A stretch of 43,424 bases of DNA from Tepidimonas aquatica (GTDB lineage Bacteria; Pseudomonadota; Gammaproteobacteria; Burkholderiales; Burkholderiaceae_C): the NCBI RefSeq assembly GCF_007556585.1, contig NZ_VJNA01000022.1, positions 1 through 43,424 of the forward strand. The letters are read 5' to 3'. Every line of letters begins with the position of its first letter. Within the stretch, counting starts at the first letter, position 1. Positions 1 to 43,424 of this stretch are shown piece after piece. Under the pieces are notes generated by a model, which was not told where the DNA came from, did not search any database, and saw nothing but the letters and a program-made list of their open reading frames with translations. The position numbers and the translations under genes were made by a program.

Positions 1-114
1 CTGGTCGCACATCCGGGCCGTTACCCTCAACCCTGAACGCGACTCTGTGGTCACAACGGCTGTGAGCCGAGGAGACATTCAGCCGATTGCTGCGTGACAG
101 AGGCGACAAGTAGC

Positions 115-142
115 TTGACGCGCGCCGTCATATTGATGACAC
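115..142 (+). promoter_or_regulatory. possible operator or Pho-box-like site upstream of ptxA
   Basis: A TTGACG hexamer (115-120) overlaps a GTCAT-ATTG-ATGAC inverted repeat (127-140). The stretch 125-142 also matches the PhoB box consensus (two CTGTCAT-like heptamers spaced by 4) only partly, about 11 of 18 positions, and CGTCATA recurs near 206-212. Phosphite operons are commonly under phosphate-starvation control, so a Pho box is plausible, but a dyad for another regulator fits as well. I see no convincing -10 box at the right spacing. The rest of 1-256 holds nothing else I can name. Confidence 0.3.
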
Positions 143-256
143 ATTCCACGAATAAACTGCACGCATGCCTAGCTGTATCGAATTTCTTTCTGCGGCAAAT
201 GTGCGTCATAAGGGCTCTCGCGCTGCTCGCAGGCAGAAACTTGCAAAGGTAACAAC

Positions 257-1096
257 ATGAAGTTGGAGAAGGACCGAGACGTTCTGAGTCTCAAGGGAGT
301 TTCCGTCCGCTACGGTGACTCGACCGTGGCCTTGCACCCGACGAGTCTGGATGTGAAGCAGGGAGAGTTTTTGGTGCTTCTCGGCGCCTCGGGCGCAGGG
401 AAGTCCACCTTGTTACGAAGCATCAATGGACTGGTGCTGCCCACAAAAGGCGAGGTATCGATACCTGGCCTGGCAGGTGGGGTAGTCAACGCAAAGACGC
501 TGAGAGAGCACCGCAAGCGCTGTGGGATGGTTTTCCAGCAGCATCATCTGATTGGACGTCAGTCGGTCCTCAGGAATGTTCTGATGGGAAAGCTCGGTGA
601 CAGGGGTGCATTCGCTTCGCTATGGCCGTGGAGCAAGAAGGACAAGCTGGAGGCGCTCACAGTGATTGAGCGTGTCGGGCTGCTCGAAAAGGCGCTCTCC
701 CGGGCTGATGCCTTGTCTGGGGGGCAGCAGCAGCGCGTAGGCATAGCTAGGGCGCTAATACAGAAGCCACGAATCCTGCTGGCCGATGAGCCTGTTGCCA
801 GCCTGGACCCGGCAACCGCACATAGCGTGCTCACCTTGTTGCATGAGATCTGCAAAAAGGACCACCTCACCGCAATCGTGAGTCTTCACCAGGTGGAGCT
901 CGCGCGCTCGTTTGCAGACCGAATCATTGGGCTCCGCCAGGGAGCTGTTGTATTCGAGGGTAGGGCAGAGCAGCTGAGTCCTGATGTTGTGCGGAACCTC
1001 TATGCAAAGCAGTCCAACGCTTCCAACACGAGTGCGTCCACTGATAGCCCCCGAACTCTTCAATCCAGTCAAACCAAGGAGCTCTTGCCATGCTGA
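257..1096 (+). CDS. ptxA: phosphite/phosphonate ABC transporter ATP-binding protein
   Basis: This is the ATPase that would power import of phosphite across the inner membrane together with the two following gene products. At 279 residues it has the usual length of the PhnC/PtxA family. Visible motifs are Walker A GASGAGKST (43-51), the ABC signature LSGGQQQR (153-160) and Walker B ILLADEP (173-179), followed by the D-loop SLD and the switch histidine in SLHQ. An AAGG ribosome site lies just upstream of the ATG. It overlaps the binding-protein gene by 7 bases, which points to translational coupling. Sequence alone places it in the PhnC group; the phosphite rather than phosphonate assignment rests on the ptxD gene at the end of the operon and on the absence of any C-P lyase gene here. 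Confidence 0.9.
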   Translation: MKLEKDRDVLSLKGVSVRYGDSTVALHPTSLDVKQGEFLVLLGASGAGKSTLLRSINGLVLPTKGEVSIPGLAGGVVNAKTLREHRKRCGMVFQQHHLIGRQSVLRNVLMGKLGDRGAFASLWPWSKKDKLEALTVIERVGLLEKALSRADALSGGQQQRVGIARALIQKPRILLADEPVASLDPATAHSVLTLLHEICKKDHLTAIVSLHQVELARSFADRIIGLRQGAVVFEGRAEQLSPDVVRNLYAKQSNASNTSASTDSPRTLQSSQTKELLPC

Positions 1097-1968
1097 ATCG
1101 CCGTAACTTCTTTCTTGTTGTCAGCGCAGCTTCTTTTGCTGCACTCCTTCCTCTGTGGGCTCATGCGCAGGGAAAGGATCCATCAAAGCTTCGTGTCGCC
1201 CTTCTTCCAGATGAGAACGCTGCCAGCGTCATCCAGAACGCGCAGCCTCTTAAGCGCTATCTTGAACAGCAGCTCAAGAAGGATGTTGAGATTGTGGTGA
1301 CTACCGATTACTCCTCGATGATCGAGGCAATGCGGTTCGGTCGGATTGAGGTAGCGTACTTTGGACCGTTCTCGTACGTTTTGGCCAAATCTAAGGCGCC
1401 CGGGATTGAGCCCTTTGCGGTGGGCGTTGAACGTGGGTCGCCCACATACCAGTCGGTCTTCATCGCAACGGCCGGAGGGCCGGTGAAAACGCTTGAAGAC
1501 GTGCGCGGCAAGCCCTTCGGATTTGGCGACCAGGCGTCCACATCAAGCCACCTTGTACCACGTGCACACCTGCTCAAGAAGTACAAGCTTGATGGTGAGA
1601 AGGACTATCGGCCAGTTCACCTTGGGGCACATGACGCGGTCGCACGTGCGGTGCAGTCGGGTCAGATTCCAGCCGGGGCTCTGTCCAAGCCGATTCTGGA
1701 CAACCTCATCGCTCGAGGAAGCATTGATGCCACGAAGATTGTTCAGCTTGACCTTTCTGCTCCCATTCCAAACTATCCGATCGTCATGCAGGGGGACCTC
1801 AAGCCTGAGCTCAAAGCTGCCATCCGCTCTTCCTTTCTGGACATGAAGGATGCTGAGGTGCTCAAGGCGTTTCGTGTCCAGGCGTTTGCCCCCACTGATG
1901 ACGCTGCATATGACGTCATTAGGGATACCGCAACCATCCTGAAGCTTGATTTGGGCCGTATGCAATGA
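1090..1968 (+). CDS. ptxB: phosphite-binding periplasmic protein of ABC transporter
   Basis: This is a 292-residue PhnD/PtxB-type substrate-binding protein. The N-terminus (NRR, a hydrophobic stretch, then AHAQG) is a cleavable export signal with likely cleavage after residue 26 or so. The mature part shows family landmarks: LRVALLPDENAA near 34-45, TDYSSMIEAM, VAYFGPFSYVLA, and GDQASTSSHLVPRAHL around 147-162, the segment that contacts the oxyanion in PhnD-like proteins. It would capture phosphite in the periplasm and hand it to PtxC. The start overlaps ptxA and the end overlaps ptxC by 4 bases (ATGA), so the three transporter genes form one transcript. Binding specificity (phosphite, hypophosphite or phosphonate) cannot be read from the sequence with certainty. 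Confidence 0.88.
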   Translation: MLNRRNFFLVVSAASFAALLPLWAHAQGKDPSKLRVALLPDENAASVIQNAQPLKRYLEQQLKKDVEIVVTTDYSSMIEAMRFGRIEVAYFGPFSYVLAKSKAPGIEPFAVGVERGSPTYQSVFIATAGGPVKTLEDVRGKPFGFGDQASTSSHLVPRAHLLKKYKLDGEKDYRPVHLGAHDAVARAVQSGQIPAGALSKPILDNLIARGSIDATKIVQLDLSAPIPNYPIVMQGDLKPELKAAIRSSFLDMKDAEVLKAFRVQAFAPTDDAAYDVIRDTATILKLDLGRMQ

Positions 1969-2765
1969 CCTCGGCTGCATTCGAGAACATCATCAGTCGC
2001 GACAAGCGGGAGCAGTTCATTGGACTGCTCAATACAGCGTTCGTCCTTCTGGTTTGCCTTGTAGCCCTGTACGTCACGGGGTTCTTCGATGCACAGCGGT
2101 TCATCGAAGGCGCCCCGGCTGTCAAGCAGCTCTTATCTGAGATGGTCCCTCCCAACTTCGACCGCTGGGAGCACTGGGTCATCCCGCTGAGGGACACCTT
2201 GGCGATGTCGATTGCCGGCACAGCACTGACTATCGTGCTTTCACTTCCGCTGGCGCTCCTGGCGGCTCCAAACACCACCCCCAATCCTTTGGTGGGAAGA
2301 GTGGCCAGAGTCATCCTGGCGGCATTCCGGTCCGTGCCAGAAATCATTCTTGGCATTCTGTTCGTGGCAGCCGTAGGGTTTGGTGCTCTACCTGGGGTGC
2401 TCGCACTGGCGTTGCATTCCACGGGAATGGTCGCAAAGTTTTACGCGGAAGCCATTGAGCACGTGGATCCGAAGCCACTTGAAGCAGCTGCTGCGGTAGG
2501 CGCAAGCCGCTTTCAGGTCATCACCCATGCTGTGTTACCGCAGGTTTTGCCCCAGTTGGCGGACATCACCATCTACCGATGGGAATATCACTTTCGCGCA
2601 TCGGCAGTGATGGGCATCGTGGGTGCGGGCGGCATTGGCTTCGAACTCATGGCAGCTCTGCGCCTGACCAAGTACGACGAGGTCTCCGCCATTTTGCTGT
2701 TCATCCTCATATGCGTGCTCGTGGTCGACGGCATTGGGTCGGCGCTTCGCAAACATCTGAAATAG
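1965..2765 (+). CDS. ptxC: phosphite ABC transporter permease
   Basis: This is the inner-membrane permease of the phosphite importer, PhnE/PtxC family, 266 residues with about six predicted membrane segments. The first is at roughly 28-48 (LLVCLVALYVTGF) and the last near the C-terminus (AILLFILICVLVVDGIG). The cytoplasmic coupling loop typical of binding-protein-dependent permeases is seen as EAAAAVGASRFQVITHAVLPQ, in the middle third, and is followed by the conserved GIVGAGGIGFEL segment. It starts within the end of ptxB (ATGA) and ends 17 bases before ptxD, with a GAGAGGAAGG ribosome site in the gap. Confidence 0.9.
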   Translation: MTSAAFENIISRDKREQFIGLLNTAFVLLVCLVALYVTGFFDAQRFIEGAPAVKQLLSEMVPPNFDRWEHWVIPLRDTLAMSIAGTALTIVLSLPLALLAAPNTTPNPLVGRVARVILAAFRSVPEIILGILFVAAVGFGALPGVLALALHSTGMVAKFYAEAIEHVDPKPLEAAAAVGASRFQVITHAVLPQVLPQLADITIYRWEYHFRASAVMGIVGAGGIGFELMAALRLTKYDEVSAILLFILICVLVVDGIGSALRKHLK

Positions 2766-2782
2766 AAAGAGAGAGGAAGGTA

Positions 2783-3763
2783 ATGATGCCGAAAATTGTG
2801 GTGACGCAGCCCATCCATGAAGAGGTACTGGCGCGTCTTATGCAGGTTGGTGAAGTGGTGATGAATCCCGGTCCTGAGCCGTGGAGCGAGGCCGAGCTCC
2901 ACCGTCATCTGAAGGATGCCGACGCAATGATGGCTTTCATGTCTGACCGGGTAGATCAGCGAACCCTGTTGCACGCTCCCAGGCTCAAGACCATCGCTTG
3001 CGCCCTGAAGGGGTATGACAACTTTGACCTGAGGGCTTGCGCACAAGCCGGGGTGACCGTCACCTTTGTTCCTGACCTCCTCACAGAGCCCACAGCCGAG
3101 CTGGCCATCGGATTGGCTATTGCTGCTGGCAGGAACGTGCTTCAGGGTGACGCCGCTACAAGAGCAGGCTACTCTGGGTGGAGGCCAGTTCTATACGGAA
3201 CCGGGCTTCATGGGTCGGTGGCCAGCGTGATCGGTCTCGGAAAAGTTGGGCAGGCCATATTGGCGCGACTCGCGGGCTTTGGCTGCGCGCGGCTGCTTGG
3301 TGTAGACCCAAGTGTGCGTCTAGATCAGGTCGAACTGGTCACGCTCGATGAGGCTTTCAGCACATCGGACTATGTGTTCCTGGCAGTGCCTCTTGTTAGC
3401 GATACGCGCCACCTGGTTGACTCCAGGGTGCTTCAACTATCGAAAAAGGGCCAGATCCTTGTAAACGTGGGTAGGGGGTCTGTGGTCGACGAAAGGGCGG
3501 TTGTCGATGCCTTGGCTAATGAGCAACTTGGCGCGTACGCCGCTGACGTCTATGAGATGGAAGATTGGCTACTTCCAGACAGACCTCGCGAAATTCATCC
3601 GGGATTGATCAACAACCCCAGAACAGTACTCACTCCCCACATCGGCTCGGCTGTGAGACGCGTACGGTTCGAAATTGAAATGCGGGCTGCTGAGAACCTA
3701 GTCCGCTCACTCAGGGGCGAGAGTTTGAGTGATGTTGCTGTCGAGGCCAGCGCGGCAGCATAG
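2783..3763 (+). CDS. ptxD: phosphite dehydrogenase (NAD-dependent)
   Basis: This enzyme oxidises phosphite to phosphate with reduction of NAD+, which lets the cell use phosphite as a phosphorus source. It is 326 residues long, close to the 336 of the Pseudomonas stutzeri enzyme, and belongs to the D-2-hydroxyacid dehydrogenase superfamily. Key residues are in place: M53 in AFMSDRVD, K76 in CALKG, the Rossmann GLGKVG (151-156), D175 at the NAD-preferring position, R231 in GRGS, E260 in YEMEDW and H286 in TPHIGSAVR. The PtxD-specific words FVPDLL, YGTGL, ADV-EMEDW and HIGSAV distinguish it from generic hydroxyacid dehydrogenases. I chose the first of two adjacent ATG codons; the second, at 2786, is equally possible. 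A longer in-frame extension upstream would overlap ptxC and is unlikely. Confidence 0.92.
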   Translation: MMPKIVVTQPIHEEVLARLMQVGEVVMNPGPEPWSEAELHRHLKDADAMMAFMSDRVDQRTLLHAPRLKTIACALKGYDNFDLRACAQAGVTVTFVPDLLTEPTAELAIGLAIAAGRNVLQGDAATRAGYSGWRPVLYGTGLHGSVASVIGLGKVGQAILARLAGFGCARLLGVDPSVRLDQVELVTLDEAFSTSDYVFLAVPLVSDTRHLVDSRVLQLSKKGQILVNVGRGSVVDERAVVDALANEQLGAYAADVYEMEDWLLPDRPREIHPGLINNPRTVLTPHIGSAVRRVRFEIEMRAAENLVRSLRGESLSDVAVEASAAA

Positions 3764-3929
3764 GTATGGTTGCTCGGCGGTTTGCACGCCAGCTGAAATG
3801 GGCGCGGCTTCAGAGCCTATGTCCTATGGCTGGGTGCAACCTGCCCGTGTGATGCCATCCTGCTCGCCAAGGGGAAATGACTTGAGTCATCATCGAAGTG
3901 GTTTAGCGATGATGTTCTCTGCACGGCGC

Positions 3930-4289
3930 AGCTCATGGGGTAAGCCCAAATGGGCGCATGGCAAACACCAGATACTTCGAGGGGTCAGGCTACAACACTG
4001 ATCGTTCTTGGCCTCTGATAGTGGTTTCAACCCAGGACGTTTCAGCTGAGGTCATTACATTCGGCTCGTAGTAGAGGTGACGCTGCTTTGCGAGTTCTTG
4101 GACTGCACGGCTGAACCCTAGGTCTAATACAACCGCACTGCGCAGAGTGTTGAGATGCACCGCCGAAAGTGTCTCCCTCGCCCCTTTAGGGTCTGCCTTA
4201 GAGTTCACGCAGACGACGAGGTGCGTTGTCGCCGATAGACTGCTTTGATGCATCTCAATGAATCTAGGCTGTTGATTTCCACGCAGAAC
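3930..4289 (-). pseudogene. LysR-type regulator fragment (possible ptxE-like remnant)
   Basis: Read on the minus strand, an open frame runs from the IS3 boundary (4289) to a TAG at 3990 and then continues in the same frame to a TGA at 3933. The translation looks like part of a LysR effector-binding domain: THLVVCVNSKADP, then VVLDLGFSRAVQELAKQ, then a segment ending TSAETSWVETTIRG that resembles the usual AES...V..GxG pattern, and after the stop PDPSKYLVFAMRPFGLT. The N-terminal helix-turn-helix half is missing on the IS3 side. Phosphite operons often carry a LysR regulator (PtxE), so this may be the dead regulator of the neighbouring operon, here in opposite orientation. The family call is by eye and weak. 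The stretch 3764-3929 shows no gene. Confidence 0.4.
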
Positions 4290-4504
4290 TGACCCGCCGG
4301 GGATGCGGACAAAAACTTGGACTACCAGGGGAGGTAGTTCATGTACTCATACGCAGACAGGATTCGTGCAGTTGCGCTTTACATCAAGCTTGGCTTGCGT
4401 GTCAGAGCCACGATTCGCCAGTTGGGGTACCCAACCAAGAACGCATTGAAAGGCTGGTATCAGCACTACCTGAAGCATCAGGATTTGCCAGCAAGCCAAG
4501 CGGG
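4290..4504 (+). mobile_element. left end of an IS3-family element, truncated
   Basis: The fragment begins near 4290 with a TGACCCGCCGGGG terminal-repeat-like end and contains the start of an OrfA-type transposase gene. It stops at 4504, where the IS256-family inverted repeat begins. The rest of the element is absent from the window. Its insertion interrupts the regulator-like frame on its left. Confidence 0.6.
4341..4504 (+). pseudogene. IS3-family transposase OrfA, N-terminal fragment
   Basis: The first 54 or so codons encode MYSYADRIRAVALYIKLG..., RATIRQLGYPTKNALKGWY, the helix-turn-helix start of an IS3-family OrfA protein that binds the element ends. A GGGGAGG ribosome site precedes the ATG. 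Downstream the frame runs into the IS256-family element and out of homology, so the protein is not functional. Confidence 0.7.
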
Positions 4505-5848
4505 GATGTCCTGTTTTTTGTGTGTGGGGCGGTTTCTGAATCTGTCCTCGTGTCGTTCAGCGTGGTGCGAGGGTGAAGCGGTCGCCGTATAGTATCGCGA
4601 ACTGGTTCATCGCCGATTTCCACTCCTTGCTCGCCCGCTTCCAGTCCGCGGTGATGTTGCGCAAGGCCAGCCAGATCAGCTTGGTGGCCGCCTCGTCGCT
4701 TGGGAAGTGCCCGCGGCTCTTGATGATCTTGCGCAGCCGCGAATGCACGCTCTCGATGGCGTTGGTGGTGTAGATGATCCGCCGCACTTCGGGCGGGAAC
4801 GCGAAGAACGGGATCACCCGGCTCCACGCCCGCCGCCAGGCCGCGACCACGGTCGGGAAGCGCTGGCCCCACGGCCCTGCCTCGAACGCGTCCAGCGCGC
4901 GCTCGGCGGCTTCCGCGCTCGGTGCGGTGTAGATCGGCTTGATCGCCGCGGCCAGCGCCTTACGGTCCTTCCAGCTCGCATAGTCGAGGCTGTTGCGGAT
5001 CAGGTGCACGATGCAGGTCTGCAGGGTCGTGGCCGGAAACACCGCCTCCAGTGCCTCCGGCAGGCCCTTCAGGCCGTCGGCCACGCCGATCAGCAGGTCC
5101 GTGACCCCGCGGGTCTTGAGATCGTTGAACACCTTCATCCAGAACTTCGCGCCTTCGGTGTTCTCGATCCAAAGCCCCAGAATGTCGCGGGTCCCGTCCG
5201 GCAGCACGCCCAAGGCCAGATACACCGCCTTGTTGCGCACCACGCCGTCCTCGCGGATCTTCACCCGCAGGGCATCGAAGAACACCACCGGGTACATCGG
5301 CTCCAGCGGCCGGGCCTGCCAGGCCCCCACCTCGGCCATCACCGCGTCGGTGACGGCGCTGATGAACTCCGGTGACACCTCGATGGCGTACATCTCGGCC
5401 AGATGGCCCTGAATCTCGCGCACCGACATGCCGCGGGCATACATCGAGATGATCCGGTCGTCAAAGCCGGCAAACCGGCGCTCATGCTTCGGGATCAGCT
5501 GCGGTTCGAAGCTGCCGGCCCGGTCGCGGGGCACCTCAATCCGCAGCGGCCCGCCGTCGGTCAGCACGGTCTTGCCGCTGCGGCCGTTGCGATGGTTCCC
5601 GCGGCCGCCCTCGGGGCTGGCCAAGTGCACGCCCAGCTCAGCCCCCAAGGCGCGCTCGATCACGGCCTTCTTCAGCTTCTGGAACACGGCCTCGACGCCG
5701 GCGGCGTCCATCGGTCCGGGGATCAGCTTCTCAAGCAGCTCGTCGGGAAGAATGGCGTCCGGCTTCGCGGCGGGGGTGGTCTTCTTGCGTGGCATGGGGG
5801 CTCCTGAACATCGTCATGGTAGGCCCCTCACACAAAAATCCTGACACC
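4505..5848 (-). mobile_element. IS256-family insertion sequence
   Basis: The element is about 1.34 kb, with imperfect terminal inverted repeats. The left end (4505-4530, GATGTCCTG then a T-run then GTGTGTGGGGC) and the reverse complement of the right end (5848 downward, GGTGTCAGG, T-run, GTGTGAGGGGC) agree at about 21 of 26 positions. It contains one full-length transposase gene. The 8 bases outside the two ends (CAAGCGGG left, CTCGCGCG right) do not match, so there is no target duplication, although this family normally makes one of 8-9 bases. This suggests a deletion or recombination after insertion. Confidence 0.8.
4557..5795 (-). CDS. IS256-family (Mutator-type) transposase
   Basis: A full-length 412-residue DDE transposase. 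The conserved catalytic regions are visible: the first Asp in VVFFDALRVKIREDG, the second Asp in GVADGLKGLPEAL with the downstream CIVHLIRNSL box, and the catalytic Glu in TTNAIESVHSRLRK. The N-terminal region has the family pattern of a short variable head, then ERALGAELGVHL and the GNHRNGRSGKTV box. No frameshift or internal stop is seen, so the enzyme may be active. It lies alone between the inverted repeats on the minus strand. Confidence 0.95.
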   Translation of the reverse strand: MPRKKTTPAAKPDAILPDELLEKLIPGPMDAAGVEAVFQKLKKAVIERALGAELGVHLASPEGGRGNHRNGRSGKTVLTDGGPLRIEVPRDRAGSFEPQLIPKHERRFAGFDDRIISMYARGMSVREIQGHLAEMYAIEVSPEFISAVTDAVMAEVGAWQARPLEPMYPVVFFDALRVKIREDGVVRNKAVYLALGVLPDGTRDILGLWIENTEGAKFWMKVFNDLKTRGVTDLLIGVADGLKGLPEALEAVFPATTLQTCIVHLIRNSLDYASWKDRKALAAAIKPIYTAPSAEAAERALDAFEAGPWGQRFPTVVAAWRRAWSRVIPFFAFPPEVRRIIYTTNAIESVHSRLRKIIKSRGHFPSDEAATKLIWLALRNITADWKRASKEWKSAMNQFAILYGDRFTLAPR

Positions 5849-6277
5849 CTCGCGCGCAATGCACGCCCGGGCCTGTGACAACGATTCAACCCACTGCTCG
5901 TCGAGGCATTCATCTCTGAACCTGCCGTTGAAGCACTCTTTGTAGCCGTTCTGCATCGGCTTGCCCGGCTCAATCAGGATGCGCCGGTAGCCGAATCGGC
6001 GACGTATCCAGGCCGTTTGCCGAATCTGTCCAACAAGCATGGCATTGAGCTCGCTGGGCTGCGGCGGGTAGCAGCAGCTGTCTCGGGATAGCCCCACAGG
6101 GAGGCAGGCGTGCCGCTGCGAGAGGCGATACGGCTTGATCATCTGTCGGATGGCGCCGCGCCTGTGGGGCTGGCGCTTGCCCCCGACGATGCTCTCGAGG
6201 GCGTGAACGTCCAGGTGGGCTTTGGCCTGTCGCCAAAAGCCCATGATTGGTTCGTCGCTGAAGCGGCTCTTTTTTAT
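5849..6277 (-). pseudogene. decayed IS3-family (IS407-like) transposase
   Basis: The minus strand encodes pieces of both transposase proteins of an IS3-family element in one open frame. First comes KKSRFSDEPIMGFWRQAKA from OrfA, then fragments such as PYRLSQRHACLPVGLSRDS and RRRFGYRRI from the start of OrfB, then directly the OrfB C-terminal part LIEPGKPMQNGYKECFNGRF and RDECLDEQWVESL. The central catalytic part of OrfB is missing. The former start codon is ATA (6275-6277) behind an intact AGGAG site, so initiation is lost. The left edge is cut where the IS256-family repeat ends at 5848. Confidence 0.8.
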
Positions 6278-6378
6278 GTCCGTCGTTCTCCTGGATTGAC
6301 AGACTTCTCTCGTATACCGTGATGCGGCTCGCGCGGGCAGGTCACGGATACCGACGCGCCAACCCATCAGGGGCGCAT

Positions 6379-9300
6379 TCACGACCACGCCAGCGGCGCC
6401 TCGCCCGCGCTGAGCAGCCCGAGCAAGATCAATGCGGTGGTCAGCGTGTCGGGCCGGGCGTTGCGGCCCGCGCTCCACTCCAGCCCCAGCCAGCGCGCAA
6501 AGGCACCGGCGCGGCCCGCATCCTTGACCGCGAGGCCGACGCGCGGCAGCCGCTGCAGCACTTGGCGCAGCGCGGGCTCGGGCACGGCCCCGTGCACCCA
6601 GGGCGGCAAGTCGGTGCTGCCATCGGCGCGGCGCAGCACCACGCGCAGCCCATCGTCGTGCAGGCCCAGCCCCACCAGCAGCCGAACATAGGTCTGCAGG
6701 GCGCTTGCTTGCTCCGCCCCCCAGAAAGCGACGTCGCGCCGGCGCGGAGTGGTGCGCAGCAGATGAATGCGCAAGGCGGGCAGCGCCAGAGCGCGGATGT
6801 CGGCATTACGCGGCCAGCGCCGCTGCCACTGCTGCAGCCAAGCCGGCGCGCGCAGGCTCGGCAGCGCGAGGTAGGGGCCGTGCGGCCCGTCGCGCACCCA
6901 AGCGCGGCGCACGCCGGTGGGCCAGCGGAAGGCAGGATCGTCGTCACGTCTGAGGCAGTGCGCCAGTTCGGCGGCGCGCTGCAGCAGTGCGTGGGCCTGC
7001 GGCTCGCTCAGCTCCAAAGCGGGCAGGTGCGCGCGCACGCGATCCACGCAAGCGACGGCATCGCCCTGGGTCGCCTGCAACTGGCCGAGCACGGCGTAGG
7101 CGCCGGGCAAGGGCCAGTGCGCGGGCACGGCGGCAGCAGCCGACCCGATCGATGCGGGTGCGGCCGCCACACTGCCGGCGGCCTCGGTCGCAGCGGGGGC
7201 GCTGGTGACAGCGCACGCCCGCAGCGCCCGCTGCGCCACGCCGTCGCGGTCGCCGAGCTGCGCCAAGCGCTCGCACTCGCGCACCGCCAGCGCCCAGGTG
7301 ACGATGGCCTGGGCGTGGATGTAGTGCTCGAGCGACACCAGCGGCGAGGTGTGTCCGAGCAGCCGCGCCACGGCGAAGGCCGCTTGGCGCGCGCTGCCCG
7401 ATGGTCCCCCGAGCAAGGCGCGGTGCAGCTCGGCGCCGCGGCGCAGCAGGGCTTGCGTGTCGGGGTCGCCAGCGAAGACATCGATGATGCGCGGCAGCTC
7501 CACGGCGCGCAAGGCCAGGTAGGTCCAGGTGGCGAAGGCGTGGCGCAAGTGGTGGATGTGCGCGCCGGCAAGAGCGTCGGCCAGCGCCTCGATGATTCGC
7601 TCGGCGGTGCGCTCGGCCGAGGCGCGGGTGCGGCCGAGGTCGAGGTCGAACAGCGGCACTTGCGCCCGAGCGGGTGCGAACGCAGCGCGGGGATCGGCGC
7701 CAATCTGGGCCCAGCGCTGGTGCACCCAGGCCAGCAAGCGCTGGCGCTCGGCGGGCAGCAGCAGCGCGCCAGCGGGGATGATGCGCTGCGCATGCGCGGT
7801 CTTGAGCCGCCGCTGGGCGGTGGGGCGCACGACGATCGTCAGGTCCGGCTCGGGAGAGATGTCGAGCAGCCGCAGGCCCAGGATCTCGGCGCGGCGCATG
7901 CCGGTGCGAAACGCCAGCACCGCGCTGAGCCAGGCCATCTCCCACAACGCCGGCGGACTCTGCGGGTCGCGCTGCAGCAGCGCTTGACGCTGCAGGGTCT
8001 GCAGCGCCCGCATCAAGACGCCGGCCGGCAGCGGCCGCGCATCGACGCCGTCGGGCACGCGCTCGCGCGCTCGGCTGCGGCCGGCGACGGTGCGCTCGAT
8101 ACTGCGGCGCAGCCCCGCCCAGGCAAGGCGCAGCGTGCGCTGGCGCCGTGCGCTGGCCGACGCCAGCAGCAGCTGCTCGGCGCTGTCGAGCTCCTCGTGC
8201 GACCACTGGGTGGGGTCGGGCAGCGGCGGCTCATCGCCGCCGTCTGGCTCGGCGCCGGCGTCGGCTGCTTCGGCGCTGCCCAGCTGGCCGAGCACCGCCA
8301 CCCATGCCGGCAGCAGGGTGTGCACCTGGTGCGCGATGCGCCGTTGCACCGACGGGCTTTGCTGGGCGCGCCGCACCGCCAGCGCCGCCAGCCAGCGCAG
8401 CAGCACCGCTTGGGTGTCGGGCAGCGCGGTGCCTGCGGCCTGCAGCCGCTGCTGCCACGCCGACTCTTCGGTCGGCCAGGGGCCGTCGGCAGCGGCGATG
8501 GTGCACAGGCCGTCCAGCCACGGGTACAGCAGCGCGGCGTCCGCCGCCCAAGGCTGGGCCTCCTCGGCGGTGGCCTCGTCCTCCTCGTCGTCGGCAGGCG
8601 CGATGAGCCGTGCGGCCGCGCGCGGCTGCTCGTCAGCCCCCAGCGACGCGCTCAATTGCTGCCACAGCCGCGGCTCGATATCGTGGGTGGGGTAGTGTCC
8701 GCGCATGAGCTGCACGTCCAGCGCCGTGCCCCAGCGCAGCCACAGGACGCTGGCGCCTTCGATGAGGTCGTCGAGGTCGCGCGGCGCGTGGGCACTGCCC
8801 AGCAGACGGCGCCACTGCGCCGGCAGCGACGACGGCGCGACGATGTCACCACCCGGGCGGTGCTCGAGCAGCCAGGCGCTGACCGGATCGAACAGCCAGC
8901 GCTGCAGTCGCGCGCGCTGCGCGCCGCGCGCGGGGTGCTCGATGTCGAGGTAGGGCACGCCCAAGCCGGTGCGCGGCAGCGCCGCGTTCGCGCACAGGCA
9001 CGCGCGCAGCACCTGCAGGGCGCGCCGCTGAAGCAAGCCGCCGAGCAGGGTCGCGCTGAGCAGCATCGCCGCCAGCCACCGCGGGGCGCTCGAGACCGAT
9101 GCGGGCCGGCGCAAGGCCTCGAGCAAGGCAGCACGCCAGCGCTCGGCGCGCTGCAGCCGCTGCAGCGCCTGCCCGGCGAAGGGGCTCTCGGGTGGGTGCA
9201 CGGCGGCCAGCAGCAGCGTTGGCGCCGGCGGCTCGACGACGGCGGCGCGCGCGGCCGCGCGCAGCGCCCGCACGAGCTGGTAGACCCAGCGCAGCCACTG

Positions 9301-9576
9301 CGCGGCGCGCTGCAGCCCCGCGTGGTGGCGCGCACGCGCCGACGGCGCTGCCGCGTCGGGCTGATTCAGACAGTGTTGCACCAGCGCCTCGCACAGCGCG
9401 CTGGCGCTGCTGGCGTCGGCCATCGGGCCGACGCCCTCGCACAACCACTGCGCATGGGGATTGTCGGCGTGCTCGCGCAGCACGGCGCGCAGCGCGGCCA
9501 GCGACGCGGTGGCCTGCGCGCTTTGACCGTGCGCCAGGCGCGCCCACAGGGCCTCGATGTCGGCCACGGGTTTCAT
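6379..9576 (-). CDS. giant tyrosine recombinase (1065 aa), last gene of the island module
   Basis: A 1065-residue protein with a tyrosine-recombinase catalytic domain in its central to C-terminal part. I see the box I arginine R561 in FRTGMRRAEILGLR, a likely beta-hairpin lysine in RLKTAHAQRIIP, H675 and R678 in HHLRHAFATW, H742 in LGHTSPL and the nucleophile Y752 in SLEHYIH. The gap between R678 and H742 is 64 residues, against 23 in the ordinary integrase of the same operon, so there is an insertion of about 40 residues. The N-terminal 500 residues and the 313 residues after Y752 match nothing I recognise. It is Ala/Leu/Arg rich with a very GC-rich codon choice. The ATG at 9576 overlaps the stop of the preceding gene (ATGA), which decides the start. 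Expected role: DNA breakage and joining for the element, perhaps with its neighbour. Confidence 0.8.
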   Translation of the reverse strand: MKPVADIEALWARLAHGQSAQATASLAALRAVLREHADNPHAQWLCEGVGPMADASSASALCEALVQHCLNQPDAAAPSARARHHAGLQRAAQWLRWVYQLVRALRAAARAAVVEPPAPTLLLAAVHPPESPFAGQALQRLQRAERWRAALLEALRRPASVSSAPRWLAAMLLSATLLGGLLQRRALQVLRACLCANAALPRTGLGVPYLDIEHPARGAQRARLQRWLFDPVSAWLLEHRPGGDIVAPSSLPAQWRRLLGSAHAPRDLDDLIEGASVLWLRWGTALDVQLMRGHYPTHDIEPRLWQQLSASLGADEQPRAAARLIAPADDEEDEATAEEAQPWAADAALLYPWLDGLCTIAAADGPWPTEESAWQQRLQAAGTALPDTQAVLLRWLAALAVRRAQQSPSVQRRIAHQVHTLLPAWVAVLGQLGSAEAADAGAEPDGGDEPPLPDPTQWSHEELDSAEQLLLASASARRQRTLRLAWAGLRRSIERTVAGRSRARERVPDGVDARPLPAGVLMRALQTLQRQALLQRDPQSPPALWEMAWLSAVLAFRTGMRRAEILGLRLLDISPEPDLTIVVRPTAQRRLKTAHAQRIIPAGALLLPAERQRLLAWVHQRWAQIGADPRAAFAPARAQVPLFDLDLGRTRASAERTAERIIEALADALAGAHIHHLRHAFATWTYLALRAVELPRIIDVFAGDPDTQALLRRGAELHRALLGGPSGSARQAAFAVARLLGHTSPLVSLEHYIHAQAIVTWALAVRECERLAQLGDRDGVAQRALRACAVTSAPAATEAAGSVAAAPASIGSAAAAVPAHWPLPGAYAVLGQLQATQGDAVACVDRVRAHLPALELSEPQAHALLQRAAELAHCLRRDDDPAFRWPTGVRRAWVRDGPHGPYLALPSLRAPAWLQQWQRRWPRNADIRALALPALRIHLLRTTPRRRDVAFWGAEQASALQTYVRLLVGLGLHDDGLRVVLRRADGSTDLPPWVHGAVPEPALRQVLQRLPRVGLAVKDAGRAGAFARWLGLEWSAGRNARPDTLTTALILLGLLSAGEAPLAWS

Positions 9577-12359
9577 GCCGGTGAGCGGGTGGGTGCGGCC
9601 AGGGCACTGACCAGGGGCACGATGCCCAGGGACTGGAGGTCGTGCTCGATGGCGACGCAGAGATCGGCGAGGGCGCCGCGCCAGTCGAAGGTGCTCAGCG
9701 GCCCCCAGGGCCACTCGCCCTGACGCGCGTGGCCGAGGTAGGCGTCGATCACCTCGGCGCGCATGCCAGCACCGAGCAGCCGCGAGCGCAGCCGCGCACG
9801 CGCGAAGTTGGGCGGCACCAGATCGTCGGCACCGGGCGCGAGCGCGGCTGAGGATGCGCTCGGCGCGGTCGCGGCGGCCGAGACGGTGTGCAGGCGGCGC
9901 GCCAGCTGCTGCCCCATCCAGTAGGCGCCGACACTGCTGAGGGCGGGCTGTTGGGCATCGCCGTCGAAGACGGCCAGCCCGTTGGCCTCATCCAGCGGCC
10001 ACAGCACGCCGTACTCGGCCAGGCGCTGCTGCAGCCCCTGCAGGTGGCGGCGGTGCTGGGCGAAGTGCGCCGTCAGCGCCGCCGGCAGCCACACCACGCG
10101 CGTGCGGTCGTGCCAGGCTGGGGCCTTGTCGCTGAGCGCGCACAGTTGCGAGCCGGCCGCGTCGCTCATCTGCCGCCAGGCCTGCCACGGCCCGAGCAGG
10201 TCGCGCTGCGCGCGCATGCCGGTGCACAGCAGCTGCAGCAGTACGGTGTAGAACACCCAGGTCTCGTGGTACTCGCGCAGCTGCGCCCAGCTGCGCACCT
10301 TGGTCGCCAGGCGCCGCTGGGTGTCGCGCACGAGCGCCTGCAGCCACGCTTCTTGCAGCACGAAGCGCGCCCCCGCGCGCCAGCTGGGCCAGGCGGGCGC
10401 TGCCTCTGACTCTGCCTTTGCCGCTGCGGGTGTGGGTGGCAGCACGGCGCTTGGGTGCGGTGCGTTTGCTGGCTGCGGCGGCCCCAGGGCGGCCAGCCAC
10501 GGCGCCAGCCGTGCGCAGCCCTGCGTCCAGGCCTGGGCGATGTGCGCCAGCGTGTGCTGGGTGTAGTGCAGGCGGGGCTCGCCGGCGTGCTGCGTCTGCG
10601 CCAGCGTCAGCCACACGCAGCTGGCGTCACCCGTGACGTGCAGCAGGATCGCTGGCATCGTCTGCGCGATGCGCTGCGGCGTGATGCGCGGCTCACCGAT
10701 GGCCTGCAGCAGCGCCTGCGCTTGGGCGTCGAGCGTGCTCGGGTGGGCGCTGAACACCAGCTTGGCGTGGCTGTGCGGCCGCGCGCGCTCGGGCGCGCCG
10801 CTGGCGCGCAGCACGAGCGCCCACCAGTGGGTGGCGCCGGGCAGAAACACCGCTGCGGCCACCGGCTCGCCCCAGGCCTGCACCGCCTCGGGCAGCGGGA
10901 CGCGGTAGCGTGGCTGCAGCGCCGGCAGCACGCATCCGAGCGGCTCGGGCGGCGCCGCCTCGTGCCCCGGCGGGCCCCAGCACAGCAGGGTGGGCGCATC
11001 GATGAGCGCCTGGCGCAGGACCGCAACCAGGGCGTCTTCGGCGCTGGGCGCGTGCACCCAACGCCAGCGCAGCGTGCGCGCTTGCTCCAGGCTGCGGCCC
11101 AGCAGCAGCGCGACCAGTACGAGCGCGCCGGCCTGCGCGCGCGCACCACCGGCGGCGCCGCGCTGCTGGCCAGCGTCGAGCGCCGCGCGCACGGCCCGCC
11201 CCAGACACTGCAGCTCCCACGGTGTGAGCACGCGCCAGTCCCAGCCGAAGCGCTGTGCGGCGCTTTGCCGCGTCGGCTGCCCCCAGCGGCCGGCAAACAA
11301 GCGTGCGCCGCAGGCGCGCGCATCGAGCAGCTCGTACAGCGGCTCGGCCGTCTCCAGCGGCGACGCCCCCAGCGCTTGCTCCTGGCCGATGACGTCGGCG
11401 AGCTCGCGCTCGTCGCGCGGCAGGTCGTCGTACCACCACAGCGCCTCCTCGTCTTCGTCTTGCGGTGGCAGCAGCTCCGGGGCTTGACGCCGCAGCGCGG
11501 GCCCGATCAAGCCGACCCAGCCGTGCACGGGCTGGCGCGGGCCGCGACCGCCGCCGCGGCGGCGGCGCGCGCGCGGGCGCACCCGACCCGCGCAGCGCTG
11601 GGCCCAGGCGATGAGGTAGCGCAGATAGAGCGCCCAACGGTGGCGCTGCTGCTCAGACGCGGGCGCGGCGCTGTGCGCAGCCGCCAGCGCCAGCAGGGCC
11701 TCACGCCGGGCCTGGGCCAGTGTCTGCAAGAAGGTGGCAGTGTCCTGCGCCACCGGCAAGGCTGCGAGCAAGGGCTCGGCACGGGCCAGGCTGCACTCGC
11801 GCACCACCAGCGCCGCGTTGGCCAGCGTCGCGCTCGGCAGGGCGTCGAGCGCCGCGGCCGACGAGTGGCGATCGCGCAGCAGCGCCAAGCTGCCCAGCAG
11901 CAGGTGGCCTTGCAGGCGCGCCAGGCTCTGCGCCGCCGCGCTGCCCGGCCGCTCGTGTTCGTGCTCGTGTTCGTTCCACAGCGCCGAGACCAGTGATGCG
12001 GCGCGGATGCCATGCCGCATGAGCGGGTGGCCGCGTGCACCGGCAGCGCCGCGCAGCAGCGGCGCCAGCAGCGGGTGTTGCCGCAGGTCGGCGGCGTGGG
12101 CTCGGGTCCAATCGGCGGCCCAGCGTGCCGCCGCCAGCCACTGGCGCAGGCGCTCGGGCGGCAGCGCGGGCAGCGCGCCGAAGTCACCGCGCTGGGCCTG
12201 CTGCAGGATCGCGGCCATGCACGCGAAGATGCGGGCATGGCCGATGAGTTCGGGGTGCGCGCGCACGTCGTGCAGCAGCGCGCGCAGCGCCGCAGCGTCG
12301 GCGCCGTCGGCGACAGCGGCGTCGATGAGCGCGCGCCAAGCCGGCGGTTCATGGCTCAT
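9573..12359 (-). CDS. giant recombinase-like protein (928 aa), probably catalytically dead
   Basis: A 928-residue protein of a family I cannot name. Its C-terminal third looks like a divergent tyrosine recombinase: LLCTGMRAQRDLLG carries R716 in the place of the box I arginine, and DAYLGHARQGEWPWG carries H877 in the place of the third conserved residue. The HxxR box is reduced to an arginine-rich segment (854-860) with no histidine, and where the nucleophilic tyrosine should be there is only STFDW (889-893) and no Tyr to the end. The first 600 residues are unrecognised and include an acidic DEDEEALWWYDD stretch. The ATG at 12359 overlaps the upstream gene by 11 bases and its stop overlaps the next start by 4, so it is coupled on both sides. 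Likely a structural or DNA-binding partner of the 1065-residue recombinase. Confidence 0.7.
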   Translation of the reverse strand: MSHEPPAWRALIDAAVADGADAAALRALLHDVRAHPELIGHARIFACMAAILQQAQRGDFGALPALPPERLRQWLAAARWAADWTRAHAADLRQHPLLAPLLRGAAGARGHPLMRHGIRAASLVSALWNEHEHEHERPGSAAAQSLARLQGHLLLGSLALLRDRHSSAAALDALPSATLANAALVVRECSLARAEPLLAALPVAQDTATFLQTLAQARREALLALAAAHSAAPASEQQRHRWALYLRYLIAWAQRCAGRVRPRARRRRGGGRGPRQPVHGWVGLIGPALRRQAPELLPPQDEDEEALWWYDDLPRDERELADVIGQEQALGASPLETAEPLYELLDARACGARLFAGRWGQPTRQSAAQRFGWDWRVLTPWELQCLGRAVRAALDAGQQRGAAGGARAQAGALVLVALLLGRSLEQARTLRWRWVHAPSAEDALVAVLRQALIDAPTLLCWGPPGHEAAPPEPLGCVLPALQPRYRVPLPEAVQAWGEPVAAAVFLPGATHWWALVLRASGAPERARPHSHAKLVFSAHPSTLDAQAQALLQAIGEPRITPQRIAQTMPAILLHVTGDASCVWLTLAQTQHAGEPRLHYTQHTLAHIAQAWTQGCARLAPWLAALGPPQPANAPHPSAVLPPTPAAAKAESEAAPAWPSWRAGARFVLQEAWLQALVRDTQRRLATKVRSWAQLREYHETWVFYTVLLQLLCTGMRAQRDLLGPWQAWRQMSDAAGSQLCALSDKAPAWHDRTRVVWLPAALTAHFAQHRRHLQGLQQRLAEYGVLWPLDEANGLAVFDGDAQQPALSSVGAYWMGQQLARRLHTVSAAATAPSASSAALAPGADDLVPPNFARARLRSRLLGAGMRAEVIDAYLGHARQGEWPWGPLSTFDWRGALADLCVAIEHDLQSLGIVPLVSALAAPTRSPA

Positions 12360-12978
12360 GGCGCTCACTCCGCAGGGCTTTGGCCAGCGCCGCGGTGGTG
12401 CAGCCCAGCGCCTGTGCCAGGGTTTGGAGTTGGGCATCACGCAGCATCGGCAGCGGCGCGCTCGGCAGCCGCTCGTAGCGCTCGCGCAGCGCGTTGAGGC
12501 CCGCAGCCCAGCGGTGCAGCGCCCGCTGCCCCACGGCGTCCAGCGCCGCCAGCAAGGCACGCACCGCGGGTGCCTGGGATCGGGGGCAGCTCAGCACCAG
12601 CACCACGACCTCGGCGTCGCGGCCCAGACATTGCCACAGCATGGCCCAGGTGCGCGCTCCGGCCAGCAGCCGCCACTGGCCGCCGCGGGTGCGCCGCACG
12701 ACGATGGGGCTCAGCAGCGCCAGCAGCTGCACCGCCGGCAACGTCCAGGCGTTCCAGTCGACGATCGCCGCGCCCGGCTCGCCCTGCAGGTCCGCCTCGG
12801 CGTCGGCCACGATGGCCGCCAGTGGCACCCGTGCCAGCTGCAGCTGCACCGCCCACGGGTGGTCAGCCGCGATGATCCACGGCAGCGGTGCGCCGCACGA
12901 TGCGGTATCCGCTGACGCGGCAGGGGCGGGCGCGGCGGGAGTGGTTGGGCAGGCGGCGGTGGCGGGGCGACGGGACAT
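12349..12978 (-). CDS. ParB-like DNA-binding protein
   Basis: A 209-residue protein. After a low-complexity Pro/Ala head (1-35), residues about 48-125 resemble the ParB/Srx fold: VPLAAIVADAEADL, then SPIVVRRTRGGQWRLLAGARTWAML (split here as 90-114), the place where ParB proteins have the PIxVR...Y.LVAGERR pattern. The usual GERR box is GARTW here, so CTP or nuclease chemistry is doubtful. Residues 180-205 (AQLQTLAQALGCTTAALAKA) could form a helix-turn-helix. It may recognise a site on the element for partition or for guiding the recombinases. It lies 86 bases after the HD gene and overlaps the 928-residue gene by 11 bases. Confidence 0.6.
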   Translation of the reverse strand: MSRRPATAACPTTPAAPAPAASADTASCGAPLPWIIAADHPWAVQLQLARVPLAAIVADAEADLQGEPGAAIVDWNAWTLPAVQLLALLSPIVVRRTRGGQWRLLAGARTWAMLWQCLGRDAEVVVLVLSCPRSQAPAVRALLAALDAVGQRALHRWAAGLNALRERYERLPSAPLPMLRDAQLQTLAQALGCTTAALAKALRSERHEP

Positions 12979-13064
12979 GGCGGCGCGGTGCAAGCGGAAG
13001 GTCGCACGCGCGCATGCTACCCAAAACGGCGCAGCGCGTGGGCGCGCCCTGCCCGCCCGCGCGC

Positions 13065-14054
13065 TCAGGTCGCCGTCGCAGACGCCCCCAGCCCCCAGTA
13101 GACCCGCGTGCCCAGCGCCGGCACGTAGCGTCCTGCCGGCGCGCCGCGGGCGCGACACTGCTCGATCAGGTCGATTTGGCCGGAAAGGGCATCGACGCTG
13201 CCCAGCACCAGCGCCTCGGGAGTGCGCGGTCGGCGCAGCCCGACCCAGTCCGGGGCCCAGCAGGCATGGATGGCGTGGTGCACCGCCATCTCGCGCAGCG
13301 CCTGCGGCCGCGATGCGAGGGGCAGCTCGGCCAGCGCTTCGGTCATCCACTGCAGGGTGCTCAGGCGGTGCCCGATCAGCTCGCCGCGCAGCGTCAGCCG
13401 CCAGCGCCGCTGCGCCGCATCCCACCGGTATTCGTCGGCCTTGCCCAGGTCGTGGAGCAAGGCGGCCATGATCAGCACCTCGGCGTCGACGCTGGGGTCG
13501 CCGGCGGCCAGCCGCAGCGCGCGCTGCGCACAGTCCAGGCTGTGCTGCAGCAGACCGTGCGCGCGCGCGTGGTGGTGCTGCAGCGAGGCGCGCGCCTGGA
13601 CAAAGGCCCACAGGCGCTGCGGGTGGCGCCAAAACAGGGCGTTGAACCAGGCGCGCATCGGCTCGCTCAGGCGCTGCCACAGGAGCGCAAAGGCGGCGCG
13701 GGTGTGCGCCGCCTGCGGGCCCAGCCACGCATCGGGCACGGTCTGCAGCAGATCGACGTCGGCCGCCAGCGCCGCGGGCCACACGCGCAGCGCCTCGATG
13801 GGCGCGGTAGCGGCGAGGTCCGCTTCGACGATGGCCGCGCGCGCCAGCCGTCCCGGCGCGAGGGTGTCAGCGCGCAGCGGCTGGCTCCAGTGCAGGGTGC
13901 GCGTGCCCTGCCCGGGCACCCAGACCTCGGCGCGCAGCCGGCGCCGGCCGCCATCGGGCACGCCGCGCGGGCGCAACAGCCGCACCAGTACGTGGCGCGC
14001 CACGCCCGGGCACGCCGTCGCCGGCATCAGCGCCGGCGGTTCATACGCGCTCAT
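13065..14054 (-). CDS. HD-domain phosphohydrolase, YhaM-like
   Basis: A 329-residue protein with a C-terminal HD domain that follows the layout of the YhaM 3'-5' exonuclease group: H171 in LLQHSLDCA, H201-D202 in ALLHDLGKADEY, then GELIGHR with H229, VHHAIHA with H259-H260, and PEALVLGSVDALSGQ with D288. These would bind two metal ions. Residues 1-130 are different from the OB-fold of YhaM and are not recognised. The ATG at 14054 overlaps the integrase stop by 14 bases. In mobile elements HD domains also sit at the N-terminus of MobH relaxases, but no relaxase part is present. A role as a DNA or RNA end-processing nuclease for the element is an inference. Confidence 0.7.
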   Translation of the reverse strand: MSAYEPPALMPATACPGVARHVLVRLLRPRGVPDGGRRRLRAEVWVPGQGTRTLHWSQPLRADTLAPGRLARAAIVEADLAATAPIEALRVWPAALAADVDLLQTVPDAWLGPQAAHTRAAFALLWQRLSEPMRAWFNALFWRHPQRLWAFVQARASLQHHHARAHGLLQHSLDCAQRALRLAAGDPSVDAEVLIMAALLHDLGKADEYRWDAAQRRWRLTLRGELIGHRLSTLQWMTEALAELPLASRPQALREMAVHHAIHACWAPDWVGLRRPRTPEALVLGSVDALSGQIDLIEQCRARGAPAGRYVPALGTRVYWGLGASATAT

Positions 14055-15342
14055 GGCTGCCCTCCCAGGCACCATGGTCGACATCGGTGGCGACGGCGGC
14101 GGCACCCGCGCCGACCACGCCCACTGGCCCGAGGTGCTGGCACAGCAACCGCTCGAAGGCCGAGCCATCGCGCCGTGTGAGGTTGGGCACGAAGCGCGAG
14201 TAGATGCGAAACAGCATCTCGGTGCTGCTGTGCCCGAGCTGGCGCGCGATCCACTCGGGCGACTCGCCGGCGGCCAGCCACAGCGTGGCGGCGGTGTGGC
14301 GCATCTGGTAGGGCCGCCGCGGCGCCAAATCGAGGTGGCGCAGCAGCGGGTACCACACCCGCGTCATGAAGTTCTTGTTGTCGATGGGGCGCCCAGCGCG
14401 GTTGGCAAACACGTACAGCGCGTCTTCGCGGCTGGCGCGGCGCTGCGCGGCCAGCGCCTCGTAGACCACTTGGTTCATCTGGATGTCGCGCATGGAGCCG
14501 TCGGTCTTGAGCTCGTCGTCTTCGCCCAGCACGAAGGATTCGCGCACCAGGATGAGGCGACGCTCGAAGTCGACGTGGTGCCATTTGAGCCCGTGCACTT
14601 CGCCCGTGCGCATGCCGGTGAAGAAGCGCACCACGAAGTAGTTGCGCCAGTCCGGGCGCACCGCCCGCAAGATGCGCTGCACCTCCTCCAGTGTGAAGGG
14701 CATGACGTCGCTGCGCTTGATCTTGAGCGGCTTGATGTTGCGAAAGGCCGAGGTAAACTCGAATCGGTCGGCGGCTTCGTTGAGGATCTGGCGCAGCGGT
14801 TTCATGATCGCGTTGATGCGTCGGTGCGACAAGGTGCCCTGGCGGCCTCGGGCGGGTACTTTGGCGAGTGTTGCCCGAAACGCCAGGACATCGGCCTTGG
14901 TGATGCTGCCGACCGCCCGATCTCCGAAGTGCGGCAGCAGGTATCGATCCAGCACGCCGCGCTGTGTGATGACGTAGCTGCGCCGCCACGCGACGCTGGC
15001 CTCGGCGAACCACTGCTCGGCAAAGTCGGCAAAGCGCGGTGTTGCCGACGCTGCGGCGGCCGACGCGGCAGGGGCTGCCGCCGGCACGAGCTCACTGGCT
15101 GGCACTGGTGGCAACAGCTCCTTGGACGCGGCCGATGCCGCCGGCGCCGGCCGCCCGAAGATGCGCTCGTAGTCGAAGGTGCCAGCGGCGATCTCGGCCT
15201 CGATGCGGTCCAGAACCTTTTGCAGACGGCGGCGGTTGGCGGGGGTGTCGGGCAGTGCGGTGTATTCCCGATAGCGCCGACCTCCCACGCGAAAGTCCAT
15301 GAATAGCGTGCCCTTGGTGGGCAAGACGCGGATACTAGCCAT
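14041..15342 (-). CDS. phage-type site-specific integrase (tyrosine recombinase)
   Basis: A 433-residue integrase with the three usual parts. The arm-binding head reads MASIRVLPTKGTLFMDFRVG..RYREYTALPDTPANR, typical of the DUF3596 group. The core-binding domain starts near FADFAEQWFAEAS after an Ala/Pro linker. In the catalytic domain R245 sits in TGMRTGEVHGL, R348 in YQMRHTAATL, H371 in QLGHSS and the nucleophile Y381 in FRIYSRF. The first position of the HxxR box is Tyr (Y345), normal for this group. I start at 15342, which overlaps the upstream gene by 8 bases; an ATG at 15381 would extend it by 13 residues without family support. It is the best candidate for the enzyme that inserted the island at the tRNA-Arg gene about 0.9 kb away. 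Confidence 0.92.
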   Translation of the reverse strand: MASIRVLPTKGTLFMDFRVGGRRYREYTALPDTPANRRRLQKVLDRIEAEIAAGTFDYERIFGRPAPAASAASKELLPPVPASELVPAAAPAASAAAASATPRFADFAEQWFAEASVAWRRSYVITQRGVLDRYLLPHFGDRAVGSITKADVLAFRATLAKVPARGRQGTLSHRRINAIMKPLRQILNEAADRFEFTSAFRNIKPLKIKRSDVMPFTLEEVQRILRAVRPDWRNYFVVRFFTGMRTGEVHGLKWHHVDFERRLILVRESFVLGEDDELKTDGSMRDIQMNQVVYEALAAQRRASREDALYVFANRAGRPIDNKNFMTRVWYPLLRHLDLAPRRPYQMRHTAATLWLAAGESPEWIARQLGHSSTEMLFRIYSRFVPNLTRRDGSAFERLLCQHLGPVGVVGAGAAAVATDVDHGAWEGSHERV

Positions 15343-15571
15343 GGATGGCACCTCCCCCCAGCAGCGGAATCGCGAAGGCATCGTTCTGTGACGCCTTGGC
15401 CATGTCGGCCTCGATGTGCTCCCAGATGTAGAGCGTCTTGCGCCCGCCGAAAGGTCGGATGTAGTGCCGCCCCTCCAGCAAGACGCTGTCTTTGAGCCGG
15501 TTGCGTATCGTGCGCGGGTCGTACTTGATCCGCCGGGCCAGCTCGTCAGTCGTGAGATAGGTACAACTCAT
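15335..15571 (-). CDS. excisionase-like small DNA-binding protein
   Basis: A 78-residue protein, first gene of the leftward island operon. The start MSCTYLTTDELARRIKYDPRTIRNRL is a winged helix-turn-helix of the excisionase/MerR-like type, and the following LLEGRHYIRPFGGRKTLYIWEHIEADM is the wing and C-terminal helix seen in recombination directionality factors. It would bend DNA at the attachment site and steer the adjacent integrase. Its end overlaps the integrase start by 8 bases, so expression is coupled. It is transcribed away from the XRE regulator across a shared 157-base control region. Confidence 0.72.
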   Translation of the reverse strand: MSCTYLTTDELARRIKYDPRTIRNRLKDSVLLEGRHYIRPFGGRKTLYIWEHIEADMAKASQNDAFAIPLLGGGAIHG

Positions 15572-15607
15572 CGTTCAAGCCTCCTTTGACGAAACAGGGT
15601 TCATGCA

Positions 15608-15702
15608 CAGGATAGCCAAACGACATCGTGAATGATGTTTTGCTATCCTGGATCGCATTATAGCATGGATTTTGGCGTTTGCAACAGCGTTGTGCTATCC
15701 TG
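15608..15702. promoter_or_regulatory. three CAGGATAGC/GCTATCCTG boxes, probable operator array
   Basis: The nonamer GCTATCCTG occurs in forward orientation at 15642-15650 and 15694-15702 and in reverse orientation (CAGGATAGC) at 15608-15616, all inside the 157-base gap between two divergent genes. The spacing between starts is 34 and 52 bases. The third copy overlaps a plausible -10 box (TATCCT, 15696-15701) with TTGGCG (15672-15677) 18 bases upstream, reading toward the XRE gene. The arrangement fits repression of both promoters by that XRE protein, like a phage immunity switch. Binding is inferred, not shown. Confidence 0.55.
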
Positions 15703-15728
15703 CATGAAACTTTTCTACAGAGACAAAC

Positions 15729-15950
15729 ATGATCCGCTGCCATCTCTCGCGCTTGATGGGCGAGCGCAAGCTCAAGATCAGTGATGTCGCACGTCAGACG
15801 GGCCTAAACCGAAACACCGTCACGTTGCTGTACTACGAGCGAGCGACCCGCGTTGATCTGGATGCCATCGATCGCCTGTGCACCCTGTTCAACGTGTCCG
15901 TGGGGGATCTGTTCGAGCACGTGCCCGGGAACGCCAGTCAAGCCGATTGA
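15729..15950 (+). CDS. XRE/Cro-like transcriptional regulator
   Basis: A 73-residue protein made of little more than a helix-turn-helix domain: LMGERKLKISDVARQTGLNR followed by NTVTLLYYERATRVDLDAIDRLCTLFNVSVGDLFEHV. It has the size and pattern of Cro/CI-type regulators of the YozG kind. It lies divergent from the excisionase-integrase operon, with repeated boxes between them, so it probably controls both its own gene and the operon. There is no repressor oligomerisation or autoproteolysis domain, so induction by RecA is not expected. Downstream, 15951-16213 shows no convincing gene. Confidence 0.82.
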   Translation: MIRCHLSRLMGERKLKISDVARQTGLNRNTVTLLYYERATRVDLDAIDRLCTLFNVSVGDLFEHVPGNASQAD

Positions 15951-16108
15951 CTTCGTCGGCGTGCGCCGCGCTGGACGTCGCTGGTTGCCGACGGAACAGT
16001 CTCAATGGGCCACGAGACCGATGGTCACGAAGGGAAGCGAATCGAGCCGCCATGGGCTACGGCTGGGCCACGGATGGGCCATGGCAAGGTCGCTTTTGAG
16101 GAGATGAC

Positions 16109-16124
16109 CATCGGTCGACCGATG
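16109..16124. repeat. perfect 16-bp palindrome
   Basis: CATCGGTC followed by its exact reverse complement GACCGATG. One half-site, GACCGATG, recurs at 16016-16023, followed by GTC. Both lie in the gene-free stretch between the XRE gene and the tRNA. The palindrome may be a binding site for an element protein or the arm region of an attachment site; nothing in the sequence decides this. Confidence 0.5.
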
Positions 16125-16213
16125 AGATCGGCGGCAGAATCGGCGTCGAAGCCGTCATCAATGGTCTAAAACTCGGGCATGACATCATCCCGGGATCTCA
16201 TAAGTGCTTGATT

Positions 16214-16289
16214 TGGCGCGGCTGGCGGGGATCGAACCCACGACCTTCGGCTTCGGAGGCCGACACTCTATCCACTGAGCTACAGCCGC
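16214..16289 (-). tRNA. tRNA-Arg (anticodon CCG)
   Basis: A complete 76-base tRNA on the minus strand. The 7-base acceptor stem pairs GCGGCTG (5' end at 16289) with CAGCCGC, followed by discriminator G and an encoded CCA (16216-16214). The D arm, the anticodon stem TCGGC/GCCGA around loop CTCCGAA (anticodon CCG), and the GGTTCGATCC T-arm are all present. It sits at the edge of the integrase-bearing island, and its 5' half is duplicated upstream. Its native promoter probably lies beyond that duplicate. Confidence 0.95.
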
Positions 16290-16290
16290 G
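16249..16290 (-). repeat. 42-bp direct repeat, copy 1 (5' half of tRNA-Arg)
   Basis: This copy is inside the intact tRNA and runs from the first bases of the acceptor stem to the anticodon loop. It is identical over 42 bases to 16343-16384. The break at the anticodon loop is where tyrosine-recombinase elements usually cross over in tRNA genes. Confidence 0.9.
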
Positions 16291-16342
16291 TTGGGCACTG
16301 AGACCTGTCGTCAAATTTTCGTGCGTTGCCTGGACGACCACA

Positions 16343-16384
16343 GGCTTCGGAGGCCGACACTCTATCCACTGAGCTACAGCCGCG
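16343..16384 (-). repeat. 42-bp direct repeat, copy 2 (orphan 5' half tRNA-Arg, att scar)
   Basis: An exact copy of the tRNA-Arg 5' half without the 3' half, so it cannot fold as a tRNA. The two copies start 94 bases apart, with 52 bases between them. A TAGAAT -10-like box (16401-16396, minus strand) lies just upstream of this orphan copy, which suggests that the orphan keeps the original promoter-proximal position and the intact gene was rebuilt downstream by an integration or excision event. Confidence 0.75.
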
Positions 16385-16511
16385 CGAGGACGCCGATTCT
16401 AGCAGCCGCGCGCCGGGTACGGGTTATCGCCTCTTATAATTCGTCTGTTTTCACCAAGGTGGCGCATGCGCAGTGCGTGCGCCTTCGCAGATGCCGCTTC
16501 GAAGGGACAGC

Positions 16512-17021
16512 ATGAGCGACCACGCCCACGACAGCCACACCGGCCCGATCCACACCCCCAAACAACTGTGGTGGACGGCGATTTTCGCCTTCGTCGTCCC
16601 GGTGGTCTTGATCATGGGCCTGGTGGCCTACGTGACGCGTAGCCCCAAGCCCCAGGCCGGCGTGGCCAACCCGGAGTTGGCGGTGGCGCAGCGTATCCAA
16701 AAGGTCGGCAGCGTCGAGCTGCGTGACGCCAACCGTCCACTGGCCGCTGGCGAAGACGTGTTCAAGGCTCAATGTGCAGCCTGCCACGCCGCAGGGCTGG
16801 TGGGTGCGCCCAAGCTCGGCGACAAGGCCGCATGGGCACCGCGCATCGCACAGGGTTTTGACACGCTGGTGCAGTCGGCGCTGAAGGGCAAAGGCGCCAT
16901 GGGCGCGCAAGGCGGCGGCGCGATTCGTGACCTGGAAATCGCGCGCGCGGTGGCCTACATGGCCAATGCGGCGGGCGCCAACTTCCCCGAGCCGCAGGCC
17001 CCGGCTGACGAGAAAAAGTAA
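16512..17021 (+). CDS. membrane-anchored c-type cytochrome (cytochrome c5 family)
   Basis: A 169-residue protein with a His-rich cytoplasmic head, one membrane segment (about 20-42, WWTAIFAFVVPVVLIMGLVA) and a periplasmic haem domain. The haem-binding site is C88-A-A-C91-H92 and the likely sixth ligand is M130 in GKGAMGAQGG. The size and the GLVGAPKLGD-AAWAPRIAQG pattern fit the cytochrome c5/CycB-type proteins that carry electrons to terminal oxidases. I start at the ATG at 16512, behind a GAAGGGACAGC site. A TATAAT box at 16435-16440 may be its -10 element, but no -35 match is obvious. aroQ follows after 8 bases. Confidence 0.88.
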   Translation: MSDHAHDSHTGPIHTPKQLWWTAIFAFVVPVVLIMGLVAYVTRSPKPQAGVANPELAVAQRIQKVGSVELRDANRPLAAGEDVFKAQCAACHAAGLVGAPKLGDKAAWAPRIAQGFDTLVQSALKGKGAMGAQGGGAIRDLEIARAVAYMANAAGANFPEPQAPADEKK

Positions 17022-17029
17022 CCCCTGCC

Positions 17030-17539
17030 GTGGCCAACGACCTTGTGACGGCGGCACCCGCCCCCGCATCGGCGCGGGTGTTGGTGCTCAACGGCCCCAA
17101 CCTCAACTTGCTCGGCACGCGTGAGCCGGGTATCTACGGCGCGCTGACGTTGGCCGACTTGGAACAACGCTGCCGCCAACACGGCGCCGCGCTGGGCTTG
17201 CAGGTCGAGTGTTTCCAGAGCAACCACGAGGGCGCGCTGATCGACCAGATTCACGCGTGGGGAGCGCTGCATCGGCAGGGGCAGGCCCTCGGCGTCGTGT
17301 TCAACCCTGGCGCGTACACCCACACCTCGATCGCGCTGCACGACGCCATCAAGGGCGTCGAGCCACTGCCCGTCATCGAGGTGCATATCTCCAACGTGCA
17401 CGCGCGCGAGTCGTTTCGCCACCACTCGTGGATCGCGCCGGTGGCCGCCGGCAGCATCATCGGCTTTGGCCCGGACGGCTACCTGATGGCGTTGGACGCG
17501 CTGGCGCGCCGCGCCGCCGGGCTGGGCACGAAGCCGTAA
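17030..17539 (+). CDS. aroQ: 3-dehydroquinate dehydratase, type II
   Basis: This catalyses dehydration of 3-dehydroquinate to 3-dehydroshikimate, the third step of the shikimate pathway, in the cytoplasm. It is 169 residues long, slightly over the usual 145-150 because of a short N-terminal extension. Type II landmarks are NGPNLNLLGTREPGIYG with R31 and Y36 (the base), FNPGAYTHTS with N92, and EVHISN with H119. The start codon is GTG at 17030; an alternative start further in would remove the Ala-rich head and keep all the catalytic residues. Family members form dodecamers. Confidence 0.93.
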   Translation: MANDLVTAAPAPASARVLVLNGPNLNLLGTREPGIYGALTLADLEQRCRQHGAALGLQVECFQSNHEGALIDQIHAWGALHRQGQALGVVFNPGAYTHTSIALHDAIKGVEPLPVIEVHISNVHARESFRHHSWIAPVAAGSIIGFGPDGYLMALDALARRAAGLGTKP

Positions 17540-18057
17540 CGCTCGGGCAGCGTCGCGCTGCGCACGTCGACCAGCGGCCAGCGGTGCTGCTCCAGCAGCT
17601 GTGCCGCCTGCGCGACATCCTGGCTGTGCACCACCCCGACGCCCAACGGCGTGACCAGGTACAGCCAGCCACGCTCATCCACCAGGGCCTCTTGCGCATC
17701 GGTGGGCTGTCCGGTGTGGCTGACGACGCCCCCGTCGGGCTGCAGCCGCCAGACCCACGGCGTGCACGCCAGCTCCACATAGACCCGCTGCGGCCCGTTC
17801 TGGAAATACCACTGCCCTTCGTCATCGCAGGTGTAGTTGCGGCCGATGAACGCGATCAGGCCGGCGTGTCGCAGCTCGCTGCCGCGGCTGGCCGCGTGGG
17901 CGCCGGGTCCGGCAAAAGGCCCCGCAGCCTGCGCAGCGGCGTCGCGCATCCACCAGCGTCCCCGTTCGTCCAACCCTAGCCAGCCGTAGCAATGCGGCAC
18001 GTTGGGCCATTTGGCCATGGCGGCTTTGACGATGTCGTCCATCTCGGTCACCCTCAT
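17479..18057 (-). CDS. conserved betaproteobacterial protein (possibly DUF2946 family)
   Basis: A 192-residue soluble protein. The N-terminal half is strongly patterned (MDDIVKAAMAKWPNVPHCYGWLG, cut here to its first part, then GRWWMRD, LIAFIGRNYTCDDEGQWYFQ and NGPQRVYVEL) and I recall the same pattern from many Burkholderiales genomes under a DUF name, probably DUF2946; that label is uncertain. No catalytic motif is visible. The start at 18057 overlaps the stop of the upstream hydrolase gene (ATGA); MDDIV at 18042 is an alternative start. Its 3' end overlaps the end of aroQ on the other strand by 61 bases. Confidence 0.65.
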   Translation of the reverse strand: MRVTEMDDIVKAAMAKWPNVPHCYGWLGLDERGRWWMRDAAAQAAGPFAGPGAHAASRGSELRHAGLIAFIGRNYTCDDEGQWYFQNGPQRVYVELACTPWVWRLQPDGGVVSHTGQPTDAQEALVDERGWLYLVTPLGVGVVHSQDVAQAAQLLEQHRWPLVDVRSATLPERYGFVPSPAARRASASNAIR

Positions 18058-19079
18058 CGTTCACCGGCGCCGCTGGCCGCTTGCAGCCAGCGCAGCACAT
18101 GCTCCCACACGCTCCAGACCTGGCCACGCACGTCACCAGGGTGGCGGCGCTGGGCAAACCCCGCGTGCCCGCCGTGCGTGGGTTGCCACAGCCGTACCCA
18201 CGGCCCGACCTCCCCCGCGCGTGGCAGGCTTGACGCTGGCACGAAGGGGTCGTTGCGCGCGTTGAGCACCAGCGTCGGTACCTGGATACGCGGCAACTGG
18301 GGCTTGCTGGAAGCGCGCTGCCAATAATCGTCCACACCGGCAAAGCCGTGCAACGGTGCCGTGAAGGCGTCGTCGAATTCGCGCAGCGTGTGCGCTGTCA
18401 CGGCGCGGCGCACCTCCATCACCCCAGGGTGTCGGCGTGCCAAGGCACGGGCCTTGGCACGCATCGTACGCAAAAAGTGCCGCGCGTACAGCCACCGGTT
18501 CAAACCGCGGTCGATGGCCGCCCCGGCCGCCATCAGGTCCAGCGGCGCCGACACCGCCGCGGCAGCCTGCACCCGCGCACCCGCGTGTGCGCCCTGCTCC
18601 TCAAGCCAGCGCAGCAACGCGTTGCCGCCCAGCGAAACACCCACCGCCCACAACGGCAACGCCGGCGCCAGCGCGGCGGCGCGGGCCAGCATCCAGTCGA
18701 TTTCGGCGTGGTCGCCGCTGTGGTAGGCGCGCGGCGCCCGGTTGGGTTCGCCGGAGCAGCCCCGAAAGTGCGGCACCACCACACCCCAGCCCCGCTGCAG
18801 CGCCACCCACGCCAGCGCCTGCGCGTAATGGCTGCGTGACGAACCCTCCAGGCCGTGAAAGAGCACGACCAGGCCCTGCGGCACCGGCGGCAGCAGCGTG
18901 TCGGCATCGACAAAATCGCCATCCGGCGTGGTCCAACGCTGGTGCTGCCACGCCGGCAGGGGCGCCGGTGTGCGGCGCGCCCAAAAAGCCGCGGCCACCG
19001 TTTGCCGGTGGCCGCCACGTTGCCACGCCGGCGGGCGTGGCCATTCATCGGGTAGGCATGGTGCCGGGGGCAGCACCAT
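18054..19079 (-). CDS. alpha/beta hydrolase, YheT-like
   Basis: A 341-residue hydrolase of the YheT/UPF0017 group. The fold landmarks are the oxyanion segment VVLFHGLEGSSRSHY, the nucleophile elbow GVSLGGNALLRWL with the catalytic Ser in GVSLGG, an acid in NARNDPFVP and the histidine in THGGHAGF. PHFRGCSGEPNRAPRAYHSGD is typical of this subfamily (given here to its first 20 residues or fewer: PHFRGCSGEPNRAPRAYH). The substrate is unknown; members act on esters. It starts 7 bases after the atpC stop on the same strand and may be reached by read-through from the ATP synthase operon, and it is coupled to the next gene by an ATGA overlap. Confidence 0.85.
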   Translation of the reverse strand: MVLPPAPCLPDEWPRPPAWQRGGHRQTVAAAFWARRTPAPLPAWQHQRWTTPDGDFVDADTLLPPVPQGLVVLFHGLEGSSRSHYAQALAWVALQRGWGVVVPHFRGCSGEPNRAPRAYHSGDHAEIDWMLARAAALAPALPLWAVGVSLGGNALLRWLEEQGAHAGARVQAAAAVSAPLDLMAAGAAIDRGLNRWLYARHFLRTMRAKARALARRHPGVMEVRRAVTAHTLREFDDAFTAPLHGFAGVDDYWQRASSKPQLPRIQVPTLVLNARNDPFVPASSLPRAGEVGPWVRLWQPTHGGHAGFAQRRHPGDVRGQVWSVWEHVLRWLQAASGAGER

Positions 19080-19086
19080 GGCCACG

Positions 19087-19503
19087 TCAGCGTTTTTGCC
19101 GGAAGCGACGCAGCGCCGCGATCTGCGCCGCCATGATGGCCAGCTCCGACTGCGCCTTGGCCAAATCAATGTCGCTCTTGGCGTTTTTCAGCGCCTCTTC
19201 GGCGGCTTTGCGCGCTTCGTTGGCCTTGGCCTCGTCGAGGTCCTTGCCACGGATCGCGGTGTCGGACAACACCGTAACCACCTTGGGCTGCACCTCCAGG
19301 ATGCCGCCGGCGACGAAGACGAACTCCTCTTCGCCGTCGGCCTTCTCGATGCGCACCGCGCCGGGCTTGATGCGCGTGATCAGCGGCACGTGGCCGGGCA
19401 GAATGCCCAGCTCGCCCGCTTCGCCCGGCAGGGCCACGAACCGGGCTGGACCGCTGAAGATCGACTCTTCGGCGCTGACCACTTCGACCTGTATCGTTTG
19501 CAT
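19087..19503 (-). CDS. atpC: F1Fo ATP synthase subunit epsilon
   Basis: The epsilon subunit, 138 residues, the regulatory part of the central stalk. The N-terminal beta-sandwich reads [20 protein letters not shown], then [17 protein letters not shown]; the C-terminal helical hairpin begins around [15 protein letters not shown] and ends RRFRQKR. It is the last gene of the ATP synthase operon, 93 bases after atpD. Confidence 0.97.
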
Positions 19504-19596
19504 CGCGACTCCTTCGTCTCTCGTCCAACGGGGCGGCGGTGCGCGGCATGGCCGCGCGTCTCACCGCCCCTGCGATCGCCCCGTAGGGTGGTCGCC

Positions 19597-21009
<1,413 letters not shown>

Positions 21010-21053
21010 TCAAACCTTGTTCGATTGCGAAGATGACGGGAACCGGGGTGGCG

Positions 21054-21923
21054 TCACACCGCCGCCGCACCGGCGACGATTTCGGACAGTTCCTTGGTGA
21101 TGCTGGCCTGCCGCGTCTTGTTGTAGACCAGCTTGAGCTCGTTGATCAGGTTGCCGGCGTTGTCGGTGGCGGCCTTCATCGCCACCATACGCGCCGACTG
21201 CTCCGAGGCCATGTTCTCGGCCACCGCCTGGTACACCAGTGCCTCCACGTAGCGCACCAGCAGCTCGTCGATCACCGTGGGCGCGTCGGGTTCGTAGATG
21301 TAGTCCCAGTCGTAGCCCGGCGCGCCGCTGTCGAGCTCCTTGGCCGACAGTGGCAGCAACTGCTGCACCACGGGTTCTTGCTTCATCGTGTTGATGAAGC
21401 GCGTGTAGCACAGGTACACCGCGCTGAGCTTGCCTTCGGCGTAGGCATCCAGCAGCACCTTGACCGGGCCGATCAGGCGCTCCAGGTGCGGCGTGTCGCC
21501 CAGACCGGTGACGTGCGACACCACCTTGGCGCCAATGCGGTTGAGAAACCCCAGCCCCTTGTTGCCAATGGCCACCACCTGCGCCGTCTTGCCCTGCGAC
21601 TGCAGCTCGCGCAGCTGGTTGGTCACCGCGCGCAGCAGGTTGGTGTTGAGGCCGCCGCACAGGCCCTTGTCGGTGGTGACCACGATCATGCCGGCCACGG
21701 GGGCGTCGGCATGTTCGACCATGAACGGGTGCACGTACTCCGGGTTGGCGCGGCTCAGGTTGCCGGCGATCTGGCGCACCTTGTCCGCGTACGGACGCGC
21801 CTGCCGCATGCGCTCCTGCGCCTTGCGCATCTTGGAGGCGGCCACCATTTCCATGGCTTTGGTGATCTTTTTGGTGTTTTCCACCGACTTGATCTTGCCG
21901 CGTATTTCCTTGCCTGCTGCCAT
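21054..21923 (-). CDS. atpG: F1Fo ATP synthase subunit gamma
   Basis: The gamma subunit, 289 residues, the rotating central shaft. The N-terminal coiled coil reads [20 protein letters not shown] and continues [16 protein letters not shown]; the C-terminal helix ends [32 protein letters not shown] is the usual Rossmann-like core motif. It lies 43 bases after atpA and 47 before atpD. Confidence 0.98.
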
Positions 21924-21966
21924 CGCTGCTCCTATTGCCTGCGGGGGGCTTCGTGGACGGCGGTGC

Positions 21967-23523
<1,557 letters not shown>

Positions 23524-23571
23524 GACGCGTTCCTTTGCGCAATGTTGTCCGGCGGCGTTGCTCGGGCCTGT

Positions 23572-24102
23572 TCAGGCCGTCAGCGCCACACGCATTTGTT
23601 CCAGACGGGCCTTGACCGACGTGTCCAACACCTCGTCGCCCACCACCACGCGCACGCCGCCGATCAGCTCGGGGCGCACCTGCACCTGCAGCCGCAGCTG
23701 GCGGCCAAAACGCTTCTCCAGCACGGCCTTGAGCTCGTCGAGCTGCGCACCTTCGATCGGGTAAGCACTTTGCACCAGGGCATCGGCCACGCCCTGGCGC
23801 GCGTTGAGCAGCGCGCGGAACTGCCGCGCGATTTCCGGCAGCGCCACCAGGCGGTCGTTGTCGATGACGACGCGCAGAAAGTTTTGGCCTTGCTCGGGCA
23901 GCGGCTTTTTGAGCACGCCGGTGATGACGTCGTACACCTGCTGCGCGCTCACCTTGGGGTCGGCGGCGAACGCCAGCAGCTGCTCGTGCGCGGCCACGGC
24001 GGCCAGCGCATCGAGCCATTGGGCCGCAGCGGCCGCCTGGTCACCGGCGGCCTTGAACAGCGCCTCGGCGTAGGGTCGTGCAATGGTGGCGAGTTCTGCC
24101 AT
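23572..24102 (-). CDS. atpH: F1Fo ATP synthase subunit delta
   Basis: The delta subunit, 176 residues, which joins the peripheral stalk to the top of F1. The N-terminal helical bundle starts [19 protein letters not shown], and the C-terminal part has the family pattern [20 protein letters not shown]. It sits in the normal place between atpF and atpA. Confidence 0.97.
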
Positions 24103-24140
24103 GGTTCAACCTCAGGGGCGCGGTGGACGCGCGGGGCGCA

Positions 24141-24611
24141 TCACAGTTCGGTCTTGAGCCGCTGCAGCAGCTCGGCGTGGGCACGGGCATCGACCTCGCG
24201 GCGCAGGATCTGCTCGGCGCCTTTGACGGCCAGCACCGCCACTTGCTCGCGCAGCGCTTCGCGCGCCTGCACGGCCTGCTGTTCGGCTTCGGCCTTGGCC
24301 GCCGCAACGATCTTGGCCGCTTCTTCGGCCGCACGCGCCTTGGCTTCTTCGATCAGCGCGTGGGCGCGACGCTCGGCGTCGGCCAGCCGCGCCGCGGCTT
24401 CGTTGCGCGATTGCGCCAGCGTATCTTCGATGCGCTTGTTGGCCACGGCCAGCTCGGTGCGAGCTTTTTCGGCGGCGGCCAAGCCTTCGGAAATCTTTTG
24501 CGCACGCTCATCCAGCGCCTTGGCGATGGGCGGCCACACGAACTTCATCGTGAACCACACCAGGATCGCGAAGACGATGGCCTGCGCAAAGAGGGTTGCA
24601 TTGATGTTCAT
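24141..24611 (-). CDS. atpF: F1Fo ATP synthase subunit b
   Basis: The b subunit of the peripheral stalk, 156 residues. The single membrane helix is at the N-terminus ([20 protein letters not shown]), followed by a long Ala/Glu/Lys-rich coiled coil (about 30-150) that dimerises. I start at the ATG at 24611, which gives the standard bacterial length; upstream in-frame codons would add an unsupported Arg/Pro-rich head. Confidence 0.97.
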
Positions 24612-24727
24612 CGCAACGCCTTTCGGACGGGATGTGCGTAGACGGGGCAGCGTCGGGGAATGCCGGGTGACGCGGCGTGCGCCCGCCGCCTCGAGGGGCG
24701 GGCGCACCCTTCCTCACGTCGGGGCGA

Positions 24728-25021
<294 letters not shown>

Positions 25022-25900
25022 TCAGTGGGCGTCGTGCGCCTGACCCAGGTAGATCAGCGCCAGCATCATGAAGATGAACGCCTGCAGGGTGATCACGAGG
25101 ATGTGGAAGATGGCCCACACCGTGCCCGCGATCAGGTGTCCAACGAACAGCAGGCCGCCCGTGAGCGACAGCGCGGCGTAGCCACCGAGCAGCGCAATCA
25201 GCATGAAGACCAGCTCGCCCGCGAACATGTTGCCAAACAACCGCATGCCGTGGGAAACCGTCTTCGCCACGAACTCGATCATTTGCATCAGGAAGTTCAC
25301 CACCCCCAGCAGCAGCGCCCACAGCGGGTTGCGGCTGGTGCCAAACGGGGCCGTGACGAGCTCGTGCGCCCAGCCGCCCAAGCCCTTGATCTTGACGTTG
25401 TAGTACAGGCACATCAGCAGCACCGACACCGACAGCCCCAGCGTCGTCGACAGGTCGGCCGTCGGCACCACACGCAGGTAGGCGTGGTGCGGGTCGTGCC
25501 CCATCGCGGCGTAGATACCTTCCCAAATCTTCGGCAGCAGGTCCACCGGCAGCAGGTCCATCGCGTTCATGAAGAAAATCCACACGAACACCGTCAGCGC
25601 CATGGGCGCGATGACCTTGCGGCTTTGCGCGTTGTGGATCACACCCTTGGCCTGGGTTTCCACCAGCTCGACCAGGATTTCGACCGCCGCCTGGAAGCGA
25701 CCCGGCACGCCGGCCGTGGCACGGCGCGCGCCCAGCCACAGCAAAAACACCCCCAGCAGCCCCATCGCCACCGAAAAGATCACCGAGTCGATGTTGATGA
25801 CCGAAAAGTCGACGATGAAGTCCTGCTTGTGGTTGGTCAGGTGCGTCAGGTGATGCCGGATGTACTCACCGGCGGTCGGTCCGTGTCCTTCTGCTGCCAT
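25022..25900 (-). CDS. atpB: F1Fo ATP synthase subunit a
   Basis: The a subunit, 292 residues, which forms the two proton half-channels against the c-ring. The essential arginine is R220 in KTVSHGMRLFGNMFAGE. About five or six membrane helices are visible, with the usual PVDLLP and MNAMDLLP words in the first half and the C-terminal hydrophobic stretch ending IYLGQAHDAH. It lies 36 bases after atpI and 48 before atpE. Confidence 0.97.
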   Translation of the reverse strand: MAAEGHGPTAGEYIRHHLTHLTNHKQDFIVDFSVINIDSVIFSVAMGLLGVFLLWLGARRATAGVPGRFQAAVEILVELVETQAKGVIHNAQSRKVIAPMALTVFVWIFFMNAMDLLPVDLLPKIWEGIYAAMGHDPHHAYLRVVPTADLSTTLGLSVSVLLMCLYYNVKIKGLGGWAHELVTAPFGTSRNPLWALLLGVVNFLMQMIEFVAKTVSHGMRLFGNMFAGELVFMLIALLGGYAALSLTGGLLFVGHLIAGTVWAIFHILVITLQAFIFMMLALIYLGQAHDAH

Positions 25901-25936
25901 TTGCGTCCATCCAAATCCAAATTGACGTCGATCGTT

Positions 25937-26512
25937 TTAGCGGCCACCCGCCGACCACAAGGCCAGCGCATAGCCTTTGAGCACCACCACCAGCCCCACC
26001 AGCAGGGCCAGCCAGTTCACATCCGGCACCAGTCGCGGCGCCGCCACCAGCAGGGCCAGCGCCAGCAACAACTTGACGCCTTCCCACACCAGCCAGGCAC
26101 CCAAGGCCTGACGCGGCGGCCGCACGCGCGGCGCACGCCAGCGCGCACGCAACCCACCGGCCATGCCCCACGCCATCAGCGCCGCGGGCAACACGACACA
26201 CAAGCCGCCGTACGCCGCCGACAGCGCCAAGCCGGTGTGCTGCGGCCACCACAGCCACTGCGCCAGCGCCGCCAGCAGCGCCACCAGCCCCCACAAGCCC
26301 AGCTGCCACATGAGCGCCCGCCGCACCAGCGGCGTCGCGTGGCGCTGGCGCCAGCGCTCGGCCTCGGCGCGACTCAGCGACTTGAAATCGGCAGCGTCGC
26401 CCTCATCTGCATCGTCATCCCATGCGCGCCAACGCGTTGCCTTGGGCGCCGAAGAAGCCGACGCACAGGCGACGGCGGACTGGGAAGCCATTGTCGCGTG
26501 CTCCGTTGACAT
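25937..26512 (-). CDS. atpI: ATP synthase subunit I-like protein
   Basis: A 191-residue membrane protein, first gene of the ATP synthase operon and the normal position of atpI. After a hydrophilic head of about 65 residues there are four predicted membrane helices, starting LWGLVALLAALAQWLWW and ending LALLVGLVVVLKGYALAL. AtpI proteins assist c-ring assembly or Mg2+ handling. The family varies strongly and the call rests on position and topology. I start at 26512; MASQ at 26491 is an alternative. Confidence 0.85.
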   Translation of the reverse strand: MSTEHATMASQSAVACASASSAPKATRWRAWDDDADEGDAADFKSLSRAEAERWRQRHATPLVRRALMWQLGLWGLVALLAALAQWLWWPQHTGLALSAAYGGLCVVLPAALMAWGMAGGLRARWRAPRVRPPRQALGAWLVWEGVKLLLALALLVAAPRLVPDVNWLALLVGLVVVLKGYALALWSAGGR

Positions 26513-26572
26513 ACGCCTGACTGCTTTGAGGTGCGATCGCCACCGGCGACGCCACGCTGACAAAAGCTCTTT

Positions 26573-26601
26573 ATTATACGGACAAACCCCAGTACCGGAA
26601 A
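26573..26601 (-). promoter_or_regulatory. probable promoter of the atp operon
   Basis: On the minus strand a perfect TATAAT (26578-26573) lies about 60 bases upstream of the atpI start. A weak -35 match, TTTCCG, lies 17 bases further upstream (26601-26596). It sits in the 96-base gap shared with the divergent ybeD gene. Confidence 0.45.
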
Positions 26602-26608
26602 AGCCCCC

Positions 26609-26875
26609 ATGACCACCGCCGCTGAGCTGCTGACCTTTCCTTGCCGCTTCCCCATCAAGGTGATGGGCGCGCACGCCGACGGGTTCATCGACGCGATGGC
26701 GCACGTCGCGCGCGCCTTCGACCCCGGCTTCGACACCGCCAGCATCGAGGTGCGCACCAGCCGTGCGGGACGCTATGTGGGTCTGACGCTGACGGTGCAG
26801 GTGCACTCACGCGAGCAGCTCGACGAGCTGTACCGCACCCTGACCACCCACCCAATGGTCAGCGTGGTGCTGTGA
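26609..26875 (+). CDS. ybeD: DUF493 (YbeD/UPF0250) protein
   Basis: An 88-residue ACT-like small protein. The words [13 protein letters not shown] and [25 protein letters not shown] (first 20: [20 protein letters not shown]) and the ending VSVVL are family features. In many proteobacteria ybeD stands directly before lipB, as here, where it ends 2 bases before the lipB ATG; a role in lipoate metabolism has been suggested but is not established. Confidence 0.92.
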
Positions 26876-26877
26876 CG

Positions 26878-27609
26878 ATGCGCATCGAACGCTTGGGGCG
26901 GGTGCCGTACCTGCCCACCTACGAGGCGATGCGCGCCTTCACGGAGGCGCGCATCGACACCACGCCAGACGAGCTGTGGCTGTGCGAGCACCCGCCGGTG
27001 TACACCCAGGGGTTGGCCGGCCGCCCCGAGCACGTGCTGGCGCCGGGCGACATCCCCGTGGTGGCCACCAACCGCGGCGGGCAGGTCACCTACCACGGCC
27101 CCGGGCAGGTGATCGCCTACCCGCTGCTGGATCTGCGCCGCGCCGGCCTGTACGTTAAAACCTACGTGCACCGGCTAGAGGAGGCCGTGCTGCGCACGCT
27201 GGCCGACTGGGGGGTCACCGGCCACCGGGTGGCGGGCGCCCCCGGCATCTACGTGCGGCTGGACGCGCCACACGACCACGCGGCACTGAGCGGACCACGG
27301 CCCGGCGGCGACCCGTTTGCTGGGCTGGGCAAGATCGCCGCGCTGGGCATCAAGGTGCACCGCCACTGCACCTACCACGGCGTGGCGCTCAACGTGGCGA
27401 TGGACCTGAGCCCCTTCGCGCGCATCAACCCTTGCGGTTACGCGGGGCTGCGCACCGTGGACCTTGCTACCATCGGCGTGGCCGCCGACCCGGCCGCAGT
27501 GCGCGAGGCGCTGGCCACCCACCTGTGTGCGCTGCTCGCGCCGTGCGACCCGCCGCGCCCCAACCGGGCGCCGCCCCCCAGGAATGCCGATGAACCCGAA
27601 CGCCGCTGA
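26878..27609 (+). CDS. lipB: octanoyltransferase LipB
   Basis: This moves octanoyl from acyl carrier protein to lipoate-dependent enzymes, the first step of lipoate synthesis. It is 243 residues long. Motifs are [12 protein letters not shown] (66-77), GKIAALGIK (151-159) with K152, and the acyl-accepting cysteine C186 in INPCGYAG. A loop between about 128 and 148 ([20 protein letters not shown]) is longer than in the Escherichia coli enzyme, and the tail after 225 is Pro/Arg rich. Its end overlaps the lipA start by 20 bases. Confidence 0.95.
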
Positions 27610-28558
27610 CACCGTCTACGACCCGACCATCAAGCAAAAGAGCGCCACCAAGACCGCGCGCATCCCGATCAAGGTCGAACCCGCACCGCTGCTGCGCAAG
27701 CCCGAATGGATCCGCGTCAAGGCCGGCAGTCCCAGCTCACGCTTTTACGAAATCAAAGACATCCTGCGTGCCAACAAGCTGGTCACGGTCTGCGAGGAAG
27801 CTTCCTGCCCCAACATCGGTGAGTGTTTTGGCAAGGGCACGGCCACCTTCATGATCATGGGCGACAAATGCACGCGGCGCTGCCCGTTTTGCGACGTCGG
27901 CCACGGCCGCCCCGACCCGCTGGACCCCGACGAGCCGGACAACCTGGCCAACACGATCGCCGCGCTCAAGCTGAAATACGTGGTCATCACCAGCGTGGAC
28001 CGCGACGACCTGCGCGACGGTGGCGCGGCCCACTTTGTCGCCTGCATCGAGCGCATCCGGCAGCGCTCGCCTGGCACGCGCATCGAGATCCTGACGCCGG
28101 ACTTCCGTGGCCGCGACGACCGCGCGTTGGACATCCTCAGCGCTGCGCCGCCCGATGTGATGAACCACAACCTGGAGACGGTGCCACGCCTGTACAAACA
28201 GGCCCGCCCCGGCTCGGACTACGCCTTCAGCCTGAACCTGTTGCGCAAGTTCAAGCAGCGCTTTCCCAACATCCCCACCAAGAGCGGGCTGATGGTGGGC
28301 CTGGGCGAGACGGACGACGAAATCCTGCAGGTGATGCGCGACCTGCGCGCGCACGGCGTGGACATGCTGACGATCGGCCAGTACCTAGCGCCCAGCCAAC
28401 ACCACCTGCCGGTGCGCCGCTATGTGGAGCCGGCCACCTTCGCGATGTTCGAGCGCGAGGCCTACGCCATGGGCTTCACCCACGCGGCGGTGGGGCCGCT
28501 GGTGCGCAGCAGCTACCACGCGGACCTGCAGGCCCACGCCGCTGGGGTGGCCGGCTGA
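27590..28558 (+). CDS. lipA: lipoyl synthase LipA
   Basis: A radical-SAM enzyme that inserts two sulfur atoms into protein-bound octanoyl groups. It is 322 residues long. The auxiliary cluster cysteines are C68, C73 and C79 in [12 protein letters not shown]; the radical-SAM cluster cysteines are C94, C98 and C101 in CTRRCPFC. The C-terminal serine ligand sits in VRSSYHAD. I chose the ATG at 27590 because an AGGA site lies 6 bases upstream; the ATG at 27584 is too close to that site. Confidence 0.97.
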
Positions 28559-28610
28559 ACGCCGGCCAGGCCCGCGGCCGCGCAAGCGCCGCGACCGACC
28601 GGACCCCGGG

Positions 28611-29000
28611 TCACGGCGTGCGCGGGCGCGTCTCGATGATGGTGACCTCGACGCGGCGGTTCTTGGCGCGCCCCTCGGGCGTGGCGTTGTCCGCCACTGG
28701 TTCACGCTCGCCTCGCCCCTCGGTGCGCACCTTGTCGGCGGGAATGCCTTTGCTGACCAGGTAAGCCTTGACGGCCTCGGCGCGGCGCAGCGACAAGCGC
28801 TCGTTGTACGCCTCGGAGCCAACGCTGTCGGTATGGCCCACCGCAATCGCCACCTCGAGGTTGGTGGCTTTGATCTTGGTCACCAGCTCGTCGAGCTTGG
28901 CCTTGCCATCGGCGCGCAACACCGCTTGGTCGAAGTCGAACAGCGCATCCGATTGGAACGTGAACTTTTGCGGCGCTGCCGGGGCCGGCGGCGCCGTCGT
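28611..29000 (-). pseudogene. ompA-like outer membrane protein, 5' truncated
   Basis: The minus strand encodes a complete OmpA C-terminal peptidoglycan-binding domain: FTFQSDALFDFDQAVLR, VGHTDSVGSEAYNERLSLRR, and NRRVEVTI near the end. Before it there is only a short Thr/Pro/Ala linker (TTTAPPAPAAPQ). The signal peptide and N-terminal domain that Burkholderiales OmpA proteins carry are missing, because beyond about 28981-29010 the DNA belongs to another gene on the other strand. A reading frame continues upstream to 29318, but its translation is only the antisense of that gene. Confidence 0.75.
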
Positions 29001-30438
29001 CGTGGGGGCGCTGGGCACGTTGGCCCTGCGGTTGATTCTGCGCCCCTTGCACGACGTGGTGGCGCAGGCGCAGGCCATCGCGCAACGGCGCTTCATCACG
29101 GTGGACGAGCCACGCACACCGGAGTTGCAAGCCGTGGCGCGGGCGATGAACGACATGGTGCGCCGGCTGCAGACCATGTTCGCCGAGGAAGCGCAGCGGC
29201 TCGAGGCGCTGCGCCAGCGCGTCAACCACGATCCCATCACCGGCGCCGCCAACCGCGACCACTTCATGGCGCAGCTGCGCGAGGTGCTGTCGAGCGAAGA
29301 ATACGGCTCGCACGGCACGCTGGTGGTGGTGCGGCTAACTTACCTCAACGAGCTCAACGCGCGCCTGGGCCGTCAGCGCGCGGACGCGCTTCTGCAGGGG
29401 CTGGCCAAGACGTTGGCGGCCTGTTGCGACAGCGGCGATACCGAGCAGCGCGTCGGCCGCCTCAAGGGCGGCGAGTTCGGGCTGCTGTGCCCGGGCGAGG
29501 CCAACGCCGACGCGCGCGCCCGTGCCGTGCACGAACGCCTGATGCGCGAGTGGGCGCCTTCGTGGCTGGCCGAGGTGCCGGATCTGTTCCATCTGGCGGC
29601 GGTGAATTACACCCGCCACGAACCGCCGGGCGACGTGCTGGCGCGCGCGGACCAAGCGCTGGCCCAGGCCCAGGCGCGTGGCCCCAACCACTGGTACGCG
29701 ACGGACCAAGCCGCCTCACCCGCGCTGACGTTGCCGGCCGAGCGCTGGCGCACGCTGCTGACCGAAGCGGTGCAAGGCGGGCGCTTGAGCCTGGCGTTTT
29801 ACCCGGTGGTGCGCAACGACGCGCAGCGCCCGTTGCACCAGGAAGGCGTCATCCGCCTGCGCATGGACGCCACGGGGTCGATGCTCAGCGCCGGGGACTT
29901 CATGCCGATGGCCGCCAACCTCAACCTGACCGCGCCGATCGACCTCGGTGTGGTGCGGCTGGCCATCGAGCACCTGCGCCAGGTCGAAGGCGATGTGGCG
30001 GTGAACCTGTCGGCCGAAACGATCGCCGATTTCGGTTTTCGCAACCAGTTGGTGCAGCTGCTGCAGCAGTACCCCGACCTGTGCCGGCGGCTGCTGTTCG
30101 AAGTCCCGGAGTACGGGGTGTACCGCCAGTTCGACGCGTTCCGCGACCTGGTGCGCAGCCTCAAGGCGCTGGGCTGCCGCGTGGGCATCGAACACTTCGG
30201 GCAGCGCTTTGCCAACAGCGAGCAGCTGGCCACGCTGGGGCTGGACTACCTCAAGGTTCACCCCAGCTTGGTGCGCGGCCTGCGCAACAACCCCGGCAAC
30301 CAGGAGCTGCTGCGGGGGTTGTGCAGCATGGCGCACGCGCTGGGCATCACGGTCATTGCGTTGGGCGTCGAAAGCCGCGACGACCTGCCGTTGCTGGCGC
30401 AGCTGGGCTTCGACGGTGCCACTGGCCCCGGCATCTGA
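28985..30438 (+). pseudogene. LapD-like c-di-GMP receptor (HAMP-GGDEF-EAL), 5' truncated
   Basis: What remains is the end of a membrane helix (VVVGALGTLALRLIL), a HAMP linker, a degenerate GGDEF domain (signature RLKGGEFGLL, so KGGEF) and a degenerate EAL domain (QEGVIRLRM in place of EAL; later LDYLKVHPSLVRG). Degenerate GGDEF and EAL together with HAMP fit LapD, an inner-membrane receptor that senses c-di-GMP and controls the LapG protease. The first membrane helix and the periplasmic output domain are absent. The C-terminal end GFDGATGPGI looks complete. No lapG is seen nearby. Loss of the start makes expression unlikely unless the join is an assembly error. Confidence 0.75.
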
Positions 30439-30442
30439 CACC

Positions 30443-30458
30443 GCGGCGCCTGCGCCGC
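30443..30458. terminator. possible bidirectional terminator hairpin
   Basis: GCGGCG, loop CCTG, then CGCCGC, in the 30-base gap between two convergent genes. The stem is perfect over 6 base pairs but there is no T-run on either side. Confidence 0.35.
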
Positions 30459-30468
30459 CGGGTGGTGC

Positions 30469-31752
30469 TCACCCGTGCAAATCGTCGCGCCGGGCGATTT
30501 CGAACAGACGCCGCAGCTCGTGCGGGTAGCGGCGCAGGTTGCGGGCGTGCCAGCGCTGGATCAGCGCCATCACCACCGCCACCAGCAACCCGAACGCGGT
30601 GATGGCGCCAAACGCCGACAAGCCCGCCCCGGTGGCGGCGCTGTACATAAAGCCCAGGCCCAGGATGCAGGCTTGCTCGTTGAAGTTCTGCACCGCGATC
30701 GAGCGGCCCGCCCCCATCAGGTTGTGGCCGCGGTGCTGCAGCAACGCGTTCATCGGCACCACCAGAAAGCCGCCCAGCGCCCCCAGCAGCACCAAAAACG
30801 GGGCAGCCACCCACACGTCGCGGATGGCGACCATGCCGACCACCAGCAGCCCCATCGCGATGCCCAGCGGCATCACGCGGGGGGCCTGGTCGATGCGCAT
30901 GCGCACCGACGCCACGATGGCGCCAGCCGCGGTGCCGACCGCCACCACCCCGACCAGGCTGGACGCCTGCGTGGTGTTGTAGCCCAAGGCCGCGGCGGCC
31001 CAGGCCAGCACGATGTAGCGCAGGTTGCCGCTGACGCCCCAAAACAGCGTCGTCGTGGCCAGCGAGATTTGGCCCAGATGGTCGCGCCACAGCCGCAGGT
31101 TGCAACGCCAAAAATCGGGCAGCAGCGCCAACGGGTTGGACGGCAGGTGGCGCAGCGGCGCGGTGGTGCGCGGGATACGCAGGTTGAACGCCGCCGCCAG
31201 CGCGTACACGCCCACCAGGCCAACGATGGCCACCTCGGCCGCGCCGGGCAGCAGCGCGCCCAGCCAAGCCGCCTCGTGGCCACCGAGCCACGCCGCGACC
31301 CGTGGCGACACGAGCTGGCCGCCCAGCACGACGCCGAGGATGATCGACGCGATCGTCAGCCCCTCGATCCAGCCGTTGGCCTTGACCAGCTGCGACGGCG
31401 GCAGCAGCTCGGTCAGGATGCCGTACTTGGCCGGAGAGTACGCTGCCGCGCCCAGGCCCACCAGGCTGTACGCCAGCAGCGGGTGCACCGGTGTCAGCAT
31501 CAGCAAGCAGCCCACCACCTTGATGGCGTTGCTGATGAACATGACCTGCCCTTTGGGACGGGAGTCGGCAAACGCCCCCACCCACGGCGCCAGCAACACA
31601 TAAAAAAGGGCGAACATCGGCACCAACGCCGCCGCCTGCCACTCGGGGGCAGCGCGGCTGCGCAGCAGCTCCACCGCCACGACAAACAGCGCGTTGTCGG
31701 CCAACGAGCTGCAAAACTGCGCTGCCATGATGGTGTAGAAGCCGCGCTTCAT
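30469..31752 (-). CDS. lplT: lysophospholipid transporter LplT
   Basis: A 427-residue major facilitator protein with about 12 membrane helices. It starts MKRGFYTIMAAQFCSSLADN and contains AYSPAKYGILTELLPPSQLV and GWIEGLTI, which are typical of LplT. LplT flips lysophospholipids across the inner membrane for re-acylation. Head-to-head placement with alr is common in Burkholderiales. I start at 31752, where the family begins; an upstream in-frame extension reads as noise. Confidence 0.92.
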   Translation of the reverse strand: MKRGFYTIMAAQFCSSLADNALFVVAVELLRSRAAPEWQAAALVPMFALFYVLLAPWVGAFADSRPKGQVMFISNAIKVVGCLLMLTPVHPLLAYSLVGLGAAAYSPAKYGILTELLPPSQLVKANGWIEGLTIASIILGVVLGGQLVSPRVAAWLGGHEAAWLGALLPGAAEVAIVGLVGVYALAAAFNLRIPRTTAPLRHLPSNPLALLPDFWRCNLRLWRDHLGQISLATTTLFWGVSGNLRYIVLAWAAAALGYNTTQASSLVGVVAVGTAAGAIVASVRMRIDQAPRVMPLGIAMGLLVVGMVAIRDVWVAAPFLVLLGALGGFLVVPMNALLQHRGHNLMGAGRSIAVQNFNEQACILGLGFMYSAATGAGLSAFGAITAFGLLVAVVMALIQRWHARNLRRYPHELRRLFEIARRDDLHG

Positions 31753-31898
31753 GGTGGCAAAACTTCGTGTCCTGGGGTCGTCGTGGACCACCGCAGCGGC
31801 CCGCTTTGTGCGAAAGTTCCCCGTGGCGCGGGGTGCGCGGTTTATAGCACGTCGCCCACCCCTTCCGCGCCGCTGTCCGTCGAACCTACCCTGCCGCC

Positions 31899-33065
31899 AT
31901 GCCACGTCCGATCCAAGCCACGATCCACCTCGACGCCCTGCGCCACAACCTGCAACGCTGCCGCGCCGCCGCCGGCGACGCGCGTGTGTGGGCGGTGGTC
32001 AAAGCCAATGCCTACGGCCACGGCATCGAGCGGGCCTACCCCGCGCTGCGCGGCGCCGATGGCTTTGCGCTGCTGGACCTGGCCGAAGCCGAGCGGCTGC
32101 GTGCGCTGGGCTGGCGCGGCCCGATCCTGCTGCTGGAAGGGTGCTTCGAGCCGCGCGACCTGGAGCTGTGCTCGCGCCTGAACCTGTGGCACGTGGTGCA
32201 CTGCGACGAGCAGATCGACTGGCTCAGCCAGCACAAAACGCACCAGCCGCACCGGGTGTTTCTCAAAATGAATTCCGGCATGAACCGGCTCGGCTTTCGG
32301 CCGGCGGCGTTTCGGGCCGCCTGGACGCGGCTGCACGCCTTGCCGCAGGTGGCCGAAGTGAGCTTGATGACCCACTTTTCCGATGCCGACGGTCTGCGCC
32401 GTGGCCGCGAGGGCGTGCTGCACCAGGTGGAGGCGTTCGTGCGCGCCACGCGCGACCTGCCCGGCGAGCGCAGCCTGTGCAACAGCGCCGCCACGCTGCG
32501 CCACGCGCTGCGGCTGCGCCTGGGCGACGGCGGCGGGGCGCTGGCCGCGGACTGGGTGCGCGCCGGCATCGCCCTCTACGGCAGCGCGCCGGACCACCCG
32601 GCGCACGCCGCCGCCGACTTGGACCTGCAGCCGACGATGACGCTGGCCAGCCGGCTGATCGCCATCCAGCCGGTGGCCGCCGGCGAGACGGTCGGCTATG
32701 GCTCCGCCTTCACCGCACCGCGCGACCTGCGCGTCGGCATCGTCGCCTGCGGCTACGCCGACGGCTACCCGCGCCACGCCAGCCTGTCGCAAGCCCCCGG
32801 CGCGCCGGTGCTGGTGCGCGGCGTGCGCACCCACTTGGTCGGGCGCGTCAGTATGGATATGTTGGCGGTGGACCTGACCCCGGTGGAGGCCGCCGGCGGC
32901 CCGTGCCACCTCGGCGACGAAGTGGTGCTGTGGGGCCGCAGCGGCAGCGGCGCGGTGCTGCCGGTGGACGAGGTGGCGCAGGCCGCCGGCACCATCGCCT
33001 ACGAGCTGCTGTGCGCGGTGGCGGCGCGCGTGCCGTTCGCCGTCGACGAGGCCGACACGCCGTAG
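31899..33065 (+). CDS. alr: alanine racemase
   Basis: A PLP enzyme that makes D-alanine for peptidoglycan. It is 388 residues long. The PLP lysine is K35 in [12 protein letters not shown]221 lies in [11 protein letters not shown] and the second catalytic base is probably Y267 in ETVGYGSAF. The C-terminal beta domain has [11 protein letters not shown]. The start has no strong ribosome site, but the N-terminus aligns with the family. Confidence 0.95.
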
Positions 33066-33068
33066 CCC

Positions 33069-33097
33069 TTGTACTCCTGGGGGTATGGCGCTATACT
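33069..33097 (+). promoter_or_regulatory. sigma70-like promoter of the RND operon with an internal dyad
   Basis: TTGTAC (33069-33074), a 17-base spacer and TATACT (33092-33097), about 24 bases before the adaptor ATG. The spacer region contains TACTCC-TG-GGGGTA, a G-tract dyad of the general kind bound by CsoR/RcnR/FrmR-class repressors. No such repressor gene is in the window, so regulation is a guess; the promoter itself is convincing. Confidence 0.65.
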
Positions 33098-33120
33098 CGC
33101 GTCCAATGGAGGATCAAGCC

Positions 33121-34224
33121 ATGGATCGACGCACGACGCCCCTCCCCCTGCTGGCCCGCCGGCGCTGGCTCGGCGCGGCCGTTGCCACCGCGCTGCTCGG
33201 CGGCGCGCTGCCCCCCCTGACCTGGGCCCAGCCCGAGACGGCCGGCCCACGCGTGCCGGTGGCCGAAGCCACCCGCCGCCCGGTCGGCCAGGCGCTGTTG
33301 CTGGACGCCACCATCGAAGCGCAACAGCAGGCCACGCTGGCGGCCCAGGCCAGCGGCCGCATCGTGCAGCTGCACGTCAAGGCCGGTGACCGCGTGCGCG
33401 CCGGGCAGGTGCTGGCGGTGATCGACGACCGCGAGACCACGGCCGGCGTGCAGCGCGCCGGCGGCGCGGTGGCACAGGTCGAAGCCGAGCTGCGCAACGC
33501 CGAGGCCCACGCCAAGCGCACGCGCGAGCTGCGCGCGCAAGGCTTCGTGTCACAGGCGGCGCTGGACACCGCCGAGGCCCAGGCCGCCGCCGCACGCGCC
33601 GCGCTGCAGCAGGCCAAGGCCGCGCAGTCGCAGGCCACGCTGGCGCAGGGCTTCACGCGGTTGACCGCGCCGTTCGACGGCTTCGTGCTGGCCACGCATG
33701 CCGAGGCCGGCGACCTGGCCGCGCCGGGCCGCCCGGTGCTGACGGTCTACGCGCCGCAGCCACTGCGCGCCACCGTGTATGTGCCGGCGTCGCAGTCGGC
33801 GCTGGCGGAGCGCGCCCAGCGCGTCGAGGTGCGCCTGCCCGATGGGCGCTGGGTGCAGCCCAGCGGCCGCAGCCGCCTGCCGGCCGCCGATCCCGTGGCG
33901 CAGACAGTGGAGTGGCGCCTGCCGCTCGCGGCCGCCGATGCACAGGGTGTGCTGCCCGGTCAGGCGGTCAAGGTGCGTTTTGCCGCCGGCAGCGACGAGC
34001 GGCTGGTGGTGCCGGCCAGCGCCCTGCTGCGCCGGGGCGAGCTGACCGCAGCCTATGTGGCGGCACCGGCCGGGGCGCCCGCGGGCTTCGTGCTGCGTGC
34101 GGTGCGCACCGGTGCCGACCACGGCGAGGCCGGGGTCGAGATCCTGTCGGGCCTGCAGCCGGGCGAGCGCGTGGCGCTCGATCCGGTGCGCGCGGGGCTG
34201 CGCGGTGCGCAGCCGGCGCAGTGA
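33121..34224 (+). CDS. RND efflux periplasmic adaptor subunit
   Basis: A 367-residue membrane-fusion protein. The N-terminus has an arginine-rich signal (LLARRRWLGAAVATALLGG) with probable cleavage near WAQ, followed by the barrel-sandwich halves (AAQASGRIVQLHVKAGDRV and LTAPFDGFVLATHAEAGD) around an Ala-rich alpha-hairpin. The start at 33121 is set by GGAGG 8 bases upstream. It links the inner-membrane pump encoded next to an outer-membrane channel that is not encoded here. Confidence 0.88.
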   Translation: MDRRTTPLPLLARRRWLGAAVATALLGGALPPLTWAQPETAGPRVPVAEATRRPVGQALLLDATIEAQQQATLAAQASGRIVQLHVKAGDRVRAGQVLAVIDDRETTAGVQRAGGAVAQVEAELRNAEAHAKRTRELRAQGFVSQAALDTAEAQAAAARAALQQAKAAQSQATLAQGFTRLTAPFDGFVLATHAEAGDLAAPGRPVLTVYAPQPLRATVYVPASQSALAERAQRVEVRLPDGRWVQPSGRSRLPAADPVAQTVEWRLPLAAADAQGVLPGQAVKVRFAAGSDERLVVPASALLRRGELTAAYVAAPAGAPAGFVLRAVRTGADHGEAGVEILSGLQPGERVALDPVRAGLRGAQPAQ

Positions 34225-34264
34225 TCGGCCATCGTCCCCCTCCCCGCACGCAGGAGAACGGCCG

Positions 34265-37558
<3,294 letters not shown>

Positions 37559-37610
37559 ATCCCGTTTTTCCTGCAACCCTGTCCCAACCCTTGCCAGTGA
37601 GGAGAGCATC

Positions 37611-37838
37611 ATGACCGTCGAGCGCTGGATCCGTGTGATCGCGGGCCTGTTCGTGTTCCTGTCGGTGGCGCTGGGCGCGCCCGCCAGCCCGCTGTTCGTC
37701 AGCGAGTGGTTCCTGGCCTTCACGGCCTTCGTCGGGCTGAACCTGTTCCAGTTCGGCTTCACCAACTTCTGCCCGCTGGCCATCATCCTGAAGAAGCTGG
37801 GCGTGCCCGAGGCCGCCATCCCCTGCAAGGCCTGCTGA
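37611..37838 (+). CDS. DUF2892 (YgaP-TM-like) inner-membrane protein with CxxC tail
   Basis: A 75-residue protein with two membrane helices, of the YgaP membrane-domain family (GLFVFLSVALG and GLNLFQFGFTNFCPLAIILK). It ends in CKAC at the very C-terminus and has another Cys in NFCPL. In YgaP this domain is attached to a rhodanese that handles persulfide; here it stands alone. A GTGAGGAGAG ribosome site is present. It lies 52 bases after the RND pump and 19 before the TDT transporter. Confidence 0.88.
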   Translation: MTVERWIRVIAGLFVFLSVALGAPASPLFVSEWFLAFTAFVGLNLFQFGFTNFCPLAIILKKLGVPEAAIPCKAC

Positions 37839-37857
37839 GGCCGAGGCGGAGGCCGCG

Positions 37858-38874
37858 ATGAACGGTGCCCATCCCACCCCACTGAAGTTCCTGCATCCCG
37901 GCTGGTTCACGCTGGTGATGGGCCTCAGCGGCCTGGCGCTGGCCTGGCACGCCGCCGGCCCCGTGCTCGGCCCCTGGGCCGAGGGGGCGGCGCTGGTCAT
38001 CGGTGCGCTGGCCGCGACGGTGTTCGTGGTGTTGCTTGCGGGTTCACTGCGCCGCTGGCAGCGCCATCCCGAGGCCGTCGCCGAGGATCTGCGCCATCCG
38101 GTGCGCCACGCCTTCGTCGCCGCGATGCCGGTGGCGCTGCTCCTGCTGGCGACCTGGCTGCAGGCGGTGGACCTGGCGCGGCCGCTGGCGCAGGCGCTGT
38201 GGTGGATCGGCTCGATCGGCCAGCTCGGCGTCACTGTCTGGGCGCTGGGGCGGTGGCTGGCCCCCACCGTGGCGCACGCCCCAGATGCGCAGTCGCTGTG
38301 GAACGGCGTCACCCCGGTGCTCTACATCCCGGTGGTCGGCAACGTCGTCGCGCCGCTGGCCGGCGTCGGCTTCGAGCACGCCCTGTGGTCGGCGGCGCAC
38401 TTCGGCATCGGGGTGTTCTTCTGGCCGGTGGTGTTCACGCTGCTGGTGGTGCGGCGGCTGGCGCACGGGCCGATGCCGCCGCGACTGCATCCAACGTGGT
38501 TCATCTCGCTGGCGCCGGCGGCGGTTGTGGGGCTGTGCGCGCTGCGCTTTGGCTGGCCGCCGGGCGTGGCGGCCGCCGTCTGGGGCGTGGGCCTGTTCAT
38601 GCTGCTGTGGGTCGGCACGCAGGCGCGGCGCTACTTCGCGCAGCCGTTCGCGCTGCCGTTCTGGGCCGTGTCGTTCCCGCTGGCGGCGTTCACCAGTCTG
38701 ACCTTCAAGCTGGCGTTGGCGCTGGCGCACCCGGGGCTGCAACTCGCGGCGCTGGGGCTGCTGGCGCTGGTGTCCGTGATCATCGCCGCGCTGACGCTGG
38801 CCACGATCAAGGGTCTGCGCAACGGCACGCTGCTGGCCCCGGAGCCGGTGGCGCCGGTGGTGGCCGTACCTTGA
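37858..38874 (+). CDS. TDT/SLAC1-family transporter
   Basis: A 338-residue membrane protein with about ten helices and almost no loops. The head HPTPLKFLHPGWFTLVMGLS matches the opening of tellurite-resistance/dicarboxylate (TDT) transporters, the family of TehA, plant SLAC1 channels and yeast Ssu1 sulfite efflux. The conserved central phenylalanine of SLAC1 channels cannot be assigned by eye. Location right after a DUF2892 gene and near a TSUP gene favours a sulfur oxyanion such as sulfite as the substrate; this is inferred. Confidence 0.82.
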   Translation: MNGAHPTPLKFLHPGWFTLVMGLSGLALAWHAAGPVLGPWAEGAALVIGALAATVFVVLLAGSLRRWQRHPEAVAEDLRHPVRHAFVAAMPVALLLLATWLQAVDLARPLAQALWWIGSIGQLGVTVWALGRWLAPTVAHAPDAQSLWNGVTPVLYIPVVGNVVAPLAGVGFEHALWSAAHFGIGVFFWPVVFTLLVVRRLAHGPMPPRLHPTWFISLAPAAVVGLCALRFGWPPGVAAAVWGVGLFMLLWVGTQARRYFAQPFALPFWAVSFPLAAFTSLTFKLALALAHPGLQLAALGLLALVSVIIAALTLATIKGLRNGTLLAPEPVAPVVAVP

Positions 38875-38940
38875 AGCACCTGCCCGCGCTGACCCGGCGG
38901 CGACGCGGCCCGCGCGGGCGCGCTGCTACGATGCGCGGCC

Positions 38941-39690
38941 ATGAACATCGTTGACGCGGCCTTGCTGGCCACCGCCGCCGTGGCCGCTGGCGCCCTCAAC
39001 GCGGTGGCGGGCGGCGGCAGCTTTCTCACCTTTCCGGCGCTGGTGTTCGTGGGTGTGCCGCCGATCGCGGCCAACGCCACCAGCGCCGTGGCCGTCAGCC
39101 CGGGCTACCTGGGCAGCGCACTGGGCTACCGCGCCGAGCTGGCCGCGCTGCCACGCGCGCGCCTGTGGCGCGAGGGGGCGCTGGCCGCCGCCGGTGGCGT
39201 GTTGGGGGCGTTGCTGCTGCTGGTCACGCCGGCGGCCACCTTTCGCGCCATCGTGCCTTGGCTGCTGCTGGCGGCCACACTGGTGTTTGCGTTCGGGCCA
39301 TGGCTGGTGCGCCGGCTGGGCCGTGGCCGACCAGCCCCCCCGGCGGCACGCGCCCTGGGGTTGCTGCTGGTGGCGGTGTACGGGGGCTATTTCAATGGCG
39401 GGCTGGGCATTGTGCTGATGGCACTGTACGCCGCCACCGGCGAGACCGACATCCAGCGCGCCAACGCGCTGAAAAACATCAACTCCCTGCTGCTGTCGCT
39501 GCTGTCGGTGGCAACCTTTGTGCTGGCGGGTGTGGTGGCGTGGGCGCCCGCGCTGCTGATGATGGTGGCGGCCACCGCCGGCGGCTGGCTGGGCGCCCGG
39601 GCAGCACGGCGCCTGCCCGCCACCGCAGTGCGCGCCGTGGTGGTGGGCACCGGGGTGGTGATGTCGGTGCTGTTTTTCGTGCGCGGCTGA
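38941..39690 (+). CDS. TSUP/TauE-SafE family exporter
   Basis: A 249-residue membrane protein with about eight helices. The family repeats are visible: LNAVAGGGSFLTFPALVFVG with NATSAVAVSPGYLGSALGY in the first half, and VAVYGGYFNGGLGIVLMAL with NALKNINSLLLSLLS in the second. TSUP proteins export sulfite, sulfoacetate or related anions, or import some of them. It follows the TDT gene after 66 bases and may be in the same transcript or have its own start. Confidence 0.88.
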   Translation: MNIVDAALLATAAVAAGALNAVAGGGSFLTFPALVFVGVPPIAANATSAVAVSPGYLGSALGYRAELAALPRARLWREGALAAAGGVLGALLLLVTPAATFRAIVPWLLLAATLVFAFGPWLVRRLGRGRPAPPAARALGLLLVAVYGGYFNGGLGIVLMALYAATGETDIQRANALKNINSLLLSLLSVATFVLAGVVAWAPALLMMVAATAGGWLGARAARRLPATAVRAVVVGTGVVMSVLFFVRG

Positions 39691-39817
39691 CGGGCGGCAC
39701 CTTGACCGATGCGCACCAAGCCGCCATTTGGCATTGGGGACGGGCTTCCACCCTCCCCCCGCTGGGTTTGCCGTGTTATCGTCATGTGAATTGCGCCTCG
39801 CGAGGAGCCTCACCACC

Positions 39818-40144
39818 ATGCAACGCATGCCCGATGTCCTGGAAGGACGGCTCGACAAAATCGCCTACCCCCACATCCGCCAGCGACTGGAGCAGTTGCG
39901 CGACCAGCCGCAGGCGATGCTTGACTACGTCAACGGGCTGTTCCTCGACACCCGCGACGGGCAGCGGCGCGGCTTCGATTTCACCACCGCGTCGACGCTG
40001 ATGACCATCAAGCACGACCTGATGCTGCAGTTGGGCGAGCTCGAGCGTTTGCGGCACGAATTCACGCCGTGGGACCATGACTTCCGCGTCGCCGGCCCCG
40101 CCCAACCTTACCACCCCCCCGCGAAGCTGCCAAAAAACTGGTGA
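39818..40144 (+). CDS. small hypothetical protein
   Basis: A 108-residue soluble protein that I do not recognise. It is rich in charged and aromatic residues (LDKIAYPHIRQRLEQLRDQP, then FDFTTASTLMTIKHDLMLQL) and could form helices. A GCGAGGAGCC ribosome site lies upstream of the ATG. Its TGA shares a base with the start of the next gene, so the two are coupled. Nothing in it suggests a catalytic role; it could assist the oxidoreductase. Confidence 0.65.
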   Translation: MQRMPDVLEGRLDKIAYPHIRQRLEQLRDQPQAMLDYVNGLFLDTRDGQRRGFDFTTASTLMTIKHDLMLQLGELERLRHEFTPWDHDFRVAGPAQPYHPPAKLPKNW

Positions 40145-41832
40145 TGGATGTCTCCATGGCGGACGCCGCGACTTTCGACCACATCATCGTCGGGGCAGGC
40201 ACGGCGGGCTGCCTGCTGGCCAACCGCCTCAGCGCCGACCCGGCGCGGCGCGTGCTGCTGCTCGAAGCCGGCGGGCGTGACGACTACCTGTGGATCCACA
40301 TCCCGGTCGGCTACCTGTACTGCATCGGCAACCCACGCACCGATTGGTTGTACCAGACGGAGCCGGACGCCGGTTTGAATGGCCGCCGGCTGCGTTACCC
40401 GCGCGGCAAGGTGCTGGGGGGCTGCTCCAGCATCAACGGCATGATTTATATGCGCGGCCAGGCGCGTGACTACGATGGCTGGGCCGCGCACACCGGTGAG
40501 CCAGCGTGGAGCTGGGCGCAGTGTCTGCCCGACTTCGTCGCGCACGAGGATCACTGGCGGCTGGACGCCCACGATGACCCGACGCTGGCCACGCTGCACG
40601 GGCACCGCCGCAGCGGCAGCACCGGCGAGTGGCGCGTCGAGCGCCAGCGGCTGCGCTGGGACATACTGGACGCGTTTGCGCGCGCCGCCCAACAGGCCGG
40701 CATCCCGGCCACCGACGACTTCAACCGCGGCAACAACGAAGGGGTTGGCTACTTCGAGGTCAACCAGCGTGCCGGTTGGCGCTGGAACGCCGCCAAGGCG
40801 TTTTTGCATCCGGTGCGCCGCCGACCCAACCTGACCGTGTGGACCGATGCCCAGGTGACGCGGTTGGTGTTCGAGGGCGGCCCGGGCGCGCCGCTGCGCT
40901 GCTGCGGCGTCGACGTGGTCGTGCGCGGGCAACGCGTCGTCGTGCAGGCGGCGCGCGAGGTCACCCTGGCGGCGGGCGCGATCGGCTCGCCGGCCATCCT
41001 GCAGCGCTCCGGCATCGGACCGGCGGCGTGGCTGCAGCCGCTGGGCATCCCGGTCGTGGCCGACCTGCCAGGTGTCGGGGCCAACCTGCAGGACCATCTG
41101 CAAATCCGTGCCGTGTACCGCGTGCGCGGCACCACCACGCTCAACACGCTGGCCAACAGCCCATGGGGCAAGCTGCGCATCGGCTTGCAGTACCTGCTGA
41201 CGCGCAGCGGGCCGATGAGCATGGCGCCCAGCCAGCTAGGCGCGTTCACGCGCAGCGACGCGCAGCAGCGCTGGCCCAACCTGGAGTACCACGTGCAGCC
41301 GCTCAGCCTGGATGCGTTTGGCGAGCCGCTGCACCGCTTCGACGCCTTCACCGCCAGCGTCTGCAACCTCAACCCCAGCAGCCGCGGCACGGTGCGCATC
41401 CGTTCGCCGCGCTGGGAGGACGCGCCGGCCATCGCGCCCAACTACCTCTCGACCGAGGACGACCGCCGTGTCGCCGCGGCCAGCCTGCGGCTGACGCGAC
41501 GCATCGTCGCGCAACCCGCGCTGGCCCCGTACCAACCGGACGAGTACAAACCCGGCCCGCAGTACCAGACCGACGACGAGCTGGCGCGGCTGGCCGGCGA
41601 CATCGCCACCACCATCTTCCACCCGGTGGGCACCACCGCGATGGGGCCCGACGGCGACCCGATGGCCGTGACCGACCCGCAGCTGCGCGTGCGCGATGCA
41701 CGCGGTGGGCGCATCGCAGGCCTGCGGGTGGTGGACGCCGGCATCATGCCGACGATCACCAGCGGCAACACCAACAGTCCCACGCTGATGATCGCGGAAA
41801 AAGCCGCCCGCTGGATCCTGACGCAGACCTGA
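40144..41832 (+). CDS. GMC-family FAD-dependent oxidoreductase
   Basis: A 562-residue flavoprotein of the glucose-methanol-choline family, similar to choline or alcohol dehydrogenases. FAD binds at GAGTAG (17-22) and LLEAGG; the second signature GKVLGGCSSINGMIYMRG is complete; the catalytic histidine lies in IFHPVGTTAMG and the asparagine in GNTNSPTLMIAEKAA. The substrate is unknown, and the absence of a betaine-aldehyde dehydrogenase or cytochrome gene nearby argues against a choline pathway. I start at the ATG at 40144; a GTG at 40141 is possible. Confidence 0.92.
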   Translation: MDVSMADAATFDHIIVGAGTAGCLLANRLSADPARRVLLLEAGGRDDYLWIHIPVGYLYCIGNPRTDWLYQTEPDAGLNGRRLRYPRGKVLGGCSSINGMIYMRGQARDYDGWAAHTGEPAWSWAQCLPDFVAHEDHWRLDAHDDPTLATLHGHRRSGSTGEWRVERQRLRWDILDAFARAAQQAGIPATDDFNRGNNEGVGYFEVNQRAGWRWNAAKAFLHPVRRRPNLTVWTDAQVTRLVFEGGPGAPLRCCGVDVVVRGQRVVVQAAREVTLAAGAIGSPAILQRSGIGPAAWLQPLGIPVVADLPGVGANLQDHLQIRAVYRVRGTTTLNTLANSPWGKLRIGLQYLLTRSGPMSMAPSQLGAFTRSDAQQRWPNLEYHVQPLSLDAFGEPLHRFDAFTASVCNLNPSSRGTVRIRSPRWEDAPAIAPNYLSTEDDRRVAAASLRLTRRIVAQPALAPYQPDEYKPGPQYQTDDELARLAGDIATTIFHPVGTTAMGPDGDPMAVTDPQLRVRDARGGRIAGLRVVDAGIMPTITSGNTNSPTLMIAEKAARWILTQT

Positions 41833-41881
41833 CCGATGCCGATCAGGGTAAATCCCGAGACCGGCGGTGGCACGGCGCCCC

Positions 41882-41942
41882 TAGAATGGCATCACTCGAC
41901 CCGGGCCAAGCCCGGTCATCGAGGGCTCCGAGGAGACAAACA
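41882..41942 (+). promoter_or_regulatory. orphan promoter, leader hairpin and ribosome site without a gene
   Basis: A TAGAAT -10-like box (41882-41887) is followed by a strong hairpin (CTCGAC-CCGGGC, loop CAA, GCCCGG-TCA-TCGAG, 41895-41923) and then a GAGGAGACAAAC ribosome site (41929-41940). The next triplets are ATC TGC AGC with no start codon in place. The layout looks like the 5' leader of a lost gene. 41943-42018 holds nothing else convincing. Confidence 0.45.
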
Positions 41943-42018
41943 TCTGCAGCGCCGGCCCCATGTGGTCGGCGTTGTTTTTGTGGCGGGGTCGTTGGGGCGG
42001 CGTGGCGCTGGCCGCCCC

Positions 42019-42318
42019 TCACGCGTCGGCATCCAACAGCCGCCCCAGCATGCGGTCGGCGGCTTTGAACACCTGCAGGTTGGCCGCAAACGCCCCAGCC
42101 GCCATGCGTTGCTCGACCAAGTCGGCGGCGACGTCGCTGCCCGGCTCGGGCACGCGCTCGGTGCGGGCGCGCACGCCACCGCTGGCGTCGGCCTCGGCGC
42201 GCGCCTGCACGCGGCGGTAACCTTCGGTGGGCAGGTTGGCGATGTTGGACGCCGCGGCATCCAGCCGCAGCTGCGCGGCCGCCATGCCTGACACGGCGAT
42301 GTTGGCAACGGTGTTCAC
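42019..42318 (-). CDS. short flagellar basal-body rod-like protein
   Basis: A 99-residue protein with the two terminal motifs of FlgB/FlgC-type rod proteins and little between them: VNTVANIAVSGMAAAQLRLD, then AAASNIANLPTEGYRRV at the start, and AAGAFAANLQVFKAADRMLG at the end. The start is probably GTG at 42318. True FlgC is about 135 residues and lies in a flagellar cluster, but no other flagellar gene is here, so this is a stand-alone relative of unknown role, perhaps a rod-like protein adapted to another use. Confidence 0.7.
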   Translation of the reverse strand: MNTVANIAVSGMAAAQLRLDAAASNIANLPTEGYRRVQARAEADASGGVRARTERVPEPGSDVAADLVEQRMAAGAFAANLQVFKAADRMLGRLLDADA

Positions 42319-42393
42319 GTGGCCAGTGTAGCGCGCGCCACGCGCCCGCGCGGGCGCCAACCGACCAACGGCGGCGCCCGCGCGCTTGACGCT

Positions 42394-43297
42394 TCAGCGC
42401 GCCGCGGCGCCGCGGTTCAGCAGCGCGTACAGCGCAATCGCGCCAAACGTCGCGGTGCCGATGCCACCCAGCGCAAAGTCGCCAAACTTCAGCGTGAAGT
42501 CGCCGGTGCCCAGCACCAGCGTGATGGCGGCCACCAGCAGGTTTTTGTTATCGGAAAAATCCACCTGGTTGTCGACCCAGATCTTGGCCCCGGCCACGGC
42601 GATCAACCCGAACACCACAATCGACACACCCCCCATCACCGCCAGCGGGATGGTCTGGATCAGCGCGCCAAACTTGGGGCTGAAGCCCAGCAAGATGGCC
42701 ATCAGCCCGGCGACGACGAAAATCGCCGTCGAGTAGATCTTGGTGGCCGCCATGACACCGATATTTTCGGCGTAGGTCGTCACCCCGGTGCCGCCGACGC
42801 TGCCAGCCACCATCGTCGCCACGCCATCGCCCATGAAGGCGCGGCCCATGTAGCGGTCCAGGTCGCGCCCGGTCATCGCCGTCACGGCCTTGATATGTCC
42901 GAGGTTTTCCGCCACCAGGATGATGGCCACCGGAGCGATGAGCACCATCGCGTGCGCGCTGAACACCGGGGCGCTGAACTGCGGCAGGCCAAACCACGCC
43001 GCCTGCGCCACGCCCGACAGGTCCAGCGGCTTGCCCAGCCCCAGGCCGTTGGCCAGCACCGCGTAGACGACGCTGGCCACGATCAGCCCCATCAGGATCA
43101 GCAGCCGCTGCACCATGCCGCGCGTGAACACCGCCACCAGCCCCACGCAGACGAAGGTCACCACCTGCATCCAGGCGTCAAACGGCGTCGGCGCCATGTT
43201 TTTGACCGGGATGTGCGCCAGGTTCAAGCCGATGACCGCCACCACCGAACCGGTCACCACCGGCGGCATCAGGCGCTCGATCCAACCGGTGCCTAGC
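42394..43297 (-). pseudogene. uraA: uracil/xanthine permease (NCS2 family), 5' end cut by an IS
   Basis: About 300 residues of a nucleobase:cation symporter remain. Landmarks are IERLMPPVVTGSVVAVIGLN at the cut end, VAENLGHIKAVTAMTGRDLD, and the transport signature GDGVATMVAGSVGGTGVTTY followed by AENIGVMAATKI. These match UraA-type permeases closely. The reading frame is open up to 43297, where an IS481-family end begins, so the first 120 or so residues are separated from the gene or lost. An internal ATG at 43269 could give a short product that lacks the first helices. Confidence 0.85.
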
Positions 43298-43424
43298 TGT
43301 CAGGTCCCGGACGATTGCGTGGCACTTTTATGAAAAGTTCCGGTTTTTCTTTGTACCATCTTTTCATGGCCTCGATGGGCGGGACATGTCCCAGGGCTTT
43401 CTGGGGGATGTGGTGATTGTACAG
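43293..43424 (-). CDS. IS481-family transposase, C-terminal part (runs off the window)
   Basis: The last 43 codons of an integrase-like transposase: LYNHHIPQKALGHVPPIEAM, then KRWYKEKPELFIKVPRNRPG and PDS, a typical IS481 C-terminus. The stop TAG (43295-43293) lies in the CTAG of the target site rather than in the element, so the host sequence supplies the stop. The rest lies outside the window. Confidence 0.82.
   Translation of the reverse strand: MYNHHIPQKALGHVPPIEAMKRWYKEKPELFIKVPRNRPGPDS
43298..43424. mobile_element. IS481-family element, one end
   Basis: The element starts at 43298 with TGTCAGGTCCCGG. It abuts CCTAGC (43292-43297), which matches the NCTAGN target reported for Bordetella IS481 with its 6-base duplication. 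Only 127 bases of the element are in the window, so the second end and the duplicated target cannot be checked. Confidence 0.75.

Follow-up and report, generated by a model that had tools for sequence, protein, structure and literature searches.

Giant recombinase-like proteins beside the integrase of a tRNA-Arg genomic island in Tepidimonas aquatica, and their relatives on plasmids

The 43,424-nucleotide stretch of Tepidimonas aquatica DNA analysed here (contig NZ_VJNA01000022.1; hereafter the window) raises the question of what two giant recombinase-like proteins, REC1 and REC2, do on an element that also encodes an ordinary integrase. A sequence-only reading had described a unit of six leftward genes behind a divergent XRE gene, encoding an excisionase-like protein, a 433-aa integrase, an HD protein, a ParB-like protein and proteins of 928 and 1065 aa. 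All of these were located, with lengths agreeing exactly and the XRE gene in the claimed place (Table 1). Each of the six leftward frames, recomputed from the sequence, has an ATG start and a terminal stop only, and the reported overlaps of 8, 14, 11 and 4 bases and the single 86-base gap were reproduced exactly. The window shows an end of a genomic island at tRNA-Arg. This island is split over contigs, and its cargo has a ptxABCD-like arrangement.

Table 1. Positions of the recombination genes, the tRNA gene and the cargo in the window
Feature	Position	Strand	Remarks
Island cargo: ABC ATPase, phosphonate-type binding protein, permease, D-2-hydroxyacid dehydrogenase	257..3763	+	Pfam ABC_tran, Phosphonate-bd, BPD_transp_1, 2-Hacid_dh
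REC2, 1065 aa	6379..9576	-	tyrosine recombinase-like; long helical N-terminal part
REC1, 928 aa	9573..12359	-	degenerate tyrosine-recombinase-fold protein
ParB/Noc-like protein, 209 aa	12349..12978	-	degenerate ParB N-terminal motif
HD-domain protein, 329 aa	13065..14054	-	YhaM-like; partial MobH/TraI_2 similarity
Integrase (Int), 433 aa	14041..15342	-	Arm-DNA-bind_2 type; tRNA-targeting family
Excisionase-like (Xis-like) protein, 78 aa	15335..15571	-	weak HTH_17
XRE/Cro-type regulator, 73 aa	15729..15950	+	divergent; HTH_26 E 5.3e-21
tRNA-Arg(ccg)	16214..16289	-	attL = its 3' part

The integration block and the two giant proteins

The proposal that the integrase handles the tRNA site was supported by an exact 55-bp repeat of the 3' part of the tRNA-Arg(ccg) gene on another contig (attR; G000:C45, around 113520-113544), 593 bp from the contig end. 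The integrase matches the Pfam models Arm-DNA-bind_2 (E 8.5e-20) and Phage_integrase (E 1.1e-17), and members of its family are found in tRNA-bounded islands. The Xis-like protein has a weak HTH_17 match (E 0.068), and in other islands copies 60-77% identical to it immediately precede the integrase. Together with the XRE regulator and the HD protein, these two would form the integration and excision block of the island. The HD protein matches Pfam HD (E 2e-7) and a YhaM PDB chain (E 1e-9), with further matches below cut-off to TraI_2 (E 3.8e-4), the YhaM model (E 1.7e-9) and MobH (E 2.9e-6). Assignment as a MOBH relaxase was rejected on scores of 19.9 bits against a cut-off of 23.9 for TraI_2 and 26.4 against 200 for MobH; a relative in L044 passes the TraI_2 cut-off with 38.1 bits. 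The ParB-like protein of the window, searched alone, gave only a non-significant ParB_N match (E 0.17), and a 26-row profile of its positional equivalents (A7) matched Noc (E 2.7e-9), followed by six ParB/Spo0J chains. Judged by this family profile, the 209-aa protein is a member of the ParB/Noc superfamily. As a separate observation, profile A7 also matches a genuine plasmid ParB.

REC2 has the full tyrosine-recombinase catalytic set that had been attributed to it (R561, K592, H675, R678, H742 and Y752). These residues are identical in 16/16 aligned relatives (alignment A5) and invariant in all 13 rows of alignment A8; in the broader set A4 (17 rows) a few rows deviate at R561 (kept in 16/17), H675 (14/17) and H742 (16/17). 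Matches to Pfam Phage_integrase (positions 530-683, E 2.1e-6) and to PHROG integrase profiles (best E 5.9e-8) are confined to the recombinase core. The predicted-structure check likewise identified a tyrosine recombinase: a Foldseek search with the AF2 model (pLDDT 69.6, pTM 0.50) retrieved XerH, XerA and Cre with a best E of 3.6e-4, and ranks 1-42 were all tyrosine recombinases.

Catalytic completeness of both giants was not upheld, as REC1 is without the conserved tyrosine. R716, K745 and R854 are kept in 19/19 rows of its alignment and GH in 17/19, while HxxR reads NxxR, with N in place of H in 16 rows, and the tyrosine position holds Y in only 6/19 rows and L in the window protein. REC1 as an active tyrosine recombinase is ruled out by the missing nucleophilic tyrosine and the missing HxxR. 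The window protein gave no match in Pfam, NCBIfam, PHROG or PADLOC. Foldseek of the REC1 model was not significant (best 3nkh, E 0.66, prob 0.85); the 19-row sequence profile A3 matched XerD chains among 177,635 PDB sequences (best E 3.8e-6). Profile alignment of REC1 with REC2 by hhalign found no homology between them (probability 0.5). In some lineages REC1 is fused to REC2, the six fused rows placed in the tree forming one clade (100/99), which supports a fixed pairing of the two proteins.

Recurrence in islands and on plasmids

Co-occurrence of the six genes in another genome, on which the claim of a new module had been staked beforehand, was found in Tibeticola sediminis, where the same seven genes stand in the same order at 28-77% identity. 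This layout, together with purifying selection on the three giant-module genes in one Arsukibacterium pair (dN/dS 0.15-0.22), indicates that the gene set is more than a product of chance. Across 398 genomes of the phylum set, REC1 was present in 18 (29 initially, minus 11 with only a short frame of 137-438 aa, the size of XerC/D), the Int family in 19 and both in 14, against 0.86 expected (p 1.5e-18). Among 399 genomes of the order set, the two occurred together in 12 (separate counts 14 and 19; p 1.5e-16). These p values ignore kinship; they become 4e-16 without G000 and G322 (phylum) and 1e-12 without G000, G322 and G063 (order). Int and REC2 distances are correlated (Mantel r 0.68, n=16, p 2e-4), for which host descent could also be the explanation. 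Relatives are also present in Acidobacteriaceae and Geobacteraceae MAGs. A first scan of genome contigs for REC2 alone and a search of IMG/VR each returned no match.

Nine islands with paired tRNA-3'-end repeats (that of the window and eight more) carry both Int and the giant pair, with Int degraded in one. In five of the nine, the pair starts 154-238 bp inside attR, far from the tRNA gene, and reads inwards, so that it would adjoin attP in the circular form; exceptions include an internal pair in the G639 and G818 islands and two pairs flanking one Int in G577. The order, orientation and distance of the Int block relative to the pair vary, and the single-direction order occurs in the window's island only, which argues against the six genes being one obligate unit. 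Co-occurrence of HD and ParB genes with the pair at tRNA islands held in part: two of the nine islands (G318 and G621) lack the ParB-like gene, and the HD gene was often unrecognised by BLAST. The partnership among these genes is loose. An inverted-repeat script applied to five end regions found no cis-site. A T-arm motif lay upstream of 3/38 pairs with a first regular expression and of 5/38 with one widened after these misses (background 5.1%, p 0.04; a weak and post hoc result), and downstream of 2/38. For the G686 pair, a search by flanking DNA for an empty site found none, the comparison genomes being too distant.

Relatives of REC2 occur on 247 Acinetobacter plasmid records and fused REC1-REC2 proteins on 42, copies that were found only with more distant relatives as queries; REC1 of the window gave no plasmid match, and REC2 of the window gave three weak plasmid records and no phage match. 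The Int family is present on just 3 of 72,556 plasmid records, one of which is a chromosome-sized Aeromonas record of 4.9 Mb. The earlier suggestion that the pair has a role separable from that of the integrase thus gains support: with REC2 relatives on plasmids where the Int family is nearly absent, the pair would not depend on insertion at a tRNA gene and most likely acts on the circular form. In all six plasmid loci viewed, REC1 and REC2 (or the fusion) were confirmed by profile, REC1 being shortened in one. The ParB-like gene was recognised in one of the six and, given also its absence from two islands, is not essential in general. Such plasmids may have other maintenance genes, as on pACI-b25a, which has Rep and ParAB, and there the pair may be a passenger. 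The only annotations that these genes carry in the plasmid records viewed are site-specific integrase, tyrosine-type recombinase/integrase, integrase and hypothetical protein.

Possible roles and comparison with known systems

The presence of these sets in tRNA islands and, without the integrase, on plasmids suggests that they serve the circular form rather than insertion. Tentatively, and with somewhat less than even confidence, REC1 and REC2 are read as a second, separable recombination module of islands and plasmids that resolves or processes the circular form for keeping or transfer. We infer a mixed complex, a circle as its substrate and resolution or maintenance as its task: REC2 would cut and rejoin DNA, REC1 (Arg and Lys kept, Tyr lost) would be its non-cutting partner, and the ParB-like protein, where present, may help to place the complex. 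The substrate would be the element's own circular form, either an excised island or a plasmid. Resolving or processing this circle, and not insertion at the tRNA gene, would be the task, and through it the element would be maintained or transferred.

Somewhat unlikely is a transposition or integration machine resembling the strand-biased circularizing integrative elements (SE; IntA, Tfp, IntB and Srap) or GInt, with several recombinases, one of them dead, a small helper, a position at the element end and single-strand copy-out, acting in islands possibly with Int. The dead REC1, the long REC2 and the position beside attR in five of nine islands are consistent with this, as is the intermixing of phyla in the REC2 tree, which fits transfer, and both systems are described, in the available text, with a degenerate recombinase-fold partner, cotranscribed end genes and a small fourth protein (PMC10214605, PMC9345347, PMC5385486). 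However, the island ends located are repeats of the tRNA 3' end, in keeping with Int, with no separate ends of the pair seen there, and the available text mentions no ParB/Noc-like helper for Srap or GinD. Unlikely, too, is a widespread system for the stability of plasmids and islands. In this reading a heteromer of giant recombinases, one subunit of which is dead, would resolve or process the circular form by a half (single-strand) exchange, in many loci together with a ParB/Noc-like helper. Such a recombination module would differ from XerCD and Cre-type resolvases and, as compared by description, from SE and GInt.

Distinctly unlikely is a mobilisation module, with the pair as a tyrosine-recombinase-like relaxase of the kind of MpsA/MpsB (SGI1), TcpM and MobK that would nick an oriT close to attR, possibly with help from the HD protein. 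Such relaxases are known (PMC9299015, PMC8152469, in the text available), the authors of the SE work raised this idea for IntB, the HD protein has partial MobH/TraI_2 similarity with one relative over the TraI_2 cut-off, and 189/247 plasmid records with REC2 relatives and 38/42 with the fusion are typed mobilizable. This typing rests on other detected features, such as the MOBP/MOBQ relaxases on pIC001A, and the three known members are described in the accessible text without N-terminal DNA-binding domains, whereas the N-terminus of REC2 is long. It is very unlikely that the pair is mere cargo at island ends and on plasmids, with a target other than the element itself, such as defence against other mobile DNA. 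Ordinary cargo would not be expected to lie beside attR in five of nine islands or to co-occur with a single integrase family, and no PADLOC model matches REC1 or REC2. Defence genes do neighbour some of the loci: among nine hand-picked proteins checked, two of them without any match, are an Hma system (Ferrovum), a type III restriction enzyme (L107) and an RtcR-type CARF regulator (G639 island).

Under the favoured reading of a second module acting on the circular form, these islands would constitute a family of tRNA islands marked by an unnamed recombinase module that links islands to plasmids. The combination of one active and one dead giant subunit, sometimes fused, would offer a clean case for how half-active recombinase pairs work.

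Among known systems, GMT (gamma-mobile-trio) is a trio that includes a recombinase. It is described, in the text available, as a mobile element with defence cargo (PMC12715929). A match of the giants to a GMT-like system would have spoken against a new module, and membership was rejected, with no Gmt match for the window proteins at E<=1 and a GmtY model (NF040693) of 441 positions; a whole-library profile scan of the window proteins found no GmtX or GmtZ, GmtY exceeded its cut-off in 0/9 pair-bearing genomes (best match inside a G818 REC2, E 0.17), and the profiles recomb_assoc and ribK_Meth gave no match. Tn554, RIT and BIM elements share adjacent recombinase genes with short overlaps, and some Tn554-like proteins reach 611-828 aa, but HD and ParB partners are unmentioned in the text available, and for BIM the partner given is an SMC-domain protein (PMC3414803). 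MpsA/MpsB, TcpM and MobK likewise place a recombinase fold on a mobile island or on plasmids, and MpsA works with a partner protein, but they are described in the accessible text without arm- and core-binding domains (PMC9299015, PMC8152469). GInt (GinABCD), compared by its available description, resembles the present module in having two active recombinases, one degenerate recombinase and a small protein at an island end; the word tRNA is absent from the main text of the GInt paper, whereas the islands here are tRNA-bounded. SE elements are similar in their four-gene operon at one end, the dead recombinase-fold Tfp, an IntB with a very long N-terminus and a small helper. Their core, as far as the published text available goes, occupies 5.5-6.4 kb for four genes and is reported in Gammaproteobacteria only, whereas here REC1 and REC2 alone span about 6 kb, relatives extend to Acidobacteriaceae and Geobacteraceae MAGs, the helper is ParB/Noc-like, and the islands end in tRNA repeats.

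Recurrence of the giant-recombinase module

Recomputation reproduced exactly the coordinates that the sequence-only reading had given for six leftward genes and a divergent regulator gene (XRE, 73 aa), along with the overlaps of 8, 14, 11 and 4 bases and the single gap of 86 between the six. These encode REC2, a tyrosine recombinase-like protein; REC1, its degenerate relative; a ParB/Noc-like protein; an HD-domain protein (HD, 329 aa); an integrase (Int, 433 aa); and an excisionase-like protein (Xis, 78 aa). G+C content is very high in the module, at 74-76% between 7 and 14 kb of the window; the cargo, at 1-5 kb, has 55-59%, and the chromosomal flank, at 16-25 kb, has 64-71%.

The giant-recombinase module is real, recurrent and widespread. 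All seven genes, in the same order and adjoining tRNA-Arg(ccg), are present in Tibeticola sediminis DSM 101684, with identities of 76% (Int), 77% (Xis), 65% (XRE), 52% (HD), 35% (REC2), 32% (REC1) and 28% (ParB-like). A scan of genome contigs placed REC2 relatives at 12 loci, including Ferrovum, Comamonadaceae, Arsukibacterium, Rheinheimera, Geobacteraceae and Acidobacteriaceae records. REC1 occurred in 14/399 genomes of the order sample and matched in 29/398 of the phylum sample, of which the 18 with long frames were retained; the Int family (E<=1e-80) was found in 19/398 and 19/399 genomes of the phylum and order samples, respectively. Int and REC1 occurred together in 14 phylum genomes (0.86 expected) and 12 order genomes (0.67 expected), although the p values for this co-occurrence overstate independence, the genomes being related. 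They shared a contig in all 14 such phylum genomes, which by itself is little informative for the single-contig genomes G322, G639 and G818, with distances of up to about 73 kb, and in 8 of the 12 order genomes; in the other four, all drafts, the two genes lie on separate contigs.

Several arrangements were observed at individual loci. One genome (G577) carries two outward-reading REC1-REC2 pairs, separated by about 33 kb and enclosing an Int that belongs to the same family; in Ferrovum myxofaciens the pair and ParB-like gene adjoin Hma-type defence genes; and a PrimPol-like 800-aa protein adjoins a fused pair and Int/HD block at a further locus.

Positions of features in the window and at related loci, and islands in other genomes with both ends found
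Feature	Position	tRNA gene	Size	Basis
REC2	6379-9576 (-)		1065 aa
REC1	9573-12359 (-)		928 aa
ParB/Noc-like protein	12349-12978 (-)		209 aa
Cargo operon	257-3763
Phosphonate-type uptake set and 2-hydroxyacid dehydrogenase (cargo)				Pfam
Mutator-family (IS256-like) transposase (cargo)				Pfam
Integrase-core fragment (cargo)				Pfam
tRNA-Arg(ccg)	16214-16289
Second tRNA-Arg copy, 5' half	16334-16384
Two giant pairs (L085/L086)	G577:C4 597575-643564
Ferrovum myxofaciens locus (L109)	11616-21077
PrimPol-like protein locus (L039)	12206-14608		800 aa
Same-genus match to island start (L129)	G007:C76 597-1206		610 bp
Island, G472		tRNA-Met	28 kb
Island, G639		tRNA-Arg	41 kb
Island, G532		tRNA-Val	51 kb
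Island, G621		tRNA-His	33 kb
Island, G686		tRNA-Gly	66 kb
Island, G559		tRNA-Arg	61 kb
Island, G818		tRNA-Arg	59 kb
Island, G318		tRNA-Pro	39 kb

Properties of the encoded proteins

The N-terminal part of REC2 is long and helical, and the protein also has a tyrosine-recombinase domain, the catalytic residues of which were unvarying in 16/16 relatives, with few exceptions in a wider set; the predicted REC2 structure, of modest confidence (pLDDT 69.6, pTM 0.50), matches XerH, XerA and Cre. In REC1, R716, K745 and R854 were kept in 19/19 aligned rows, the HxxR histidine was replaced by N in 16/19, and no tyrosine was conserved. XerD chains came first when the REC1 profile was compared with the PDB (E 3.8e-6); the predicted REC1 structure gave no significant structural match, and the REC1 and REC2 profiles did not align to each other. 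Six fused REC1-REC2 proteins formed one clade in a tree that left out L048, L049 and the plasmid fusions. The 209-aa protein by itself was suggestive at most of ParB (E 0.17), and a profile from 26 positional equivalents matched Noc (E 2.7e-9), followed by six ParB/Spo0J chains. Int is of the Arm-DNA-bind_2 type by Pfam match, and HD is nearest to YhaM (E 1.7e-9), with partial, below-threshold similarity to MobH/TraI_2.

Island ends and plasmid copies

The Tepidimonas genome (2.67 Mb, 97 contigs; the window is contig 15) contains an exact 55-bp repeat, including the 3' part of the tRNA-Arg gene, on contig 45, 593 bp from the contig end; with up to 3 mismatches, the repeat core occurs in these two places only. 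In G002 and G010, of the same genus, the right flank of the window, the tRNA and contig-45 sequence lie together on one contig, and the first 3.5 kb of contig 45 beside attR, the far-end repeat, is missing. The two repeat copies and this flank arrangement thus bound the island, the middle of which is unassembled. There was no REC2 match in any of the 10 same-genus genomes compared. The cargo operon on the island resembles ptxABCD (phosphite uptake/oxidation), its genes being assigned by Pfam matches. The 5'-half tRNA-Arg copy, 94 bp from the first, probably predates the island, since similar copies occur in same-genus G009 and G008 and in Tibeticola. In same-genus G007, a stretch 97.9% identical to the island start lies at the same tRNA, with the other 596 bp up to the contig end unmatched, and may belong to a second, related island.

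Nine islands, this one included, could be delimited at both ends, and these are loci examined further where repeats turned up and not a random sample; no end repeats were found for G183, G219 and others within the stretch examined, nor for the G322 islands. In G532, G621, G686, G559 and G318 the first gene of the pair begins 154-238 bp inside attR and reads inward, and as the ends meet in the circle, the pair would adjoin attP, the joined site, in these five. The ParB-like gene is absent from G621 and G318, where attR lies only about 200 bp from REC1. Int stands at the tRNA end in G532, G621, G686 (degraded there) and G318, and adjoins the pair in G559; the Int block and pair are both at the tRNA end in this island and G472, and both internal in G639 and G818.

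Plasmid copies of the pair surfaced with distant relatives as queries. Vibrio cyclitrophicus pLMG21359 carries ParB-like (E 3.3e-16), REC1 (6.8e-52) and REC2 (1.7e-69) genes, Sphingobium p-A-Sy carries the pair with REC1 shortened, and Acinetobacter plasmids carry it in split and fused form. In the six plasmid loci for which gene context was viewed, profiles confirmed REC1 and REC2 in 6/6 and ParB-like in 1/6. Fused proteins occurred in 42 plasmid records and relatives of A. pittii REC2 in 247 (211 at >=80% coverage), all Acinetobacter, these counts overlapping partly and records not being independent isolates. At four Acinetobacter loci (L196-L199), REC1 or the fusion is preceded by a gene whose product, of 145-225 aa, was not identified as ParB-like and may be a different helper. 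The Int family (E<=1e-60) was found in 3/72,556 plasmid records, one chromosome-sized. The strongest argument that the work of the pair is something other than tRNA integration is its presence on plasmids, where the Int family is nearly absent.

Proposed role and comparison with known systems

REC2 would be the cutting subunit and REC1 a DNA-binding, non-cutting one, with the ParB-like protein, where present, helping to position them; an active and a dead subunit together would be biased towards exchanging just a single strand pair. As the module is common to plasmids and islands, and often at the attP edge, it most likely, and most simply, serves the circular state, in multimer resolution or circle processing. 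Possible rival explanations are a transposition machine like that of SE and GInt elements, treated in the parts compared of PMC10214605, PMC9345347 and PMC5385486; a relaxase of recombinase type, for which the comparison was with parts of PMC9299015 and PMC8152469; and a cargo function, e.g. defence.

The literature compared further included portions of PMC3414803, on Tn554-like, RIT and BIM recombinase modules, and a passage on GMT in PMC12715929; in the parts compared, PMC12259885 and PMC11888443 name GMT in the reference list only. No description of the module was found in the open-access literature among the matches listed, which does not prove its absence from print. The module is new as a named entity inside a known kind, the multi-recombinase mobile elements.
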